Shown here piece by piece: positions 1 through 64,000 of a DNA stretch of 64,000 bases (the first letter of the stretch is position 1; each line of letters begins with the position of its first letter). The translations under genes and the position numbers were made by a program. Source of the stretch: Oricola thermophila (lineage in GTDB: Bacteria; Pseudomonadota; Alphaproteobacteria; Rhizobiales; Rhizobiaceae); NCBI RefSeq assembly GCF_013358405.1, contig NZ_CP054836.1:3748501-3812500 (forward strand), given 5' to 3'. The notes under the pieces were generated by a model. It was not told the DNA's origin. It searched no databases and was given only the letters and a program-made list of their open reading frames with translations.

Positions 1-79
1 CGTTTGCCCACCCGCGTAAACACACGCCAGCTTCATTTAAAATCGCACATTGAAATAAATGTTTGATTAACGACGTTTG

Positions 80-514
80 TTAGCTGCCGCGAAAGGGTGG
101 CAACAAGTCCTGAATTATTGGAACCAGCGGCAAATCTGCCGGTGGCATGGGGTAGTCACGCAATGCACTTGCACGCACCCATTTGAGCTTCTGGCCCTCG
201 CGCGGGACCGGCATGCCCTGATACTTGCGGCACACGTAGAGCGGCATCAGCAAATGGAAGTCATCGTAGGCGTGGCTGGCAAAGCTCAGCGGCGCCAGGC
301 ATGGTTTCTCCGTGACGATCCCCAGTTCCTCGAAAAGTTCCCGGACGAGGGTGTCTTCCGGCGTTTCGCCGGCTTCCACCTTGCCGCCCGGGAACTCCCA
401 CAATCCGGCCATCGCCTTCCCCTCCGGCCGCTGGGCCAGAAGGATCCGGTTGTCGGTGTCGAGCAATGCGCAAGCGGCAACCAGCAGCAACGGCTTGTCG
501 GCGGTATCATTCAT
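80..514 (-). CDS. mutT: MutT-type Nudix hydrolase (8-oxo-dGTP diphosphatase)
   Basis: The 144-residue product carries a complete Nudix box near residues 37-60 (GGKVEAGETPEDTLVRELFE followed by ELG), with the RE..EE metal-binding core. Proteins of this size and order are MutT enzymes that hydrolyse 8-oxo-dGTP to the monophosphate in the cytosol and so prevent A-to-C transversions. The ATG at 514 lies 7 bp after the stop of the upstream acetyltransferase gene; a longer in-frame start at 547 would overlap that gene. It is the last gene of a leftward argJ-GNAT-mutT run, an order often seen in Rhizobiales. Exact substrate is inferred from the family. Confidence 0.88.
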   Translation of the reverse strand: MNDTADKPLLLVAACALLDTDNRILLAQRPEGKAMAGLWEFPGGKVEAGETPEDTLVRELFEELGIVTEKPCLAPLSFASHAYDDFHLLMPLYVCRKYQGMPVPREGQKLKWVRASALRDYPMPPADLPLVPIIQDLLPPFRGS

Positions 515-521
515 GCGCCGG

Positions 522-1274
522 TCAGTCGCCTTTCTTGCGATACACATAGGTGTAGGCGGTTGCGAAGCCGAGCCGCTCGTAGAGGCTGACCGCCGGCTTG
601 TTGGCGCTTACAACCTGGAGCCAGGCCCGCTGCGCGCCCTGCGCGGCGGCCCACCGCAATGCGACGCGGACGATGGAGCGTGCATATCCCTTGCCCTGCT
701 GGTCGGCCCTCACGGCCACGTCGAACAGTCCGGCCAGATCGTTGTCATGGACGCAGAGCGCCGATGCCACGGGCCCGCCTTCGTCCTCCAGGACAAACAT
801 GCCGCTCGGAGGCCGGATCGACTCGACAACTTCGGTCAAGCCAGCCTTTCGGTCCGCTTCCGCCTGGCGAATGGCAATCGATGCATCGACATAGCGGCCT
901 ACATCCTTGAGCGGGATCTGGTCGAGACCGCTGTCCAGATCGATATCCTTCAGGTTCGCGATCATGACCCGGGTTTCGTCAAAGCGGCGCCAGCCATGAG
1001 CGTCGAAATGGGCACCGAGCTGAAGAGGCGCCAGCGGCGACAGGCGAAAGACGAGCGGACGGCCATAGGCGCCGAAACGCTTGGCCGCGCGGTTGATGCG
1101 CGTCTCTATGTCGCGATGATCGGCCGGATCGAGCGGGTTGACCGAATTCAGTCTCTTTGAGGGATGTCCGGCCGTAAGGCGCACGGCCCAGCTGCCGTCA
1201 TAGTGTACCGATGCGGCCGGCCATGCCCTGAATCCGACCGCTTCCAGACGCCTGACGAGTGCTAGATCCGTCAC
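522..1274 (-). CDS. GNAT family N-acetyltransferase
   Basis: The C-terminal half has the acetyl-CoA binding signature of the GNAT fold (VRADQQGKGYARSIVR, the Q/R-x-x-G-x-G/A loop) followed by a typical SLYERLGF strand-helix end. The N-terminal half is divergent, so the acceptor is unknown. I chose the GTG at 1274 because AGGAG stands about 8 nt upstream, whereas the ATG at 1310 has its SD only one base away and would overlap argJ by 32 nt. It sits 4 bp after argJ and 7 bp before mutT, so the three are probably co-transcribed. Confidence 0.8.
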   Translation of the reverse strand: MTDLALVRRLEAVGFRAWPAASVHYDGSWAVRLTAGHPSKRLNSVNPLDPADHRDIETRINRAAKRFGAYGRPLVFRLSPLAPLQLGAHFDAHGWRRFDETRVMIANLKDIDLDSGLDQIPLKDVGRYVDASIAIRQAEADRKAGLTEVVESIRPPSGMFVLEDEGGPVASALCVHDNDLAGLFDVAVRADQQGKGYARSIVRVALRWAAAQGAQRAWLQVVSANKPAVSLYERLGFATAYTYVYRKKGD

Positions 1275-1278
1275 CGGC

Positions 1279-2514
1279 TCAACTCCTGTAATCGCCGTTG
1301 ATCGCGACATACTCCTTGGTGAGATTGCAGGTCCACGCCGTGAAGCGGCCGTCGCCCAGGCCGATATCGGCGCGGATCACGATCTCGTCGTTTTTCATGT
1401 AGGCGCTGGCCTCTTCCTCGGAATAGCCCGGAACGCGCTCGCCCTCGGAAGCGACAAGCAGGTCGCCGAACCAGATTGCCAGCCGGTCCCGGTCGGCCGG
1501 CTCTCCGGCCTTTCCGACGGCCATCACCACCCGGCCCCAGTTGGCGTCTTCGCCGGTGATCGCCGTCTTCACGAGGGGGGAATTGGCGATCGCCATCGCG
1601 ATATTCTTGGCCGATACGTCCGATACCGCCCCGGTCACGTCCACACGCACGAGCTTGGTGGCTCCCTCGCCGTCACGGACGATCATCAGCGCCAATTCGT
1701 GCAGGCAATCTCCGAATGCGGTCGCGAATTCCGCCAGACGCGGGTCGGCCGGGTCGGTTATCGCGGGAGCATCTTTCGCCTGCCCCGTGGCGAACGCCAG
1801 CAGCGTGTCCGAAGTCGAGGTGTCGCTGTCCACCGTGATCGCGTTGAATGTCGTCGGCGTGAAACGTTCAAGCAAGGCACGCAGTACATTCGCGGAAAGC
1901 GCCGCGTCGGTCGCGACATAGGCCAGCATGGTCGCCATGTCTGGCGCGATCATGCCTGCACCCTTCGCGATGCCGTTGATGGTCACGGTGGCATCGCCGA
2001 GGTTCACCCGGCGCGTAACCAGCTTCGGGAACGTGTCGGTGGTCATAATGGCGCGTGCGGCGTCCACCCAGCCATCGGCCCGGGCACTGGCGGCCATGCC
2101 GTTCAGGTGGCGTTCGAAATGGGAATGATCGAGCGGCTCGCCGATCACGCCGGTCGAGGAAAGGAAGACCTCTCCCTCGTCGCAGCCGGCCGCTTCCGCC
2201 GCTGAGCGCGCCGCGACAGCCGTGGTATGGCGTCCCTTGCTGCCGGTGAACGCGTTGGCATTGCCGGCGTTGACGACAAGAATCCTTGCCTTTCCGCCGG
2301 GCAGGTTCTCCCTGCACAGCTCCACCGGCGCGGACGGACACCTGGAGCGGGTCAGCACACCGGCGACGGTGGTTCCCGTCTCGAAAAGCATTGCCAGGAG
2401 GTCGACGCGATCCTTGTACTTGATGCCTGCCTTGACAGTCGCGATGCGAACGCCGGGAACGACCGGCATCTCGGGTAGCGAAACGGGTGCTAGCGGCGAA
2501 ACGGTACCGGACAT
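1279..2514 (-). CDS. argJ: Bifunctional ornithine acetyltransferase / N-acetylglutamate synthase
   Basis: At 411 residues this is normal ArgJ length. The self-cleavage region [14 protein letters not shown] is present, with the nucleophile Thr at about residue 195; cleavage of the preceding Ala-Thr bond makes the alpha and beta chains. The C-terminus [10 protein letters not shown] is also characteristic. ArgJ recycles the acetyl group from N-acetylornithine to glutamate in the cyclic arginine pathway in the cytosol. It follows the parvulin gene on the same strand by about 20 bp and leads into the acetyltransferase and mutT. Confidence 0.96.
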
Positions 2515-2535
2515 GGGAAGATTTCCAGAAAGGCT

Positions 2536-3441
2536 CTACTGGGCGGACTGCTGGGAGGCTTGCGCCCTTTCATAGGCCTCCTTGAGGTCCGGATCGGTAA
2601 TCTCGATCTCGGCCGCCTCGCGCAGCTCGCTGAGGACCTCGAAATAACGCTCCCGCAGCAGGACCGAGCGAATCTGGTTCTCTACCTCGCTGAAGGCCGG
2701 CGGCTGAACCTGGCGCTTGTCCTCAACCTTGATGACATGCCAGCCGAACTGCGTCTGCACCGGTTCGGTGGTATGAGCGCCGACATCGAGGGCGAACGCC
2801 GCTTCCTCGAATTCCGGTACCATCCGGCCGCGGGTGAAGTAACCGAGATCGCCGCCATTCGGTCCGGTCGGCCCGGTGGAATGCTCCTTCGCCAGCGCCT
2901 CGAAGTCGCCGCCATTGTCGAGTTCCTCGATGACCGCTTTCGCTTCATCTTCCGTCTCGAGAAGAATGTGGCGTGCATGTACTTCGTTCTGCGGTGGCGT
3001 GGCGGCTACTTCCTTGTCGTAGCGGGCACGGACGTCCTCGTCGGTAATCTTGTTGACGACCTCGTCGCGGAAATAGGCGTTGTGCAAGGCGCGTTCGCGC
3101 AGGAACGCCAGGCGGTCGATGAACTCCTCGGTCTTGTCGAGGCCTGCCGCTTCGGCCTTGGCAGCAAGTGCGCGGATGTCGATCAGGGCGGCAAGTGCGG
3201 CGGCGCGGCGATCCTCCGGCGGGACCTGCCCGAACTGATCCTGCAGGTCGCCCAGGGTCATGGCGAGATCGCGCTCGGTGATGGGGGCGCCGTTCAACGT
3301 GCCGACGACCTTGTTGGTTTCGTCCTGGGCCGCAGCCGGCAGGGCAATTGCGCCGATCGTCGCCAGCGCCATGACAGCGCGCCGGACGGCCGGCATTGCG
3401 GGAACTGCGGATCTGCTGCGGAGTAGGCTGGAAAACTGCAT
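2536..3441 (-). CDS. Periplasmic parvulin-type peptidyl-prolyl cis-trans isomerase
   Basis: The product starts with a signal peptide (charged Arg-rich start, hydrophobic MALATIGAIALPAAAQ, AxA-type site). The middle of the chain has a PpiC/rotamase domain with HARHILLETEDEA, GGDLGYFTRGRMVPEFEEAAF and TQFGWHVIKVED, the conserved parvulin strands. It should catalyse prolyl isomerisation during folding of exported proteins in the periplasm. The ATG at 3441 is preferred; a longer in-frame start at 3540 would put about 33 unlikely residues before the signal peptide. It is divergent from secA, which fits a shared export theme. Confidence 0.9.
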   Translation of the reverse strand: MQFSSLLRSRSAVPAMPAVRRAVMALATIGAIALPAAAQDETNKVVGTLNGAPITERDLAMTLGDLQDQFGQVPPEDRRAAALAALIDIRALAAKAEAAGLDKTEEFIDRLAFLRERALHNAYFRDEVVNKITDEDVRARYDKEVAATPPQNEVHARHILLETEDEAKAVIEELDNGGDFEALAKEHSTGPTGPNGGDLGYFTRGRMVPEFEEAAFALDVGAHTTEPVQTQFGWHVIKVEDKRQVQPPAFSEVENQIRSVLLRERYFEVLSELREAAEIEITDPDLKEAYERAQASQQSAQ

Positions 3442-3687
3442 CGAAAACTCGCTTGGCTGCGTTTGAACCGTTCGCTTCGAAGTGACCGTGAGCCCCCGGA
3501 ATACGCCGTCTTTCAGGCTATGCGGCGACGTTGACATCACTATTTGCCCCTCTTATCTGTCCTTTGCTATCGCGTCCACCTCCGAAACGTGGGGAGCGGG
3601 GCGCCATGGCCCCGGGAGAAGACGCTTACACGTGAATTTCAAAGGCCCGGCGAGAGCCGCGGCCCATTCGAAGAGAGGACCATTTTC

Positions 3688-6552
3688 ATGGTCAATTTCG
3701 GCGGCCTAGCCCGCAAGATTTTCGGTTCCGTCAACGACCGCCGCCTGAAGTCCCTGCAGCCCAAGGTTGCTGCCATCAACGCGCTGGAAAGCGAGATGCA
3801 GGCGCTGAGCGACGAGCAGCTGCGTGCAAAGACGGATGAGTTTCGCGCGCAGATAGCCGAAGGCAGGTCCCTGGACGACCTGCTGGTTCCGGCGTTCGCT
3901 GTCGTGCGCGAAGGCGCGAAGCGCGCACTCGGCCTCAGGCCGTTCGACGTCCAGCTGATCGGCGGCATGGTGCTGCATGAAGGTTCCATCGCCGAAATGA
4001 AGACGGGCGAGGGCAAGACACTGGTCGCGACCCTGCCGGTCTATCTGAACGCGCTTGCCGGTCGCGGCGTCCATGTCGTCACGGTCAACGACTACCTTGC
4101 CCAGCGCGATGCCGAGTGGATGGGCAAGCTTTACAACTTCCTCGGTCTCTCCGTCGGCGTCATCGTCCATGGCCTGGACGACGCGCAGCGCAAGGCGGCC
4201 TATGATTGCGACGTAACCTACGGCACCAACAACGAGCTGGGCTTCGACTATCTGCGCGACAACATGAAGTACGAGCGCGCGCAGATGGTGCAGAGGGATC
4301 ACGCGTTCGCGATCGTCGACGAGGTGGATTCGATTCTCATCGACGAGGCGCGTACGCCGCTGATCATCTCCGGTCCGCTCGACGACAAGTCCGAACTTTA
4401 CATTACCATCGACAAGTTCATTCCCAAGCTGTCCGCCGAAGACTACGAGATCGACGAAAAGCAGCGCACCGCGACCTTTACCGAGGAGGGTACCGAGAAG
4501 CTGGAGCTGATGCTGGCGGAAGCCGGGCTGCTCAAGGACGGCGGGCTGTATGACGTCGAAAACGTCGCGATCGTGCATCACGTCAACAACGCGTTGAAGG
4601 CGCATACGCTGTTCCAGCGCGACAAGGATTACATTGTCAGAAACGACGAGATCGTCATCATTGACGAGTTCACCGGCCGCCAGATGCCCGGCCGTCGCTT
4701 TTCGGAGGGCTTACACCAGGCGCTCGAGGCCAAGGAGGGCGTGGCAATCCAGCCGGAGAACCAGACCCTCGCCTCGGTGACGTTCCAGAACTACTTCCGC
4801 ATGTATGACAAGCTGGCCGGCATGACCGGCACGGCGGCGACGGAGGCCGAGGAGTTCGGAAACATTTACGGGCTCGACGTGGTCGAAATTCCGACCAATC
4901 TGCCGGTGCAGCGCATTGACGAGGACGACGAGGTCTATCGCACGGTCGAGGAAAAGTATGTCGCCGTGGTGATTGACATCATCGCCGCGCAGAAAAAGGG
5001 CCAGCCGGTACTGGTGGGCACGACCTCGATCGAGAAGTCGGAGTTGCTGTCGTCGATGCTCGGCGACGTGAAAAAGCTCAAGCAGATTCGCGATACTGTC
5101 CAAGGCCGCGTTGACGCCCTCAAGCCCGGGAAGGAACCCGAGCTTCGCGAATATCTCGAAACCGCAGTTGCGAATCTCGATGCGGCCATCAAGGCGGGCG
5201 GCGTAAAGCATGAGGTTCTGAACGCGCGCCAGCACGAGCGCGAGGCGCATATCGTCGCGCAAGCCGGCGTCCCGGGCGCGGTGACGATCGCGACCAACAT
5301 GGCCGGTCGCGGCACGGACATCAAGCTCGGCGGCAATGTCGAGATGCGCATAGCCGACGAGCTTGCCGATGTGCCGGAAGGCGAGGAGCGCGACCGCCGC
5401 ATAGCCGAGATCGAGGCAGACGTGGAACGGCTCAAGCAACAGGCGCTCGCGGCAGGCGGCCTCTACGTGCTCGCCACGGAAAGGCACGAAAGCCGACGCA
5501 TCGACAACCAGCTGCGCGGCCGGTCCGGGCGCCAGGGAGATCCGGGGCGCTCCAAGTTCTTCCTGTCGCTGCAGGACGACCTCATGCGTATCTTTGGGTC
5601 GGATCGCATGGACGGAATGCTGCAGAAGCTCGGGCTCAAGGAAGGCGAGGCGATTGTCCATCCCTGGATCAACAAGGCGCTGGAAAAGGCCCAAAAGAAG
5701 GTCGAGGCCCGCAACTTCGACATTCGCAAGAACTTGCTGAAGTTCGATGACGTGATGAACGACCAGCGGAAGGTCGTGTTCGAGCAGCGCAAGGAACTCA
5801 TGGACGGTACCGGACTGTCTGACACGGTCACGGAAATGCGCCATGAAGTCATCGAGGAGATGGTCGCCAAGCATATCCCGGAGAAGGCATATGCCGACCA
5901 GTGGGATATAGAGGGCCTGAAACAGGCGACGGTGGCACTGCTCAATATCGACGCGCCGGTCGACGAGTGGGCCGCCGAGGAAGGCATCGCGGATGACGAT
6001 ATCCGTGAAAGGCTTATCGAGGCGGCCGACAAGGCCGCGGCCGAACGGGCCGAGCGTTTCGGCCCGGAGATCACGGAGTATGTCGAGAAGTCGATCCTGC
6101 TGCAGACGCTTGACACGCTCTGGCGCGAGCATCTCGTCAATCTCGATCACCTGCGCTCGGTGATCGGTTTCCGCGGCTATGCCCAGCGCGATCCGCTGCA
6201 GGAATACAAGCAGGAAAGCTTCGAACTGTTCCAGGCCATGCTCGCCAACCTTCGCCAGGCGGTTACGGCGCAGCTCATGCGCGTCGAGGTCGTGCGCGAG
6301 CAGGCGGAAGCGCCGCCGCCGGAGATGCCGGCGATGGAGCCGCATCATGCCAACGCGACCACCGGCGAGGACGAGTTCGGGGCCGCGGCGCCCGAATACG
6401 GAGCGGCGATCGTGAGCGGCCAGGTCGATGCCGCCGACCGCGATCCGAACGACCCCTCTACCTGGGGCAAGGTCGGGCGCAACGAGGCGTGTCCCTGCGG
6501 GTCCGGAAAGAAATACAAGCATTGCCACGGCGCCTTCGCCCCGACGGCGTAG
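3688..6552 (+). CDS. secA: Preprotein translocase ATPase SecA
   Basis: A 954-residue SecA with all hallmarks: Walker A MKTGEGKT near residue 108, Walker B-type [15 protein letters not shown] near 211, the [15 protein letters not shown] motif, [21 protein letters not shown], and a C-terminal zinc-binding [14 protein letters not shown] tail that binds SecB and lipid. It drives post-translational export through SecYEG. The ATG at 3688 is preceded by GAGAGGA; upstream in-frame sequence reads poorly. The 246-bp gap to the divergent parvulin gene must hold both promoters. Confidence 0.98.
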
Positions 6553-6556
6553 GCAT

Positions 6557-6580
6557 CCGCGGGGAGGCGTGGCCCCGCGG
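6557..6580 (+). terminator. GC-rich hairpin after secA
   Basis: CCGCGGGG and CCCCGCGG form a perfect 8-bp stem with an 8-nt loop immediately after the secA stop. There is no T-tract, so it is either a weak intrinsic terminator or an mRNA-stabilising hairpin. Confidence 0.35.
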
Positions 6581-6735
6581 CGCCCGGGATGGCTGCGCGC
6601 GGTCCCGGCGAAGTCCGCTCAATCCCGTGCTTGCGGCAGACCGACGACCGTCGATGCAGGGAATGCCAACGCTTTCTTAAGCCCAACCCGCTATTTCTCG
6701 GCAAGATTTGACCATCAGCCAGCGGACTTGCCGTC

Positions 6736-8145
6736 TTGCGTTTTTCTGCCATCGAAACAGCAGAGCATTGGCTCTCCACACCGTTGTTCGAGCGGGTGCG
6801 GCCATTCGCCTCGCGCATCGACGCAATAGCCAGCGGGGAGGATGATGCCGCAGTGGCCCAGCGCATGGCGGTCGTCGCCTTCGCGATCCGGGTTGCCAGT
6901 GCCGGGCTCCTGTTTCTATCCCAGGCCATCATCGCGCGATGGGCGGGAGCATTCGACTATGGAATCTATGTCTTCGTCTGGACCGCGATGATCATCCTGG
7001 GCAGCCTGTCCTGCCTCGGTTTCCAGACGGCGGTCATCCGGTTCCTGCCGGCCTATCGCAAGAATGGCGAGACGGACCTGCTGCGCGGCCTGATGACAAC
7101 CAGCCGCCTCTTCGTGCTCGCCGTGGCGACGCTCATCGCCGTCGCGGGCGCGGCCGTCGTGTGGCTGCTCGGCGAGCGTATCGAGTCCTACTATGTCGTG
7201 CCTTTCGTGCTGGCATTCACCTGCCTGCCCATGCTCGCGCTCGGCGAGGTGCTGGAGGGGATCGCGCGGGCGAACAACTGGCCGATTCGCGCGCTGGCCC
7301 CGACCTATATCGTCCGCCCCACCCTCATGCTCGCGATCGTCGCGGCAACGCACGTGCTGGGATTCGAGGCGACGGCTTCCGCCGCGGTGTTCACGGCAGT
7401 GGTGGCGAGCTACCTGACCACCATACTGCAACTCTTCGTCGTCTCCCCTGACCTGGGGGGTACCGTCCCGCCCGGCCCGCGCAAAACCGACCTGGGCCAG
7501 TGGGTCACGGTCGCGCTGCCGATCTTCCTGGTCGAGGGCTTCTTCTTCATGCTCACAAATGCCGACGTGCTGATGGTCGGCTTCTTCCGCTCGCCGGAGG
7601 AGGTCGCCGTCTACTACGCCGCGGTCAAGGTTCTCGCGCTCGCGCATTTCGTGTTCTTCGCGGTGAAGACCGGCGTCGCGCAGCAGTTCGCCGCCAACAC
7701 CGCCCCGGAGGAACGGGCCGCGCTGCGCGCATTCGCCGGCCAGACCGTCGGCTGGACATTCTGGCCGACCCTGGCGATCGGCGTCGTGATTCTCGTGTTC
7801 GGAAAATTCCTGCTGTCGTTGTTCGGATCGGGCTTCACCGAAGGGTATCCCCTGCTTTTCGTCCTTATCGCCGGGGTGGTCGTGCGGGCCAGCGTCGGGC
7901 CGGCCGAAAGCCTGCTCAACATGACCGGGCACCAGAATGCCTGTGCGGCGATTTTCGCCATCGTCCTGCTGCTCAATATCGTTCTCAACATGCTGTTCAT
8001 ACCCGTCTACGGGCTGATGGGAGCTGCCGCGGCGAGCGCGATCGCCACGGTGCTCGAGGCCGCGTTGTTGCTGCTGTTTTCATATCGTCGGGTCGGCGTG
8101 GTGATGTTCGTGTGGACGCCGAAACGGAACGCGGAGGCGGCCTGA
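6736..8145 (+). CDS. Polysaccharide/lipopolysaccharide flippase-like membrane protein (MATE/MOP superfamily)
   Basis: 469 residues with about a dozen hydrophobic segments and a Wzx-like pattern, including an early AFAIRVASAGLLFLSQ helix and a C-terminal NIVLNMLFIPVYGLMGAAAA stretch (family signature of O-antigen/EPS transporters). It probably flips lipid-linked sugar units across the inner membrane. The start used is TTG at 6736; the first ATG (residue 44) would cut the helical leader just before the first membrane segment, so the N-terminus is uncertain. The stop overlaps the start of the next gene (TGATG), so the two are translationally coupled. Confidence 0.8.
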   Translation: MRFSAIETAEHWLSTPLFERVRPFASRIDAIASGEDDAAVAQRMAVVAFAIRVASAGLLFLSQAIIARWAGAFDYGIYVFVWTAMIILGSLSCLGFQTAVIRFLPAYRKNGETDLLRGLMTTSRLFVLAVATLIAVAGAAVVWLLGERIESYYVVPFVLAFTCLPMLALGEVLEGIARANNWPIRALAPTYIVRPTLMLAIVAATHVLGFEATASAAVFTAVVASYLTTILQLFVVSPDLGGTVPPGPRKTDLGQWVTVALPIFLVEGFFFMLTNADVLMVGFFRSPEEVAVYYAAVKVLALAHFVFFAVKTGVAQQFAANTAPEERAALRAFAGQTVGWTFWPTLAIGVVILVFGKFLLSLFGSGFTEGYPLLFVLIAGVVVRASVGPAESLLNMTGHQNACAAIFAIVLLLNIVLNMLFIPVYGLMGAAAASAIATVLEAALLLLFSYRRVGVVMFVWTPKRNAEAA

Positions 8146-9413
8146 TGCACACATCCCCACTGTTGCGGCAGGACATCGAGCCGACCGACGCCTTCGTGAT
8201 CCCGGCGCGTATGCAGACGGAGGCCGGGCCGCAGGAGACAAGCCGCCTGATCAAGGGCGACCGCCGACTCGTCATCTATCCGGCCGACAGCGGCTTCGAC
8301 ATCCTCGAGGACATCGACCGGGTGACGGACTACGCGCTGGAACCGAACATCTTCTTCGCGCCGCGCTTCCTCGTGCCCGCCATGCCTCGCGTCGACAACC
8401 GCGACGTCCGGCTGCTGCTGTTGCAGGACGGAACGGAGGCCGATGCCGAGACGCGCCTGCTGATGCCGTTCTCGGTGGAGAAGTCCGGCTTCAGGATCGG
8501 CCCGGAGGTGATGCGGGTGTGGGCGAACGAATTCGGCCCGAGCGGCGTGCCGATCGTCGAGCGGCGCGAATCCTCGCGCATCATCGACGACCTGCTGGCG
8601 ACACTGGCCGATCCCGGCCTTGCTCTGCCGAAAATTCTCGTCCTGCCCGACGTCATGATGGACAGCGCCGTGATCCGGACGCTGCGCGGCGTCGCGATAG
8701 GGCGCGGACTGCCGGTACTGACGACGGGATCGGTCCAGCGGCCGTTCCTGCAAAGCGAACTCGACAGCATCGATTACCTCAACGCGAACATCAGCAAGCG
8801 GAGCCTGCGAAACTTCAGGCGGCTGCGGCGCCATCTCGAGGAGATGGGACGGTTCGAATACGAGATCGCACGGTCGCCGCGGGACGTGCGCATCGCCATG
8901 GAGGAATTCCTGCTGCTGGAGAATGCCGGCTGGAAAGGCCGGCAGCGGACCTCGCTGGCCGCCGACCGCTACCGCGCAGCCTTCGCGCGCGAGGCGGTCA
9001 ACAACCTGGCCGAACGCGACCTCGTGCGCATCCATGCCTTCAAGCTGGACGGTCGGGTAATCGCCTCGCTGATCGTCTTCGTGCAGGCCGGACATGCATG
9101 GACATGGAAGACGACCTATGACGAGAGCCTCGCCCAGTATTCGCCGGGCACGCTGCTGATCATGCAGTCCACCGAGGTGCACCTTGAGGATCCGAACATC
9201 CAGGTGACCGACTCCTGCGCCGTCGAGGACCACCCGGTGGTGGGGCGGCTGTGGTCGGAGCGGCGGGAGTTCGCCACAATGGTGATCGGGCTGCGGCCCG
9301 AACTGGACCGCGAAGCGCGCCAGATCGTGCAGCAGATGGAACTGTACCGCTCCACGCGCAACGCGGCCAAGACCGTGCGCGACCGGCTGAAACAGGCGGT
9401 GAAGCGGCGCTAG
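8145..9413 (+). CDS. CelD/BcsL-like GNAT acyltransferase, polysaccharide-linked
   Basis: The 422-residue product has a C-terminal acyltransferase-like half of the type found in CelD/FemAB-like proteins of exopolysaccharide loci: SLRNFRRLRRHLEEMG, an ENAGWKGRQRTS motif near residue 260, then VIASLIVFVQ and TYDESLAQYSPGTLLIM. In this family the ENxGWKG and YdExxxxxsPG motifs are typical. It overlaps the flippase gene by one base, implying both act on the same glycan or lipid carrier. The transferred acyl group and acceptor are unknown. Its end overlaps the convergent acyl-CoA synthetase gene by 4 bp. Confidence 0.75.
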   Translation: MHTSPLLRQDIEPTDAFVIPARMQTEAGPQETSRLIKGDRRLVIYPADSGFDILEDIDRVTDYALEPNIFFAPRFLVPAMPRVDNRDVRLLLLQDGTEADAETRLLMPFSVEKSGFRIGPEVMRVWANEFGPSGVPIVERRESSRIIDDLLATLADPGLALPKILVLPDVMMDSAVIRTLRGVAIGRGLPVLTTGSVQRPFLQSELDSIDYLNANISKRSLRNFRRLRRHLEEMGRFEYEIARSPRDVRIAMEEFLLLENAGWKGRQRTSLAADRYRAAFAREAVNNLAERDLVRIHAFKLDGRVIASLIVFVQAGHAWTWKTTYDESLAQYSPGTLLIMQSTEVHLEDPNIQVTDSCAVEDHPVVGRLWSERREFATMVIGLRPELDREARQIVQQMELYRSTRNAAKTVRDRLKQAVKRR

Positions 9414-11062
9414 CCGCCGCCGCGCCCGCGTTCCTTCTCCGCTTCCTCGCGCGCCCGCTCGCGAAAGACGCGGCGAATCACCTTGCCCGTCGTGGTCAGC
9501 GGCATCCCGGAGACGAACTCGATCTCGCGCGGGTATTCATGCGCGGACAGCCGTTCCCTCACATGGTCGCGAATCGCTGCCTTCAGTTCCTGCGACGGTT
9601 CCGCGCCCTCGCGCAGCACGACATAGGCCTTGACCAGCTCGCCGCGCACCGGATCGGGCTTGCCGACGACGGCGGCGAGCGAGACGTCCGGATGGCCGAC
9701 CAGGCAGTCCTCGATCTCGCCGGGGCCGATTCGGTAGCCGGCCGACGAGATCACGTCGTCGTCGCGGCCGACGAAGAAGAAGTAGCCGTCGGCGTCCATC
9801 ACGCCGCGGTCGCCGGTCAGCATCCAGTCGCCGACGAACTTCTCGCGGGTGGCGTCCGGGTTTCCCCAGTATTCGAGAAACATCACGGGATCGGGCCGGC
9901 GCACGGCGATCTCGCCCTGTTCGCCGGGCGGCAACTCGTTGCCCTCCCCGTCGATGACCGCGACGCGGTGGCCGGCGACCGGCCGTCCCATCGAGCCGGG
10001 GCGGACGACACCGAGCGCATCGCAGGCCGAGAGGACGAGATTGCACTCGGTCTGGCCGTAGAACTCGTTCACGGTGACGCCGAGATTCTCCCGCGCCCAG
10101 GCAAGGGTGCCGCGGCCGAGCGCCTCGCCGCCGGAGCCGACGGTGCGCAGGTCCAGCCTGAAATCGCGGGCGCGGGAGCCGAGCGCGGCCAACATGCGCA
10201 GCGCCGTCGGCGGCATGAAGGCGTTGCGGATGCGGGCCTTCTCCATCAGGGCCAGCGCCCATTCCGGATCGAAGCGGGCGGCGCGGGCGGCGACAACCGG
10301 CACCCCGCAATAGAGGCCCGGCAGCAGGACGTTCAGCAGCCCGCCCGCCCATGCCCAGTCCGCCGGCGTCCATAGCAGGTCGCCGGGCCGCGGCAGGAAC
10401 TCGTGATGGGTCTGCACGCCCGGCAGGTGGCCGAGCAGGACGCGATGGGCGTGAAGGGCGCCCTTGGGATGGCCGGTCGTGCCGGAGGTGAAGATCATCA
10501 GGGCCGGGTCGTCGGCGGCGGTGTCCGCGGCGGCAAAGCCCGGCCGGGCATCGTCCAGGAGAGCGTAGAAATCATGCGCTCCCGGCGCGCCGCCGACGCA
10601 GACGACCGCGCGCAGTTGCGGGAAATCCGCATCGGCCCCGTCGAGTTTCGCCATGCCTTCCGGATCGAGGACGATGGCCTTCGCGCCCGACAGGTTCAGC
10701 CGGTAGGCGATCGCTTCCGGCCCGAAAAGGACGGCCATCGGCACGGCGACGGCGCCGAGCTTGTAGACGCCGAGATGGGCGATCGCGGTCTCGAAGCGCT
10801 GCGACAGCAGGATGGCGACGCGGTCGCCGCGCGTCACGCCGAGGCGGGCCAGCGCGGCGGCGAAACGGTCGGACCTTTCCGCCAGCTCGCCGCGGGTCAG
10901 CGTGACCGGCTCGCCGTCCGTCCAGTCGACGATCGCAGGGGCAGCGGGATCGCGCCGCGCCGGTTCGTCGGCACAGGCCGTCCCGATGTTGAAGCGGTCC
11001 GGAATCCTCCAGCGGAAGCGGGAATGGAGGTCTTCATGGGAAACGGGATCGTCCGGCAACAT
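9410..11062 (-). CDS. AMP-dependent acyl-CoA synthetase (acetyl/medium-chain type)
   Basis: A 550-residue ANL-superfamily enzyme. Visible signatures: the P-loop-like IFTSGTTGHPKGALHAH near residue 200, EFYGQTECN (adenylate contact), GDWMLTGDRGVMDADGYFFF, GRDDDVISSAGYRIGPGEIE hinge region, and the catalytic Lys in LTTTGKVIRR near the C-terminus. It forms acyl-AMP and then acyl-CoA from a carboxylate, ATP and CoA in the cytosol. The chain length cannot be told from sequence; the layout resembles ACSM-type (acetyl/butyryl) synthetases. Monocistronic on this strand, convergent with the acyltransferase. Confidence 0.88.
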   Translation of the reverse strand: MLPDDPVSHEDLHSRFRWRIPDRFNIGTACADEPARRDPAAPAIVDWTDGEPVTLTRGELAERSDRFAAALARLGVTRGDRVAILLSQRFETAIAHLGVYKLGAVAVPMAVLFGPEAIAYRLNLSGAKAIVLDPEGMAKLDGADADFPQLRAVVCVGGAPGAHDFYALLDDARPGFAAADTAADDPALMIFTSGTTGHPKGALHAHRVLLGHLPGVQTHHEFLPRPGDLLWTPADWAWAGGLLNVLLPGLYCGVPVVAARAARFDPEWALALMEKARIRNAFMPPTALRMLAALGSRARDFRLDLRTVGSGGEALGRGTLAWARENLGVTVNEFYGQTECNLVLSACDALGVVRPGSMGRPVAGHRVAVIDGEGNELPPGEQGEIAVRRPDPVMFLEYWGNPDATREKFVGDWMLTGDRGVMDADGYFFFVGRDDDVISSAGYRIGPGEIEDCLVGHPDVSLAAVVGKPDPVRGELVKAYVVLREGAEPSQELKAAIRDHVRERLSAHEYPREIEFVSGMPLTTTGKVIRRVFRERAREEAEKERGRGGG

Positions 11063-11167
11063 GGCAAAGCTGATGCATTGTTTCGGAATCCAGTCAAGCG
11101 CCGCGCGGCATCGGCCCCGCGGCGGCCGGGCGGGGATCGCGGTTCGCGCATTCCGGCGACACCGCGC

Positions 11168-11980
11168 TCACGACGTGTTCCAGGCGTCGAGGGCCAGGGT
11201 GTGGCATTCCTTCAGCACCTCCCCGATCTCGTTTCGCGGCCGCCTTCTCCATCCGGGCGGCAGGCCGGGCCGCAACGGGCGGAAACGCCATGGTGCGGGC
11301 TTGCGGACGGCATCCGGCGTCATGCCGGCGATCTCGCCTGCGTCGGCGGCGCGGATTCTCTCGATGGCCCGCTCGAAACGGGCCTTCCAGCGGGCAAGGC
11401 GGGCGGCCTGGCCGTCGAGATCGTCCAGCGCCAGTGCCAGCGCCCGGATGCGCCGCGACAGTCCGCGGGCGTCCACCAGCTCGTCGGGATCGCGCTCCGG
11501 GGCGGGCCAGCCTTCTTCCGGGTCGTCGTATTCGAGGAAGGCATGGCCGAAGGGGCCGTCCAGCCCGGTGACGTCGAAGAGGAAGGGCGCGTAACGCTTC
11601 CACGGGTCGAAGAGTTGGAAGGACGGACGGTCGCGGTACAGGTCGAGCAGCTCGGCGTCGGACGGTTCTGCGTCCGGCTCCCTGTCCGTCCCGGCCTCTG
11701 GCGCGATGTCCGATTGACCCTCACGGCTGCCTTCTGGCCGCTCGCCGCGTTCCGGGGAAAGCGCCACGTCCCGCTCCAGCTTGCAGGCGGCCATGACGAT
11801 CAGTCGCCGGGCGGCGAACTCGGCGGGGCGCAGGATGGCGAGAATCCGGCTGCGCAGGGAACGCGGCAGGAAGACCAGCGACCGTCCGGTCCTTATCCCC
11901 GCCACCAGGAACAGCTGCGTGACGATCCGCAAGAGATCGTCCAGGTTCCTTTCCACCGCCCTTGTCCAGTCGAACTCCAT
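11168..11980 (-). CDS. Conserved hypothetical protein
   Basis: I do not recognise a family. The 270-residue product has a basic, mildly hydrophobic N-terminal part (residues 15-65), an acidic low-complexity linker (about 75-110), and a charged helical C-terminal half rich in Arg/Ala/Asp with FDPWKRYAPFLFDVTG. No signal peptide or clear catalytic motif. It is the last host gene before the prophage; before integration it lay about 220 bp from the 3' end of tRNA-Leu. Confidence 0.6.
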   Translation of the reverse strand: MEFDWTRAVERNLDDLLRIVTQLFLVAGIRTGRSLVFLPRSLRSRILAILRPAEFAARRLIVMAACKLERDVALSPERGERPEGSREGQSDIAPEAGTDREPDAEPSDAELLDLYRDRPSFQLFDPWKRYAPFLFDVTGLDGPFGHAFLEYDDPEEGWPAPERDPDELVDARGLSRRIRALALALDDLDGQAARLARWKARFERAIERIRAADAGEIAGMTPDAVRKPAPWRFRPLRPGLPPGWRRRPRNEIGEVLKECHTLALDAWNTS

Positions 11981-12200
11981 GACCTTCTCCGTGACACCGG
12001 GGAGAAGGGTAAGGGAGGCCGTTGCGAGGTGGATAACTTTGCGCGGAAATGCCGGAAATTCGGGAAATCGGCGTCGAAATTATGCAACGGAACGGGCGGG
12101 TGAGGGTAAATCTCCTCTCTCGGGAGACACGGAGGAAGCCGGGCCTTGCCGGCGTGGCCGGTCGCATGCACCGCGACAAGGGATACAGGTCGGAGAAGAA

Positions 12201-12216
12201 TGGTGCCTCTGGCCGG
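12201..12216. repeat. attL core, 16-bp copy of the tRNA-Leu 3' end
   Basis: TGGTGCCTCTGGCCGG here is identical to 53083-53098 and in the same orientation. Identity stops on both sides, so this is the crossover region. In tRNA sense it is the last 16 nt of tRNA-Leu including CCA. The surrounding 11981-12322 stretch has no convincing gene: host spacer to 12200, then this site and the arm repeats. Confidence 0.92.
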
Positions 12217-12276
12217 CGCGTTAGACGCCCTGAAACGCAAAAAATGTCAATAAAAACAATGATCGCTATTCGGGAA

Positions 12277-12297
12277 TGTTGCCCGTTTTGTTGCCCG
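12277..12297. repeat. Left integrase arm-type repeat (21-bp direct repeat, copy 1)
   Basis: Two tandem TTGCCCGTTT units starting 61 bp inside attL. The whole 21 bp (TGTTGCCCG, TTTTG, TTGCCCG) recurs exactly at 52961-52981 inside the other end. Paired copies inside both ends, same orientation, are what arm-binding sites of a lambda-type integrase look like; binding itself is inferred. Confidence 0.6.
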
Positions 12298-12322
12298 TTT
12301 TCGATCGCTAGACCCGGCGAAG

Positions 12323-12895
12323 CTATCCGGTCGGGCCGGCACGCGCAATCCGCTCGATCGCGGTGCGCAGCTTTTCAATGTCGCCATCATTGACGATCTC
12401 CGCGTCGACCGCGATCGCTCCCTGCTCGGCATCGGTGCAGATGCCGACCGGGCCGTCGACGCCCGGCCGCAGGATGCGCACGATGACCCCGCCGGCGGCG
12501 CGGATCGTCGGCGCTTCATACACAACCGACTCGACGACGATCGGCACGCCGGGATCCGACCGGCTGGCCGCGGCGAGTTCCGCGCCAAGCGTCCAGGCGC
12601 TACCCATTTCGACGCCCATGAACCGGCCGAACCGCTCGAGGAAATGGCGCGGTGGGACGCGATCCGGCAACAGGTCGGACGGCGCGTCGCGCAAATCGCC
12701 GTGAACCATGCGACATGCCTCGTCATGCGTCGCGCCAAGGTGCATGAAATAGCCGATCGCCGCGGCCTTGCCGCCGCCGAATGGATGAATTCGACCATAG
12801 CCGAGCATATCGACAAGGTGATTTGCGGCCTCGGTCTTGCCGACGCCGCGCTTGCCGGTCAGGCCGATCAGCGGCAGAAGGTGGCTTGCCCGCAT
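12323..12895 (-). CDS. Phage deoxynucleoside monophosphate kinase-like P-loop protein
   Basis: The 190-residue product starts with a P-loop, GLTGKRGVGKTEAANHL near residues 12-28, and the overall plan (P-loop, MGVEM.GSAWTLGAELA, VVESVVYEAPTIRAAGG, then an acidic tail) matches phage dNMP kinases related to T4 gp1. Such enzymes raise dNTP supply during phage replication. It is the last gene of the late operon, 9 bp after the small membrane-protein gene, and the last gene before attL. Substrate range is unknown. Confidence 0.65.
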   Translation of the reverse strand: MRASHLLPLIGLTGKRGVGKTEAANHLVDMLGYGRIHPFGGGKAAAIGYFMHLGATHDEACRMVHGDLRDAPSDLLPDRVPPRHFLERFGRFMGVEMGSAWTLGAELAAASRSDPGVPIVVESVVYEAPTIRAAGGVIVRILRPGVDGPVGICTDAEQGAIAVDAEIVNDGDIEKLRTAIERIARAGPTG

Positions 12896-12904
12896 TTCGG
12901 ACTC

Positions 12905-13351
12905 CTATTCGGCCGGCGGAATGCGGTGCGCGCCGCTGGCCTGCGCCTCGACAAAGCGATCGAACTTGTCGCCGAGCCTGTTGACCGCGTCGAGGAGTCT
13001 ATCCTCGAGCGCGGCCAGCGCCTCGTTTGTCGGAATCGATCGCGCGACCTCGATCCGAAATGCGTCGAGTTCCTTCGCGCTTTTTGCGCGAACGCTTTCG
13101 ACGCGCTCGGCAACGAGCTTGATCTCGGCCTCTCTTGCCGCGACGTCCGTTTCCAGGTCGTCGATCGCGGAAGCATTCGCCTGCACCTGGTTCCGCACGG
13201 TTCCCCAAGCGACCAGCCCGCCGCCGAGAACGACCGCGACCGTCAGGATCGCCGCCATGTTGATTGTCAGGTCGACCTTGATGCCGCCCTCCTGCGCCAA
13301 GGCCGGCGATGCGGCCAGCATGGCCGCGAACAGCAGAATGCTCCGGATCAT
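12905..13351 (-). CDS. Membrane-anchored coiled-coil protein of the lysis cassette
   Basis: 148 residues: an apparent signal peptide MIRSILLFAAMLAASPALAQ, a second hydrophobic segment (AAILTVAVVLGGGLVAW, about residues 33-50), then a long charged coiled-coil to the C-terminus. Its start overlaps the o-spanin stop by 4 nt (ATGA). The family is not recognised. It could be an envelope-disruption accessory protein or a superinfection factor; position argues for a late role at the membrane. Confidence 0.6.
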   Translation of the reverse strand: MIRSILLFAAMLAASPALAQEGGIKVDLTINMAAILTVAVVLGGGLVAWGTVRNQVQANASAIDDLETDVAAREAEIKLVAERVESVRAKSAKELDAFRIEVARSIPTNEALAALEDRLLDAVNRLGDKFDRFVEAQASGAHRIPPAE

Positions 13352-13680
13352 TCGTCGCCGATCCCCCCTTCGCCGGCCAGTGCGGCCATGATGTCGTCAT
13401 GCGCACGCGCGCAGCGCAACGTGCGCGCATTCTGTCGATCGAGCGCATCCCGCTCGCGGTCGAGAATCACGATCTTGTCAACGCCCTCGACAAGCGCGGC
13501 GTGCGGCTCGGTACGCCTGCAATCGTCGGGCAGGCTCGCGGGTTCGATGCCGGCCGCAACCGCGCCGATACGCGCGGAAGCCGTGTCGATCCGCGCGAGA
13601 TCACTCGCCGCGCCGCAGCCAGTCAATGTCGGTGCGATCAAGCAGGCAAGCACGGCCCGCACGTTCCAGTTCCCCGGCAT
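13348..13680 (-). CDS. Putative o-spanin (Rz1-like outer-membrane lipoprotein)
   Basis: The 110-residue product begins with a lipoprotein signal ending in the lipobox LTGC (Cys22), followed by GAASD, so after processing it should be lipidated and sorted to the outer membrane. Its first 80 nt lie out of frame inside the end of the i-spanin gene, the classic overlapping Rz/Rz1 arrangement. With the i-spanin it would span the periplasm and fuse the two membranes at lysis. It is longer than most Rz1 proteins. Confidence 0.72.
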   Translation of the reverse strand: MPGNWNVRAVLACLIAPTLTGCGAASDLARIDTASARIGAVAAGIEPASLPDDCRRTEPHAALVEGVDKIVILDRERDALDRQNARTLRCARAHDDIMAALAGEGGIGDE

Positions 13681-13969
13681 AATTCACCCTTTCACTTTCG
13701 CGAATTCGTTCAAGGTCGGCGCGTTCCTTTTCGGCCCTTGCCAGCGCCACGGCATATCGGTCGCGCCATGCTGCGATTGCGTCCCGCTGGCGGCGCAGTT
13801 CCTCGAGTTCCGCCTCGAGCGCGATCATTTCGGCGCGCGCGACATAACCGGCCCGCGCTTCGCGCCGGACGCCGGGATCGTCAATCGAGATGTCGTAAAG
13901 CGAGAAAAGGCCGATGCCGGCAGTGACGCCGGCGGCAAAGGCTATGGCGGCGACTATCCGATCAAACAT
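13601..13969 (-). CDS. Putative i-spanin (Rz-like)
   Basis: 122 residues with one N-terminal membrane segment (IVAAIAFAAGVTAGIGLFSL) and then a periplasmic coiled-coil rich in Glu/Arg/Ala (EAELEELRRQRDAIAAWRDR and onward). This is the i-spanin plan. The ATG at 13969 shares its A with the stop of the preceding small gene (TGATG); longer in-frame starts would overlap that gene. It pairs with the overlapping lipoprotein gene downstream. Confidence 0.75.
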   Translation of the reverse strand: MFDRIVAAIAFAAGVTAGIGLFSLYDISIDDPGVRREARAGYVARAEMIALEAELEELRRQRDAIAAWRDRYAVALARAEKERADLERIRESERVNYAGELERAGRACLLDRTDIDWLRRGE

Positions 13970-14121
13970 CACGGAACCAGGCGCACGGCGGCGTCGAACA
14001 GGCCGGACGGATCGACGCCCGCCGCCCATGCGCCGACAACGGCGACAAGCGCAATGACCAGCGACCAGACGTCGGCGCGTTTCCAGAACGGGCGCCCGGC
14101 ATTCTCGATTTCATCTTCCAT
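13969..14121 (-). CDS. Small single-span membrane protein of the lysis cassette
   Basis: A 50-residue product: acidic start MEDEIENAGR, one hydrophobic span (WSLVIALVAVVGAWAAGV), short tail. It begins 3 bp before the endolysin stop side and ends in a TGATG overlap with the i-spanin gene. Size and place suggest a second holin or antiholin, but sequence alone does not decide. Confidence 0.6.
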   Translation of the reverse strand: MEDEIENAGRPFWKRADVWSLVIALVAVVGAWAAGVDPSGLFDAAVRLVP

Positions 14122-14123
14122 TG

Positions 14124-14633
14124 TCACAGCCCCTCGACACAAAGTTCGTATTCGCCGATGCGTTCGGCGTCGCCGGTCGTGCGGCGCAGGACGAGGCCGC
14201 GAATTCGCTTGCCGCCGGCCCGGTTAAACCAGGTCATCGCCTCGCAGCTACCGAGCCAGTCGCTCGACCGCGCGCGGCGGGCGGCTGTCGAACTGCAGAA
14301 GGCACCGGTTCCGATGTTCCACGACAGCGAAATCGCGGCAGCCTGCCAACTGACCGGCGCGGCGTCGAATGTCGCAACGCATTTCCGCAGCGCAGGCACG
14401 AATTCGCGCGTGATCCGGCGATGCGTTCGCTCGTCGCATCCCGCGTCGGTCTCCACCATGCCCGGCCGGACGTTTTGCGTGTCGCCGTCGCAGATGGTCA
14501 GGACGCCGACAATGTCGCGATAAGCGACATATTCGCGACCCTCCCAAGGCTGGATCAGCGCGGTCGTCGCAACCGCGATCGCGCCGGCGAGACCGGCAGC
14601 GCCGGCCAGCGCCTTTCTTGCACGCTTGCTCAT
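14124..14633 (-). CDS. Phage endolysin, glycoside hydrolase 24 lysozyme with signal-anchor N-terminus
   Basis: 169 residues. After a basic, then hydrophobic N-terminus (MSKRARKALAGAAGLAGAIAVATTALIQP, residues 1-29) comes the GH24 catalytic block WEGREYVAYRDIVGVLTICDGDT with the catalytic Glu, the DIVGVLT strand and the downstream Thr. This resembles P21-type SAR endolysins, which sit tethered in the membrane until depolarised. AGGAGG about 6 nt upstream fixes the ATG at 14633; the longer in-frame reading upstream is Arg-rich shadow of the holin gene. It cleaves murein in the periplasm at lysis. Confidence 0.88.
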   Translation of the reverse strand: MSKRARKALAGAAGLAGAIAVATTALIQPWEGREYVAYRDIVGVLTICDGDTQNVRPGMVETDAGCDERTHRRITREFVPALRKCVATFDAAPVSWQAAAISLSWNIGTGAFCSSTAARRARSSDWLGSCEAMTWFNRAGGKRIRGLVLRRTTGDAERIGEYELCVEGL

Positions 14634-14635
14634 GG

Positions 14636-14851
14636 TCAATCCTCCTGTTCCTGTTGCGCGAGAAGCCGCGCGACGAATGCGGCGGCGGTGACGAGGCCCG
14701 ACGCGGCAGCGAATGCGCCGGGCGGAATGGCGGCCGCCTCGCCGATCAGCGGCAGGGCGACCTCGGCACCGGACAACAGCCCGGCGACGACGATCAGACG
14801 GATTGACCAGGCGCGCCGCAGGACGCGGCGCCAATCGCTCGAAAGGCGCAT
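14636..14851 (-). CDS. Holin
   Basis: 71 residues, with a basic N-terminus (MRLSSDWRRVLRRAWSIR) followed by two membrane segments (LIVVAGLLSGAEVALPLIG and PPGAFAAASGLVTAAAFVA) and an acidic end QEQED. This pattern is common in holins adjoining GH24 lysozymes in alphaproteobacterial phages. It ends 2 bp before the endolysin start. It should permeabilise or depolarise the inner membrane and set lysis time. Confidence 0.78.
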   Translation of the reverse strand: MRLSSDWRRVLRRAWSIRLIVVAGLLSGAEVALPLIGEAAAIPPGAFAAASGLVTAAAFVARLLAQQEQED

Positions 14852-14914
14852 GCGATCTCCTCCGCCGGTCGCCCGGCGATGTTTCGAAATTTCAGCTTCG
14901 TGAAGGTTCGCCGA

Positions 14915-15340
14915 TTACGGCCAGTAACGATCCGCGGCGAAGTCGGCAGGAATGCCGTCGGTGAAATCCCCGACGCCGTCTTTCATGGCCCATGAGACTG
15001 CCATCACAGCCTCGATCCAGGCCATGCCCGCGTCAACAAGCGCGACCATCTGCTCGGGCGTCAGGCTATGCGTCACGTTATCGGCGCCGCGCAGCGTCAT
15101 GACCGGATCCGTTACGCCGGAATCCTGCAGGTCGCGCGCTTTCGATCGCAGCGCGTCCAAAACGATCTGATCCCGCACGGTGCCGGTAATCGGAATGTCG
15201 CCATAGCCGGCGATCGTGAAGGTGTTTCCTGCAGCGATCCGACGGTCGCGCTCGGCATTAACGGCAGCCCACAAGGCCGCCCGCTCCTGCTCCGCCTTCT
15301 TGTCGGCGGTCATGATTATTTCCGGGTCAGGCGCCCACAT
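14915..15340 (-). CDS. DUF4376-type phage protein
   Basis: 141 residues; the central part ALWAAVNAERDRRI, followed by GTVRDQIVLDALRSKARDLQ and LTPEQMVALVDAGMAWI, fits the DUF4376 family found next to tail-fibre genes. The ATG at 15340 has GGAGG 7 nt upstream and overlaps the end of the previous gene by 14 nt. A role in tail-fibre assembly or as a fibre-associated protein is likely but not proven. Confidence 0.6.
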   Translation of the reverse strand: MWAPDPEIIMTADKKAEQERAALWAAVNAERDRRIAAGNTFTIAGYGDIPITGTVRDQIVLDALRSKARDLQDSGVTDPVMTLRGADNVTHSLTPEQMVALVDAGMAWIEAVMAVSWAMKDGVGDFTDGIPADFAADRYWP

Positions 15341-15641
15341 AGCCACCTCCATCGTGTCCGGGTAGATCGACCGGCCCGTTCGTCGCGACGACGGGCTCGG
15401 GAAACGCCACGTCATGCGAGGGCATCGGGCCGTGCGGCAAGATCAGCGTGACGCCAATTTCACCGCCTGTCCGCGCGATCGAGCCGATCACAAGATCGCA
15501 AGGGACATCGGCCGCGTCGATCGACGCGCCATCCGGCAAGGATGAAAAGTCGAACTGCTCGCCGTTGACGGTCAGGACATCGCCGGAAACGCTGGCCGTG
15601 ACATGGTCGTCGCGCCGCTGCGGGCAAAATGAAATTCGCAT
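15327..15641 (-). CDS. Hypothetical tail-region protein
   Basis: 104 residues, beta-rich, with FCPQRRDDHVTASVSGDVLTV at the start and a Gly/His-rich end. No family recognised. Its ATG shares a base with the stop of the preceding fibre gene (TGATG), and its end overlaps the DUF4376 gene. The tight coupling suggests a joint role at the tail tip. Confidence 0.55.
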   Translation of the reverse strand: MRISFCPQRRDDHVTASVSGDVLTVNGEQFDFSSLPDGASIDAADVPCDLVIGSIARTGGEIGVTLILPHGPMPSHDVAFPEPVVATNGPVDLPGHDGGGYVGA

Positions 15642-16360
15642 CAGAACCACCTCCCGATTGCGACCGTGTGAACTGTTCGATTGGTTGCAAAAGAGCCGTA
15701 GGAATATGCCCTGACCGCCACTTCTCCGGTGTTTACAGGTGCGGCCGAAACCCAAATGCCATGCGATGCCCTGTCGCAAGCATAAACACCGTAGTCATCC
15801 GATATGAAAGCGGCAGGAAGAACAATCGTCACGGCGGACGCGCTGGCCTTTATGCTCCCGACCGTTGTCTCTATGGTTCCGACGCCAGTCGAGGGAACCA
15901 GGCATATCTGCGTCCCGTCCGCATAACGCACATATTCGCCGTTTGCATTGCTGCCGCGCTCGATGATTGCGCCCGTTGGCACGCCACCCGACTGGCCTAC
16001 TGTGCCAATCAGATCACGGATGGCTGAATCGCCCAACTCCAGGGCGCCGCGCGCCGTCGCGGCATCATCGGCGCCAAACACCGCCGCGCCGGTTGTGCCC
16101 ACGCCGAGAACGGCCAGAACCGCCGCCGCGGTTTCCGCCGCCGCAATGAGCGCGCCCACCGAACCGAAATCATCCGGCTGGATGGCGCTGTCAGCCTTTG
16201 CCCCCTGCGCGGCGCTCGCGTAGAGCGCGCCGGCGACGGCGGTGACGATATCGTGCAGGGTTGCCTTGCGGCAGCCTTCCGAACCGCTGTCGATGACGGC
16301 GAAATCGCCGCCATTCGGGGAGCCCTCGCCGGGCAGATCCTTGATGCGAATTTCTTCCAT
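15641..16360 (-). CDS. Tail fibre protein
   Basis: 239 residues. The N-terminus EEIRIKDLPGEGSPNGGDFAVID resembles the tail-binding end of phage fibres. An Ala/Gly-rich middle (AGALYASAAQGAKADSAIQP and following) is typical of trimeric fibre stalks, and the Gly/Ser/Thr/Val-rich C-terminal domain would contact the host. C-terminal sequence is expected to be variable between relatives. Confidence 0.65.
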   Translation of the reverse strand: MEEIRIKDLPGEGSPNGGDFAVIDSGSEGCRKATLHDIVTAVAGALYASAAQGAKADSAIQPDDFGSVGALIAAAETAAAVLAVLGVGTTGAAVFGADDAATARGALELGDSAIRDLIGTVGQSGGVPTGAIIERGSNANGEYVRYADGTQICLVPSTGVGTIETTVGSIKASASAVTIVLPAAFISDDYGVYACDRASHGIWVSAAPVNTGEVAVRAYSYGSFATNRTVHTVAIGRWF

Positions 16361-16417
16361 GTCCCGTTATACCCGGATGGTTTCTGTTTGGTTTGCCCGG
16401 TAACGCCTGCGCGCGCG

Positions 16418-17344
16418 TCAGGCCGCCGCACCGCCGCGAATTGAGGCCACCAGGCTACCAAAGCCAGCCGGCGTCGAATTCCAGTCGGTCATGGAGGAAT
16501 GGCTGATCGCATAGCGCGTGAAGCTTTCCGCGATCACCCGGTTCGCCCCGCCCTGGACATAGGCCGTAGCCGCCTGTTGCGCGTAGACCTGCGACGCCAC
16601 CGCCACGAAATCCGGCCGCCGCGACCAGTCGAGGGAAATCGAGAAGTCAGCCCGCCAGGAATTGTTTGAATACAGTTCCGGCTCCGCAGTTTCATAGACA
16701 TAGGCGCGCAGCGACGCCCGGTTCGCAAGATTCGTTATCGTCGCGACGTTGCCGGCATCGGTCACGATGCGGGCGACCAGCATGTCGTCGTAGGTGGAAT
16801 CGAAACCTGCATCGGATTCCGCCTTCACGTCAGGATTATAGGCGCCGTCGGCGAGATCCTGCAGGGCAAACCCGTCAACGGGATTCCACCGCAGATGATA
16901 GGTCTTGTTCGCATTCGTCGCGAAGGTCCGGTCGGCGAGATCGAAGTCGCTGGTCGACACGGGGAAAATCCCGCGATGCATGAACTGCACCGCCTCGGGG
17001 ACAAGGATCGTGCCCGCGCCCGGACTGGTTACATTCATGCGGCCGTCACCGGTCATTATCTCGGGAAATATCGGCAACCGGGCACGCGCCTGCGACATCA
17101 GGATATAGGTTGACGATCCGCCGCCGCCCGTCGCAGCGTCAATCAGCGCCTCGATCGCCTTGCGCACCTGCTCGAGATCGGTCGCCGACGGAGTCAGGCC
17201 GGCATGCTCGATCAGGTGCGCAAGTTCGCGCTGCGGATGCTCGATGGCCGCCGCGGGAACGATCGAGCCCTTTTCGCCGGTATTGCGATTGCCGTCGACA
17301 TAGGGCGCGCCGGGCAGCGCGCCGGCGGGTTGATTGTATTTCAT
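16418..17344 (-). CDS. Tail fibre / tail collar protein
   Basis: 308 residues. Residues 1-60 (PAGALPGAPYVDGNRNTGEKG, then PAAAIEHPQRELAHLIEHAG) match the conserved attachment end of Mu-like and rhizobial tail fibres. This is followed by a Gly-rich hinge (ATGGGGSS, about residue 75) and a long beta-rich domain. The ATG at 17344 starts MKYNQPAGA; upstream in-frame residues overlap the preceding gene end. It likely mediates host adsorption together with the smaller fibre downstream. Confidence 0.7.
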   Translation of the reverse strand: MKYNQPAGALPGAPYVDGNRNTGEKGSIVPAAAIEHPQRELAHLIEHAGLTPSATDLEQVRKAIEALIDAATGGGGSSTYILMSQARARLPIFPEIMTGDGRMNVTSPGAGTILVPEAVQFMHRGIFPVSTSDFDLADRTFATNANKTYHLRWNPVDGFALQDLADGAYNPDVKAESDAGFDSTYDDMLVARIVTDAGNVATITNLANRASLRAYVYETAEPELYSNNSWRADFSISLDWSRRPDFVAVASQVYAQQAATAYVQGGANRVIAESFTRYAISHSSMTDWNSTPAGFGSLVASIRGGAAA

Positions 17345-17354
17345 CGGAAACCCC

Positions 17355-18194
17355 TTAGGACAGGTTTGAAGGCAGGAGGGAGACGACAAGGCCCTTGCCC
17401 GTCTCCGTTACGATCGCCGACCCGTCGCCCGTCTCGAGCGCGAGCCCGATCGGCTGTTCGGCATAGTTGAAAACAACCCGCGTCCAAGCGGGCGCGATCC
17501 GTCGGATTGCGCATTCAAGCCGACCGTTGTCGAAATCGAGAAGCCGCGACACGCCGGTCTCCGCGATCCCGGCCTCGAACTGCGAGGCCGGAACTTCCCG
17601 AACGATTACGACCCATTGCTGTTCCAGGTCGGAATTCGACAATTCGCCGAGCCCGGCGAGCGATGAAACGCCGGCGATGAATGCGTCCGGCTCCTCGATC
17701 GCCACGACGTAGCCGAGCCGGGCAGCTAGCATGACGATGTCGGCCGGCGTAACGCTTGGCAGCCCAGCGACCCGCGCCCGCAATGTCGCCATGCGGTCGG
17801 CCGCGGTCATTTCACCTGTCGAGCATGGATCCGGCAGGCCGAATTCGGCCTCCCATTCCTCCAGGCTGTCGACAATGCTTGCCGACCGCGCCTCCTCGGT
17901 CAGCCGCCATGCCCGCGCATAAAGGTCGGCGAACAGCGCCAGAATTGCGCTTGTCAGCCGTGCGAAAACGCTCGTCAGGGACGGCGCCTCCCCGTCGGGC
18001 GTCCCCCACGCCGCACCGCGCGGCCACAATGCGAGACCCGACGGCAACAGATCGTCGACGGTCGGGGCGGTCAGCGCATCGTCGGCAGTCACATTCGGAT
18101 CCGCGAAATCTGCCGTCGCGTCGATCCATGTGACAGGACCGCCGTCGACCGCATGGAAGTCTGCCCATTCGCTGTTTACATGCCAGGTCGACAT
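17355..18194 (-). CDS. YmfQ/Mu gp48-like baseplate protein (DUF2313)
   Basis: 279 residues. The block TVDDLLPSGLALWPRGAAWG is the signature start of YmfQ/gp48 proteins, followed by helical sequence ending in EEWEAEFGLPDPCSTG and later DIVMLAARLGY. In Mu-like contractile tails this protein follows the gp47 (J) wedge protein, exactly as here (6-bp gap). It probably connects the baseplate wedge to the fibres. Confidence 0.82.
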   Translation of the reverse strand: MSTWHVNSEWADFHAVDGGPVTWIDATADFADPNVTADDALTAPTVDDLLPSGLALWPRGAAWGTPDGEAPSLTSVFARLTSAILALFADLYARAWRLTEEARSASIVDSLEEWEAEFGLPDPCSTGEMTAADRMATLRARVAGLPSVTPADIVMLAARLGYVVAIEEPDAFIAGVSSLAGLGELSNSDLEQQWVVIVREVPASQFEAGIAETGVSRLLDFDNGRLECAIRRIAPAWTRVVFNYAEQPIGLALETGDGSAIVTETGKGLVVSLLPSNLS

Positions 18195-18200
18195 TTCGCC

Positions 18201-19292
18201 TCACGACCAGGTTATTTCGCCGAGCACAGGCAATTCGCCCGGCTGGAAAACAATATCATCAGCCGGGGACGCGAGAACGTGACTGGCTTCGCCGGCGACC
18301 GTCGAAATCGTTTCGGATATCCACGATCGCGACAGGGTGAACGGATCGTCGGGCAATCCGGGTCGGAGCCGGGTATCGGATCGCGTCGCATCAAAGAATT
18401 CGGCCAATGCCGCCGAAACGGCCGATCGCATCGCAACCGAGTCAGGTGTCAAGCGGATATCCATGTCGACAGGTTTCGCGATCGGCGCGGCCGCAGAGAA
18501 GCGCGCGCGGACCAATCGCTTGTCGGCAATATGCGCCTCGACCGCGGCAAGGTCCGCATCGGTCGGGATGCCATTCTCTCGACCGGCGAAAAGAACCCAT
18601 GCGCCTATATGACCGAAGCCGCCGGAATAGTTGGCGGCCCACGCCGAAACGACGCCCGGAACCTCGAGCGCCCATGCCTCATAATCGGCCAGCGCGCCGC
18701 CCTGCGGCGGCGACGCCTTGCGCTTCAATGCACGTGCGCGCAAAGCCTCGATCGATTCCGTGTCCGCACCGCCGCCAAGCCCGCCGGCCGCAACCGTGAC
18801 GACATCGGAAAGAGTCGGATAGAGCGCAGGATCGGCCAGCAACAATTGCGCGCCTTCGTCGCGGTTCGTATCCTCGCCCCCTGTCTCGGCCGTCACCGAG
18901 GCCGTGAATTCGCCAATCGCGTTGACCGTGAACGGCTCGGCCGTCAGGTAATTCACGCCTGCCGATGTGAAACGGATCCCGGCGGGATATGTCGCATGCG
19001 GCGTTCCGGCGCCCGAAATGTTGCCGGACGCCGGCGACGCCGGCTTGCGCAAAATCCCGTATTCGGCCGCATGCAGGCGGATGATCGCCTCGCTCGTCGC
19101 CGTCGTCAGAAAGATTTGGCGAAAAATCCATTGCAGCCGCAACTCGTATTCATAGCCGAGCAGCGCGACGACCTTCGCGATCACCGAAAGAACATTCTGT
19201 TTCAGGCTGGCGTCGGTACCCGGAAGATATTGCCGGAATGCTCCGCGCAGGCTGGCCGCGATCTCGTCAAGCGAGCGGATTTGATATGCCAT
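18201..19292 (-). CDS. Baseplate J/gp47-like wedge protein
   Basis: 363 residues. Diagnostic baseplate-J features are LLGYEYELRLQWIFRQIFLTTATSEAIIRLHAAEYGI near residues 40-78, the PASGNISGAG stretch and EALRARALKRKASPPQGGALADYEAWALEVPGV. It builds the wedges of contractile-tail baseplates. The start overlaps the end of the gp46-like gene by 26 nt. Confidence 0.9.
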   Translation of the reverse strand: MAYQIRSLDEIAASLRGAFRQYLPGTDASLKQNVLSVIAKVVALLGYEYELRLQWIFRQIFLTTATSEAIIRLHAAEYGILRKPASPASGNISGAGTPHATYPAGIRFTSAGVNYLTAEPFTVNAIGEFTASVTAETGGEDTNRDEGAQLLLADPALYPTLSDVVTVAAGGLGGGADTESIEALRARALKRKASPPQGGALADYEAWALEVPGVVSAWAANYSGGFGHIGAWVLFAGRENGIPTDADLAAVEAHIADKRLVRARFSAAAPIAKPVDMDIRLTPDSVAMRSAVSAALAEFFDATRSDTRLRPGLPDDPFTLSRSWISETISTVAGEASHVLASPADDIVFQPGELPVLGEITWS

Positions 19293-19797
19293 TCAACTGA
19301 TCCCAAAGAACCGCAAACTTCTGGTTGTAGACCTCGGCGCCTGCGCGGCCGTATGCCGTCACCTCGAGATCGAGGCGCCCGGCCGACCGGTTGGCCGTCG
19401 CCGTCACGTCGAATCGGGCGACGGCGCCCTGGTCGACGAGCGTCTGCAGCGCCTCGCGCGCATAGTCCTCCGCCAGCGTCTCGATTTCGGCGGTCAGTGC
19501 GCGGCGACGCAAAATCCACAACTTGGAACCGAGCGGCGGGTCGCCCGGATCGACGCCGAAGCTGTCGCCCGGCCAGCCTCGATTCTCGTCGCCGTCGCGC
19601 AATTCGCTTTCGTCGACGCGACGATCGGTCATGAGGCAGATCAGGACCGCCGTCGCCAGCGCCTGCGTTGCGCGCAGGCCGCCGGGATTCTGTTCGTCAT
19701 CAAGCGATGTCGTCGCAAGGTCGCCGACAATCCCGTTCCAGGCGATATCGGGATCGAGCAACGGCTCGCGTCCCTGTTCGATCGGTATGATCTTCAT
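19267..19797 (-). CDS. Phage gp46-like baseplate protein
   Basis: 176 residues with LATAVLICLMTDRRVDESEL and RGWPGDSFGVDPGDPPLGSKLW, the hallmark of the Mu GP46 family. It lies between the gp45-like spike and the gp47-like wedge genes, overlapping both. A gpW/gp25-like role at the sheath-baseplate junction is inferred from Mu. Confidence 0.87.
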   Translation of the reverse strand: MKIIPIEQGREPLLDPDIAWNGIVGDLATTSLDDEQNPGGLRATQALATAVLICLMTDRRVDESELRDGDENRGWPGDSFGVDPGDPPLGSKLWILRRRALTAEIETLAEDYAREALQTLVDQGAVARFDVTATANRSAGRLDLEVTAYGRAGAEVYNQKFAVLWDQLNGISNPLA

Positions 19798-20279
19798 TCG
19801 ACGAAAACCTTTGTCGCGAGATTCGACACGTCCTCCGCGCCGGCCGTGTCGACCGTGCCCTGCGCGGATGCCGGGCGACTGGCCGATGCGCTTCCAAGCC
19901 TGACATTCCCCTCGAGAACGATCTCCGGCGCGACGATATGAATGCCGGTCGCGTGCACGATCCGCATTTCGCTGGCGACAATCGAAACGATGTTGCCGAG
20001 ATGGTCATAAATCGCCGTTCCTCCCGCCTCGATCGAGGGGCGAAGCGAGGGGTTTTCGCCGCCGAACGCATAGGCGGAATCGCGACTCCCGCGCGCCGAG
20101 AACACGGCGGCGATCCCGCCGGCGACGGGATGGCTTGCAAATCCGTGCGGCTCGACCCGGTGCACGCGCTCGAAAGCGTCGCCGGCAAACCCCGTGCCGT
20201 TGACGAATTGCTGTCCGCCGCGATGCTCGACGGTGCCGTCGAGTTCCAGTCGCGTCAGGTTCCCGTCGAACATCGTCAC
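19794..20279 (-). CDS. Baseplate spike protein, gpV / Mu gp45 family
   Basis: 161 residues with the OB-like N-terminal part, then GENPSLRPSIEAGGTAIYDHLGN and a beta-repeat end ASEMRIVHATGIHIVAPEIVLEGNV. Such repeats form the trimeric membrane-piercing spike. The reading begins MTMFDGN; both ATGs are possible, the first giving a 4-nt ATGA overlap with the hub gene. Confidence 0.8.
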   Translation of the reverse strand: MTMFDGNLTRLELDGTVEHRGGQQFVNGTGFAGDAFERVHRVEPHGFASHPVAGGIAAVFSARGSRDSAYAFGGENPSLRPSIEAGGTAIYDHLGNIVSIVASEMRIVHATGIHIVAPEIVLEGNVRLGSASASRPASAQGTVDTAGAEDVSNLATKVFVE

Positions 20280-21331
20280 CCCTCGCGATAGTCAGGCTCG
20301 AGCGTTTCCGGCGACGCCCATGCCGTATTCGACTGGCCGCGCGGGTTTTCGCCGCCGAGCGCGCGCGGATCCTTCAGTGTCAGGCGAGCGATCGTGCCGG
20401 ACATCACGTCCTGCTCGAGCGACGCCGAGGCAATCACCATGTCCTGCGCGATACCGAGCCAGTCGTCGTCGATCGCGACAAGCCAGTTCGGCGACCATAT
20501 CCTGCCGGCGGAATCGCGAAAGCCGGGAACGTCGACGGTGCAGGACACGCCTTGACCGGATGCGCGGCGCGCCTCCCAATCGGCGCGACGCTTCAGCCTG
20601 TCGGACGTTGCCTCACCCTCGAGCGTCAGGATCAGCGGTCGGGCGCGTGACGCCGTACCGCGCGCGACACCCTCCGGCCGCAAGGCCGCGCCGGTCGTAC
20701 CGACCGACGCCTGCCCGCGTACCTTGACCGACGAGAAGTTTCGCGCACCCGACAGGCTGCCGGATGCCTGCAGGATATTGATGCCACGCGCCAGGCGACC
20801 GGCATGCCGCCCCTCCGCCTTGGCCGCCAGTTTCAACCTACCCCGCGGCGTGTCATAGACAAGCACGCCCTGCGCGCGAGCGTCCCGCTCGATCGTTTCG
20901 AACAACGTCTCCCCCGGCCGTATCTTGTGAACAGACTTCACAAGCGTCGCGACGCCGTCGGCCTCGATGCCGATGCCGAGCGTATCGAATTCCCGCGCAA
21001 TATCCGCGAGATCTGCGTCACGCTTCAGCCCGGTCGGATGGTCAATCGAACATTCGGTCGCATCGCATGTTCGTGAAACCCACGTAACCTCATAATCCCG
21101 GTTATTCGCGCCGTGACGGCCGCGCACGTCGCGAACGTAGCCTGTTCCCCACAGTTCACCCGACACGGCTATTTCGGCCGGCTCGTCTGGAATGCACGGC
21201 AGGCCGCCCCCTGTCCACGCGACAGAGAATGTCGCCATCCTGACGACCTGCTCCGCCGAAGCGGATAGCGCGGCGCGCGTGTGCTGCAATGGACGCCCGT
21301 TGACCGTAAACGTAACCGTCTCGGTCGTCAT
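20276..21331 (-). CDS. Baseplate hub protein, gpP / Mu gp44-like
   Basis: 351 residues. The N-terminal VTFTVNGRPLQ and later GETLFETIERDARAQGVLVYDTPRGRLKL, ARNFSSVKVRGQ and a Trp/Asp-rich C-terminus match gp44-type hub proteins of contractile tails (gp27/VgrG fold). It would join the tube to the spike. It overlaps its neighbours by 4 nt on both sides (ATGA), so the gp43-gp46 block is one coupled unit. Confidence 0.8.
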   Translation of the reverse strand: MTTETVTFTVNGRPLQHTRAALSASAEQVVRMATFSVAWTGGGLPCIPDEPAEIAVSGELWGTGYVRDVRGRHGANNRDYEVTWVSRTCDATECSIDHPTGLKRDADLADIAREFDTLGIGIEADGVATLVKSVHKIRPGETLFETIERDARAQGVLVYDTPRGRLKLAAKAEGRHAGRLARGINILQASGSLSGARNFSSVKVRGQASVGTTGAALRPEGVARGTASRARPLILTLEGEATSDRLKRRADWEARRASGQGVSCTVDVPGFRDSAGRIWSPNWLVAIDDDWLGIAQDMVIASASLEQDVMSGTIARLTLKDPRALGGENPRGQSNTAWASPETLEPDYREG

Positions 21332-21912
21332 TGTGTGACCGCCTCGAATTGCGTCGGCATCACAAGCGGCGTCGACACGCCGTTGCGGTCGACCAGTTCA
21401 TCGGCTCGACTCGCGTCGCCGTAAAGATCGAAGGCGAGCAAGGTCGATGGCAGCGAAATTCCAGTCTCGACACGCACGACCGGCGCCCGCCGCGCCGCTA
21501 CTGCGGAAAGATGCTCCACCGCCGCGCCGGCGAGCCCGACAAGCCAGTCGACAACGTCGGCGCCGAATTCGCCGGCGACCGAATAGGCGAGATCGGCGCG
21601 CGCGGACATGCGCGAACGTGCCGCCTGCGCATCCTGCCGCGCGGTGAAATCAGCGCGGACAACCGCAAAGCAGGCGACGACAAGACAGGCGACATGCGAA
21701 AACGCATCGACTGGCGGATACCGGTCAAGGGCGGCGATCGTACCTGCCGGATCCGCCGCCTCGCCGACCAGGCGGGCAAGGTCGAGGGCCGCTTGCGCCG
21801 CGCCGGCGTCGCCGGCGCCAGCCGCGACGGCTAGCCGATCGGCCCGGATCGCATCGTCGCCGGAAAGCAGATCGCCGGCAAGCGCGACCAGAATGTCAAT
21901 CGTATCCTGCAT
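21328..21912 (-). CDS. DNA circularisation / gp43-like protein, C-terminal part (separate ORF)
   Basis: 194 residues. The end PSTLLAFDLYGDASRADELVDRN is the characteristic C-terminus of Mu gp43/DNA circularisation (DNA_circ_N) proteins. It lies in the same frame as the ORF before it, separated by one TGA and four codons; the ATG at 21912 has GAGG upstream, so it may be translated on its own. Whether this is a natural two-gene form or a nonsense mutation is discussed in the findings. Confidence 0.72.
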   Translation of the reverse strand: MQDTIDILVALAGDLLSGDDAIRADRLAVAAGAGDAGAAQAALDLARLVGEAADPAGTIAALDRYPPVDAFSHVACLVVACFAVVRADFTARQDAQAARSRMSARADLAYSVAGEFGADVVDWLVGLAGAAVEHLSAVAARRAPVVRVETGISLPSTLLAFDLYGDASRADELVDRNGVSTPLVMPTQFEAVTQ

Positions 21913-21924
21913 GCTCGACCTCGA

Positions 21925-22386
21925 TCAGAAACGGGCGGCAATGGCGGATGCAACGGCCGACAGGTCGACCGCGAACCGCTCGCGCAACAGGCCAAGGCCG
22001 GACGCGGCGAACCCGACCGCATCGGCCGCGACGATGAATTCAAGGTCATAGGCGACATACCCCATGCGATCGCGCCTGCGATTGCGGCTGCATGATGTGC
22101 AATGCGCCATCCGCGCCGGATCCATCGGCAGCACGAGCAGGGCGGCGCCCGCCGCCGAACACGCCGCCTCGAGCGCATGGCCGGCGGCGTCGGAAACGTC
22201 GCCGACAACATAGGCCGAAACCCATATGGTCGGCGTTGCCCGGCCCATATCTTCCGTTAGAACCGTTTCGCCGCCGGAAATTTCGTGCGCGACGACACGG
22301 CGTCCGACATTCGGCGAATCGCTGTCGACGTGAAACGGCACCCCGCGAAACGACGCGGCGCGCAATGATGCCTGCCAGTTCCGCAT
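21925..22386 (-). CDS. DNA circularisation / gp43-like protein, N-terminal part
   Basis: 153 residues. NWQASLRAASFRGVPFHVD, GRRVVAHEISG and GRATPTIWVSAYVVGD match the DNA_circ_N domain that opens Mu gp43-type tail/baseplate proteins. Usual family members are about 400-500 residues; here the chain stops at 153 with the C-terminal half following in frame. It starts directly after the tape-measure stop. Confidence 0.75.
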   Translation of the reverse strand: MRNWQASLRAASFRGVPFHVDSDSPNVGRRVVAHEISGGETVLTEDMGRATPTIWVSAYVVGDVSDAAGHALEAACSAAGAALLVLPMDPARMAHCTSCSRNRRRDRMGYVAYDLEFIVAADAVGFAASGLGLLRERFAVDLSAVASAIAARF

Positions 22387-24204
22387 TTACATCCCCCCGG
22401 CGCTTTGTGGCTCGCCCGCATTCGGCATGGTGCGACCGGGTACGCCGGAAACATTCTGCCCCGAAGCGCCTCCGGCAAACCCGGACAAACGGGATTTGAA
22501 GCTTTCGGCGGCCAAGGCGCCGAAGCGGGCCGCGGCGCCCTCGATCGTCATGGCGAATGCGTCGCCCGCCCTCGATCCCGACCGCGTGATTGCCTCGGCT
22601 GCCCGGTTGCCGCCATCTGCAATGCCCTGCTCGACCTTGTCGGCAGCATCCTTCGCGGATGATGCCGTCGCGCTATAAAGATCATCGCTGGTCGTGTGCG
22701 CCAGGTCCGGCGTCGCGCGTGATCCGAAAATCTTGCTTTCGGCCCCCGCTAGGACATTCATGCCGAGATAGCCAGGCTGCACCGCCGCGCGCTCGGCAAG
22801 GCCGCCAGACGGCCCCGAATAGAGACTCGACGGCGGCGCGGCGGGAAGGCGCGGCGGCATCGCTGCAAAGGCCGTCGCCCGGTACATGGCCGGATCCTGC
22901 TTCGCCAACGCTTCGTCGCCGGGGATGACATATCCGCCAGACCGCGCAATCGCATCGCGCTCGGCCGCGCTCTTGTGGAACGTGAACGTCATGCGCTCCA
23001 TCAGCGACGCATTCTGCCAATAGGTCGAGTTCCTGATCGCCCGGTCTTTCGTAAGCGCATTCGATGCGCCCTTCATGGCGGCGACAGCGGTCGGCGCGAT
23101 CGACTTGCCGAAATCCTCCTTCAACGTTCGCCAGGCATTGCCCATTTCATCCATCGCGGATTGCGTGTCCGACTTGATGCGCTCGAGGTCGCGACTGACC
23201 GTCCCGGCCGCATCCGACATCGCCGCTTCATATTCCTTGATCGCATCCTTGTTCCGCAGGATTGCGCGCATGGCGATCAGCATTTGCTTGTCGGTGAACA
23301 GTTGCGGCAGCTTCGCAAGATCGCCGTTGACCGCCTCCTCGGAAAGCCGGATGAATGCGTCGAGAATATCCTCCCCTGCATCGCGTGCCGCTTGCAATTC
23401 CTCGCGCAGATCCACGCCGAACCGCTTCGCGAAATTGTTCGCGACCGTCTGCGATTCCATCTTCGTAAGAACATCCATGAAGGCGGTTGCCGCCTCGCCG
23501 GACGTGCCCGTTTCCCGACGAACGGTTTGCAGCATGGCCGCCAGGCGCCGAAGGCCGGCTTCGCCATCATAGCCAAGCGCGGCGAAGGCCGGGGCGAGCG
23601 ACGGCAGATAGGACGCCATGTCCTTCAGTTCGAACTTGCCCTCCTTGCCGCCCTTGGCGACGATGTCGAACGCGCGCTCCATTTCGCCGGCAGCAATGTT
23701 GAACGAGTTCGCGATAGCGTCGGCCGTCGTCGCCATGTCGAGGAAATCGGCGTCGGCGGCCTGCGCGGCGGACGCAACGGACGGCAGAAGGTCGAGCGCC
23801 TCCTGCATCGTCGCGCCAGCGGCGACCATGCCGTCGAGCGCGTCGACGACGCCCTGCACCGGCGCCTGAACATCATTGGCGATCGAGCGCACGCGCTCGA
23901 GCGCGGCCTCGGTCTCCTCGGCAGATGCGTCGGCCGTGATCCCGATACGGTTCATGCGCCGCTCGATCGAGGCGAAGGATCGCGTCGCGGCCGTCGCGCC
24001 GGCCGTGATCGCTGCCGGTGCGGCATAGGCCAGCATCGCCGTGCGGACGCGGCCCGCTGTCGCGACAATCGCGGATTGCGAGCGATTGTAGGCTTTCGCC
24101 TTGCGGTCGATCTTGTCGAACTCGCTCGACACGCGGCTGAATGCCTGCATGTTGCCAAGCCGCGACGACAGCCGCAGGATCGCCTCGATCGTGCGATTTG
24201 CCAT
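22387..24204 (-). CDS. Tail tape measure protein
   Basis: 605 residues, mostly helical. It has the phage_tail TMP core: AEETEAALERVRSIANDVQ, MVAAGATMQEALDLLPSVAS, GEMERAFDIVAKGGKEGKFE and LGYDGEAGLRRLAAMLQTVR. Tape measures set tail length and occupy the tube before DNA. By the usual rule of about 0.15 nm per residue this would mean a tail near 90 nm (inference). It follows the frameshifted chaperone gene, the standard position. Confidence 0.92.
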   Translation of the reverse strand: MANRTIEAILRLSSRLGNMQAFSRVSSEFDKIDRKAKAYNRSQSAIVATAGRVRTAMLAYAAPAAITAGATAATRSFASIERRMNRIGITADASAEETEAALERVRSIANDVQAPVQGVVDALDGMVAAGATMQEALDLLPSVASAAQAADADFLDMATTADAIANSFNIAAGEMERAFDIVAKGGKEGKFELKDMASYLPSLAPAFAALGYDGEAGLRRLAAMLQTVRRETGTSGEAATAFMDVLTKMESQTVANNFAKRFGVDLREELQAARDAGEDILDAFIRLSEEAVNGDLAKLPQLFTDKQMLIAMRAILRNKDAIKEYEAAMSDAAGTVSRDLERIKSDTQSAMDEMGNAWRTLKEDFGKSIAPTAVAAMKGASNALTKDRAIRNSTYWQNASLMERMTFTFHKSAAERDAIARSGGYVIPGDEALAKQDPAMYRATAFAAMPPRLPAAPPSSLYSGPSGGLAERAAVQPGYLGMNVLAGAESKIFGSRATPDLAHTTSDDLYSATASSAKDAADKVEQGIADGGNRAAEAITRSGSRAGDAFAMTIEGAAARFGALAAESFKSRLSGFAGGASGQNVSGVPGRTMPNAGEPQSAGGM

Positions 24205-24210
24205 GATGCG

Positions 24211-24650
24211 CTATTTCCGGTTTTCGCGTTCCCAGGCGGCGGCCATGCCGCCATATGTGACGATCTGCCCGAACGTCAGTCGGCCGACTTCGTCGAACCC
24301 TTTTCCGTGCCGCCAGAGGAGGCGGCTTGCGGCGTCGTAGACGCGCGGGCCGTCGCGAAAAAATCACGAATGACCCCGTGAACCGAAAGCGCATCTTTCA
24401 GGTCAAGCACCTGCAGGTCGGCGGCCGTGCGCGGCGGCATGACCAGCCGCTCGGCATAGGCAGCGACGACGTCGTGATGTCGAATGACCATCGGCCGATG
24501 CGTTCCGTCGTCGCCCCCGACCGGCTGCCATTCCTCGATTTCTCCTAGATCGACGAAATCCTGCCATCGCGGTTCGCGGAAGGTCAGCGAGGAAAACGGC
24601 TCGCTGCCTTCGCCATAGGTGCGCGACAGTTCGATGGTTGTGCCCGGCAT
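24211..24650 (-). CDS. Tail assembly chaperone, -1 frameshift fusion (gp41-42 / GT-like)
   Basis: Reading the gp41-like frame from 24650 to GGT at 24297-24299, slipping back one base on AAAGGGT, and continuing gives 28 more residues: FDEVGRLTFGQIVTYGGMAA, then AWERENRK, to TAG at 24211-24213. The result is a 146-residue fusion. The added stretch reads as real protein, has no start of its own and fills the otherwise empty space before the tape-measure gene. Conserved frameshifting of this kind is known for tail chaperones of lambda, P2 and Mu-like phages. The extended form would bind the tape measure during tube assembly. Confidence 0.7.
24276..24650 (-). CDS. Tail assembly chaperone, unshifted form (Mu gp41-like)
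   Basis: 124 residues with EPRWQDFVDLGEIEEWQP near residue 30 and a helical C-terminus ending in a Ser/Thr/Gly-rich tail, as in short tail-assembly chaperones encoded just before tape measures. The ATG at 24650 shares its A with the stop of the tube gene (TGATG); a GTG one codon earlier is possible. The Ser/Gly-rich last 20 residues are the part replaced by the frameshift. Confidence 0.75.
   Translation of the reverse strand: MPGTTIELSRTYGEGSEPFSSLTFREPRWQDFVDLGEIEEWQPVGGDDGTHRPMVIRHHDVVAAYAERLVMPPRTAADLQVLDLKDALSVHGVIRDFFATARASTTPQAASSGGTEKGSTKSAD
24297..24303 (-). promoter_or_regulatory. Programmed -1 ribosomal frameshift slippery heptamer
   Basis: On the minus strand the heptamer is A AAG GGT in the zero frame, i.e. 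AAAGGGT with perfect X XXY YYZ phasing: P-site AAG re-pairs on AAA and A-site GGT on GGG. It lies six codons before the zero-frame stop and opens a 28-codon extension. Confidence 0.7.
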
Positions 24651-25021
24651 CACGCGATTTTCCGATATGCTTCGGCCATGATGCCAACGCCCGTTACCTC
24701 GCCGGTCAGCCTGTTGGCCGCAGGTTCACCGGTATAGAATGCCCGCGTGAACTGGTGAATAACCCCGGTGAATTCCTCGGTGATCGAGATATCTCGCCGC
24801 TCGTCGCCCATGAGGGCGGCGAGATCGACATTCTTGTCCGCGAATGCGATTTCGCAGCGCGGCGAGGTCGGCGTCGCGACCCGGTCGGCGCTTCCGTCCT
24901 GGTTTGTCATGCCCTCGATCGACGCCGTCGAGGGATAGACGGTGAAGGTGCCGCGCAGCGAAACATTGCGGCCGGCGGAATCGCGAAATTTCATCACGCC
25001 GCCGAAGTCTTTTCCGGCCAT
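24650..25021 (-). CDS. Tail tube protein (Mu gp40/M-like)
   Basis: 123 residues. MKFRDSAGRNVSLRGTFTVYPS and a beta-rich body match the tail-tube family of Mu-like phages (gpM, DUF2397-like fold). It directly follows the sheath gene and precedes the chaperone gene, the invariable order. Tube rings stack inside the sheath and form the DNA channel. Confidence 0.82.
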   Translation of the reverse strand: MAGKDFGGVMKFRDSAGRNVSLRGTFTVYPSTASIEGMTNQDGSADRVATPTSPRCEIAFADKNVDLAALMGDERRDISITEEFTGVIHQFTRAFYTGEPAANRLTGEVTGVGIMAEAYRKIA

Positions 25022-25062
25022 TGTGGACTCCTGTTTTCAGCGAAGGAAAGGGCGGGCGCCGA

Positions 25063-26556
25063 TCAGGCGCTCGCGAACTGCGAATAGATGACCGCGTTTG
25101 CGGCGATCACGTCGAGCGGCTGCACCATGTCGAGCGGAGCATGGATGTCGACCCGGTTCGGGTTGTCGGCGTTTCGAGAAACCTCGATCACGTCTGCCGC
25201 CTGGCCGGCGTTCTCGAGGATGCCGCGCAAGACGAGTTCGTCATAGGCGTGCATGAATGTCGCCTTGATGTCGGTCGGCGTCGATACCGTGTCGAGGTTC
25301 GCGGGATTGTCGTCGGCAATCGCCTTCTGCCCGTGTTCATAGGTCAGACGCGAGCGGAAGTACCGCAGCGAATAGACGATCTGTCCGATCTTCTGAATAT
25401 CGCGAAACGTCGTATCCGGCACGTCATTGAAGGTCCGCGCGGTCGTGATGATCTTGTCGATCACGACGTCGCCGCCCGTGTTGACCTTCCATGTCGACAG
25501 CCCCGAACCGAGAAAGGTTTCGCGCGTCGCGTAGTCGAGCCAGCCGGCCCGGTCGCGCGGCGCCTGCAGCCCCTCGACGACAAGGCCCGTCTGGTTTCGC
25601 GATGCGTTGCCCGTTCCGCCATCGGACAGCCACGGCACGATGCGGCCCGCAATCGCCGCCGCCCATTGCCAGACCGGATTCGGAGCGTTCGACGATGCAA
25701 TGACCGGAATGACGGTCAGGTGCCGGTCGTCGAGCCCGAGGCCGTGCGTCGTCAGATTGGAGATCGTGTCGGACATCGGATAGAAAACATGCCCGTAAAT
25801 CTGGCGGTTCCAGGCCCACCGACCGGACACGTCTGACATCAGGTCGGAATAGCGCCCGACATTGGTCGCATCGGAGAACGGCGACACGATCCAGTCGAAT
25901 TCGTCGTCGCCGAGCGCCGCAAGAGCCGCCGAAAGATCCGGCGTTCCCGAACCGGACGTCGGCGCCGCGATCGAAAGCTTGCCCGAGGCGACATTCCCGC
26001 CGTCGAGCGCGGGAACGTGAATATCGATTCCGTTCATGATCGCGCCGTTATGGCGGGGCGTCAGCGTCACGACCTCGTCGGTCGCCGATGCCGTAAAGGG
26101 CAGGCTCGCGCCCGACAGGCCGTTGAAATAGCCATTGACGGCTGCCGCGATCGCGGCGGCGACATCGGAGTCCGCATCGCCGTCGGCGACGGTGAACTGC
26201 ACCGGCTCGCCAGCAATCGAAACGACACCGAGACCGGCCGACGGGACGGAATCAACCGTGATCGTGCGGCTGCCTTTCGTGCCGCTGTCCGGCACCGCCA
26301 TGATCCACAATTCTTGCGCCGGCGCGTTCTGGCGCACAAGCCGAACCATGTCGTCGAGCATGGATCCGGCACCGGCCAGGCGACGCCCCTCGGCGATCGA
26401 CGGGCAGACGGTCGGCGTGTTTGCGTCGATCACGGCGCCGGAATTGGCATGGCCGATCAGGAGCAGGCGGGACCGGCTTTCGAACTGGCCGCCGGAATTG
26501 ACCTCGAATGCGACGAGCGGCGCGACGATATTGCCGGGAATGGTGTTGAATTCCAT
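25063..26556 (-). CDS. Contractile tail sheath protein (Mu gp39/L-like)
   Basis: 497 residues. The start FNTIPGNIVAPLVAFEVNSG and the body (RSRLLLIGHANSG, DEFDWIVSPFSDATNVGRYSD, GRIVPWLSDGGTGNASRNQTG, FRSRLTYEHGQKAIADDNPAN) are textbook Mu-type sheath. Its presence shows the virion has a contractile tail. The ATG at 26556 follows GAGGA; 14 additional in-frame residues upstream lie in the gap after the gp38-like gene. Confidence 0.95.
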   Translation of the reverse strand: MEFNTIPGNIVAPLVAFEVNSGGQFESRSRLLLIGHANSGAVIDANTPTVCPSIAEGRRLAGAGSMLDDMVRLVRQNAPAQELWIMAVPDSGTKGSRTITVDSVPSAGLGVVSIAGEPVQFTVADGDADSDVAAAIAAAVNGYFNGLSGASLPFTASATDEVVTLTPRHNGAIMNGIDIHVPALDGGNVASGKLSIAAPTSGSGTPDLSAALAALGDDEFDWIVSPFSDATNVGRYSDLMSDVSGRWAWNRQIYGHVFYPMSDTISNLTTHGLGLDDRHLTVIPVIASSNAPNPVWQWAAAIAGRIVPWLSDGGTGNASRNQTGLVVEGLQAPRDRAGWLDYATRETFLGSGLSTWKVNTGGDVVIDKIITTARTFNDVPDTTFRDIQKIGQIVYSLRYFRSRLTYEHGQKAIADDNPANLDTVSTPTDIKATFMHAYDELVLRGILENAGQAADVIEVSRNADNPNRVDIHAPLDMVQPLDVIAANAVIYSQFASA

Positions 26557-26566
26557 GACGGTTTCC

Positions 26567-26788
26567 TCACTTGCGGTTGGCGGTGCCGCGCTTTGCACGG
26601 GCGGAATGATCGGGTTTCGTCTGCGGTCTCACCTCGGCGATGTCGCCGTCGGCCAGCAGGCGCGCGTAGTAATGTTTCGTGATGTCGACGGGCGCGCCGC
26701 TGGCCGGCATGATCCGGCCGCCGCGATCGGGCATCGGTATGCGCGCACCCTGTCGCGTCGGCGCATACAGTTTCGACTTGTGCGTCAT
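26567..26788 (-). CDS. DUF2635 protein, Mu gp38-like
   Basis: 73 residues with P.RQGARIPMPDRGGRIMPASG and ITKHYYARLLADGDI, the DUF2635 signature. In Mu-like phages this small gene directly precedes the sheath gene, as here. Function in tail assembly is unknown. Confidence 0.88.
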   Translation of the reverse strand: MTHKSKLYAPTRQGARIPMPDRGGRIMPASGAPVDITKHYYARLLADGDIAEVRPQTKPDHSARAKRGTANRK

Positions 26789-26794
26789 CGTGTG

Positions 26795-27505
26795 TCACTC
26801 CGTTTCGACGGTGAATCCGGTTTGCCCGCCATCGCTGAAATCCACGCCGGCCAGCGGCGTTCGGCCAAAGGCCGAGAAATGGCCGGCCAACGCTTCAAGC
26901 TTCGCGCGCGCCGGCGATGTCGCCGGCAGGATCGCGGACAGCGTCGCGATCGGCTCCGGCAAGCCGCTGGCCTCGTCGAAAGTGTCGTCGGGCAGGGACA
27001 GTTCGAACCGCATCGTCACCCGGTGCCAGCGCGCGCCGATCTGCGGAACGGAAAATGTTTCCTCCGAAACCTGCCTCACATGACGGACAAAGCGGCGGAA
27101 CAGATATCCGCGCTCGGTGAACTGCAGCGCCCGGCGGACCTGCGCGCAAAGCGCGGCCAGCACCAGCCGCGCATCCCAATCGTCGGCCGGCATGGCGTCC
27201 GCAAAGGCGTCGCCGTTTTCATCGGTCGCCGCGACGGCCAGTTCCGCCACCACCTCGAGCGTCGAGACGAGATCGACGTCGTCAGATGCCGCGATGTCGC
27301 CGCGCAATTGCGCGCTTGCGTCGGCGGTGAACAGCGAAACGACCGGCGTGAACTTCTGTTCCGGGTCCAGGTCGTCGATTACAGCCAGGCGCGTGTCGAG
27401 AATACGATCGCCGGCGAGCGTCGGAAAATCTTCGTTCCCCTCGAGCGCGGCCGTCGGGCAAAGTACCTCCAGGGCGGCAAGCCGTGCGCATTCTGCGGAT
27501 AGCAT
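26795..27505 (-). CDS. Mu gp37-like tail completion / connector protein
   Basis: 236 residues, acidic, with CARLAALEVLCPTAALEGNE at the start and a central DWDARLVLAALCAQVRRAL. I do not recognise a firm family, but position (between head-tail joining and gp38 genes) matches gp37-type or tail-terminator genes of Mu-like tails. It starts 3 bp after the previous stop. Confidence 0.55.
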   Translation of the reverse strand: MLSAECARLAALEVLCPTAALEGNEDFPTLAGDRILDTRLAVIDDLDPEQKFTPVVSLFTADASAQLRGDIAASDDVDLVSTLEVVAELAVAATDENGDAFADAMPADDWDARLVLAALCAQVRRALQFTERGYLFRRFVRHVRQVSEETFSVPQIGARWHRVTMRFELSLPDDTFDEASGLPEPIATLSAILPATSPARAKLEALAGHFSAFGRTPLAGVDFSDGGQTGFTVETE

Positions 27506-27508
27506 GCG

Positions 27509-27904
27509 TTACCCCTTGGCGGCCGACAGGCCGAGAATGATGTTTCCGTTTCCGTCCGGGTCGCGCGTCTCGACCTGGTAGGTCGCGCCGGTCCCCGTCC
27601 GAACGATCCGGTCGCCCGTCGCGATTTCCGCGGCCGTCGAAACCGACGCAAAAATTTCAGGCGTCCGGTTCATGAGGCGGTCGCCCGATCGGCTCACAAG
27701 AGGTTGCGCCCGCTCGCGCGCCGCCCGTTCCGTGTCCTGGTAAAAGACCGCGGTGATTTCGACCTCGGGCCGCGTATCGGACGCCGAAAGCCTGCCATGC
27801 GGGCCGCGGGCGCGATCGAACGGTTTCAGGATCGCCGGCTCGCCGAGAACCTTGTCGACCGCATTGCGCGCAAGGCCGGCGAGCCGGGCGAAGTTGCTTG
27901 ACAC
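27509..27904 (-). CDS. Head-tail attachment protein, lambda gpFII-like (putative)
   Basis: 131 residues. Helical start FARLAGLARNAVDKVLGEP, then beta-strands VEITAVFYQDT, PEIFASVSTAAEIATGDRIV and a closing ATYQVETRDPDGNGNIILGL, consistent with gpFII-like attachment proteins. The start used is GTG at 27904, 8 nt after the upstream stop; longer in-frame sequence overlaps the DUF2190 gene and is Arg-rich. Assignment rests on shape and position. Confidence 0.55.
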   Translation of the reverse strand: MSSNFARLAGLARNAVDKVLGEPAILKPFDRARGPHGRLSASDTRPEVEITAVFYQDTERAARERAQPLVSRSGDRLMNRTPEIFASVSTAAEIATGDRIVRTGTGATYQVETRDPDGNGNIILGLSAAKG

Positions 27905-27912
27905 GGCTGCGC

Positions 27913-28245
27913 CTACAGCGTGTCGCCGAGGCAGATTTCGCCGGTCGTGTCGGCGGACGCGGCGGCGGCGGTGGCGAAGCCGAACAGGGTATTGCCGGAT
28001 GCGGTCTTGTTGAACTCGGTGCCGCCCGACTTCAGATAGACCTTGTCGCCGACACTCCATGCCGTGCCGGCTTCCTTCGTGACGGTGAAAACACCCGCGC
28101 GCACGATCGCGACGTCCTCGCCCTCGGCGGCCGTTGCGGCCGCAAAGCCGCGCAGCGAACCCACGGCGACAGGCTGGCCGGACGTAACGCCGCCGGCAGG
28201 CGCCGGAACCGTGATCGTGTTTCCGGGCTCAACATAGTTTTTCAT
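27913..28245 (-). CDS. DUF2190 capsid decoration-type protein
   Basis: 110 residues, small-residue rich, with NYVEPGNTITVPAPAGGVTSG and SVGDKVYLKSGG, the DUF2190 pattern. These proteins are encoded right after the capsid gene and probably decorate or stabilise the shell. AAGGGA precedes the ATG. The 103-bp gap to the capsid stop contains only a short GC-rich dyad. Confidence 0.78.
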   Translation of the reverse strand: MKNYVEPGNTITVPAPAGGVTSGQPVAVGSLRGFAAATAAEGEDVAIVRAGVFTVTKEAGTAWSVGDKVYLKSGGTEFNKTASGNTLFGFATAAAASADTTGEICLGDTL

Positions 28246-28348
28246 GGCTCGATTCCCTTGTCAGGAGCGGAAATGGTGAAGCGCGCCGCAGGCGCGTCGC
28301 CGGCGGATCACGCGACCCGCCGACGGCTCGATCGGTCAGGATGCCGGA

Positions 28349-29980
28349 TCAGTTGCCGGGGTTCTTGTAGCCGAACCGGTAATCGGTCGCGCCGACACCG
28401 AAATCGTGTTCGACCGACATCGAAAAGCCCTGGCGGCCGAACGGCTCGTCCATGCGGACGCGCGGGGCTTCGTATCCCTCGAGCATGCCATAACGGTAAT
28501 TCGACCAGCGGGAAGATGCGTCCGGCAGGAGATACCAAGCCTTGCTCGAGATCTGCGCCGTCTCGATCGGCGTCAGGCGGCCCGAGAAGATATTCACGTT
28601 CGACATGGTCGCCGGCGTGATCGAGGCGACCAGCTTTTCGGCCTCCGTGATCTTGTCCGGGCCGCACAGGATGATGTGCGGTTTGTTCTCAAGAAGCGGA
28701 TATCCATTGAGCGATTTTTGCTTGGACATAGACGCTTTACCAAGCGCAACGCTGTCGACCGTGATCGCGGCAGCGGTGCCGATATTGTTGTGGTCGGCAT
28801 GGTAAACCGCCTTGTTGTCGGAAAGCTTGCCCTCCAGCGCCTCCGCGTAGAACATGACCTCCTCGAACAACGCCACCGTGTCGCCATAGGATGCCAGTAT
28901 TTCCGCGATCGCGCCGAGATCGTCATTGATGATCATCTGCCGCGAAACGGAAATCGCGCGGGCATAGGAGAACGCCTGGATCTGCTCGGCCCCTTCGCCG
29001 AAGGTGCCGTGCTTGATTTCGCCGTTCTCGGCGACTTTCGCCAGCATCGGGAAATCGCCGATCTTCACGGTCTTGTGCGGGCGGAAGTCGCGGAAGTCCG
29101 AACGCCTCGCGATGCGGCGATAGGTCGGCTCGGCAAGGGCGTAACGGGCCTCGAGCGCGCGATTGACCGCGCCCTCATAGATCGCCGGAAAGTCGCCGGT
29201 CGAATGCGCCGCACGATCGAACAGGTCGTCGATCGACCGAACGCTGTCGATCCTGCCCTCGTACCCGATCGCCTCCGCGATGAACGACGAGAACCGGCGG
29301 AATTGCATGAACTCGCGCGCGGGTTCTGTCGGGCCGTTTTCCGGCATCGGTGCGCCGAGGCGATAGGACAGCGCCTCGGTAAGCGCATCGCGGCGGGTTT
29401 CATCCTCGTCGCGGATGATCCGCGCCGGGGCGGTCGGATTGCGGCGCGACTGCTCGGCCAGGTGATCGAAGGCGCGAACCCGGAAATCCTCGACACTCTC
29501 GCCGGAACGGACGGCTGCGACGATGTCGTCATGCGCCATGCCTGCGCGGTTGCCGATTTCCATGATTTCCGCCGCCTGCGCACCGGTGAGGCCGCCGGCA
29601 CTGCCGTTGCGCGCGCCGCCGGCGGGCATGTCGCGCCTTTCGTCGTCGGCCTCGGCCGATGCGATCTCCTCGTTTACCGCCTCGAGTTCGCGCAGGATTG
29701 CAGCATGTTCGTCCTCGATCGACCTGACCTGATCGGCCGTCATATCGTCGCGGATCTCCTCGAGCTTCCGCCGCGCCTTTTCCTTCAGCGCAGACGCCTT
29801 TTCGCGCAGCGCGACCAGGCCGACAGCATCCGCGAGGTTGAGATTGGAGAGCGCATCGCGCAGGCCGTCGGCGTTGTCGAGCAATGGCGCGGCATGCGCA
29901 GATTCGGGCATGAGCATGACAACCGCGCCGGCGATCAGCAGGGCGACGGCTGCCAGGTTAAGGAAAGCCATCCTTTTCAT
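28349..29980 (-). CDS. Major capsid protein with signal-peptide-like N-terminus
   Basis: 543 residues. The order is: residues 1-31 hydrophobic leader (MKRMAFLNLAAVALLIAGAV, then AHAAP); residues about 45-125 charged coiled-coil like an HK97 delta/scaffold domain; a helical stretch to about 230; then the shell domain with EGAVNRALEARYALAEPTYR, FEEVMFYAEALEGKLSDNKA and DHNNIGTAAAITVDSVALGK, as in Mu gpT/HK97-type heads. GAGGAG stands 6 nt upstream of the ATG at 29980, so the leader is really in the gene. The upstream protease should remove the N-terminal part on maturation. Confidence 0.85.
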   Translation of the reverse strand: MKRMAFLNLAAVALLIAGAVVMLMPESAHAAPLLDNADGLRDALSNLNLADAVGLVALREKASALKEKARRKLEEIRDDMTADQVRSIEDEHAAILRELEAVNEEIASAEADDERRDMPAGGARNGSAGGLTGAQAAEIMEIGNRAGMAHDDIVAAVRSGESVEDFRVRAFDHLAEQSRRNPTAPARIIRDEDETRRDALTEALSYRLGAPMPENGPTEPAREFMQFRRFSSFIAEAIGYEGRIDSVRSIDDLFDRAAHSTGDFPAIYEGAVNRALEARYALAEPTYRRIARRSDFRDFRPHKTVKIGDFPMLAKVAENGEIKHGTFGEGAEQIQAFSYARAISVSRQMIINDDLGAIAEILASYGDTVALFEEVMFYAEALEGKLSDNKAVYHADHNNIGTAAAITVDSVALGKASMSKQKSLNGYPLLENKPHIILCGPDKITEAEKLVASITPATMSNVNIFSGRLTPIETAQISSKAWYLLPDASSRWSNYRYGMLEGYEAPRVRMDEPFGRQGFSMSVEHDFGVGATDYRFGYKNPGN

Positions 29981-30078
29981 GGATTTCTCCTCTTGTGTGT
30001 TGTCCGGGGCGTAAACAACCGTCGCCCTGCGGCCCCGGTGGAGCGCAGGCGGTGTTCGGAAACTGGATGCGGCTTGCG

Positions 30079-30729
30079 TCAGTCGACGAGGCCGGCGGCC
30101 GCGGCCCGCAGCCGCATGCGGGCACGTGCGGCAGGGCCGGACGGTGCGCCGATCGTGCGGAACTCGCATGCGCTGGTCGGCACCTCGTCGGCGCGCACCT
30201 TTGCGGCCGGATCGGCCGGAACGGAAACGAACGATATTTCGAACGGCTCCCATTCGACGACCCGCCAGACTTTCGGGTCTTTCGACTTGTCGACCTCGAT
30301 CTTCAGGCGACGGTAGCCGCATGACAGCCGCGTGATGATGCCATCGGCGATCTTGCTGAAAATCCGGTCGATCTCCTCGTCGAGACCTTCCTTGGGAAAT
30401 CGAATCTTCGCGAGCCCCTTTCCGCCCTCGATCCATGCGCGCTCGACAACCGCAATCTGCGAATTGATGCCGAACCGAAAATGCGAGTCGAGAACAGGGC
30501 CGCCATTGTTGAGGCGATCGAGCTTTATCGCCTTGTCCGAAACGACCAGTTCCTCGACATAGCGGTCGCCCGTCCAGGGATCGACCCGCGGCACCGCCGC
30601 GCCGGCTGTCCAGACAACCTCGACCGTCCGCTTTTCGGCGTCGATCGAGTTGACCGGCGCCTCGCGCGTCTCGAGCGGGAGATCAGCCGAACCGTTAGTC
30701 GGCATCTTTCGCGTTTGCCTGTCCGTCAT
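30079..30729 (-). CDS. Prohead maturation protease, HK97 family S78
   Basis: 216 residues. LNNGGPVLDSHFRFG holds the catalytic His, GIITRLSCGYRR the catalytic Ser, and WEPFEISFVSVPADPAA the third conserved block, all in HK97-protease order. It should cut the N-terminal delta domain of the capsid protein during head maturation. The ATG at 30729 has AAGGA upstream and overlaps the portal gene by 35 nt; a second ATG at 30705 has a poorer SD. Confidence 0.9.
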   Translation of the reverse strand: MTDRQTRKMPTNGSADLPLETREAPVNSIDAEKRTVEVVWTAGAAVPRVDPWTGDRYVEELVVSDKAIKLDRLNNGGPVLDSHFRFGINSQIAVVERAWIEGGKGLAKIRFPKEGLDEEIDRIFSKIADGIITRLSCGYRRLKIEVDKSKDPKVWRVVEWEPFEISFVSVPADPAAKVRADEVPTSACEFRTIGAPSGPAARARMRLRAAAAGLVD

Positions 30730-32200
30730 TGGCAGATCCTTTCATCTGTTTTCGCCCGTCTATGTCGAGCGACAGGTGATCCTTGTATTCGTCTACCGCC
30801 TTCCAGAAAGCCGCGGAGTCGGCCACGACCTTGCGCCAGTCGTGACCCCAGGCCGACACGAATTCCTGCGGCGACATGCGACCGGCCCTGACCGCCAGAA
30901 TGTCAGCCTCGAGATCCTTTTTCGGGTCGATAGGCTCGACGGCCGGCATGATGTGATCGAGCGGATAGCCCGCGCGCCGATAAGGGAGCCGGCCGGCAAT
31001 CACCGCCCGGTCGATCACCCGCTGCGCGACCGGCGCGATCAGTTGCGGAACAAGGACGGTCCATTGGATTTGCTCGACCAGTCGCCGAAACTCGATCTTG
31101 CCTGCGCGCAGCGACGAATAGTTCGCCTGGCTCAAATCGCCGGTAAGCTGGTCATATGTCAGCATCGCGCCGGCGGCCATCGCCTGCATCGACGTCTTGT
31201 AGACCTCGCCGAACGCCGTCTGCGACGACGGATTGGCAAAGGATATCTCGTCGTCTCCGATGTCCGCTATCATGCCCGGCTCGATCCGCGTGATCTTCTT
31301 GCCGTCCGCGTCGTCGTGCTGGCGGGACGCAAGCGGGCCGGGACCGCCGGACGCGCCGCGCCGGCGAAAGGCCGCGAAACACGCCTCGACGCGCGCCTTG
31401 ACCAGAGTCGCGTCCATCAACTCTTGCACCTCGCGCGCGTTCAAAAGGATTGCAGCGAACCACGGCACGCCGCGCACCTGGCCGAACCGCAGCGGTCGAT
31501 AGACATGCGACAGGCTTTCCCATTCGACGAGGTTCGACCGGCGCGACGAAAGCGTCATTTCGCCAGGATGATTTTCGAACAGGTGCAGACCGATGCGGCG
31601 CCCCCATTCGCCGAGTTCGACGCCAAGGCGAACGGTTCGCCCCTGCTTGCCGAAGGTGATATCGCGCGTCGTGTCGATCACGTCGCCCTCGAGCCCTTGC
31701 AGCCTGACGGGCACGGTGCGACCGGCATCGGCCAGCGGAATGTCGACATGCCTGACGACGACGTCGCCACCTTCGACCATCGACCGGACGGCAAGCGCCT
31801 GCATGCCGCCCCAATCGAGAACCCCCTCGACATCGGCATTCGCGGACCATTCCTCGAGAACGGCATTGACGCGACGGTCAATGCGATCGGACCCGGTGTT
31901 CGCAGTCGTCACGATGCCGGTTCCGACGACATGCGATGTCAGCACGTCGAGCATGCGAGCGCCGGCCCAGGAATCGCGAACAAATTCGCGCGACCGGTTG
32001 CGCAGTTGTGTCAGCGACGATCCGATTTCGGCATTCGCCGAGGTCGATCGCCCGGACCATGACTTGTTGCGACGGCCGTTGCGCGCGGCGGCATACGCCC
32101 GTTCGTGATTGTAGTGCTCGAGCAGTTCGCGCGCACCGGCCCGGCGCAGGCCGGCCTCCGGCGAGAAAAAGCCGATGACGCGGTCGATCGGGTTCGCCAT
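30695..32200 (-). CDS. Portal protein, lambda gpB family
   Basis: 501 residues. SRSTSANAEIGSSLTQLRNRSREFVRDSW, then LTSHVVGTGI, WFAAILLNAREVQELMDATLVKARVEACF and QLTGDLSQANYSSLRAGKIEFRR are characteristic of lambda-type portals, which form the dodecameric DNA entry ring. Two ATGs abut (32203 and 32200); the second shares a base with the gpW stop and is better spaced from a GGGGGG tract. Confidence 0.93.
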   Translation of the reverse strand: MANPIDRVIGFFSPEAGLRRAGARELLEHYNHERAYAAARNGRRNKSWSGRSTSANAEIGSSLTQLRNRSREFVRDSWAGARMLDVLTSHVVGTGIVTTANTGSDRIDRRVNAVLEEWSANADVEGVLDWGGMQALAVRSMVEGGDVVVRHVDIPLADAGRTVPVRLQGLEGDVIDTTRDITFGKQGRTVRLGVELGEWGRRIGLHLFENHPGEMTLSSRRSNLVEWESLSHVYRPLRFGQVRGVPWFAAILLNAREVQELMDATLVKARVEACFAAFRRRGASGGPGPLASRQHDDADGKKITRIEPGMIADIGDDEISFANPSSQTAFGEVYKTSMQAMAAGAMLTYDQLTGDLSQANYSSLRAGKIEFRRLVEQIQWTVLVPQLIAPVAQRVIDRAVIAGRLPYRRAGYPLDHIMPAVEPIDPKKDLEADILAVRAGRMSPQEFVSAWGHDWRKVVADSAAFWKAVDEYKDHLSLDIDGRKQMKGSANDGQANAKDAD

Positions 32201-32397
32201 CATTGCCCCCCGTCATATTCGGCGAAGGAAACCGACGGCCGTCGCGTTTCGTCGAGCGCGGCCGCGATCACGTCACGCGCCTTCAGCATGTCGGACATGG
32301 AATGATATTCGACCTCGTGATTCTGAAACTTCACGCGGCGCGCACCCGTCGCGATCGCCTCGTCGAGCTTGTCGAGGTCAGCTTGCGTCCAGGCCAT
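32200..32397 (-). CDS. Head-tail connector, lambda gpW-like
   Basis: 65 residues, MAWTQADLDKLDEAIATGAR, then RRVKFQNHEVEYHSM and KARDVIAAAL; this is the gpW fold pattern with a V.f....vey.s..d. core. It sits between terminase and portal genes with one-base TGATG overlaps on both sides, as W lies between A and B in lambda. Confidence 0.85.
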   Translation of the reverse strand: MAWTQADLDKLDEAIATGARRVKFQNHEVEYHSMSDMLKARDVIAAALDETRRPSVSFAEYDGGQ

Positions 32398-34388
32398 CAA
32401 TAATCATCCCAATAGGAACCGATGTCATCGTCGTCGCGATCCGTTCCCCGCGACGCTGGCGAAGCGATCGACGCGGCGTCCGGCGCCGGCGGTTTCTGCA
32501 CCGCGAGCGGATCCGGCGAGAACAGATCCGGCCGCTTCACGACTTCCGGCGCGCACCGATCGGAGGCCAGCGCGGCCCATTCTTCCTGCGTCATGCGTGA
32601 CAAGCCGAGATAGTCGGCCAAAGCGTCGTTATAGATCGTGCAATCGAGAAAATGGTTTTCCTCGCCGTTGCGCACCTTCCAGACGCGACGGACGCGACCG
32701 CGATAGTTTTCGTTCGCGAGGTATTCCGACGTGATCTGCCGGAAATAGACCTCGTCGAGCCATGATCCGAAATGGACATAGCCCGGCGGGTCGGTTTCCT
32801 TGCCAGACTTCTTGCCCTCTTTTCGCAGGTCGTCGTAATGCGCCGCCTTCAGCGGCCAGGTTCCGACCCCCCACACATGGACGCCGTTACGAATGCGCTT
32901 GCCGTTATAGTCGATGTCGACCGCCTGCCCCGTGCCAAGCGCAGGCCGCGACCATCCGTCCAGTCCTTTCAGCGCGAACGCGCCAACCCGGCCGCGAACC
33001 CACGTATAGACGACATGCGACCGGTAGCCGGAATCGACTCCGAACGCATCGACACGACGCGATCCGCCGTAAGCGTCAGGATAGGACCGCTCGAAAACCT
33101 CGGTCAACTTCAGGAACGCGCCGGCATGCGGATCGTTCGTGTCGCCCTCGAGGATCCCGGCATCGACGATCCATTTCTGCCGATCGGGACCGTAAGCCTT
33201 TATTTCGTAGTAGATGCCCCGCAACTGCACGTCGGCCGCGCCGGTCAGGATCAGGCCAAGCGGCGGAATATGCCCCCTGACGAGATCGCCGTCGCGCCGC
33301 TCGAGGAGGCGAACATGATCCGGCGCGTCGCCGCGAACCTCGTAGGGCAGGCCGAGCCAAAGATTGTAGAAGGTCTTTGCCTTGACCGGGTCGCCGTCGA
33401 TCCCGCAGAACTTCTTGGCAATTTCATCCCAGGGCACAAGCGGCGACGACATCGCGTCGAAATGGTAGCTGCGGCCCGCGCCCGGCCGTTCGGCCGTCGG
33501 GATCCATTTGCCCGTCCTGTAGACCGCGTTCTTTTCGTGCCCCTCTATGATCGTTCCGCAGCACGGCGTGACGTAGTGCGCATTATAGGGCGGCTCGTCA
33601 TTGAACCGAAAATGCTCGCGATCGAACTCGAAAACGAACCGGTCGCCGCAGCCCGGACATTTCACGTGCCAACGCCGTTGATCGCCGGCGAGATAGGCCG
33701 CCTCGATCTTCGACGCGCCCTTGATCGTCGGCGTCGACGCCTTAAGCCGTTTCCAGTCGCCCGACGCCAGAAAGGAGATCTGGCGCGCCTCGATCATGTC
33801 GATCGGGTCGCCCTGTCCGTCAAGGTCGTCGGGATATTCGTCGATCTCGTCGAGTAGCGTTTTCTTGATCGTTTTCGATCGCAGGTCGGCCGCCGACGAG
33901 GCGATTGCCAGGATCAGCGACCCGCCGGCGAACTGTTTTGACGTCGCCGTCGAGCCGTCGCCGGATCGCGACGATTGCGGCCTGACCTTTCTTGCCAGGA
34001 CCGGCGACGCCTCGATCGCCGGCTGCAGCTTCTCCTTGTTGAAATCGTAAAGCGCGCCGGATGTCGGCTGCACAAGCATCATGCGGCACGGATCCCGGTC
34101 GATCGAGTATCCGGCCGCGATTATCAGCGCAGTCGTGAACGCCGTCTGCGCGGATTTCATGACCGCCGCCTCGTTAACCGGATTGTCCGGGTCGAACACG
34201 TCGACGATCTCGACCGTGTGCAGCGCCATGTCGCGCCGCCAGAATTCATTCGCGAGCGGGCCGTCGGGCAACTTCAGGTTCTTTTCGGCCCAGTCGGAAG
34301 GCGGCATCGGTGCCGGCGGCGCAACGGCCGTCGACATGGCGCCGGCCATGACGGAAAGCGCAGACCGCGCGAGACTGACCTGCATCAT
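32397..34388 (-). CDS. Terminase large subunit, lambda gpA family
   Basis: 663 residues. The deviant Walker A KSAQTAFTT (Lys78), Walker B-like KTLLDEIDEYPD near 170, a zinc-finger pair CPGCGD...TPCCG near 245-280, and nuclease-half motifs GLILTGAADVQLRGIYYEI and RRVDAFGVDSGYRS identify a gpA-type packaging motor and nuclease. It would cut concatemers at cos and pump DNA into the prohead. Starts with ATGATG; the first gives a 4-nt overlap with the small subunit. Confidence 0.95.
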   Translation of the reverse strand: MMQVSLARSALSVMAGAMSTAVAPPAPMPPSDWAEKNLKLPDGPLANEFWRRDMALHTVEIVDVFDPDNPVNEAAVMKSAQTAFTTALIIAAGYSIDRDPCRMMLVQPTSGALYDFNKEKLQPAIEASPVLARKVRPQSSRSGDGSTATSKQFAGGSLILAIASSAADLRSKTIKKTLLDEIDEYPDDLDGQGDPIDMIEARQISFLASGDWKRLKASTPTIKGASKIEAAYLAGDQRRWHVKCPGCGDRFVFEFDREHFRFNDEPPYNAHYVTPCCGTIIEGHEKNAVYRTGKWIPTAERPGAGRSYHFDAMSSPLVPWDEIAKKFCGIDGDPVKAKTFYNLWLGLPYEVRGDAPDHVRLLERRDGDLVRGHIPPLGLILTGAADVQLRGIYYEIKAYGPDRQKWIVDAGILEGDTNDPHAGAFLKLTEVFERSYPDAYGGSRRVDAFGVDSGYRSHVVYTWVRGRVGAFALKGLDGWSRPALGTGQAVDIDYNGKRIRNGVHVWGVGTWPLKAAHYDDLRKEGKKSGKETDPPGYVHFGSWLDEVYFRQITSEYLANENYRGRVRRVWKVRNGEENHFLDCTIYNDALADYLGLSRMTQEEWAALASDRCAPEVVKRPDLFSPDPLAVQKPPAPDAASIASPASRGTDRDDDDIGSYWDDY

Positions 34389-34987
34389 TCTTCCGGCAAC
34401 AGTGTTTCGATCGGCCCGGCCTGTTCCGCCGCTTCGCCAACGGATGCGATCGCGGCCAGCATGTCCGCAATCTTTTGCCGTTCGGAGCGTGCAATGTCCT
34501 TCAGCACGCGACGCGCGCCGGTCGTTCCTTCCTTGCTGACGGCCGCCGCGATGTCGTCAGCGTACCGGGCGAGGCCGTCGAAGGATTTTGCCAACGCGAC
34601 GCCAATGCGTGTCGCCGCGGCCTCGATCCCGTGTTCGCCGTCGATCGGCAACAGCTTGCGTTCACGCTCGGCAAGGTCGAGCGCCTTCAGCCGCGCCTCG
34701 TATTTGGCGCGCTCGGCCTGATGATCGCGCAGCGCAGGCGACGCCGGCTGGCGCGTCGTCTCGGCCGCCGATTCCTTCGCCGCGTCTCCGACCTCGTCGA
34801 CGGCCCGGTCATAGGCGGCCAGTTCGACCAGGCGCGACCGGCCGCGCTTGCGTGTCTCGATCTTGCCTGCAGCCTCGAGACTGGCAACTCGTTTCGCAGC
34901 GGCTTGGCGTGATACACCCTTCCGCTTTGCTAGCTCGGCGACGGTGATCCAAACGCCGCCGTCATCGGCATCGGCGATCGGATCCAT
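34385..34987 (-). CDS. Terminase small subunit, Nu1-like
   Basis: 200 residues. The N-terminal winged helix (WITVAELAKRKGVSRQAAAK, then RVASLEAAGKIETRKRGRSR) is followed by a coiled-coil linker with ERAKYEARLKALDLAERERK and a helical end. This is how cos-binding small terminases are built. AAGGGGAAGG upstream supports the ATG at 34987 over one 7 codons earlier. It would bind the cos region, probably the 195-bp gap just upstream. Confidence 0.82.
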   Translation of the reverse strand: MDPIADADDGGVWITVAELAKRKGVSRQAAAKRVASLEAAGKIETRKRGRSRLVELAAYDRAVDEVGDAAKESAAETTRQPASPALRDHQAERAKYEARLKALDLAERERKLLPIDGEHGIEAAATRIGVALAKSFDGLARYADDIAAAVSKEGTTGARRVLKDIARSERQKIADMLAAIASVGEAAEQAGPIETLLPEE

Positions 34988-35182
34988 GCGCAGCCTTCCC
35001 CTTTCCATGTCAACCCGACGGCCGGATCGTCAACCTTGTCAACCCAAGATTCCGGCAGCCTATCTAGCGAAATTCCGGGCTCGCCCCGGCCCGTGCGGCG
35101 GGGGCGGCCCGGAAGGACCCGCGCGCCCTCGACCCTCGCCTGAAGCGGGGAACGAGGGGAGGGCGCGCGCACCGCTGCCCGG
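34988..35182. other. Candidate cos / packaging region with a large hairpin
   Basis: A gene-free 195-bp gap directly upstream of the small terminase gene, where lambda-type phages keep cos. It is very GC-rich (GGCGGGGGCGGCCCGG around 35096-35111) and holds a long inverted repeat: GCGCGCCCTC (35121-35130) pairs perfectly with 35159-35168, extended inside by CCCTCG/CGAGGG. Function is inferred from position. Confidence 0.4.
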
Positions 35183-35710
35183 TCAGTCTGGCAGCAGCTG
35201 TTCGGTTTCGTGCAGGACGCGCGGCGCAAGCTTTTCCTCGATCACCTCGGCCAGCACCTCGAGATAAACCCGGTCATTGTTCGTGATGTCGTGCGCCGGG
35301 TTCGGGCCGAACAGTTCGCGGATCGGCAGCCTTGCAGCGCCTTTGCGCATGAACACGCCCCTGTGACCCGACGCCATCGTCGCCAGGAACGCATGACGAT
35401 ACGAACCGCGCGGCCTCACATAGACGCCGCGTGACGTTTGCGTTGCACTAAGCTTCGCAAGAGGTATCCATCCGGATTTGACGATTACCTCGCTCGTATT
35501 CCCACCCGCATTGAACCGGGCCGTAGTTAGATCCTTGATCACCTTCTGCGTCAGCTTCAGTCGCGGCGATGCCCGGCGCAGATATTGCGTCCGCGCCTGT
35601 TGCGTCACCCGACGCCCGGCCCGCGCGAATGCCTTCGCCTTGATGTCGCCGGGCAGGCGACGGAATGCACGCGACAGCGCGATATATTCCGTTGCGTCGG
35701 CGTAGATCAT
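35183..35710 (-). CDS. Minor tail protein Z / HK97 gp10-like
   Basis: 175 residues, basic. SRAFRRLPGDIKAKAFARAG, RRVTQQARTQYLRRASPRLKL and GSYRHAFLATMASGHRGVFM fit prophage minor tail protein Z and gp10-type tail-completion proteins. Unusually it lies before the terminase genes rather than after the portal; in the linear phage genome it would be at the far end from the head genes. The weakly supported ATG at 35710 begins MIYADATEY; longer in-frame sequence runs into the terminator. Confidence 0.7.
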   Translation of the reverse strand: MIYADATEYIALSRAFRRLPGDIKAKAFARAGRRVTQQARTQYLRRASPRLKLTQKVIKDLTTARFNAGGNTSEVIVKSGWIPLAKLSATQTSRGVYVRPRGSYRHAFLATMASGHRGVFMRKGAARLPIRELFGPNPAHDITNNDRVYLEVLAEVIEEKLAPRVLHETEQLLPD

Positions 35711-35784
35711 CGGCGAAGGCGTTCGGCGGTTTTGGCCGCCGGCATCATGACGACCTCCTGCGGCTCGGTTTGCGACAGGCAACA

Positions 35785-35818
35785 AAAAACCCGCCGGGCC
35801 GATGGCCGGGCGGGTTTT
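35785..35818 (-). terminator. Intrinsic terminator between gene 35911 and the structural operon
   Basis: AAAACCCGCC ... GGCGGGTTTT hairpin with a GGCC/GGCC inner extension. On the minus strand the hairpin is followed by TTTTTTG. It lies after the stop of the gene ending at 35911 and before the structural genes, so late transcription must pass it or start after it. Confidence 0.75.
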
Positions 35819-35910
35819 CGTGCTTTTCCTGCGTGACAAACAATGCGCCAAATTCCGGTCGCAGGTCAAGCCCGTTGCGGCGGCTTTTCACCATTTGCCT
35901 AAGCCATTGA

Positions 35911-36852
35911 TCATAATTGCCTTTTCGGCGCGCCGCCGGGCCGCTTCGCCGCTTCCAGGTCCGGAAGGATTTTCGGCGTCCGGCGATTTTGCGCCGAATC
36001 CGGCGACTCGCACCACGGGCGCGCCGGCCATTCGTCGGCGACGATCTCTATTGTCTCGAGCCGGCCGGAAAGATCGCCCGCGAGATGCGTCATCGCCGCG
36101 GCAAAAATCTCGTATTCCGCCCGCTCGACCATCGCCGGCACCGGATCCGGGTCGAACTTCCGGCGCTGATAGGCGCCGGGCAGCGGCCGCCGCTTGCGCG
36201 ACGACCAGCCGTCGACCTCGATCGTTTCCGTAACGATCCGGTCGCTGCCGTCCGGGTTCGTGCCGACGACGGTCGGGATTTCGCGCAGCACATACCATTT
36301 TGGGCGTCCGCCCTCGCCGATCTCGACCGTCGCTTCCGGCAGATCCATGCGCCATTGCGGCACCGTGCCGAGGATTGCATGCCGCACGACCAGGACGTCG
36401 GCGGCGACGCGGAACACCGTTTCGCCGTCGCGCTCGACAATCGCCGCGCGCAGCGTGTCTTCGACCGCCTTTCGCGCGAGGTCCGCGTCGATCGCCACCA
36501 GTTCCGGCGCCGGGTTCCATCCGTCCGGCACCTCGACGACAAGGCCGGCCAGCGCCTCGACGGCCTCGGCGATGCGCAATGCGTCCGCATGCGGCCAGCC
36601 CGCCACGTCGAACGGCACGCATCCGTACCGGTTCGGCTGGCGATCTATGACCGAATGCAGTTCGCCATAGCGCAGGATCGAGGCCCACGCGCTGGCCGCA
36701 GACAGCCCGGCGGGACGCTCGGCGGCGGGCATTTTCGGCAATTCGTCGCGCCAGGCCCATTGCAGCGCCGCCGAAACCGTCATTTTTCGCCGTTTCGCGC
36801 CCCCTTGCGTCCCTAGCGTCCCCGAAACCGGCCTTCCGTCCCTGTCATCCAT
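35911..36852 (-). CDS. Phage protein of unknown function upstream of the late operon
   Basis: 313 residues, not recognised. It has a short helical start (MTVSAALQWAWRDELPKMPA), an FDVAGWPHADALRIAEAVEAL segment near residue 90, a beta-rich middle with GGRPKWYVLREIPTVVG, and a C-terminal region with MVERAEYEIFAAAMTHLAGDL. AGGAGG and AAGGA precede the ATG at 36852, which is better than the in-frame ATG at 36876. It is the first minus-strand gene after the repeat-rich gap and is followed by a terminator; a regulatory or replication role is possible. Confidence 0.65.
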   Translation of the reverse strand: MDDRDGRPVSGTLGTQGGAKRRKMTVSAALQWAWRDELPKMPAAERPAGLSAASAWASILRYGELHSVIDRQPNRYGCVPFDVAGWPHADALRIAEAVEALAGLVVEVPDGWNPAPELVAIDADLARKAVEDTLRAAIVERDGETVFRVAADVLVVRHAILGTVPQWRMDLPEATVEIGEGGRPKWYVLREIPTVVGTNPDGSDRIVTETIEVDGWSSRKRRPLPGAYQRRKFDPDPVPAMVERAEYEIFAAAMTHLAGDLSGRLETIEIVADEWPARPWCESPDSAQNRRTPKILPDLEAAKRPGGAPKRQL

Positions 36853-37256
36853 CTTCCTTAACCTCCTGTTTTCCATAAGAAAAAAAATCGAATAGGGACG
36901 CTAGGGACGCTAGGGAGGGTAATTCCCGTATTACGTGAGAAAAATTTTCGCGCAGAAAACCCCGAACCCCCATACACGCGCATATAAAAAAGGTTCGGAA
37001 CTTGCGTCCCTAGCGTCCCTATCGTCCGAAACCATTGAATTTTCGTGCTTTTCTCGCCCCTATCCCCGTTATCTTGCGTCCCTGACAGGGACGCTAGCGC
37101 CCCTATCGACCCTGTCAGGGACAAAAACCGCCCCTCGTCTCGCGGTGACGGCCGAAAGGGGAGAAGGGCAAAAGACGGCGCACAAGGCGCAGCAAGCGGC
37201 GGCTCGACATGCGCGAGGCAAGGGGCGATATTGCGAGCGCACGAAAGGAGACAGCG
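36853..37256. repeat. 404-bp divergent gap with iterated GCGTCCCTA repeats
   Basis: No gene fits here. The 9-mer GCGTCCCTA occurs as a direct pair at 37004-37021, as inverted tandem copies at 36893-36901 and 36902-36910 with a partial third, and again near 37076 and 37087. One further copy (36807-36815) lies just inside the start of the 36852 gene. Two near-perfect palindromes GTCCCTG-A/T-CAGGGAC-type lie at 37079-37093 and 37108-37122. A-rich tracts (36878-36888 and 36939-36948) are interspersed. Candidate replication origin or multi-site operator for the divergent genes 36852 and 37257. Confidence 0.7.
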
Positions 37257-37613
37257 ATGAAAGCCATGATCGCGGCAATCGCCCTGGTCGCATCGACAGC
37301 ATCGGCGTCGGCGATCGAGGCGACGACCGAACAGCGAAACGTCATCGTCAACATAGCCGCAGCGACGGTGATCGCCGGCAAATGCGAAAGCGCGACGGTG
37401 AACACGCAGGTCGTCGCGGCCGTCATGGCCGCATGGCAGATGCCGGCCGACAGCTTCTCGCCCGGCGGCCCGTTCGAACCGGCCATGATCGAGGCCATGC
37501 AAAAGGCGCATGACGATGCGGCCGCGATCGACGGCCCGGCCGCCTGCGGAGTCGCGCGCGCCATGTTCGGACCGGACGGCGCCAACGTGCCGAATTTCGT
37601 CAGCTTCGACTAG
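37257..37613 (+). CDS. Secreted small protein, candidate moron
   Basis: 118 residues beginning with a clear Sec signal peptide, MKAMIAAIALVASTASASA, cleaved before IEATTE. The mature part is helical with one Cys pair (KCES and AACGV) that could form a disulfide in the periplasm. AAGGAG stands before the ATG at 37257. It is transcribed opposite to both flanking operons and overlaps the next gene's end by 14 bp, the mark of a lysogenic-conversion (moron) gene. Function is unknown. Confidence 0.7.
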   Translation: MKAMIAAIALVASTASASAIEATTEQRNVIVNIAAATVIAGKCESATVNTQVVAAVMAAWQMPADSFSPGGPFEPAMIEAMQKAHDDAAAIDGPAACGVARAMFGPDGANVPNFVSFD

Positions 37614-37833
37614 CACGGCGCCCGCCTTTCCCGTCCCGAGACAGTTCGAAGGCAACGCGGTTGCGGATCCTGTCGGCGCAGGCGGCGACCGCGTCGCATG
37701 GCCGTTCGCGGCCCGTCGCGGCGCAGACGCACGCCCCGCCATTGGCGAACTCGCAGATAATGCGCCAGACGGGCGGCGGTTCTGGCGCCCCGGTCGAAAG
37801 TCGGCGCGGCCGACGAGGGGAAAGGGCCGACAT
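37600..37833 (-). CDS. Small Cys-containing phage protein
   Basis: 77 residues, MSALSPRRPRRLSTG start, then VWRIICEFANGGACVCAATG and RPCDAVAACADRIRNRVAFE. The ATG shares a base with the stop of the gene before it (TGATG), which is the main support for it. Three or four Cys residues could bind metal. It is the last gene of the leftward early operon and runs into the convergent moron gene. Confidence 0.5.
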   Translation of the reverse strand: MSALSPRRPRRLSTGAPEPPPVWRIICEFANGGACVCAATGRERPCDAVAACADRIRNRVAFELSRDGKGGRRASRS

Positions 37834-38042
37834 CACCACAGCGGCTCCCGGCACGCGATCCCGTGCCTCTTGTAGAGAAAATGCAGCCGCCGGAAATGCG
37901 CCTTGCCCGGCAGGTTGCCGCGCCGCCGGGCGCGCAGATAGGGAACGATCATGCCGCCCTTGCGCCGGTGGATGACGACGGCCGACTCGTATGTCATCCC
38001 GCCCCGGCGGAATATCCGCCTTGTCCGATATGCCGCAAACAT
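37833..38042 (-). CDS. Small very basic phage protein
   Basis: 69 residues, about a third Arg/Lys/His: MFAAYRTRRIFRRGGMTYES, then RRKGGMIVPYLRARRRGNLP and HFLYKRHGIACREPLW. Coupled by TGATG to the genes on both sides. Likely nucleic-acid binding given its charge; no family recognised. Confidence 0.5.
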   Translation of the reverse strand: MFAAYRTRRIFRRGGMTYESAVVIHRRKGGMIVPYLRARRRGNLPGKAHFRRLHFLYKRHGIACREPLW

Positions 38043-38293
38043 CACGCGGGCCCGCCGCGCGGTTGCCGGCGCAGCCGGTCGCCGATGACCGGCAGGATCG
38101 CATCGAGCAGTACGGATGCACGGTGCCTTGCGCTGGCGACGGCATTGACCAGGCGCGGGTAATTCTCCGGCGCGGCGGCCGTCATGTCGCGCGCCTGTTG
38201 CCACGTGCAGTTGAGCCCCGCACCGGCCGCCCAGGCGGAAAACAGTTCGCCGGCGGCGAGGTCGATCAGTTCCGGTGTCTTGACGATCTTCAT
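38042..38293 (-). CDS. Hypothetical helical phage protein
   Basis: 83 residues, MKIVKTPELIDLAAGELFSA with WQQARDMTAAAPENYPRLVN and a basic C-terminus QPRGGPA. Start and stop overlap the neighbours (ATGA, TGATG). No recognised domain; part of the leftward early operon downstream of the primase-helicase. Confidence 0.55.
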   Translation of the reverse strand: MKIVKTPELIDLAAGELFSAWAAGAGLNCTWQQARDMTAAAPENYPRLVNAVASARHRASVLLDAILPVIGDRLRRQPRGGPA

Positions 38294-38748
38294 TCCCGAC
38301 CACCTGTCTTTTCCGGGCCGTAAGCCCAATCGTAAAGGGAGCCGCGATCGACGATCGTCAAAGGCTCGACCGGACCGGAGGCGAACTTGTCGCCGCGCGA
38401 TATATCTGCGGCAGCGGCCATAGCGCGGGCCGCCCTGTCGATCGCCACCTCGAAAAACCCGATTACCCAATCGGACTCGAAATACACCCCTCCGTGCCGC
38501 AGCACGGCAAGCGCCTGCACCGTTCCAGGCTCGCAAAGAAGCACGCGGACACCAGGCTTGCCGACCTCGCGCAGCCTCTCCTCCAGGTGCCGCGCCACGG
38601 GGCGCGTCGCGCAATAGACGACATCACCATCGGATACCCGATCGACAAGGCGCGCTGTTCTGCCCGTCCGCCTGCAGCCCGCCTCGAATGCCGCCAACGC
38701 CGCGCGCAATGCCGCGGCGCACCCGAAATCGTCAATATTCCCGATCAT
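38290..38748 (-). CDS. Hypothetical phage protein
   Basis: 152 residues: GNIDDFGCAAALRAALAAFE, GDVVYCATRPVARHLEERLR, then VLLCEPGTVQALAVLRHGGV and VDRGSLYDWAYGPEKTGG. A mixed alpha/beta layout is suggested; no motif identifies it. The ATG at 38748 overlaps the primase-helicase stop by 4 nt. Confidence 0.55.
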   Translation of the reverse strand: MIGNIDDFGCAAALRAALAAFEAGCRRTGRTARLVDRVSDGDVVYCATRPVARHLEERLREVGKPGVRVLLCEPGTVQALAVLRHGGVYFESDWVIGFFEVAIDRAARAMAAAADISRGDKFASGPVEPLTIVDRGSLYDWAYGPEKTGGRE

Positions 38749-40439
38749 GCGCTTTCCTCCTTTCCTGTCTGTTCGGCCACGCCCTGCGGCCACCATTCAT
38801 GCTTGACGCGAATGCCGCGATAGATCGGCGCCCCGTTCGTCTTCGCCTTGTGGAATTGCTGCATGGTCTCGCCGTCGGGCGACGGCCATGTGCGCCGTGC
38901 GGCGTCCGGCAGGCGGCGATAGAAGGTCGTGTCCCGCACCTTCACCGTGCCGGTTTCCATCGCGTAGCGTTCATATGAGCGGTACAGGTCGAAGGGCTTT
39001 TCGCTGTCCTGGTCGTCGCCCGTGACCTCGCAGGCATTGCGGATGAACGATCCGATCGGATCCTCCTCCTCGCGATATTCCTGCGTAGCGTCGAGAATGT
39101 CGCGCGGCGGATTGAGCCCGCCGGAATTGAGCATCGCCAGCGCGCCGTCGACGGCCCATTTCAGGATCTGCGGCGCCTCGGCCAACAGCTTTTGCGGCAG
39201 TTCCTTGTCGACCTCGTCTTTCGCGATCTGGACATTCCAGGGCACGAGGTGGATGCGCCGCCAGATGCCGTCGTCATTGCCGACGATCACCGGCTTGTGG
39301 TTTCCCGAGACAATCAACGTGAATTGCGGATCGAACTCGAAAAAATCCTGGTGCAGACGCCGCACGGCCAGCGGCTCGCCGCCGGTCAGCCGTTTGATAA
39401 GGGCCTCCTTGAAGCGCACGCCCGATTCCGGCTCGGAAGCGGCGACGAGGCGGGCGCCGGGAAGGCGGGCAAGGTCGGGCGTCGCCTCGGAACCCGACCG
39501 GCGGTCCTCGCCGGCAAAACTGTCGATCGACAGCGTGACGGCATAGTCGGACAGGATCTTCGCCAGCGTGTCGACGAATGTCGACTTGCCGTTGCGTCCG
39601 ATGCCATAGAAAAAGGCGATCATCTGCTCGGTATTGATGCCGAGCAGGGCATAGCCGGCCAGCCGCTGCAGATATTGACGCATTGCCGGCGACGGCTGCA
39701 CGCGCGCGAGAAATCGCTCCCATTCCTTCGGTCGCGGCGCGTCGAGGTCGACATCGACGGGCGCGACCTTGGAAATCAGGTCGTCGCGGCGGTGCGGATC
39801 GAGGCGGACATTCCAGACCGTGCGGCCATCATCGCCGGGAAAGTCGCTTTCCTCGCGATAGAAGCGCAGCGTTCCGTTGCCGACATTGAGCGCGTAGAGG
39901 TCGCGATTGAGGTCGTCGACCGATGCCGGTCGATAGGCTTGCGCCTCGGTCAGCATGTTCGAAATCTTCGACGAACCGCATGACGATTTGGCATGCCGGA
40001 TCCGGCTCTTGTGACGGTCGGCAAGTCGTTCCTTCACCTTCTCCGCCGCGGCGACCTGATCGTTCCACACCTTGCGGTCGGCAACATTGGCCTGCAGTTC
40101 CTCCCGCGTCGCCGATTTTGCGTCGAAGGGCGCGGCAAGGCTTTCCTGCGCAATGCGGCCGGCATCGAGGATTTCGCGATCGCGTTCCGGTATGTCGAGG
40201 AAATCGACCTCGCGGAAAATGGCCTCGGCCGCGCGGTGCGCCAGGCGCCGCACGATCGCGCCGGATTCATCCTCCTTCCACCGCCTTCCGTCATAGGCAT
40301 GCCAGCCGACATGCGTGACGTGGCGCACATCGTTTCCCGCCCATATCAGGAACCGCCGGGCGTTGCCGATGTCGTGTTCCGGCTGCTTCGCGCATTCGGC
40401 GATGATTTCGCGCTCGGCGTCCTTGTCCGCTTCAGTCAT
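38745..40439 (-). CDS. P4/D5-family phage primase-helicase (SF3 AAA+)
   Basis: 564 residues. The N-terminal half corresponds to the D5_N region (FLIWAGNDVRHVTHVGWHAY, ALNVGNGTLRFYREE). The C-terminal SF3 helicase has Walker A FFYGIGRNGKSTFVDTLAKI near residue 280, a sensor region FTLIVSGNHKPVIVGNDDGI and the arginine-finger stretch WRRIHLVPW. It should load on and unwind the phage origin. The ATG at 40439 starts MTEADKDAE; upstream in-frame residues overlap the methyltransferase gene. Confidence 0.92.
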   Translation of the reverse strand: MTEADKDAEREIIAECAKQPEHDIGNARRFLIWAGNDVRHVTHVGWHAYDGRRWKEDESGAIVRRLAHRAAEAIFREVDFLDIPERDREILDAGRIAQESLAAPFDAKSATREELQANVADRKVWNDQVAAAEKVKERLADRHKSRIRHAKSSCGSSKISNMLTEAQAYRPASVDDLNRDLYALNVGNGTLRFYREESDFPGDDGRTVWNVRLDPHRRDDLISKVAPVDVDLDAPRPKEWERFLARVQPSPAMRQYLQRLAGYALLGINTEQMIAFFYGIGRNGKSTFVDTLAKILSDYAVTLSIDSFAGEDRRSGSEATPDLARLPGARLVAASEPESGVRFKEALIKRLTGGEPLAVRRLHQDFFEFDPQFTLIVSGNHKPVIVGNDDGIWRRIHLVPWNVQIAKDEVDKELPQKLLAEAPQILKWAVDGALAMLNSGGLNPPRDILDATQEYREEEDPIGSFIRNACEVTGDDQDSEKPFDLYRSYERYAMETGTVKVRDTTFYRRLPDAARRTWPSPDGETMQQFHKAKTNGAPIYRGIRVKHEWWPQGVAEQTGKEESA

Positions 40440-40450
40440 GACGCCCCGCC

Positions 40451-41308
40451 TTACGTGTCGAGCCGGGCGAGCAGGTCGTCGCCGTCTGCAGCCCCGGAAC
40501 CTGCGCGCCAGACCGATCGAGCCCGGCGCCGGTCGACAGGCCCGGCCGGGTCGAGGATCCATTCGATCCGCTCGCGCGCGATGGCGAAATATTTCGGGTC
40601 AGATTCCACGCCGACAAACCGGCGCCCCTCGAGGATGCACGCGATTCCGGTCGTGCCGGAGCCCATGAACGGGTCGAGGACCATGTCGCCGGGATTCGTG
40701 AAGTCGCGCAGGATTTCGCGCATCAGCGCGACCGGCTTTTCCGTCGGGTGCCGCCCGTCTCGATCGGGGGCGTTCGTGAGGCAGGTATAGACGCCGCGCT
40801 TGCCGCCGCCGTTCCAGCGCGAATGCCCCTTGCCGCACCATGCTGCAACGAACATTTCGACGCCCATCGCCGGACCCTGACCATTGAATTGAGGCGGCGC
40901 ATCAGGTTTTACCCAGGCGCATGCGCGCTTGTATTTCGCTTCGGCGTCCTCGATCGCGTCCCGCCACGGGGCAACACCTTCAGGTGTGCAGAAAGCTATC
41001 AGCCAGCCGCGGGAAACCTTGACCATGAGGGGCGTTACTTTTGGACGGATGCTCTCGACAGATGAGAAGTCTAGAGTCTTCAATGCATTTCTTGCGTTCC
41101 GGCGAGGTGTCCGACCGACCTCGAGATCGCTTGCGACCTTGCCCCCTCGAGCCCCGGCCTTCGCCTTGTGCATGTTGGATTCATATGGCGGATCGCCGAT
41201 CACGGCATCGGCGCTGTCCGCCCCCATGTCGCGCAACACCGCGCAGCAGTCGCCGCGAATGATCGTGACATGCTCGCCGAGCGAAACAGTTTCATGGCCG
41301 ATCGTCAT
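40451..41308 (-). CDS. Phage DNA methyltransferase (N6-adenine/N4-cytosine, DPPY type)
   Basis: 285 residues. Motif IV DPPY is at residues 39-42 and motif I DPFMGSGTTG near 235, i.e. the beta-class order. HPTEKPVALMREILRDF precedes the SAM site as in site-specific amino-methyltransferases. No restriction partner is encoded nearby, so it is an orphan enzyme that may protect phage DNA or alter host gene control. GAGGG precedes the ATG at 41308. It lies between the two primase genes. Confidence 0.88.
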   Translation of the reverse strand: MTIGHETVSLGEHVTIIRGDCCAVLRDMGADSADAVIGDPPYESNMHKAKAGARGGKVASDLEVGRTPRRNARNALKTLDFSSVESIRPKVTPLMVKVSRGWLIAFCTPEGVAPWRDAIEDAEAKYKRACAWVKPDAPPQFNGQGPAMGVEMFVAAWCGKGHSRWNGGGKRGVYTCLTNAPDRDGRHPTEKPVALMREILRDFTNPGDMVLDPFMGSGTTGIACILEGRRFVGVESDPKYFAIARERIEWILDPAGPVDRRRARSVWRAGSGAADGDDLLARLDT

Positions 41309-41318
41309 GCCGCGACCC

Positions 41319-41795
41319 TCAAATTTCAGGCATGCGGCAGATGGTGAAGGCGCGGCGGCCGCGGCCCGTCGAGGGCGCGACGGCAATGAACCCCTTGTCA
41401 AGCAGCACCTGATAGGCGGCCTCGACATGGGATGCGGCAACGCCCGACCTCGTTTCGATGTCCATTGCCATCGGGCGCACGATGCCGCCGACGCCGGCCA
41501 TGTCGGCCAGCGCACGAAACACCTTCAACTCGCGCACCGAGAGTCCGACCGATTTTGCCCGCTCGGCGAGTTCGCGCGTCGTTTCGCGCGTTTTGGGGAA
41601 AAGGGCCTTGTGATGCGCGGCCGCCTTGGCGACCTCGCCATCGAGCGCGGTCAGGTCGATGCGATCGAACAGCGCCTGCACCATCTGGCCGGGCGTCATG
41701 CCGTGACGGGCGGCGGCGAGGCGAATTGCGTTGTGCCGGCTTTCCGGCGCGCGCACGGTGAAGCGGTAAATCGGCGGGTCGAATGTCGCGCTCAT
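41319..41795 (-). CDS. Predicted DNA-binding protein with winged-helix C-terminus
   Basis: 158 residues. The N-terminus RFTVRAPESRHNAIRLAAAR, then HGMTPGQMVQALFD resembles a ribbon-helix-helix unit, and the C-terminus (LSVRELKVFRALADMAGVGG, VEAAYQVLLDKGFIAVAPS) a winged helix. It starts with a 4-nt overlap on the primase stop. Possibly an origin-binding or regulatory factor; no close family is recognised. Confidence 0.6.
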   Translation of the reverse strand: MSATFDPPIYRFTVRAPESRHNAIRLAAARHGMTPGQMVQALFDRIDLTALDGEVAKAAAHHKALFPKTRETTRELAERAKSVGLSVRELKVFRALADMAGVGGIVRPMAMDIETRSGVAASHVEAAYQVLLDKGFIAVAPSTGRGRRAFTICRMPEI

Positions 41796-43009
41796 CTGTC
41801 ATCCTCGCGAATGCGTTGCAGGTAGGAGTTGAAGTCGTGCCCGGCCGGCGCCCATTCCGTTGCGACCGCCAGGGCATCGGAAGAAAGCCGAGCCTGCGCG
41901 CGCAACATCGCCGCGCGCGTCGCGAAGGTGTCGGAATCGGAGTCGCCGAGCAGCGTCAGCCGGGCAACGCCCGCAGGCGGGGCGTAAAGCTTCGCCGGGT
42001 CGTCGTCGGGCCGCGGATCCGGGCCGGGCACGCGCACGGGCATGCGGCGCCCGTCGCGACGCTGAAACGTCTGCGTCGGATGGCGGACGGTGCGCGCCGC
42101 GCGGCCGGCAAGGTTGCCGAGGTCGACGGCGCAATCGAGAAACACATCGCGGCGATTGATGGCGAACCACGAAAGGCAGGTCTCGATTCCCTCGCCGGCG
42201 ACCGCCTCGTCGCAACCGCGCCAATCCGGCAGGCGCAGCACGATGCGCCCGCCCCTTTTCGATCCGCGCACCTTTTTCGCCGGCAGCTGCTCGCCCGTGT
42301 CGGGATCGAATATTTCCGCCTTGCGGCGCGTTTCCGGGTCGATCCACGTCGCATGAATGCCAAGGAACCGCCCGTCGCGATCGACGATCGGCCAGACCAT
42401 TGCCGGGCCGACATGGATGACCCGCCATTCCTTGACCGGCCGCCCGTTCGTGTCGACGCGGCCGGTATCGACGAAATGCCAGAACGGCAGCGCGTCATGT
42501 TCGCGGCAATGCGCGCCTTCCATGCGCGCGAGATCCGGGTCGATGGCGCGACCGGCGAGATAGGACTCCACCATGCCGCCGAACCGCTCCGGCACATGAG
42601 ACTCGCGCCATAGCGCGAAAGCCCGGCGGCGTTCCTTTTCGCGGAACTTGTCGGCCTCGCGCCGCGCCTTTTCCCGTGCCGCGGCCTGCGCCGCCGGATC
42701 GGGCGCGGCCGGCACCTCCTCTCCGGTCAGTATCTCGACAGCGCGAACGAACGAACAGTTCTCGACATGCTGCACGAGCGCGATCGCATCACCGCCGATC
42801 GGGTCGCCGCCGCCCTGACGGCAGCGCCAGATGTTCTTTCGATGGTTGACGGAAAACCGGTCTCGCCCGCCGCAGCCGGGGCAGGGGCCGACCGCCTCGC
42901 CGCCGGCATTGGCACGCGCAGAAAAGCCGTAACGCGCGGCCAGCGCGGCGACGTCCGCCTGCCTGGCGGCGGCGACAACCCGGTCGGGGAAACGCTGCGC
43001 CGCGCTCAT
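41792..43009 (-). CDS. DnaG-like phage primase with CHC2 zinc ribbon and Toprim domain
   Basis: 405 residues. Zinc ribbon CPGCGGRDRFSVNHRKNIWR ending in CRQGG (Cys43, Cys46, His56, Cys63), a helical linker with VESYLAGRAI, the Toprim-type GEGIETCLSWF, LDCAVDLGNLAG and LLGDSDSDTFATR acidic motifs, and a short C-terminal tail. It should make RNA primers for phage replication. Its ATG at 43009 overlaps the stop of a 19-codon ORF by 4 nt. Confidence 0.88.
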   Translation of the reverse strand: MSAAQRFPDRVVAAARQADVAALAARYGFSARANAGGEAVGPCPGCGGRDRFSVNHRKNIWRCRQGGGDPIGGDAIALVQHVENCSFVRAVEILTGEEVPAAPDPAAQAAAREKARREADKFREKERRRAFALWRESHVPERFGGMVESYLAGRAIDPDLARMEGAHCREHDALPFWHFVDTGRVDTNGRPVKEWRVIHVGPAMVWPIVDRDGRFLGIHATWIDPETRRKAEIFDPDTGEQLPAKKVRGSKRGGRIVLRLPDWRGCDEAVAGEGIETCLSWFAINRRDVFLDCAVDLGNLAGRAARTVRHPTQTFQRRDGRRMPVRVPGPDPRPDDDPAKLYAPPAGVARLTLLGDSDSDTFATRAAMLRAQARLSSDALAVATEWAPAGHDFNSYLQRIREDDR

Positions 43010-43065
43010 GTCCGCGCCGCCTGTTGCGCGTCGAGGCCGGCGAATGCTATCCGCGCCGCGATCAT
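43006..43065 (-). CDS. 19-codon ORF coupling cro to the primase gene (possible)
   Basis: ATG at 43065 overlaps the cro stop (ATGA) and its TGA overlaps the primase ATG (ATGA). GGAGG precedes it. The peptide would be MIAARIAFAGLDAQQAART. It may serve only to carry ribosomes across an otherwise 52-nt gap. Confidence 0.4.
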   Translation of the reverse strand: MIAARIAFAGLDAQQAART

Positions 43066-43328
43066 GTCGCGCCCTCCGCGCCGTTTTCGCGCGGGCGGTC
43101 GCGGCCGGCCAGCCAGTCAAGGGAGACGCCAAGTTCATCCGCCAAAAGCGCAGCATCGACGAGCGCAAGCTTGCGCTTGCGTCCATTGAGGAAATCTCGC
43201 AACCCGTCGCGCTTCAGGCCGGCGGCGACCTCGATCGTGGCTACGCGACGCCCGTCCGCGGCCACGGCCTGCGCCACGCGGGCGAGGGTGGTTTGCTCGT
43301 CGGGCAATGTCTTGATCGGCGATTCCAT
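43062..43328 (-). CDS. Cro-like repressor
   Basis: 88 residues, a single helix-turn-helix domain: RVATIEVAAGLKRDGLRDFL then NGRKRKLALVDAALLADELG, VSLDWLAG. The RDFLxGRK and ELGVxxxWLxG elements are shared with the divergent cI product, so both should recognise the same operators. It is the first gene of the leftward early operon, with operator O1 in its promoter. Lacks any C-terminal protease domain. Confidence 0.8.
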   Translation of the reverse strand: MESPIKTLPDEQTTLARVAQAVAADGRRVATIEVAAGLKRDGLRDFLNGRKRKLALVDAALLADELGVSLDWLAGRDRPRENGAEGAT

Positions 43329-43338
43329 GGCCGCCGAA

Positions 43339-43365
43339 GGAATACGGAAAGTTCCGTATTGTCAA
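43339..43365 (-). promoter_or_regulatory. Leftward early promoter in front of cro
   Basis: A perfect -35 TTGACA reads on the minus strand at 43365-43360, with TATTCC at 43344-43339 as the nearest -10 (15-bp spacer, suboptimal). Operator O1 lies between the two, so repressor binding would block polymerase. Confidence 0.55.
43341..43360. promoter_or_regulatory. Repressor operator O1
   Basis: AATACGGAAAGTTCCGTATT, two 9-bp half-sites with a 2-bp centre. It is the most symmetric of five ACGGA-N4-TCCGT sites and overlaps the leftward promoter. Confidence 0.75.
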
Positions 43366-43378
43366 CGGAGAAATCCGT
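43365..43378. promoter_or_regulatory. Repressor operator O2
   Basis: ACGGAGAAATCCGT, centre 21 bp from O1, i.e. two helical turns and on the same face of the DNA, allowing cooperative binding. Confidence 0.7.
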
Positions 43379-43387
43379 AAAATTGAC

Positions 43388-43407
43388 TTTACGGAGATTT
43401 CCGTATT
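43388..43407. promoter_or_regulatory. Repressor operator O3
   Basis: TTTACGGAGATTTCCGTATT, centre 26 bp from O2, nearest to cI. It overlaps a possible cI promoter (TTGACT 43383-43388, TATTCA 43404-43409), which suggests autoregulation. Confidence 0.7.
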
Positions 43408-43450
43408 CACTTGTGGGCAACATAACAGAACGAAAGGCAGGGGCTTGACA

Positions 43451-44107
43451 ATGACGAACAGGGAAATCGTTTCGGCCCGAATCCGCCAGCGCCTCGAGGA
43501 AACCGGCCGCAGTGCGGCCAGCGTGTCGCGTGCCGCCGGTCACGGTGTCGACTTCATTCGCGACTTCCTGACCGGTCGAAAGAAGCGCATGAGCGCCGAT
43601 GCCCTGGTCGCGATCGCCCGCGAGCTTGGAGTCACTGTTGCTTGGCTCCAGGGGAATGACGAGGCGGTGATGCCGGATGGTGAAGGCGAGGAGCGCCCGG
43701 CGCGCCCGCGAACGGTCCCGGTCTATGGCACCGCGGCCGGCCGCGACGACGGCGCGATGCATCTCGGCACCGATGTCATCGACTGGCTATCCTGTCCGCC
43801 GGGGCTGGAAGGCGCGCGCGATGCCTATGCGCTCTATGTCGTCGGCGAATCCATGCAGCCGCGCTACTATCCCGGCGATGTCGTGATCATAGCGCCGCAC
43901 CGCCCGCCGCGCGCCGGCGATTGCGTCGTCATCCAGTGCAAGTCCGCAGATACCGGCGCGACGGAGGCATGGGTGAAGGAATATGTCGCGACGACGGCCG
44001 ACGAGATCGTCGCGCGGCAATACAACCCGCCGGCCGAAATGCGCTTTCCGCGCGCCGAGGTCTCCGCCGTCCACCGCATCATGACCCTTAACGACCTGCT
44101 TAGCTGA
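43451..44107 (+). CDS. CI-like lysogeny repressor, S24 (LexA-type) self-cleaving
   Basis: 218 residues. N-terminal helix-turn-helix (SAASVSRAAGHGVDFIRDFL, TGRKKRMSADALVAIARELG), linker, then an S24 peptidase domain: probable cleavage bond Ala96-Gly97 in YGTAAGRD, catalytic Ser134 in VVGESMQPRYYPGD and Lys176 in EAWVKEYVA. It should hold the prophage silent and be cleaved in the SOS response. ATG at 43451 has AGGGG upstream; a TTG two codons earlier is in frame. Operators flank the gene on both sides. Confidence 0.93.
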   Translation: MTNREIVSARIRQRLEETGRSAASVSRAAGHGVDFIRDFLTGRKKRMSADALVAIARELGVTVAWLQGNDEAVMPDGEGEERPARPRTVPVYGTAAGRDDGAMHLGTDVIDWLSCPPGLEGARDAYALYVVGESMQPRYYPGDVVIIAPHRPPRAGDCVVIQCKSADTGATEAWVKEYVATTADEIVARQYNPPAEMRFPRAEVSAVHRIMTLNDLLS

Positions 44108-44119
44108 TACGTAAAAATT

Positions 44120-44133
44120 ACGGAAAATTCCGT
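44120..44133. promoter_or_regulatory. Repressor operator O4
   Basis: ACGGAAAATTCCGT, just upstream of the -35 of the rightward promoter and 13 bp after the cI stop. Confidence 0.68.
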
Positions 44134-44140
44134 TTTACTG

Positions 44141-44168
44141 TTGACGATACGGATTTTTCCGTTATCAA
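44141..44168 (+). promoter_or_regulatory. Rightward early promoter
   Basis: TTGACG at 44141-44146 and TATCAA at 44163-44168 with a 16-bp spacer. Operator O5 fills the spacer. It would drive the 44202-51612 gene set. Confidence 0.55.
44149..44162. promoter_or_regulatory. Repressor operator O5
   Basis: ACGGATTTTTCCGT, between the -35 and -10 of the rightward promoter; centre 29 bp from O4. Confidence 0.7.
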
Positions 44169-44201
44169 TCCCGCCCCATGGTCAATCATGGAGCGGGAAT
44201 C

Positions 44202-44471
44202 ATGCAGACACCATCCACCATCCACCCGAAACCCTTCGGCCGTCTCGCCTTCGATCCGGCGAAAGCAGGCCGTCGGCTGCGCGAGGCCGTTGACCGCCTT
44301 GACGCGGCGCGCGGGGCGGACAGCATCTTCGACGACGACGCCGGCCTGACCGGTGCCGCGGCCGAGCGCGCAGCGCGCTACAATCGACATGCCGCCTTTG
44401 TCGAGGCCGTGCTGATCGCCTCCATTGCCATCATCGGCATTGCCGCCTGCGCGGCGACGCTTCCCGCCTGA
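44202..44471 (+). CDS. Small membrane-anchored early protein
   Basis: 89 residues. A soluble charged part (AKAGRRLREAVDRLDAARGA) is followed by one C-terminal membrane span (FVEAVLIASIAIIGIAACAA). GGAG precedes the ATG at 44202; the ATG at 44178 has no SD and lies 9 nt after the -10. First gene behind the rightward operators, so expressed immediately on induction; a tail-anchored host-takeover or superinfection protein is one possibility. Confidence 0.6.
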   Translation: MQTPSTIHPKPFGRLAFDPAKAGRRLREAVDRLDAARGADSIFDDDAGLTGAAAERAARYNRHAAFVEAVLIASIAIIGIAACAATLPA

Positions 44472-44483
44472 AGGGAGGTCGCG

Positions 44484-45011
44484 ATGCACGCGCTTCAATC
44501 GAGAACCAGCGCCGCCGAGGTGGCGCATCCGCCGGCGGGTATCTCCTCCCCGCCCGCCGGCGGCGTTGTCGACCGCATGGCGGAATTCATGCGCGAACAC
44601 ATTGCCGCGGCCGGCAGCGTCACATTCGACGATCTGGCCGGCGCAGGCTTCACGGCAGCGGAAATCATCGAGCATGCATACACGGCCGCCTATCATGCCG
44701 AGTTGCGCATGAACCGGCGCGACGACGGCCTCGACCGGATCGACGGCATCATCGTGAAGGTGCGGTCGGCAAACCCCGACGCCATGCCGTTGACCGCCGG
44801 CGCGACGGACAGCCCGACCATGCGCAGCGAATGGCGCGCATATTGCCGGGCTGTTGCCGCCTACAGGGTCGACCCCTGGTCATTCCAGTTGCGCCGCGTC
44901 GAGGAGCGCCTCGACCAGTTTCTCCGCCGGCTGCCCCTTCTGAAATCCGAAAGGCAAAAGGCCGCCCGCGCGGCCGTGAACGAACTCGCGAAAGGAAAGG
45001 CTGCGCGATGA
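44484..45011 (+). CDS. Hypothetical early phage protein
   Basis: 175 residues, mainly helical, with DDLAGAGFTAAEIIEHAYTA near residue 50 and a basic C-terminal helix (LKSERQKAARAAVNELAKGK). GGGAGG precedes the ATG. It overlaps the HD-domain gene by 4 nt. No family recognised. Confidence 0.55.
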   Translation: MHALQSRTSAAEVAHPPAGISSPPAGGVVDRMAEFMREHIAAAGSVTFDDLAGAGFTAAEIIEHAYTAAYHAELRMNRRDDGLDRIDGIIVKVRSANPDAMPLTAGATDSPTMRSEWRAYCRAVAAYRVDPWSFQLRRVEERLDQFLRRLPLLKSERQKAARAAVNELAKGKAAR

Positions 45012-45631
45012 CAAAAGCATGGAAACAGAGTCTCACCGGCCGGGCGATCACGGTGTCGCGGCCCGCCGCCGGTGAAATCGACGTCATGATCGACCTGCCG
45101 GAAACGCTGGCGCGCATATCGCGGTTCGACGGCGCCGTGCCCGGCGGCGTTTATACCGTCGCGCAGCATTGCGCGGTCATGGCCGACGTCATTCTCGAGG
45201 AAACCGGCGACGCGCATCTCGCCGCAATCGCGCTGCTCCACGACGCGCATGAATTCATCATCGGCGACATCACGACGCCGGCGGTCGAGGGGCTGGCCGA
45301 GGTCGAGATCGAACTGTTCGGCGACAGCCGCATCATTTCGGTGATCGCCGAGGCCAAGCGTCGCGCCGACGCGGCGATCTTCCGGGCATGCGGAACGCCG
45401 CTGCCGACTGCCGAACAGGTGCGCATCGTCAAGGCATACGACACGCGCATGCTGGCAACCGAGCGCCGTCACCTGCTCGCCAACTGCCCGCGGCGGTGGA
45501 ATGCCGCGATCGAGAAGGCCGAGCCGCTGCGCCTGCGCGGCGCGCTGCGCATCTGGCCGACGGCCAGGGCCGCCGACGAATACCGCGCCCGCCTGAAAAC
45601 CCTATGCCCGGCCGCCGGCCGCATCGCCTGA
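45008..45631 (+). CDS. HD-domain phosphohydrolase (YfbR-like nucleotidase)
   Basis: 207 residues. HD metal motif: YTVAQHCAVMADVILEE near residue 50, then AAIALLHDAHEFIIGDITTP near 80. This is the pattern of YfbR/HD hydrolases that remove phosphate from dNMPs, and related phage HD proteins next to replication genes. It could tune nucleotide pools or destroy a host signal nucleotide. The ATG at 45008 overlaps the previous stop; long in-frame upstream sequence is a shadow. Confidence 0.75.
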   Translation: MTKAWKQSLTGRAITVSRPAAGEIDVMIDLPETLARISRFDGAVPGGVYTVAQHCAVMADVILEETGDAHLAAIALLHDAHEFIIGDITTPAVEGLAEVEIELFGDSRIISVIAEAKRRADAAIFRACGTPLPTAEQVRIVKAYDTRMLATERRHLLANCPRRWNAAIEKAEPLRLRGALRIWPTARAADEYRARLKTLCPAAGRIA

Positions 45632-45649
45632 TCCGAAGGGAGAACCGTC

Positions 45650-45961
45650 ATGGCAAATCCGAAGCTTGCAGAAATGGACCTGTTTACCGTCATCCCCGAT
45701 GCCCGCGTGATCGTTTCGGAAAAGGGCGTCTACAGGCAGGTGCCGCTCTATCAGCGCGCCGGCGGGCTCTATGCCGAACACCGCAGCGGGTTCGCCCGGC
45801 TGATCGTCGGCGGATCGACCAGCGTCCCCGCCATGCGTTGGGAGGAGGTCGTCGGCGTCGAACTCGAGAACGACAAGCCGGCCCCGCGCGAACGGATCAA
45901 GGCGACCGGCCTTCGCCTCGCTGCCCCGCATGCCGTGATCGAGCACCGGGCGGGGGAGTGA
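45650..45961 (+). CDS. Hypothetical early phage protein
   Basis: 103 residues, beta-rich: MDLFTVIPDARVIVSEKGVY, RQVPLYQRAGGLYAEHRSGF and RWEEVVGVELE. No family recognised. GGGAGAA precedes the ATG. It lies between the HD protein and the sliding clamp, 5 bp before the latter. Confidence 0.55.
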   Translation: MANPKLAEMDLFTVIPDARVIVSEKGVYRQVPLYQRAGGLYAEHRSGFARLIVGGSTSVPAMRWEEVVGVELENDKPAPRERIKATGLRLAAPHAVIEHRAGE

Positions 45962-45966
45962 TCGGC

Positions 45967-47112
45967 ATGACATTCACGATCGAACCGAAAGCCGCGGCCG
46001 GCGTTCATTCGGCGCTGAAGGGCGTTCCCGAGCGCAGAAACACCATCCCGATTGTCGGCATGTACCATTTCCAGCCGGGCGAGGGCACCGTCACGGTAAC
46101 GGCGAGCGACCTTGACCTCGAATGTTCGCTGACCGTGAAGGTCGAGCCGGGCGACGGCTTCGACGCCATGCCGGCCGCCTGCGTGCCACCCTACATCGTC
46201 GAGGCGGCGGGATCCGTGAACCGCGCGGAAGTGAAATTCGCGATCGACGAACAGACGGTTTGCGCGCGCGCCGGCCGGTCCCGCTTCCAGTCGCAGATCC
46301 TGCCGGGCGGGGATTTCCCGCGGCTGCAACAGGCATTCGACGGCGCGGCGGAAATCGAGGGCAATGCGCTTGCCGGGCTGATCGCGGCCGTCGCCCCGGC
46401 CGCCCCGCTCAAGGACGAGACGCGATACTATCTCGAGGGCATCAACCTGCAGGTTGCAGACGGGCGGCTTGTCGTCGCCGCGACGGACGGGCACCGGCTG
46501 CACACGACCTCGATCGAGGCGCCGGAAGGCTTCGCGACGAACGGCTTTGCCAGGGACGGAATCATCGTGCCGAACAAGGCCGTCGCCGAGATCCGGCGCC
46601 TCGCCGCCAAGGCCGGCGACGCGCCGGTAACGCTGCAGATCGGCGACCGGCTGATCGCGGCCGAGGCCGGCGACGAGCGGATCGTGTCGAAGCTGATCGA
46701 CGCGACCTATCCAGAGTGGCGGCGCGTTATCCCGAAGGCGCGTGAAATCACCGCGACATTCGATCTTGCCGAGATGATCGCCGCGCTCGACCGCGTGCTG
46801 AAGGTGCAGGCGGCCAGCGACGACAACAAGGAAAGATCCGGCCTGAAGCTTGCCGAGGATGGCGACGTCATGACGATCGCCGTCCAGGGCGACCGGTCGG
46901 AGGCAGCCGACGCCGTGCCGGCCGAATTCGCCGGCGCATGGGGAGCGCGCGGAGTCAACGGAAAATATCTGCGCGCGACACTGGCGACGATGAAGGACCG
47001 CGGCGCCGAGGTCGCGATCATCGACGCCGCCGATGCCGGGTCGCCAATGCGGATCGAGAACCCGAACGACGAGGATTTCCTCGCCGTCGTCATGCCCATG
47101 CGGATCAGGTGA
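45967..47112 (+). CDS. dnaN: Phage-encoded DNA polymerase III beta subunit (sliding clamp)
   Basis: 381 residues, full-length three-domain clamp. Partner-pocket residues are present: AATDGHRLHTTS (E. coli TDGHRL) and the C-terminal FLAVVMPMRIR (VVMPMRL). Other matches are TASDLDLECSLTV, ARAGRSRFQSQILPGGDFPR and VPNKAVAEIRRL. It should form a ring on DNA and tether Pol III. No phage polymerase is seen in the window, so it probably works with host Pol III and other clamp binders. The ATG at 45967 has GGGGGAG upstream. Confidence 0.93.
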   Translation: MTFTIEPKAAAGVHSALKGVPERRNTIPIVGMYHFQPGEGTVTVTASDLDLECSLTVKVEPGDGFDAMPAACVPPYIVEAAGSVNRAEVKFAIDEQTVCARAGRSRFQSQILPGGDFPRLQQAFDGAAEIEGNALAGLIAAVAPAAPLKDETRYYLEGINLQVADGRLVVAATDGHRLHTTSIEAPEGFATNGFARDGIIVPNKAVAEIRRLAAKAGDAPVTLQIGDRLIAAEAGDERIVSKLIDATYPEWRRVIPKAREITATFDLAEMIAALDRVLKVQAASDDNKERSGLKLAEDGDVMTIAVQGDRSEAADAVPAEFAGAWGARGVNGKYLRATLATMKDRGAEVAIIDAADAGSPMRIENPNDEDFLAVVMPMRIR

Positions 47113-47126
47113 GGAGGTCAAATGAC

Positions 47127-47411
47127 ATGGCTGACAAGACCACGGGAGCGCCGGACCTGAAATCGGCGCAGATCGACCTCGAGGAAGCGATCGCAGCCGT
47201 CGAGGAGGCAGAAATCGCCAAGGCCGAGGCAAACCGCATGGCCTGCGACCGGATCAACCGGCTGAATGCCGCACAAAAAAGGTTCGACGAGGCGGTCGCA
47301 GCAATGCGCAAGCGCGGCGCGCGATCCGGTAGCGACTGGCAGACAGCCGTCGACAGACAGCGGGAAGCCGGACTGCGCGTCCTGCAGCGCGACAATGGGG
47401 CGCGGCGATGA
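47127..47411 (+). CDS. Small coiled-coil phage protein
   Basis: 94 residues, almost all helical: SAQIDLEEAIAAVEEAEIAK then AEANRMACDRINRLNAAQKR. GAGGAGG precedes the ATG. Likely oligomeric; no function assigned. Overlaps the next gene by 4 nt. Confidence 0.6.
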   Translation: MADKTTGAPDLKSAQIDLEEAIAAVEEAEIAKAEANRMACDRINRLNAAQKRFDEAVAAMRKRGARSGSDWQTAVDRQREAGLRVLQRDNGARR

Positions 47412-47596
47412 CCGGCACCGGATACCTGACTGGCAATCACGCGGTCGCGGCGATCGTTCTTTGGGCAGGTGGCCAATTCAACACGAAAGAAATCGCCGAC
47501 CTTCTGAATGTACGCGAGGACGCCGTTTGCCGGACGTTGCATCTTGCCAAGGAAGGCGCCCGCGCGGACGCCAGGAGGCGCGGCGATGATGGATGA
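47408..47596 (+). CDS. Small helix-turn-helix protein
   Basis: 62 residues. HAVAAIVLWAGGQFNTKEIA then DLLNVREDAVCRTLHLAKEG form a helix-turn-helix of the Cro/MarR-like or sigma-4-like type. ATGA overlap in front, 11-nt overlap with the methyltransferase behind. A transcription regulator of early genes is plausible. Confidence 0.65.
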   Translation: MTGTGYLTGNHAVAAIVLWAGGQFNTKEIADLLNVREDAVCRTLHLAKEGARADARRRGDDG

Positions 47597-49148
47597 TTAC
47601 CTGATCGTCGACAGCTTTGCCGGCGGCGGCGGCGCATCGACGGGAATCGAAATGGCGCTCGGCCGGTCGCCGGACGTCGCCATCAATCATGATCCGGTGG
47701 CCCTCGCCATGCACGCGGCGAACCACCCCGAATGCGATCACCTGCCGGAAAATGTCTGGCAGGTCGACCTCGACAGATATGCGCGCGGGCGGCCGATCGG
47801 CCTGCTATGGGCCTCGCCGGATTGCCGTCATTTTTCCAAGGCCCGCGGCGGCGCCCCGACATCGGTTTCGGTGCGCGGTCTTGCCTGGACGATCGTCAAG
47901 TTCGTCTGGCAACTGAAGCGAAAAAAGCCGCGCGTCATCATCATGGAAAACGTCGAGGAGTTCCGCACATGGGAGGATTTCGACGCATGGAAACGGCAGC
48001 TTAGGCAGCACGGCTATCGCATCGAAATGCGCGAACTGCGCGCATGCGATTACGGCGCGCCGACGATCCGCAAGCGCCTGTTCATCGTCATGCGGTGCGA
48101 CGGGAAGCCGATCGTCTGGCCGAAGCCGACACATGGCGCGCCCGACGATCCGCGTGTCCTCGCCGGAAAACTGAAGCCGTATCGCACGGCTGCCGAAATC
48201 ATCGACTGGTCGGTCCCGTGTCCCTCGATCTTCGACACGTCGGAGGAGATCATGCGCAAGCACGGCGTGCGCGCCGTGCGCCCGCTGGCGCCGGCGACGA
48301 TGAAGCGCATTGCACAGGGCGTGAAACGATACGTTCTCGACGCGGTCGATCCGTTCCTTGTTTCCGTCGCGCACGGCTATTCCGGCGGCAAACGCGATTA
48401 CCCGCTCGGCGAGCCGATCGGCACCGTCACCGCGTCGCCGGAAAAGGCGCTTGTCGTGCCGATCATATCGGCCGCGCAGCATGGCGGTTCGACGCGGCCG
48501 GCGACGGCGCCGATCCATACGATCGCCGCAAGCCCGAAGGACCAGAACCAGGTCGTCGCGGCGTTCCTCGCGCAGCACAATTCCGACATGGTCGGCCGCC
48601 CGGCACGCGCACCGCTGTCGACGATCACCACGCGCGGTACGCAACAGACGGTCGTCGCGGCGCACATGCTTTCGATGAAGGGCAGCGACCGCCGTGACGG
48701 CTCGCCCGGCGAGCCGCTTCCGACCGTTTGCGCAGGCGGAACGCACGCCGCCCTCGTCGCGTCCTTCATGGTGAAGTATTACGGCGCCGGCATCGGCCAG
48801 GGCGTCGACGAGCCCTGCCATTCCGTCACCACGCGCGACCGGTTCGGACTCGTCACGGTGGAGATCGGCGGGACGGATTACGTGATCGTCGATATCGGAA
48901 TGCGCATGCTGACCCCGCGCGAACTGTTCCGCGCGCAGGGTTTCCCCGACGATTACGTGATCGACCGCGGCATCGACGGCAAGCCGATCCCGAAGACTCA
49001 CCAGGTTCACAAATGCGGGAATTCCGTATCGCCGCATCCGGCGCAGGCGCTCGTCGCCGCGAATTGCGAATTCCTGAAACGCCGCGCCGAGCCGGCGCGC
49101 GAAATCAACCGCAACGAGAAAGGTCAAGCACATGAGCGGTTCGCTTAA
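47586..49148 (+). CDS. Phage C5-cytosine DNA methyltransferase
   Basis: 520 residues. Motif [18 protein letters not shown]; motif [17 protein letters not shown] with the catalytic Cys in the less common SPDC form; motif [10 protein letters not shown]; motif [16 protein letters not shown]; late motifs [16 protein letters not shown] and [18 protein letters not shown] long middle (about residues 220-420) with repeated ITTRGT/VTTRDR-type units is the target-recognition region. Orphan, no nuclease partner. AGGAGG fixes the ATG at 47586. Its end overlaps ssb by 17 nt. Confidence 0.92.
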
Positions 49149-49662
49149 CAAGGTCATGCTGATCGGCAATCTCGGCGCCGATCCCGAGATTCGCCGCCTG
49201 AATTCGGGCGATCCGGTCGTCAACCTGTCGATCGCAACGTCGGAAACGTGGCGGGACAAGACGACAGGCGAAAAGCGCGAGCGCACCGAGTGGCATCGCG
49301 TCGTCATCTTCAACGAGCATATCGCCAAGGTCGCCGAGGACTACCTGAAAAAAGGCGCGAAGGTCTATGTCGAGGGCAAGATCCAGACGCGCAAATGGCA
49401 GGACCAGTCCGGCCACGATCGCTATGCGACCGAGATCGTTCTGCAGAAATTCGACGGCACGCTGACCATGCTCGGCCAGCCCGGCGGCGGCGGGCAGGAC
49501 AGGGCGGAAAGCCAGGCCCGCGCCTATGGACGCGAAAGCTACGGCGCGGCATCCGGCCGCGACGACGAGCGCAGCCGGATCGAGGAGCGCACGCGCCAGC
49601 ACATGGAACAACGCGGCGGAACCGATTTCGTGCGCGACATGGATGACGAAATTCCGTTCTAG
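49132..49662 (+). CDS. ssb: Single-stranded DNA-binding protein
   Basis: 176 residues. The OB fold is clear ([60 protein letters not shown]), followed by a disordered Gly/Arg linker and the acidic tip MDDEIPF, which recruits host replication and repair proteins. It coats ssDNA at the phage fork, beside the clamp and methyltransferase genes. Confidence 0.96.
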
Positions 49663-49677
49663 GGCGGGGATCCGACC

Positions 49678-49857
49678 ATGCATGTATGGATAACGGAAAC
49701 GCCCGCCGGGTTCGTCACCCGCGCAACCTATGTCGCGCCGAGCGGCAAACCCGCATCCGCCAGCTTTCGCGGACGCCTGTCGGAAGATCGGGTCATACTT
49801 GAACTGGCTCGCCTTCGCAGGATTGCCCGACTGGCAGAGTCGACGAGCCGCCAATGA
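49678..49857 (+). CDS. Small basic phage protein
   Basis: 59 residues: MHVWITETPAGFVTRATYVA then a helix rich in Arg and Leu (LELARLRRIARLAESTSRQ). Ends in a 4-nt ATGA overlap with the HNH gene. GGGGAT precedes the start. Support is from coupling and codon use. Confidence 0.5.
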   Translation: MHVWITETPAGFVTRATYVAPSGKPASASFRGRLSEDRVILELARLRRIARLAESTSRQ

Positions 49858-50222
49858 TGCGGGATCGCGCGAAACTGGCCGATCGCCGCAACGCGATCCT
49901 GCAAAAGATCCTTGCGCGTTGCGTCCGCAGGCCGCGGCAGCCGGGACAGGAAATCGGCTGCCTCGAATGGCAAGGGCCGGATTCGGGCGACGGACGGGGA
50001 GGCGGATATCCGCGCATGTCGCTCGACGGCCAGACGGTCGCCGTGCACCTGGTCATCGCAAATCACTTCCTCGGCTACATACCGGGGAAAAAGCAGATCG
50101 ACCATGAATGCGGCAACCGCCGGTGCCTCGAGTGGACTCACATGGACATCGTGACTGCGAGCGAGAACTGCCGACGTCGCAACGGACGCAAGCCGCAACG
50201 GCGCGGGAACTGGCGCAAATGA
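49854..50222 (+). CDS. HNH endonuclease
   Basis: 122 residues. GYPRMSLDGQTVAVHLVIAN then GKKQIDHECGNRRCLEWTHM and DIVTASENCRRR form an HNH domain with the His-Asp-Asn metal and catalytic centre and two zinc-type Cys. HNH proteins in phages act in homing, recombination or packaging; here it lies far from terminase, so homing or host-DNA attack is more likely. Start and stop overlap neighbours by 4 nt. Confidence 0.8.
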   Translation: MMRDRAKLADRRNAILQKILARCVRRPRQPGQEIGCLEWQGPDSGDGRGGGYPRMSLDGQTVAVHLVIANHFLGYIPGKKQIDHECGNRRCLEWTHMDIVTASENCRRRNGRKPQRRGNWRK

Positions 50223-50449
50223 AACCACGCGGGCCGGTGACGATCGAGGAGATTGACGAGGCCTTGGCCGACCTTGCCGCGCTCATGCGCGCGCATGGCG
50301 AGCAGGGCATGGAGTATCTCCCGATTTTCGAACGGCTCGAGCGGGAACGCGAGCGACTGGTCGATGTTGACGCACGTATCGACGCCGCCTTGGCCCGTCG
50401 ATCGAGCCGACGCAGATCTCCGCCGTCACCGTGCCGGGTGACTGTTTAG
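50219..50449 (+). CDS. Small coiled-coil phage protein
   Basis: 76 residues. EEIDEALADLAALMRAHGEQ and FERLERERERLVDVDARIDA are strongly helical; the C-terminus is Arg/Ser-rich. ATGA overlap with the HNH gene suggests a shared transcript. No function assigned. Confidence 0.55.
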   Translation: MKPRGPVTIEEIDEALADLAALMRAHGEQGMEYLPIFERLERERERLVDVDARIDAALARRSSRRRSPPSPCRVTV

Positions 50450-50476
50450 GCAACCTGAAGAATGAGGGACACGAGC

Positions 50477-50728
50477 ATGGCTTGGGAACAATCAAGCAAG
50501 TATCCAAACGGCACGGTTAGCGAATATCGGCAGAGCGAGAGCGGCGCTAAAGTCTGGCTTCACGGTCGGCGTTGGGTCGCGTCTCCTTTCGGCATGATGC
50601 TGCGCGGAGAAAAAGGCGGCATTCGGATGTTCAACAGCGCCGAAGCGGCGATGGCTGCATGTGAGCGCGAAATCGCTGAATTAGCAAACGTGAAGTCACC
50701 GTACTTCCGGGTCTCCAAGGCTGCATAG
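50477..50728 (+). CDS. Hypothetical phage protein
   Basis: 83 residues: WEQSSKYPNGTVSEYRQSES, WLHGRRWVASPFGMMLRGEK and a helical end AAMAACEREIAELANVK. GAGGG precedes the ATG at 50477; an ATG at 50462 is possible. GC content drops in this 50450-51340 stretch, suggesting separate origin. Confidence 0.55.
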   Translation: MAWEQSSKYPNGTVSEYRQSESGAKVWLHGRRWVASPFGMMLRGEKGGIRMFNSAEAAMAACEREIAELANVKSPYFRVSKAA

Positions 50729-50742
50729 AAAGGGACATTGGC

Positions 50743-50886
50743 ATGCGCGATGATTCATATCCGCCCCCTCCGCCGCCACCATCGGAGCGCATTATCAGAG
50801 AAGGTAGCCCGATGCTCGCTGCGATCTTCATTCTTTCGATAATCGTCGCCGGCCTGTTTCTTGGCCTGCTACTAGCTGCACAATAA
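50743..50886 (+). CDS. Tiny proline-rich single-span membrane protein
   Basis: 47 residues. The N-terminal tail MRDDSYPPPPPPPSERIIRE with seven consecutive prolines is followed by one membrane span (LAAIFILSIIVAGLFLGLLL). AAGGGA stands upstream. No family known; the architecture suggests a membrane-tethered adaptor. Confidence 0.55.
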   Translation: MRDDSYPPPPPPPSERIIREGSPMLAAIFILSIIVAGLFLGLLLAAQ

Positions 50887-50897
50887 GGGACGAGGCG

Positions 50898-51116
50898 ATG
50901 GCCGAGCACAAATTGGAGATCACGACCGATGTTCCAAATATCAGGCATACGATCCACTTCGGCGACGGCGAATTCGAGATGGAGATCGACGGCGGCGAAT
51001 GGTTTCTGCGCGGCAAAACGTCAGAAATCGAGGTCGATATGAAAATCGGCCGACGCAGGCGTTGGCAGGATGCCATGCGCGACGCAATGATCTTCATTGA
51101 GGCGTCTACAAAATAA
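50898..51116 (+). CDS. Small beta-rich hypothetical protein
   Basis: 72 residues: HKLEITTDVPNIRHTIHFGD, FEMEIDGGEWFLRGKTSEIE and a basic stretch KIGRRRRWQDAMRDA. AAGGGACGAGG precedes the start. Two-sheet layout with a helical end; no function assigned. Confidence 0.55.
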   Translation: MAEHKLEITTDVPNIRHTIHFGDGEFEMEIDGGEWFLRGKTSEIEVDMKIGRRRRWQDAMRDAMIFIEASTK

Positions 51117-51128
51117 GGGACCGAGACG

Positions 51129-51323
51129 ATGGCGCGCGATATCACTGCTCGGGAACAAGACGTTCTGGATCACCTGTCGTCAGCCTGGAATGCGTTTCTC
51201 CAGCTACCGCCGGTGCATCGCGAAGAAACCGACGAATTCCGCCACAAGCTCCACGACCTTCAGCGAATGGTTCTGGCCCGCCCGATCACGTTCGACCCGG
51301 AATATACACAACCCGAACCATAG
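51129..51323 (+). CDS. Small helical hypothetical protein
   Basis: 64 residues, MARDITAREQDVLDHLSSAW then EETDEFRHKLHDLQRMVLAR, mostly helix. The leader AAGGGACCGAGACG resembles that of the preceding genes, as if the small-gene block grew by repeated gain of similar cassettes. Confidence 0.55.
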   Translation: MARDITAREQDVLDHLSSAWNAFLQLPPVHREETDEFRHKLHDLQRMVLARPITFDPEYTQPEP

Positions 51324-51327
51324 AGAT

Positions 51328-51612
51328 ATGCGTCAACTCGACATCCTTGCCGGCCTTGATACGCCGGAACCCCGTCCGGCCCGTCGCGCCGAGTCTTCGC
51401 TGCGCGACTACACAATCGACGAATGGGCGGCGCGCAAGCGCGAGATATCCGAATTCGTAGAGGAAATGCGACCGACGGCCCTTGAGCCCTTCGCGCGGCT
51501 TCTGGATCCGCGCGACTACTCGATCATGATAACATTGCGGGACATGGGGCATTTCATGCAATGCCCGGAAACCGGCCGATGGTTTTGCCCGTCCCTGACA
51601 AGGCGCGGCTGA
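51328..51612 (+). CDS. Hypothetical phage protein at the end of the rightward operon
   Basis: 94 residues: MRQLDILAGLDTPEPRPARR, YTIDEWAARKREISEFVEEM and a C-terminal GHFMQCPETGRWFCPS with a Cys-x9-Cys pair. No family recognised. It is convergent with the integrase gene 9 bp away. Confidence 0.55.
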   Translation: MRQLDILAGLDTPEPRPARRAESSLRDYTIDEWAARKREISEFVEEMRPTALEPFARLLDPRDYSIMITLRDMGHFMQCPETGRWFCPSLTRRG

Positions 51613-51621
51613 CGGGCCGGG

Positions 51622-52950
51622 CTACAGCGCCACCTTCCGAACTGCCTCGACTGCCCATGTCAGCGCGTCGCTGTAGCCGTATTTCGGCCGGCTGATCGCG
51701 TGCCCCATGAGGTAGCGCCGCAGTTCCTCGTCGACATTCGCCAGCTTCAGGCGCGCCTCGAACGCATGGCGCATTGAATAGAGCGTGTGCCGGTCGCTTT
51801 CCATCAAGCCGTGATCGCGAAAATACTTGTTGACCGCCGCCGACAGGTTGTCCCGGTCGCGATAGCGCGGGAAGCCGCCGGCCGCCTTGGCCTCCCGCAA
51901 CGCCTCGAGGGATACGCCGACGAGCGGGATGCGTCGCGCCGTTGCCCTTGCCTTCAGTTCCCGGTTTTCGGTCTCGCGAATATCGACATGGGGAATGTCG
52001 GCGTCGAGGACGATTGCATCGGGCTCGAGATTGATGATCTCCGACGGCCGCGCGCCCGTGTTTATCAGCGCAAGCACCGCCCGGCGGGCGTCGTCATTCA
52101 TGGCGTCGAGCGCGCCCGGCGCGAGGATACGCTGCCGGATCCACGCCTCGGAAAAGGCCGGTCGCGTCCGCACGATGCGATCATTGAAGCGCATGCCGCG
52201 AAACGGGTTCGGAACGTCGCGGCCGACATAGGCGAAATATTCGCCGAGAAGCGAGCGCATCGTGTCCAGATCCTTGTTGCCCGCCGAGGCCGACAGCGGC
52301 CGGACCTTCGGATCGTCGGGCGCAATACGGCCGAGCCACCATTCATGGAACTTGCGCGCCTCGTCACGGCCAATCTTCTCGATCGGAATGTCTCCGACGA
52401 CGCGCTTGAAATTCTCTATTCCGCGCCGCTTCAGTTGCCGCCATTTCGTGCGCTGCAGATCGGATTTGCGCGCCAGGTCTGCGCGCCGGATCACGTTTTC
52501 GAACACGTCGAAGGCATCGTCGATCGAGGTTTCCGCCTCGCCGGCCGCGCCAAAAACGGCGGCGCCCGTTAGCCTGTCGGGAGAGGCGGCCGCCACGCGA
52601 ATCCGCGATATCAGTTCCTCGACGCTTGCCGACGCCGCCAGGTCGGCCACCGACCGATATTCGATCCGCAGCGAGAGTGCGCGCTCGATCGCCCGTGCAT
52701 GGATATCGCCGCCGACGTCGCCGGACGCGATGCGTTGCCATTGCTCGTCGTCGGCCGCCTCCATCGCGTCGCGCCGGGCGCGCGCCTCGGCAAGATCGGC
52801 CGTTTTGAGCGACCGCCGGATCGTGCCCGGATAATCGGGATAGACCCTCCGCAACGCCGAAAGTGCATGACCGGGCACGCGCCGGACATAGCGAAATCCG
52901 CCGTCGGATCGCTTTTGTAGATACCTGTCAGGGGATTTTTCCCGCCTCAT
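51622..52950 (-). CDS. Tyrosine recombinase (phage integrase)
   Basis: 442 residues. N-terminal arm-binding part (RYLQKRSDGGFRYVRRVPGH), core-binding SAM-like part, and catalytic domain with the first Arg in INTGARPSEIINLE, TLYSMRHAFEARL as box II (Tyr in place of the usual His), LMGHAISRPKYGYSD with the terminal Tyr. The ATG at 52950 is chosen because the next in-frame ATG (53004) would put the arm repeat inside the coding region. It catalyses insertion at tRNA-Leu. No excisionase was recognised. Confidence 0.9.
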   Translation of the reverse strand: MRREKSPDRYLQKRSDGGFRYVRRVPGHALSALRRVYPDYPGTIRRSLKTADLAEARARRDAMEAADDEQWQRIASGDVGGDIHARAIERALSLRIEYRSVADLAASASVEELISRIRVAAASPDRLTGAAVFGAAGEAETSIDDAFDVFENVIRRADLARKSDLQRTKWRQLKRRGIENFKRVVGDIPIEKIGRDEARKFHEWWLGRIAPDDPKVRPLSASAGNKDLDTMRSLLGEYFAYVGRDVPNPFRGMRFNDRIVRTRPAFSEAWIRQRILAPGALDAMNDDARRAVLALINTGARPSEIINLEPDAIVLDADIPHVDIRETENRELKARATARRIPLVGVSLEALREAKAAGGFPRYRDRDNLSAAVNKYFRDHGLMESDRHTLYSMRHAFEARLKLANVDEELRRYLMGHAISRPKYGYSDALTWAVEAVRKVAL

Positions 52951-52960
52951 GAGGGCGGTT

Positions 52961-52981
52961 TGTTGCCCGTTTTGTTGCCCG
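52961..52981. repeat. Right integrase arm-type repeat (21-bp direct repeat, copy 2)
   Basis: Exact copy, same orientation, of 12277-12297. It lies between the integrase start and attR, 102 bp from the core. A 6-bp inverted repeat GAAATC-AAGC-GATTTC (52981-52996) abuts it and may be a further protein site. The stretch 53035-53082 is AT-rich, as for IHF or the integrase promoter. Confidence 0.6.
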
Positions 52982-53082
52982 AAATCAAGCGATTTCGCGG
53001 GCACCGGAAATGCGAAGCTTCCGGTTCGTCAAATATTCCTATTTAAAAACAATATGTTATGGTGTTAACGATAATGGAAAGC

Positions 53083-53098
53083 TGGTGCCTCTGGCCGG
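53083..53098. repeat. attR core
   Basis: TGGTGCCTCTGGCCGG, the last 16 nt of tRNA-Leu, identical to attL. Confidence 0.92.
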
Positions 53099-53167
53099 AG
53101 TCGAACCGGCACTCCTTGCGGAACTCGATTTTGAGTCGAGCGCGTCTACCAATTCCGCCACAGAGGC
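53083..53167 (-). tRNA. tRNA-Leu (anticodon CAA)
   Basis: 85 nt with encoded CCA. The acceptor stem GCCTCTG pairs with CAGAGGC, the D-arm GGAATTGGTAGAC is present, and the anticodon stem CTCGA/TCGAG encloses loop CTCAAAA. It has a class II variable arm as expected for Leu, and GGTTCGACTCC as T-arm. Its 3' end is the phage attachment site and remains intact. Confidence 0.96.
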
Positions 53168-53307
53168 AACGCCGAACGGGTGCGAGCTTTATTGGCGCGG
53201 CCGGTTCGCGTCAAGGCGAAAGGCGCCGGACCGCACGCCCGGCATTTCATTCGCGCCGCTTTCGGGTTATCGCGCTACTACGAAGCGGACAGCCAAGGGG
53301 ACAGGCC

Positions 53308-53961
53308 GTGACAGACCATGACGAGATGGCGATGAAGGCCGCGCCGCGCGGGGCGCTTGCCAAGATCGAACAGATCCTGAAGCAGGCGGACAGCGACGAC
53401 AATGGCGACATCAGCCTCGGCGCGCTGTCCGACGCCATGGAGGAGCGCGCCTTCGGCCTGCTGATGCTGCTGCTGGCGCTGCCCTGCTGCCTGCCCTTCG
53501 TCTATCTGCTGCCGCAGATCGTCGCCCTGCCGATGGTCTTCCTCGCCGCGCAGATGGCGCAGGGGCGGCGCGCGCCGTGGCTGCCGGAAACGCTGCGCAG
53601 GCGGAGAATGCCCGTGAAGGGGTTGCTCGAGGTGACTGCGCGCACGAAGCGCTATGCCGGCTGGCTGGAGCGGCTGGCGCATCCGCGGCTGGCCGGGCTG
53701 ACCGGCGATGGCGGGCTGAGGGTGCTTGGCGCGGTGCTGATCGTGCCCTGCCTGTCGATCCTCCTGCCCCTTCCGCTGACCAACACCGTGCCGGGTATCG
53801 GCGTGGCCATCGCGGCGGCCGGGGTGATCGAGCGCGACGGCATATTCGTCGTGCTGGGCGTTCTCATCGGGCTCCTCTGGGTGCTGATGCTCGCGATCGG
53901 CGGGCCGGCGCTGCTCTACTTCCTGATCGAGTGGCTGAAAATGCGGTTTGCCGCCGGTTAG
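53308..53961 (+). CDS. exoD: ExoD-family exopolysaccharide synthesis membrane protein
   Basis: 217 residues. An N-terminal soluble helix (IEQILKQADSDDNGDISLGA, ALSDAMEERAFGLLML) and four hydrophobic segments with PCCLPFVYLLPQIVALPMVF and ILLPLPLTNTVPGIGVAIAA are ExoD marks. ExoD affects exopolysaccharide and alkaline tolerance in rhizobia; the mechanism is unclear. GTG at 53308 is used because AAGGGGA lies 7 nt upstream. First host gene after the prophage. Confidence 0.85.
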   Translation: MTDHDEMAMKAAPRGALAKIEQILKQADSDDNGDISLGALSDAMEERAFGLLMLLLALPCCLPFVYLLPQIVALPMVFLAAQMAQGRRAPWLPETLRRRRMPVKGLLEVTARTKRYAGWLERLAHPRLAGLTGDGGLRVLGAVLIVPCLSILLPLPLTNTVPGIGVAIAAAGVIERDGIFVVLGVLIGLLWVLMLAIGGPALLYFLIEWLKMRFAAG

Positions 53962-54041
53962 AAAAAATTTCGTGCCGGCGGTTTGTCGAGGCGCTGGAGC
54001 TGCGCTAGGTGAGCCGCATTCGCATCATCCGGAGTTTCCCC

Positions 54042-54554
54042 ATGAGCCAGACAGCAACATCCCGCCTCCAGCTGGTTTCGGCCCTGTTCCTCGCCTTCGC
54101 CATGGCCGCGGTCGTCGGCACGGCGCTGGGCTTCGAGCATCTCGGCGGCTTCATCCCGTGCAAGCTGTGCCTGGAAGAGCGCGTGCCTTACTATGCAGGG
54201 GTTCCGGCGGCGCTGCTGGCGGCGGCGGGCGCGGCGCTCGGCTGGCGGGGATGCATGACGCGCGGCATGCTGGCGATCGTCGCCCTGCTGATGACCTACG
54301 GCGTCATCCTCGCCACCTACCACGCGGGCGCGGAATGGCACTGGTGGGCAGGGCCCAACGATTGCGGCGCCGCGGCAACCTCCGGGATCACCACCGATGC
54401 GGGCGGCCTGCTGGGCGCGCTCGACTCGGTGACGCCGCCCTCCTGCGACGAGGCGGCGGGGCGCTTCCTCGGACTGTCGTTTGCGGGGTGGAATGTGCTG
54501 GCGAGCCTGACGCTGGCGGCCGTCGCCTGGAAGGCGGTGCTGGCGCGGGACTGA
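54042..54554 (+). CDS. dsbB: DsbB-like disulfide bond formation protein
   Basis: 170 residues, four membrane spans. The first redox pair is PCKLCLEERVPYY after span 1; the second periplasmic Cys pair is NDCGAA and PPSCDEA. It should reoxidise DsbA and pass electrons to quinone. ATG at 54042 follows CGGAG; a GTG at 54009 is in frame. Confidence 0.86.
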   Translation: MSQTATSRLQLVSALFLAFAMAAVVGTALGFEHLGGFIPCKLCLEERVPYYAGVPAALLAAAGAALGWRGCMTRGMLAIVALLMTYGVILATYHAGAEWHWWAGPNDCGAAATSGITTDAGGLLGALDSVTPPSCDEAAGRFLGLSFAGWNVLASLTLAAVAWKAVLARD

Positions 54555-54590
54555 GGCCGCCCCCACAAACAACAAAGCCGGAGATCCCGA

Positions 54591-55148
54591 TCAGGGCTCC
54601 AGCTCGACATCCCAGTAGAGATAATCCATCCAGCTTTCGTGCAGGTGGTTGGGCGGAAAACTTCGCCCGTTGTTGTGCAGGTCGTGAACCGTGGGATGGT
54701 AGGGCGCCTGGAAGGGTTTCATGCCCGCCTCGTCGGGCATCTTGCCGCCCTTCCTCAGATTGCAGGGCGAGCAGGCCGTGACGATATTGTCCCACGTCGT
54801 CTGCCCGCCGAAACGACGCGGGACCAGGTGGTCGAAGGTGAGATCCTCCGTCGAACCGCAATACTGGCACTGGAACTTGTCGCGCAGGAAGACATTGAAG
54901 CGGGTGAAGGCCGGATAGGTGGCCGGCTTCACATAATCCTTGAGGCTGACGACGCTCGGAATCTTCATCGCGAAGGAGGGCGAGGAGACCTCGTGGTCGT
55001 ATTCGGCGACGATGTTCACGCGGTCAAGAAAAACCGCCTTGATCGCGTCCTGCCAGGACCATAGCGACAAGGGATAGTAGCTCAGCGGGCGGTAGTCCGC
55101 ATTCAGCACGAGTGCCGGAAGACTGTCCGGCGAAACCGCGATCGTCAA
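54591..55148 (-). CDS. HNH endonuclease (host)
   Basis: 185 residues with the HNH core FQCQYCGSTEDLTFDHLVPR then RFGGQTTWDNIVTACSPCNL and RKGGKMP, including two CxxC zinc pairs. The N-terminus LPALVLNADYRPLSYYPLSL is typical of this widespread alphaproteobacterial single-copy protein. DNA substrate and role (repair is often suggested) are not known. Confidence 0.85.
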   Translation of the reverse strand: MTIAVSPDSLPALVLNADYRPLSYYPLSLWSWQDAIKAVFLDRVNIVAEYDHEVSSPSFAMKIPSVVSLKDYVKPATYPAFTRFNVFLRDKFQCQYCGSTEDLTFDHLVPRRFGGQTTWDNIVTACSPCNLRKGGKMPDEAGMKPFQAPYHPTVHDLHNNGRSFPPNHLHESWMDYLYWDVELEP

Positions 55149-55281
55149 GGTTCACCTCTTCGCTTCACGATTTGACTTTCCGTCTTATAGTAAGCGCGAT
55201 GTGACATCATTGTGAAGCGCTGCGTTTTAATATGACGCCTGAAAAAACATTCCGCATTTTCAAGTATTTGGACGTGAATTA

Positions 55282-55968
55282 TCAGCGGGGTGCTGCGGCA
55301 TGTCCGCGCCTTTCGGCGTAGAAGGCCCAGAAAAGGCGGGCCGCAACGCCCCGCCAGGGCGCCCATGATTCGGCCATTTCGCGCAGCTGGCGGGCGGCCG
55401 GGCGGCGCGGCAGGGCGAAGGCGTCCGCCACGGCCGCCTGCAGCGCGACATCGCCGGCGGGAAAGATGTCCGGATGGCCGGCGGCGAAGAGGAGCCAGAC
55501 CTCCGCCGTCCACGGGCCGATGCCGTGGATGGCGGTCATGGCGGCCAGCGCCGCTTCGCCGTCGACCCGGCTCAGCGCCTCAAGGTCGAGACGGCCTTCC
55601 AGCATGGCCTCGCTGACCGCGACGAGGGTGCGCTGCTTCGGCCGCGACAGGCCGGCCTCGCGCCAGGCCGCCTCGCCCCCGGCGAGGAAGGCGGCCGGCT
55701 CCAGCGGATCGACCAGGGCGACGAGGCGCCCCCAGATGGCGTCGGCGCTCTGCCGCGAGACCTGCTGGGCGACGACGATGGAGGCGAGGCCGGCAAAGCC
55801 CGGGGCGGAGCGGCGCAGCGGCACCTCGCCCGCGGACTCGATCACGGGACCGAGGCGCGGATCGGCCTCGCGCAGCCAGGCAAGGCCGCGCGCGATGTCG
55901 CCGGGCGTCTCGATGGGGCCTGCCGGTTGCGCGGCGCCGTCCGGCCTTCTACCTGTATCGCGATTCAT
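55282..55968 (-). CDS. DNA-3-methyladenine glycosylase II (AlkA-like, HhH-GPD)
   Basis: 228 residues. The helix-hairpin-helix AAMTAIHGIGPWTAEVWLLF and catalytic Asp in PAGDVALQAAVADAF identify an HhH-GPD base-excision enzyme of AlkA type; SIVVAQQVSRQSADAIWGRL is the family's first helix block. It removes alkylated bases. The ATG at 55968 is divergent from gluQ by 3 bp of non-coding sequence, so the two promoters must lie inside the neighbouring gene starts or overlap. Confidence 0.85.
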   Translation of the reverse strand: MNRDTGRRPDGAAQPAGPIETPGDIARGLAWLREADPRLGPVIESAGEVPLRRSAPGFAGLASIVVAQQVSRQSADAIWGRLVALVDPLEPAAFLAGGEAAWREAGLSRPKQRTLVAVSEAMLEGRLDLEALSRVDGEAALAAMTAIHGIGPWTAEVWLLFAAGHPDIFPAGDVALQAAVADAFALPRRPAARQLREMAESWAPWRGVAARLFWAFYAERRGHAAAPR

Positions 55969-55971
55969 CCG

Positions 55972-56874
55972 ATGAGCGTTTCCATGACCGACAGCCAGGC
56001 CGTCTTCCGTTTCGCCCCCAGTCCGAACGGGGCGCTGCATCTCGGTCACGCCTATTCGGCGATCGTCAATTTCGAGCTGGCGCGCGAGACCGGCGGAAGG
56101 TTCCTGCTGCGCATGGAGGATATCGACACCGAGCGATGTTCGCCAGAGCTGGAGCGGGGCATCCTGGAGGATCTCGAGTGGCTCGGCATCGAGTGGGACG
56201 GGCCGGTCAGGCGGCAATCGGAGCATTTCGACGACTACCGCGCTGCGCTGGAGGCGCTGGAGGCGGAGGGGCTGGTCTACCGGTCGTGGCTGAGCCGGTC
56301 GGAAATCCGCCGGCTGGTCGAGGCCAGGGAGGAGGAGCTGGGCTCATGGCCGCGCGATCCCGACGGCGCGCCGCTCTTTCCCGGCAGCCGCGACGAGACC
56401 GGCGACCCGGCGGAACCGCACCTGCTGCGCCTCGACATGGAACAGGCGATCGCGCGGATCGGCATGCCGCAATACTGGCAGGAGGGCGGCGCCGGCCCCG
56501 GCGGGGAGACCGGGCCGGTGGAAGCCGACCCGGCGGCCTGGGGCGACGTGGTGCTGGCGCGGCGCGACACGCCGACGAGCTACCATCTTTCCGTGGTGAT
56601 CGACGATGCGCTGCAGGGCGTGACCCACGTCGTGCGCGGGCGCGATCTTTTCCATTCCACATCGGTGCACGTGGTGCTGCAGGAACTGCTCGGCCTGCCG
56701 CGACCGAACTATGTGCATCACGACCTGGTGCTGGGCGACGACGGAAGGAAACTGTCGAAGAGCAGGCGCGACACCAGCCTGAGATCGCTGCGCGAGGCCG
56801 GCTTCACGCCGGGAGACATCAGGAGGACGATCGGACTGGCCGACCGGGGATCCGCCACGCGCCCGGCGGGTTGA
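55972..56874 (+). CDS. gluQ: Glutamyl-Q tRNA(Asp) synthetase
   Basis: 300 residues, a truncated class I GluRS: HIGH-like FAPSPNGALHLGHAYSAIVN, MEDIDTERC, and KMSKS-like GRKLSKSRRD, with no anticodon-binding domain. GluQRS attaches glutamate to queuosine in tRNA-Asp. Two in-frame ATGs (55972 and 55984) are possible; neither has a strong SD. Confidence 0.9.
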   Translation: MSVSMTDSQAVFRFAPSPNGALHLGHAYSAIVNFELARETGGRFLLRMEDIDTERCSPELERGILEDLEWLGIEWDGPVRRQSEHFDDYRAALEALEAEGLVYRSWLSRSEIRRLVEAREEELGSWPRDPDGAPLFPGSRDETGDPAEPHLLRLDMEQAIARIGMPQYWQEGGAGPGGETGPVEADPAAWGDVVLARRDTPTSYHLSVVIDDALQGVTHVVRGRDLFHSTSVHVVLQELLGLPRPNYVHHDLVLGDDGRKLSKSRRDTSLRSLREAGFTPGDIRRTIGLADRGSATRPAG

Positions 56875-56901
56875 CCGCGGGCGCGTGGCGCGCGTTGCCG
56901 C

Positions 56902-57195
56902 TCAGTAGCCGAAGCGGTTTGCCAGCGATTTCAGTACCGCGAGGAACGCGAGGCATGAGAATGCCCCGCTGACGCCCACGACCGCCTGCGAGGTGGTCGA
57001 ATAGGCCGGAAGATGCAGGTACTCCGTCGCATAGAGGCCAAGGAAGGAGCCGGCGATCAGTATGACCATGTTCGGGACCGTGCCGAAGCCGTCCGGTCCC
57101 ATCACCCCGTCCATGGCCGCTGCAATGAAATACGCGCCCGCCGCGATCGCGAGACCGAGGACGAGCAGCGAAACGGTATCCATGCTGGTCAGCAT
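56902..57195 (-). CDS. Small membrane protein, unknown function
   Basis: 97 residues with three hydrophobic segments: VSLLVLGLAIAAGAYFIAAA, VPNMVILIAGSFLGLYATEY and AFSCLAFLAVLKSLAN. GGAGG precedes the ATG at 57195. No family recognised. The 91-bp stretch upstream holds a leaderward AT-rich promoter-like region. Confidence 0.65.
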   Translation of the reverse strand: MLTSMDTVSLLVLGLAIAAGAYFIAAAMDGVMGPDGFGTVPNMVILIAGSFLGLYATEYLHLPAYSTTSQAVVGVSGAFSCLAFLAVLKSLANRFGY

Positions 57196-57286
57196 GTTAA
57201 CCTCCACCCAATTGCTGCGTTCACGTTTCGTAAATAAATGGACGAGGTGTTAAACGGCGCTTAGCCGGATCGCTAAAATTGCAGCA

Positions 57287-58183
57287 TTAACGTTGATTCC
57301 CGCCTAACCCCTCCCCGGGACCATCCGGCGGGCGGGAAATGAAGGATCGGGCCTCGCGGAAGCGGATGATCGCGGCGTTGATCTCGGCGCCGAGAATGAA
57401 GATCGCGGCGATGATGTAGAGGAAGACCAGAGCGATCATGATCGAGGCGAGGCCGGCATAGGTCGTCACATAGGCGGCGAAGCTCTCCAGATAGGTGGCG
57501 AAAAGCATGGCGCCGAGCACCCAGGCGACGATCGTCAGGGCGATGCCGGGGACCAGCGAGGCGAAGCTGCGCCTTCCGTCGGGAAGCCACTTGTGGGCGA
57601 CGAACAGGCCCGCGACGAGAACGAAAAGCGCGATCGCGAACCGCCAGAAGGCGATCGAAAGGGACAGCGTCTCCAGGCCGGGCACCCATTTCTCGGCAAT
57701 GCGGTAGGCGAGGGGGGCGAGGACGAGCAGGAAGCTGATCGCCATGAAGCCGAAGGTCGCGATGACCACGAAGACGAGGCTCTGGACGCGGATGCGGATC
57801 AGCGAGCGGCTCTCCTCCACACGGTAGGCGCGGTTGAGCGCGACGCGCAGCGCCTCCACGCCGTTGGAGGCGAAGAAGGCCGCCGCGGCGACCGATATGG
57901 TCAGCAGGCCGCCGCGCTGCACGGTGAGAACGTTCATGACCTCGCGGGCGATCGGCTCGGCGATGCGCTCCGGCCACGTGTCGAAGACAAGATGGACGGC
58001 GGTGTCGGCGAAACGCTCGGCACCGAGAAAGCCGGCCAGGGTGGTGGCGAAGATCAGGAACGGAAAGATCGCCAGCAGCGTGGACAGGGCGACATGGCTG
58101 GCCAGCGCCCAGCCGTCGGTCGCGTTGAAGTGGCCGAATGCGTCGCGGAGGATCCGCTTCGCGATCACGTATTGTCTCAGCAT
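57287..58183 (-). CDS. YihY/BrkB-family inner-membrane protein
   Basis: 298 residues with six membrane spans. GWALASHVALSTLLAIFPFL, VRQ-type loop, SNGVEALRVALNRAYRVEES and ALVFLYIIAAIFILGAEINA are the YihY/BrkB/RNase BN-like signature (now regarded as membrane proteins, not RNases). ATG at 58183 begins MLRQYVIAKR. Function not established; divergent from the SDR gene. Confidence 0.88.
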   Translation of the reverse strand: MLRQYVIAKRILRDAFGHFNATDGWALASHVALSTLLAIFPFLIFATTLAGFLGAERFADTAVHLVFDTWPERIAEPIAREVMNVLTVQRGGLLTISVAAAAFFASNGVEALRVALNRAYRVEESRSLIRIRVQSLVFVVIATFGFMAISFLLVLAPLAYRIAEKWVPGLETLSLSIAFWRFAIALFVLVAGLFVAHKWLPDGRRSFASLVPGIALTIVAWVLGAMLFATYLESFAAYVTTYAGLASIMIALVFLYIIAAIFILGAEINAAIIRFREARSFISRPPDGPGEGLGGNQR

Positions 58184-58260
58184 GCGGTCAGCCGGCGCGT
58201 TGCCTTGTGAATCGGAATATGGGAAAGCCCTCCTGGAAAAGAGATTCGCGCCGGACCAGA

Positions 58261-59097
58261 ATGACACACAATCCTTCCGTTCTCATCACGGGATGTTCCA
58301 GCGGAATCGGCCGTCATTGCGCCCTGCGGCTGCGCGACGACGGATACCGCGTCTTCGCGACCGCGCGCAAGCCGGAGGACCTGGGACGGCTCCGCGACGA
58401 GGGCATGGCGGCCGCGCTCCATCTCGACTACCGGGAGCCGGACTCGATCCGCGCGGCCTTCGCGGCCGTGATGGCGGAAACCGGCGGTCGGCTCGACGCG
58501 CTGGTCAACAACGGCGCCTACAGCCAGCCCGGCGCGGTGGAAGACCTGCCCACCGACGCGCTGCGCGAGCAGTTCGAGGCGAACTTCTTCGGCTGGCACG
58601 AGCTGACGCGGCTGGCGGTGCCGGTCATGCGCGGGCAGGGCGGCGGACGCATCGTGCACGTGTCGTCGATCCTGGGACTCGTCCCGGCGCCGGTCCGCGG
58701 CGCCTATGTGGCGTCGAAGCACGCGCTGGAAGGCCTGATGCTGACCGCGCGGATGGAACTCGAGGGAAGCGGGGTCCACATGTCCCTCATCGAGCCGGGG
58801 CCGGTGCCATCGAAGATCGCGCAGAACGCCCTGGCCTACGCGCACAAATATATCGACATCGAGGCGAGCGTGCATCGCGCGGCCTACGAGAAGCGGCTGG
58901 CCGAGCTGGAGGCCGGCGGCACGCCGGACGACGGCGGCCGGGCGGCCGGATGGGTCTACCGGCGCTTGCGGCACGCGCTGAAGGCGGCTAAGCCAAGACC
59001 GCACTACCTCGTGACGCCGCAGGCGCGGCTGGGTGTCGCGGGAAAATGGCTGCTGCCGGCCGGGCTCTTCTACCGGATCGTCGCGGCACGGACCTAG
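58261..59097 (+). CDS. Short-chain dehydrogenase/reductase
   Basis: 278 residues. TGCSSGIGRH cofactor loop at residue 10, NNGAYSQ near 80, catalytic Ser in VHVSSILG and Tyr-Lys in YVASKHALEG. Classical SDR using NAD(P)H; the Arg after the glycine loop (ATARKPEDL) suggests NADPH. Substrate unknown. 42 bp before the HIG1-like gene, same strand. Confidence 0.9.
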   Translation: MTHNPSVLITGCSSGIGRHCALRLRDDGYRVFATARKPEDLGRLRDEGMAAALHLDYREPDSIRAAFAAVMAETGGRLDALVNNGAYSQPGAVEDLPTDALREQFEANFFGWHELTRLAVPVMRGQGGGRIVHVSSILGLVPAPVRGAYVASKHALEGLMLTARMELEGSGVHMSLIEPGPVPSKIAQNALAYAHKYIDIEASVHRAAYEKRLAELEAGGTPDDGGRAAGWVYRRLRHALKAAKPRPHYLVTPQARLGVAGKWLLPAGLFYRIVAART

Positions 59098-59139
59098 CCC
59101 GAGGGACAGCCGGGAAGAGACCCGGCGAAACGGAGAAAC

Positions 59140-59343
59140 ATGTCTGGCGCGCTCTTCTACATCGCTCTCGTCATCATGGTGGCCGTGGTCGCCGTGCTGT
59201 TCGTCGGCCTGCGCAACCTGATGCGGCAGGGCGATGCCAACTTCTCCAACAAGATGATGCAGCTGCGCGTCTTCCTGCAGTTCATCGCCGTGGTGGTGAT
59301 CGTGATCGGAATCTATTTCGCGCGCTCGGCCGGCGCCGGCTAG
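59140..59343 (+). CDS. Twin-transmembrane HIG1-like protein
   Basis: 67 residues: two membrane spans (LFYIALVIMVAVVAVLFVGL and FLQFIAVVVIVIGIYFARS) joined by a basic loop GLRNLMRQGDANFSNKMMQL. This is the HIG1/twin-TM family often encoded before the cobalamin adenosyltransferase in Rhizobiales; related proteins associate with respiratory complexes. Confidence 0.82.
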   Translation: MSGALFYIALVIMVAVVAVLFVGLRNLMRQGDANFSNKMMQLRVFLQFIAVVVIVIGIYFARSAGAG

Positions 59344-59352
59344 GAGAACGCC

Positions 59353-59934
59353 ATGGTCGTGCTCAACAAGATCTACACCAGGACGGGCGACGACGGCACG
59401 ACGGCGCTGGGGAGCGGCGAGCGGCGCCCCAAGCACGACCTGCGCGTCGCCGCCTACGGGACTGTCGACGAGGCCAATGCCTGTATCGGCATGGCGCGCG
59501 TGCACACGGGCACCGCGCATCCGGAGATCGATGCCATGCTGGCGCGCATCCAGAACGACCTGTTCGATCTCGGCGCGGACCTCGCCACCCCGGAAACGGA
59601 CCAGCCGCCCGCGCACGAGCCGCTGCGGATCACGGCGGGCCAGGTCGAGCGGCTCGAGGCCGACATCGACAGGCTCAACGCGAATCTCTCGCCCCTGCGC
59701 TCCTTCGTGCTGCCGGGCGGATCGCCGGCCGCCGCCGCCCTGCATCTCGCGCGAACCGTGTCGCGGCGGGCCGAAAGGCTGATGGTGGAACTGGCGGAGA
59801 GGCCGGGCGAGCGCGTCAACCCGGACGCGCTGAAATACGTGAACCGGGTCTCGGACTTCCTGTTCGTCGCGTCGCGGGCGGTCAACGACAACGGTGCCAG
59901 GGACGTTCTCTGGGTGCCCGGCGAAAACCGCTGA
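59353..59934 (+). CDS. Cob(I)yrinic acid a,c-diamide adenosyltransferase (PduO type)
   Basis: 193 residues. NKIYTRTGDDGTTALGSGER at the N-terminus, YGTVDEANACIGMAR, LPGGSPAAAALHLARTVSRR and VNRVSDFLFVASR are the PduO ATR motifs. It makes adenosylcobalamin from ATP and cob(I)alamin. GGAG precedes the ATG 9 bp after the HIG1-like gene. Confidence 0.94.
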   Translation: MVVLNKIYTRTGDDGTTALGSGERRPKHDLRVAAYGTVDEANACIGMARVHTGTAHPEIDAMLARIQNDLFDLGADLATPETDQPPAHEPLRITAGQVERLEADIDRLNANLSPLRSFVLPGGSPAAAALHLARTVSRRAERLMVELAERPGERVNPDALKYVNRVSDFLFVASRAVNDNGARDVLWVPGENR

Positions 59935-59967
59935 GCGGCGACCGGGAAGGGGAGGATATATCCGGGC

Positions 59968-60747
59968 ATGTTCATTCCCCTGCATGACGCCAACAGCCTG
60001 AAACACATCAAGGCGCAATATGTGACGCTCGCCCTGATCGGCGTGAACGTGGCCGTCTATCTCGCGGTCAATCTCGACCTGGTGTCGGGGGCCTACGAGG
60101 CGGCGGTGTTCTCATTCGGCTACATTCCCGCCGTCGTGAACGACATCGTCGAGCTGCCGCCCGGCCGCGTCATCATTCCCGAGGAGCTGTCGCTGGTTTC
60201 CTATGCCTTCCTGCACGGCAGCTTCATGCACCTGGCCTCGAACATGCTGTTCCTGTGGGTGTTCGGCGACAATGTCGAGGACGCGCTCGGCCATGTCCGG
60301 TTTCTCGTCTTCTACCTGGCCTGCGCCGTGGCCGGGGCGCTGGCGCACGGCTTCCTGGTCCCGGATTCGACGGCTCCGCTGATCGGCGCCTCCGGCGCGA
60401 TTTCCGGCATCATCGGCGCCTACCTGATCCTGCATCCGAAGGTGCGGATCTGGGTGCTCGCCTTCGGGCGGATCCCGCTGCGCCTGCCGGCGGCGATCCC
60501 GCTGCTGCTCTGGATCGCCTTCCAGCTGGCCAACGTCCTCCTGGATGCCGACGACGGCGTTTCATGGGCGGCGCATGTCGGCGGATTCGTCGCCGGCGCG
60601 GTGCTCGTCGTCGTCATGCGGCGGCGCGGGGTGCCGCTGTTCGACCGCGACATCGTCCTGCCGAAGGCCGTGGAAATCCGCGAAGGACGGCCCGAAAGGC
60701 CGGCGGACGGGGAGGATGCGAAGCCGATGCCCTGGGGGCGCGGTTGA
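59968..60747 (+). CDS. Rhomboid family intramembrane serine protease
   Basis: 259 residues. Six or more spans; catalytic Ser in GASGAISGIIGAY and His in WAAHVGGFVAGA, plus HGSFMHLASNMLFLWVFGDN with the HxxxN element. It cleaves membrane proteins within the bilayer. The N-terminus FIPLHDANSLKHIKAQYVTL is usual for alphaproteobacterial rhomboids. Confidence 0.92.
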   Translation: MFIPLHDANSLKHIKAQYVTLALIGVNVAVYLAVNLDLVSGAYEAAVFSFGYIPAVVNDIVELPPGRVIIPEELSLVSYAFLHGSFMHLASNMLFLWVFGDNVEDALGHVRFLVFYLACAVAGALAHGFLVPDSTAPLIGASGAISGIIGAYLILHPKVRIWVLAFGRIPLRLPAAIPLLLWIAFQLANVLLDADDGVSWAAHVGGFVAGAVLVVVMRRRGVPLFDRDIVLPKAVEIREGRPERPADGEDAKPMPWGRG

Positions 60748-60769
60748 GGGCCGGGCGCCGTCCTCGCTA

Positions 60770-60791
60770 TTGACGCTTACGTATACGTCAA
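60770..60791. promoter_or_regulatory. Inverted repeat upstream of etfBA
   Basis: TTGACGCTTAC/GTATACGTCAA, 9 of 11 positions symmetric, in the 201-bp gap before etfB. It resembles the TTGACG...CGTCAA/TTACGTAA-type operators of MerR-family LiuR regulators that control acyl-CoA/branched-chain catabolism; this link is an inference. Confidence 0.45.
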
Positions 60792-60948
60792 TTATTGCAT
60801 CCGGAAAAATTGACGCGGCGCGGGCTTTCCGGCTTGTCGGACCGCGAATTAAACGGCATTCACCCCCCGACGGGAAATGTCGAGTTTGCGCAAGAAGCGC
60901 GATCGCCGTCCGCCTAAGGGTGGGGCAGAGAAATGGGAGACAGCTGCG

Positions 60949-61698
60949 ATGAAGGTATTGGTGCCGGTCAAGCGCGTGATCGACTACAACGTGAAGGTCC
61001 GCGTGAAGGCTGACGGTTCGGGCGTCGAACTGGCGAACGTCAAGATGAGCATGAACCCGTTCGACGAGATCGCCGTCGAGGAGGCGATCCGCCTGAAGGA
61101 AGCCGGAACGGCGACCGAGATCGTCGCCGTCTCCATCGGCCCGGCACAGGCGCAGGAGACGATCCGCACCGCGCTGGCCATGGGCGCCGACCGCGGCATC
61201 CTGGTCAAGACCGACGACATCGTCGAGCCGCTGGCCGTGGCCAAGATCCTCAAGGGCGTGGTCGAGGAGGAGCAGCCGGGGCTGGTCATCCTCGGCAAGC
61301 AGGCAATCGACGACGATGCCAACCAGACGGGACAGATGCTGGCCGCGCTGCTCGGCTGGAGCCAGGGCACATTCGCCTCCAAGGTGGAGATCGCCGGCGA
61401 CGCGGCAAAGGTGACGCGCGAGATCGACGGCGGACTGCAGACGGTCGAGCTGAAGATGCCGGCCATCGTGACCACCGACCTGCGCCTCAACCAGCCGCGC
61501 TACGCCTCGCTGCCCAACATCATGAAGGCCAAGAAGAAGCCGCTCGACGAGAAGGCGCCGTCCGACTACGGCGTCGACACCGCGCCACGGCTGAAAGTGC
61601 TGAAGACCGAGGAGCCGGAGGGCCGCAAGGCCGGGGTGAAGGTCGCCGATGTCGCCGAGCTGGTCGACAAGCTCAAGAACGAAGCCGGCGTGCTTTAA
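60949..61698 (+). CDS. etfB: Electron transfer flavoprotein beta subunit
   Basis: 249 residues. Start [40 protein letters not shown] and the AMP-binding region [20 protein letters not shown], then [20 protein letters not shown]. It forms the ETF heterodimer, accepting electrons from acyl-CoA dehydrogenases. ATG at 60949 has GGGAGA upstream. Confidence 0.96.
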
Positions 61699-61720
61699 GG
61701 ACAGGGATGGGAGAAAGACC

Positions 61721-62650
61721 ATGACGATTCTTCTGATTGCCGAACATGACAACGCAACCCTGTCCGACCAGACCGCCAAGGCCCTGACGGCGGCGAAGGA
61801 AATCGGCGGCGACGTGCACGTGCTGGTCGCCGGCAAGGACGCCAAACCCGCGGCCGACGAAGCGGCGAAGCTGGACGGCGTGGCCAAGGTGCTGCTGGCC
61901 GACGACGCCGCGCTCGCCGAGCAGCTGGCCGAGCCGATGGCGGCGCTGATCGTGTCGCTCGCCGATGGCTACGACACGCTGATCGCCCCGGCGACGACCA
62001 ACGGCAAGAACTACATGCCGCGCGTCGCCGCTCTTCTCGACGTGATGCAGGTTTCCGACATCATCGCCGTGGAAGGCGCCGACACGTTCAAGCGGCCGAC
62101 CTATGCCGGCAACGCGATCCAGACCGTTCAGGCGACCGACGCCAAGAAGGTGATCACCGTGCGCACGGCATCCTTCAACGCGGCGGGCGAGGGCGGCTCC
62201 GCACCGGTCGAGACCGTTCCGGCTGCGGCCGATCCGGGCCTGTCGACCTTCGTGGAGAACCGGATCGCCGAAAGCGACCGCCCGGAACTGACCTCGGCGA
62301 AGATCATCATCTCCGGCGGCCGCGCGCTCGGCTCGAAGGAGAAGTTCGAGGAGGTGATCCTGCCCGTCGCCGACAAGCTGGGCGCTGCCGTCGGCGCGTC
62401 GCGTGCCGCCGTCGATGCAGGCTACGCGCCGAACGACTGGCAGGTGGGCCAGACCGGCAAGGTGGTTGCCCCGGAACTCTACATCGCCTGCGGCATCTCG
62501 GGTGCCATCCAGCATCTCGCCGGCATGAAGGACTCCAAGGTCATCGTCGCCATCAACAAGGACGAGGAGGCGCCGATCTTCCAGGTCGCCGACTACGGCC
62601 TCGTCGCAGACCTGTTCGACGTCCTGCCCGAACTGGAGAAGGCGCTGTAA
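61721..62650 (+). CDS. etfA: Electron transfer flavoprotein alpha subunit
   Basis: 309 residues. The FAD domain is clear: [60 protein letters not shown] and [20 protein letters not shown]. It passes electrons from ETF to ETF-quinone oxidoreductase. It follows etfB by 22 bp and is closed by a terminator. Confidence 0.97.
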
Positions 62651-62667
62651 CGCGCCCTCCGCAACGC

Positions 62668-62703
62668 AAAAGCCGCCCGCGGAAACGCCGGCGGCTTTTT
62701 TTC
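62668..62703 (+). terminator. Intrinsic terminator of etfBA
   Basis: AAAGCCGCC ... GGCGGCTTTTTTT hairpin 18 bp after the etfA stop. The A-run in front makes it work on both strands, so it may also serve the convergent peptidase gene. Confidence 0.85.
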
Positions 62704-62721
62704 GTGCCCGGAGGGAAGGGG

Positions 62722-64000
62722 TCAGCCGTCGGCGCGGGCCACCACGGTGCCGTCGTCCTTGCCGAGCAGGGCGTTGATGCGGTCGCGCTCGCGCTCGAAG
62801 GCGGCAAGGTCCTCGCCTTCCAGCACCTTGCCGTTGGGCAGACGCACGCGCATCGGGTCGACCCGCGTGCCGTTGACCTTCATCTCGTAGTGCAGGTGCG
62901 GTCCCGTCGACAGGCCGGTCGAGCCGACATAGCCGATGACCTGGCCCTGGCGGACCCTGACGCCGGGCTTGATGCCCTTGGCGAAGGCCGTCTGGTGCGA
63001 GTACGAGGTCTCGTAGCCATTGGCATGGCGGATGACGGTCTGCTTGCCGTAGCCGTTCGACCAGCCGGCCTTGACGACCGTGCCGTCGCCCGGCGCGATG
63101 ATCGGCGTGCCGCGCGGCGCCGCCCAGTCGACGCCCCAGTGCATGCGCGTGTAGCCGAGGATCGGGTGGCGCCGCTTGCCGAAGGGCGAGCGGAACACGC
63201 CGTTGGGCACCGGCTTGCGCAGCAGGAACTGGCGGGCGCTGCGGCCCTCCTCGTCGAAATAGTCGACCGTGCCGTCCGAGGCGCGGAAGCGGTAGAAGCT
63301 GCGCGTCGTGCCGCCGAAATTCGCCTCGACGAAAAGAAGCTCGCGCTCCTGCTCGGCGGCGGCATCGTCCTCGGGCACCGAGAAGAACAGCTCAAGCCGG
63401 TCCGTCGGCCTGACCGGGGAGCGGAAGTCGACATCGGCGGCGACCATGCGCACGATCTGTGCCGCCATCCGCTCCGGCAGGTCGTAGGACAGCACCGAGC
63501 GGTAGATCGCGTCATACACGGAGGGCAGGTCGCGACTGACGATCACCGGCGCGGCGTTCTCGCCGCCGCGCGCGGTCATGATGCCCGGATCGACCGGTTC
63601 CGGCGCGGGAACGTACTGGCGGCGGTCGTTGAGCGCGATGGTGAGCTGGTGGGTGGAACCGTAATAGACCGATGCGCGGACGATCTCCTCGCGGTCGCCC
63701 ACATTCTGCAGCCCCAGCCGGATCGCGTAGCCCGGCTTCAGCGTCCTTGTCTTCAGCAGCGTCTCGATGGCCTCGGCCATGGAGGAGGACAGGCCGTAGC
63801 CCGTTGCCTCGAGCACGTCGGCGATCTCCTCTCTGGCGTTGACCTCGATCAGGTCCTCCTCGAAGACCGGATGGTCAGCGTCGCCGCCATTCCGGCGCGC
63901 GGCCACCGACATGTTCTGCGGAATGATCCGCGCCGGCGCGGCCAGGCCGAGGCCGGCGGCCAGTCCGGGATCGTCGATGCCGAAGCGGAGCGGGTCCACA
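62722..64000 (-). CDS. M23 family murein endopeptidase (partial, N-terminus outside window)
   Basis: The visible 425 residues run in frame to the window edge, so the start lies beyond. The C-terminal LytM/M23 domain is complete: [20 protein letters not shown] with the zinc His/Asp, [31 protein letters not shown] with HxH. The part before it is a mixed-charge region with repeated GPR-type linkers, as in long M23 proteins of Rhizobiales. It cleaves peptide cross-links of murein in the periplasm. It is convergent with etfA. Confidence 0.92.

Follow-up and report, generated by a model that had tools for sequence, protein, structure and literature searches.

A complete sliding clamp gene in a contractile-tailed prophage

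The window analyzed here is a 64,000-nucleotide stretch of the Oricola thermophila genome (NZ_CP054836.1, positions 3,748,501 to 3,812,500), and gene coordinates refer to this window unless stated otherwise. An open reading frame on the plus strand (45967..47112) begins with ATG at 45967, ends with its stop codon at 47112, has no internal stop, and encodes a beta sliding clamp of the DnaN family with 381 amino acids. The Pfam models PF00712, PF02767, and PF02768 were all found above cut-off and in that order, the NCBIfam equivalog model TIGR00663 (dnaN) scored 152.3 bits against a cut-off of 137.65, and the PHROGs family phrog_947, "DNA polymerase processivity factor", covered residues 15-380 with an E-value of 6.2e-55. 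An AlphaFold2 single-chain model based on an alignment of 40 sequences had a pLDDT of 92.8 and a pTM of 0.91. With this model, Foldseek returned DnaN chains with TM values of 0.85-0.93 among the 50 matches listed, which were sliding clamps of Bartonella, E. coli, Pseudomonas, Caulobacter, and Stenotrophomonas. The first-pass annotation of this DNA had described a full-length beta clamp with TDGHRL and VMPMR pocket residues, and the start, end, strand, domains, and both motifs in the translation were all confirmed. The dnaA-dnaN-recF neighborhood that is present at the host copy is absent at this gene, which lies in a prophage. As a side aspect, two PHROGs families labelled RusA-like resolvase, phrog_3007 and phrog_12598, also match the clamp (E-values 2.8e-18 and 2.7e-7), and these labels look wrong or the families look mixed.

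The features of an integrated temperate phage were found at this locus, namely tRNA-derived att repeats, an integrase (below the Pfam cut-off), a repressor, a terminase, a portal, and tail genes. A repeat search revealed, at 12201..12216 (left att core), 16 bp that are identical to the 3' end of a tRNA-Leu gene, as well as the right att core at 53083..53098, which starts exactly at the 3' end of the predicted tRNA-Leu (CAA) gene that served as the integration site (53083..53167, minus strand). The two copies thus bound a prophage of about 40.9 kb. The tyrosine integrase gene adjoins att on the minus strand (51622..53004 as the longest open reading frame, whereas the gene prediction starts at 52854). 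Profile matches on the minus strand identified the large terminase subunit in the late region (32397..34388) and a tail sheath protein (25063..26556), the latter indicating a contractile-tailed phage, and portal, head protease, tape measure, and baseplate genes are also encoded. An IMG/VR contig of 40,628 bases was identical to the window over the 16,984 bases compared. Just inside each prophage end lies a copy of a 21-bp direct repeat (12277-12297 and 52961-52981), possibly an integrase arm site.

The clamp gene is part of a co-directional run of early-type genes (HD nucleotidase, clamp, methyltransferase, and SSB) downstream of cI. The CI-like repressor with HTH and S24 peptidase profile matches is encoded on the plus strand (43451..44107), and a Cro-like HTH protein (below the Pfam cut-off) is encoded divergently on the minus strand (43062..43328). 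On the plus strand, cI is followed by a predicted 89-aa open reading frame without assigned function (44202..44471), a functionally unassigned 175-aa protein (44484..45011) that tblastn found conserved in a Mesorhizobium albiziae prophage (L032) and in the UViG L078, an HD-domain 5'-deoxynucleotidase-like protein (45008..45631; phrog_318 with an E-value of 2.2e-33, Pfam below cut-off), and a predicted 103-aa protein of unassigned function immediately 5' of the clamp (45650..45961). Beyond the clamp, the same strand encodes a predicted 94-aa open reading frame without assigned function (47127..47411), a 62-aa HTH-like open reading frame (47408..47596, below cut-off), and, according to profile matches, a C5-cytosine DNA methyltransferase (47586..49148), a single-strand DNA-binding protein (SSB; 49132..49662), and an HNH endonuclease (49854..50222). 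The earlier statement that the clamp gene is located beside ssb holds in the sense that both belong to the same co-directional run, but ssb lies 2.0 kb downstream, beyond two small open reading frames and the C5 methyltransferase gene.

The minus strand encodes a zinc-finger/Toprim DNA primase (41792..43009; phrog_510 with an E-value of 1.1e-60, Toprim and zinc-finger Pfam matches below cut-off), an N6/N4 DNA methyltransferase of 354 amino acids (40451..41515), and a D5_N/DUF5906 primase-type helicase (38745..40562). Only the C-terminal part of the methyltransferase profile was matched, and this protein may be a divergent or shortened enzyme. The helicase, which we assign to SF3, aligns with the C-terminal portion alone of longer primase and "polymerase/primase" families, leaving the N-terminal portion of these primase families unmatched.

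The palindrome ACGGANNNNTCCGT occurs three times upstream of cI (43344..43404, OR-like) and twice downstream of it, before the clamp gene run (44120..44162, OL-like). By motif count, five copies in the window compare with 0.08 expected, five were reached in none of 100 shuffles, and allowing one mismatch added just one site. A cI gene with two flanking operator regions presumably represents a lambda-like layout, and CI would be expected to bind at these operator-like palindromes. The clamp gene follows 1.8 kb beyond the downstream pair, within the co-directional run, and a scan of 42900-46100 for consensus sigma-70 promoters found none ahead of that run. The M. albiziae prophage has one copy of the palindrome at the matching place, and no copy was found in L078 or in the stretch of a second host prophage (L031).

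Occurrence and descent of phage-borne clamps

Complete clamps in 40-kb temperate phages had been called uncommon in the first-pass annotation. With the clamp as query, tblastn gave matches in 60 out of 50,697 phage records, and in 33 the match spanned at least 80% of the query, which agrees with this view; however, clamps recur in alphaproteobacterial temperate phages, and for these the term therefore fails. The clamp of the window is thus a known kind of phage gene. At least one of the 60 records is a bacterial chromosome: CAKLQH020000026.1, deposited as Acinetobacter phage MD-2021a, contains dnaA-dnaN-recF-gyrB. Among the 600 IMG/VR matches listed, at least 544 stretches encode a clamp relative. 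In the host's family, whose genome set includes M. albiziae (NZ_FOSL01000010.1), a hand count gave two or more clamp matches in 39 of 199 genomes, a few matches being pieces of one gene and a prophage origin of the extra clamps being shown for some at most. The host genome itself has three clamps, one in the chromosomal dnaA-dnaN-recF locus at 2.95 Mb, the window copy, and another of prophage type at 2.04 Mb. In the stretch around this second prophage-type clamp (genome positions 2025701-2045700, L031), relatives of CI, HD nucleotidase, and SSB are encoded upstream of the clamp, an integrase gene adjoins it on the downstream side, and the pocket of this clamp reads TNGKTL, with K and T where most others have H and R.

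Phage clamps have also appeared in the literature as annotations. The available text on cluster H alphaproteobacterial phages mentions a "replicative clamp protein" (PMC10783043), that on cluster O mycobacteriophages a beta clamp (PMC4351075), and for an Erythrobacter phage the accessible part contains a clamp as a table row (PMC5463345). The word "clamp" is absent from the main texts on 16-3-like, LM21-like, Paracoccus, and Ochrobactrum phages.

The clamp of the window shares 55% identity with that of the M. albiziae prophage and 33% with the dnaN product of its own host. With eight other named phage or prophage clamps that were aligned, identity was 26-34%, and some chromosomal clamps of the host's family (34-36%) are slightly nearer. 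A phylogeny against the host dnaN, as proposed in the first-pass annotation, was calculated with 34 rows and separated 15 chromosomal from 10 phage rows (95/94), with 9 rows in neither group; the window clamp paired with the M. albiziae clamp (100/100, branch length 2.7). As long branches carried a warning of false joins, we used the tree for the chromosomal/phage split and the M. albiziae pairing only. A recent capture of the host dnaN is ruled out by the 33% identity and the tree.

The gene order around the clamp is shared with two relatives, the prophage of M. albiziae DSM 21822 (NZ_FOSL01000010.1, L032/L189) and the IMG/VR UViG 3300022736_000016 (L078), both of which have the 175-aa open reading frame, HD nucleotidase, the 103-aa open reading frame, clamp, SSB, and HNH endonuclease in this order. 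Identities within the cassette are 45-64% in the M. albiziae prophage and 40-72% in L078, and in L078, helicase, primase, HD nucleotidase, clamp, SSB, HNH endonuclease, and integrase are retained at 48-72%. A related CI is encoded in the M. albiziae prophage, although the contig breaks off within cI; L078, unlike the window, has no CI match, in addition to lacking the palindrome. Among three clamp genes (those of the window, L078, and L011), the third codon positions vary most, and this excess indicates that the protein has been kept. Searching viral contigs for more members of this clade of three yielded none besides L078 and the contig of the window itself. In genome contigs, M. albiziae was found at 53% among 12 loci, the remaining long matches reaching at most 33% and one match of 52 residues 49%, and a scan of genome contigs with the window protein alone found no clade member; as these scans require exact short peptides, they may miss members.

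Across 80 viral clamp loci, the neighborhood was examined by tblastn up to 8 kb on each side. HD nucleotidase was found in 33 and SSB in 26 of them, always on the clamp strand, while the Toprim primase was found in 10, always on the opposite strand; relatives of CI occur on either strand (8 and 16). In Rhizobium phage RR1-A, Agrobacterium phage Rivra, Paracoccus phages Pyei1, Pthi1, and Psul1, and Aurantimonas phage AmM-1, CI and the clamp are encoded on one strand, and none has an A-, B-, or C-family polymerase over cut-off, as in the window. As in the window, an annotated integrase follows further on, except in AmM-1, which has ParA and, in the stretch shown, lacks an annotated integrase, and replication-type genes lie on the opposite strand, except in the annotation of Rivra. 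In RR1-A (L061, 13539-13615) and Rivra (L063, 7954-8029), a tRNA gene is located one small gene from CI. Rhizobium phage 16-3 and Sinorhizobium phage AP-16-3 also have a phage beta clamp and no A/B/C polymerase over cut-off, but their clamps are nearer to chromosomal DnaN (49-51% identical to that of this host), and the neighbors of the 16-3 clamp differ, with a sigma factor and a Cas4-domain exonuclease.

Client pocket and ring joint of the clamp

We compared the clamp with the host DnaN (L009), a member of the same fold family with the same client pocket that is encoded at the housekeeping locus, at 23 positions taken as pocket and 27 positions taken as interface. Identity was 87% in the pocket, 30% in the interface, and 28% elsewhere. 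Twenty distant chromosomal clamps with a similar overall distance (30-39% elsewhere) have kept the pocket at 82% and the interface at 45%.

In the E. coli clamp, the hydrophobic core of the interface consists of Ile78, Phe106, Ile272, and Leu273, as stated in the accessible text of a published study (PMC11139829). Of these residues, the window clamp has kept F106 and has A in place of I78, K in place of I272, and V in place of L273; it also has S in place of L108, which is presumably a neighbor of the ring-interface core. The host chromosomal DnaN has I at 78, L at 108, and T at 272. The changes are shared within a clade formed by the window clamp together with its closest relatives, the M. 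albiziae and L078 clamps, which are 51-55% identical: position 78 is A/A/A, 108 is S/A/A, 272 is K/K/K, and 273 is V/M/I, with Phe106, R103, R105, and E301 kept and D at 304. A short insertion in the clamp adjoins the helix of residues 267-284 in the AlphaFold2 model.

With "usual character" defined as hydrophobic residues at 78 and 108 and a residue at 272 that is neither charged nor an amide, the three positions were all usual in 43 of the 44 chromosomal clamps, in 68 of the 78 other viral clamps, and in 6 of the 8 clamps from named phages or the second prophage. For the chromosomal set, 14 rows were picked by hand from the host's family, 29 were returned as loci from 40 genomes of the phylum, and E. 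coli completed the 44; among the 80 viral rows, L143 (435 aa) was omitted and L078 moved to the clade, leaving 79 and then 78. As position 108 is hydrophobic in all these rows, no clamp outside the clade has all three positions changed. Alanine at 78 is also found in ten other viral clamps. The clamps of RR1-A, Rivra, Pyei1, and AmM-1 are 26-34% identical to that of the window; unlike the latter, all but one of the four keep the three positions. Phage clamps do not in general have a loosened interface, as the viral interface is kept at least as well as that of similarly distant chromosomal clamps. The window clamp is of a known kind but has an unusual ring joint in a small clade.

According to the text available from the respective studies, the E. 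coli variant I272A/L273A is monomeric (PMC4041429, PMC3022782, PMC11139829) and binds delta about 50-fold more strongly (PMC11139829, PMC3022782). With the altered core, ring formation itself is not assured for the window clamp. However, the occurrence of the same changes in three diverged phages speaks for constraint over decay. The substitution pattern suggests that the joint of this clade is either rebuilt and private, or weak and easily opened. We tentatively consider the combination of a rebuilt joint with a frozen pocket as a possible private ring that does not mix with host subunits and is read by the host polymerase and loader, or else as a joint that was weakened purposely. If private, the ring would be a natural orthogonal clamp that marks phage DNA for shared machinery; if weakened, it could open or load with less help. 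An orthogonal joint would also provide a natural non-mixing clamp pair for biochemistry and, together with the shared pocket, would show how a virus tags its own forks for host enzymes.

Polymerase supply and function of the clamp

Models of the A-, B-, and C-families were used to search for DNA polymerases. In the whole host genome, C-family alpha subunits were found at 1.17 and 3.35 Mb only and PolA at 3.20 Mb only, PolB was absent, and no polymerase of the three families lies inside the window (3.75-3.81 Mb). Each predicted prophage protein larger than 310 amino acids has some non-polymerase assignment. The absence of a phage DNA polymerase from the prophage, as claimed earlier, was thus borne out for these families. 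In other clamp-carrying viral records, an A/B/C polymerase over cut-off was found in 0 of 65, consisting of 16 phage genomes picked by hand among the 60 clamp-matching records and 49 IMG/VR contigs (0 of 49 for each family, some contigs possibly being fragments). These 49 were chosen by hand from the 80 viral loci, mainly on contig size, the other 31 being on contigs below 37 kb (26) or of 97-121 kb (5), and the Acinetobacter record was excluded from the counts, being a bacterial chromosome. The record of a 139-kb Nodularia phage gave a single PolA match below cut-off (21.2 bits), and the annotation of Rhizobium phage 16-3 names a "DNA polymerase/primase". A clamp without such a polymerase is therefore the rule in the records searched, and temperate phages of this size usually have no polymerase anyway, which weighs against reading much into its absence. 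Phage T4, in comparison, encodes its own polymerase and clamp loader. Its gp45 is a phage clamp too, but a homotrimer, according to the accessible text (PMC9690074). For a bacterial-type clamp that comes without an A/B/C polymerase in 65 of 65 records, the literature searched, mostly without subscription papers, contained annotations only, with no functional study of such a clamp from a polymerase-less temperate phage and no experiment on the reason for its presence.

As a full phage clamp with an intact client pocket is found without an A/B/C phage polymerase, use by the host Pol III and clamp loader is the natural reading. We consider it probable that the clamp is an early replication part of this contractile-tailed temperate phage, used by host Pol III and loader on phage DNA after induction. 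In the lysogen, CI would hold the early genes off; upon induction, the right-hand early operon would produce HD nucleotidase, clamp, and SSB, and the opposite operon the Toprim primase and the SF3-type helicase. The phage would thus supply unwinding, priming, SSB, and the clamp, and borrow the Pol III core and the clamp loader, which would recognize the phage clamp via the conserved pocket to the benefit of phage forks. The previous proposal that the clamp redirects host Pol III to phage forks is supported by the intact pocket and the missing A/B/C polymerase, which make host use natural, although this use is deduced from sequence.

The clamp-binding pentapeptide occurred 3 times in the 57 predicted prophage proteins against 2.7 expected, and two other clamp-binding motif forms occurred 0 and 1 times against 0.2 and 2.0 expected. 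Phage proteins as clamp clients were therefore rejected for lack of an excess of any of the three forms. The prophage proteins thus provide no phage partner that would support a fork role, and the result fits, but does not prove, host proteins as the probable partners. The SSB ends with DDEIPF, similar to what we take to be the usual acidic tip. In E. coli, chi connects the clamp loader to SSB, as described in the available text (PMC11139829).

A phage clamp with a weak ring or with mixing subunits might instead sequester the host loader along with the clients of the clamp, thereby slowing host forks and diverting resources to phage DNA. Such a poison or switch of host replication would be compatible with the three changed interface positions and with the strong delta binding of the monomeric E. 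coli variant (PMC11139829, PMC3022782), as a loose clamp could trap the loader, and Twort gp168 and G1 gp240 are described in the accessible text as acting on the host clamp and stopping host replication (PMC3594737). We nevertheless regard this reading as rather unlikely, as a poison would not need three domains, whereas this clamp is conserved at full length in a gene run with SSB and has kept the DNA-channel residue R24 and the pocket; moreover, the equivalents of R103, R105, F106, E301, and D304 are kept or conservatively exchanged in the clade, which points to a working interface. The published DnaN-targeting phage proteins (PMC3594737, in the part available) and the mere 33% identity to host DnaN could also argue for a clamp that evades host-defense or rival-phage factors binding to the host clamp, as the first-pass annotation had proposed. 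The pocket, however, is conserved better than any other part, despite the strong divergence of the remaining protein from its host counterpart, and no gene for a clamp-targeting factor stood out in the prophage. We judge this idea to be unlikely.

A role away from the fork, in which the clamp serves as a platform for repair, methylation, or late transcription in analogy to T4 gp45 and not in processivity, appears quite improbable to us. The two DNA methyltransferase genes of the prophage, one of them between clamp and ssb, and the transcription role reported for the T4 clamp in the text available (PMC9690074) would be in line with it, but SSB, primase, and helicase are replication-type neighbors, and the prophage proteins show no excess of clamp-binding motifs. 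Very improbable is the view that the clamp is a passenger gene (moron) useless to the phage. Acquired clamps could persist by chance for a while, but the same place in the cassette in three phages with clamps of 51-55% identity, the excess of third-position changes, and the location downstream of the cI palindromes all contradict this view.

The prophage also encodes a deoxynucleoside monophosphate kinase-like protein (12323-12895) in addition to the dNMP phosphatase-like protein at 45008-45631, and relatives of these two are encoded at most 1.7 kb apart in Rhizobium phage 16-3. Together with the two DNA methyltransferase genes, they may point to a handling of modified nucleotides by this phage.
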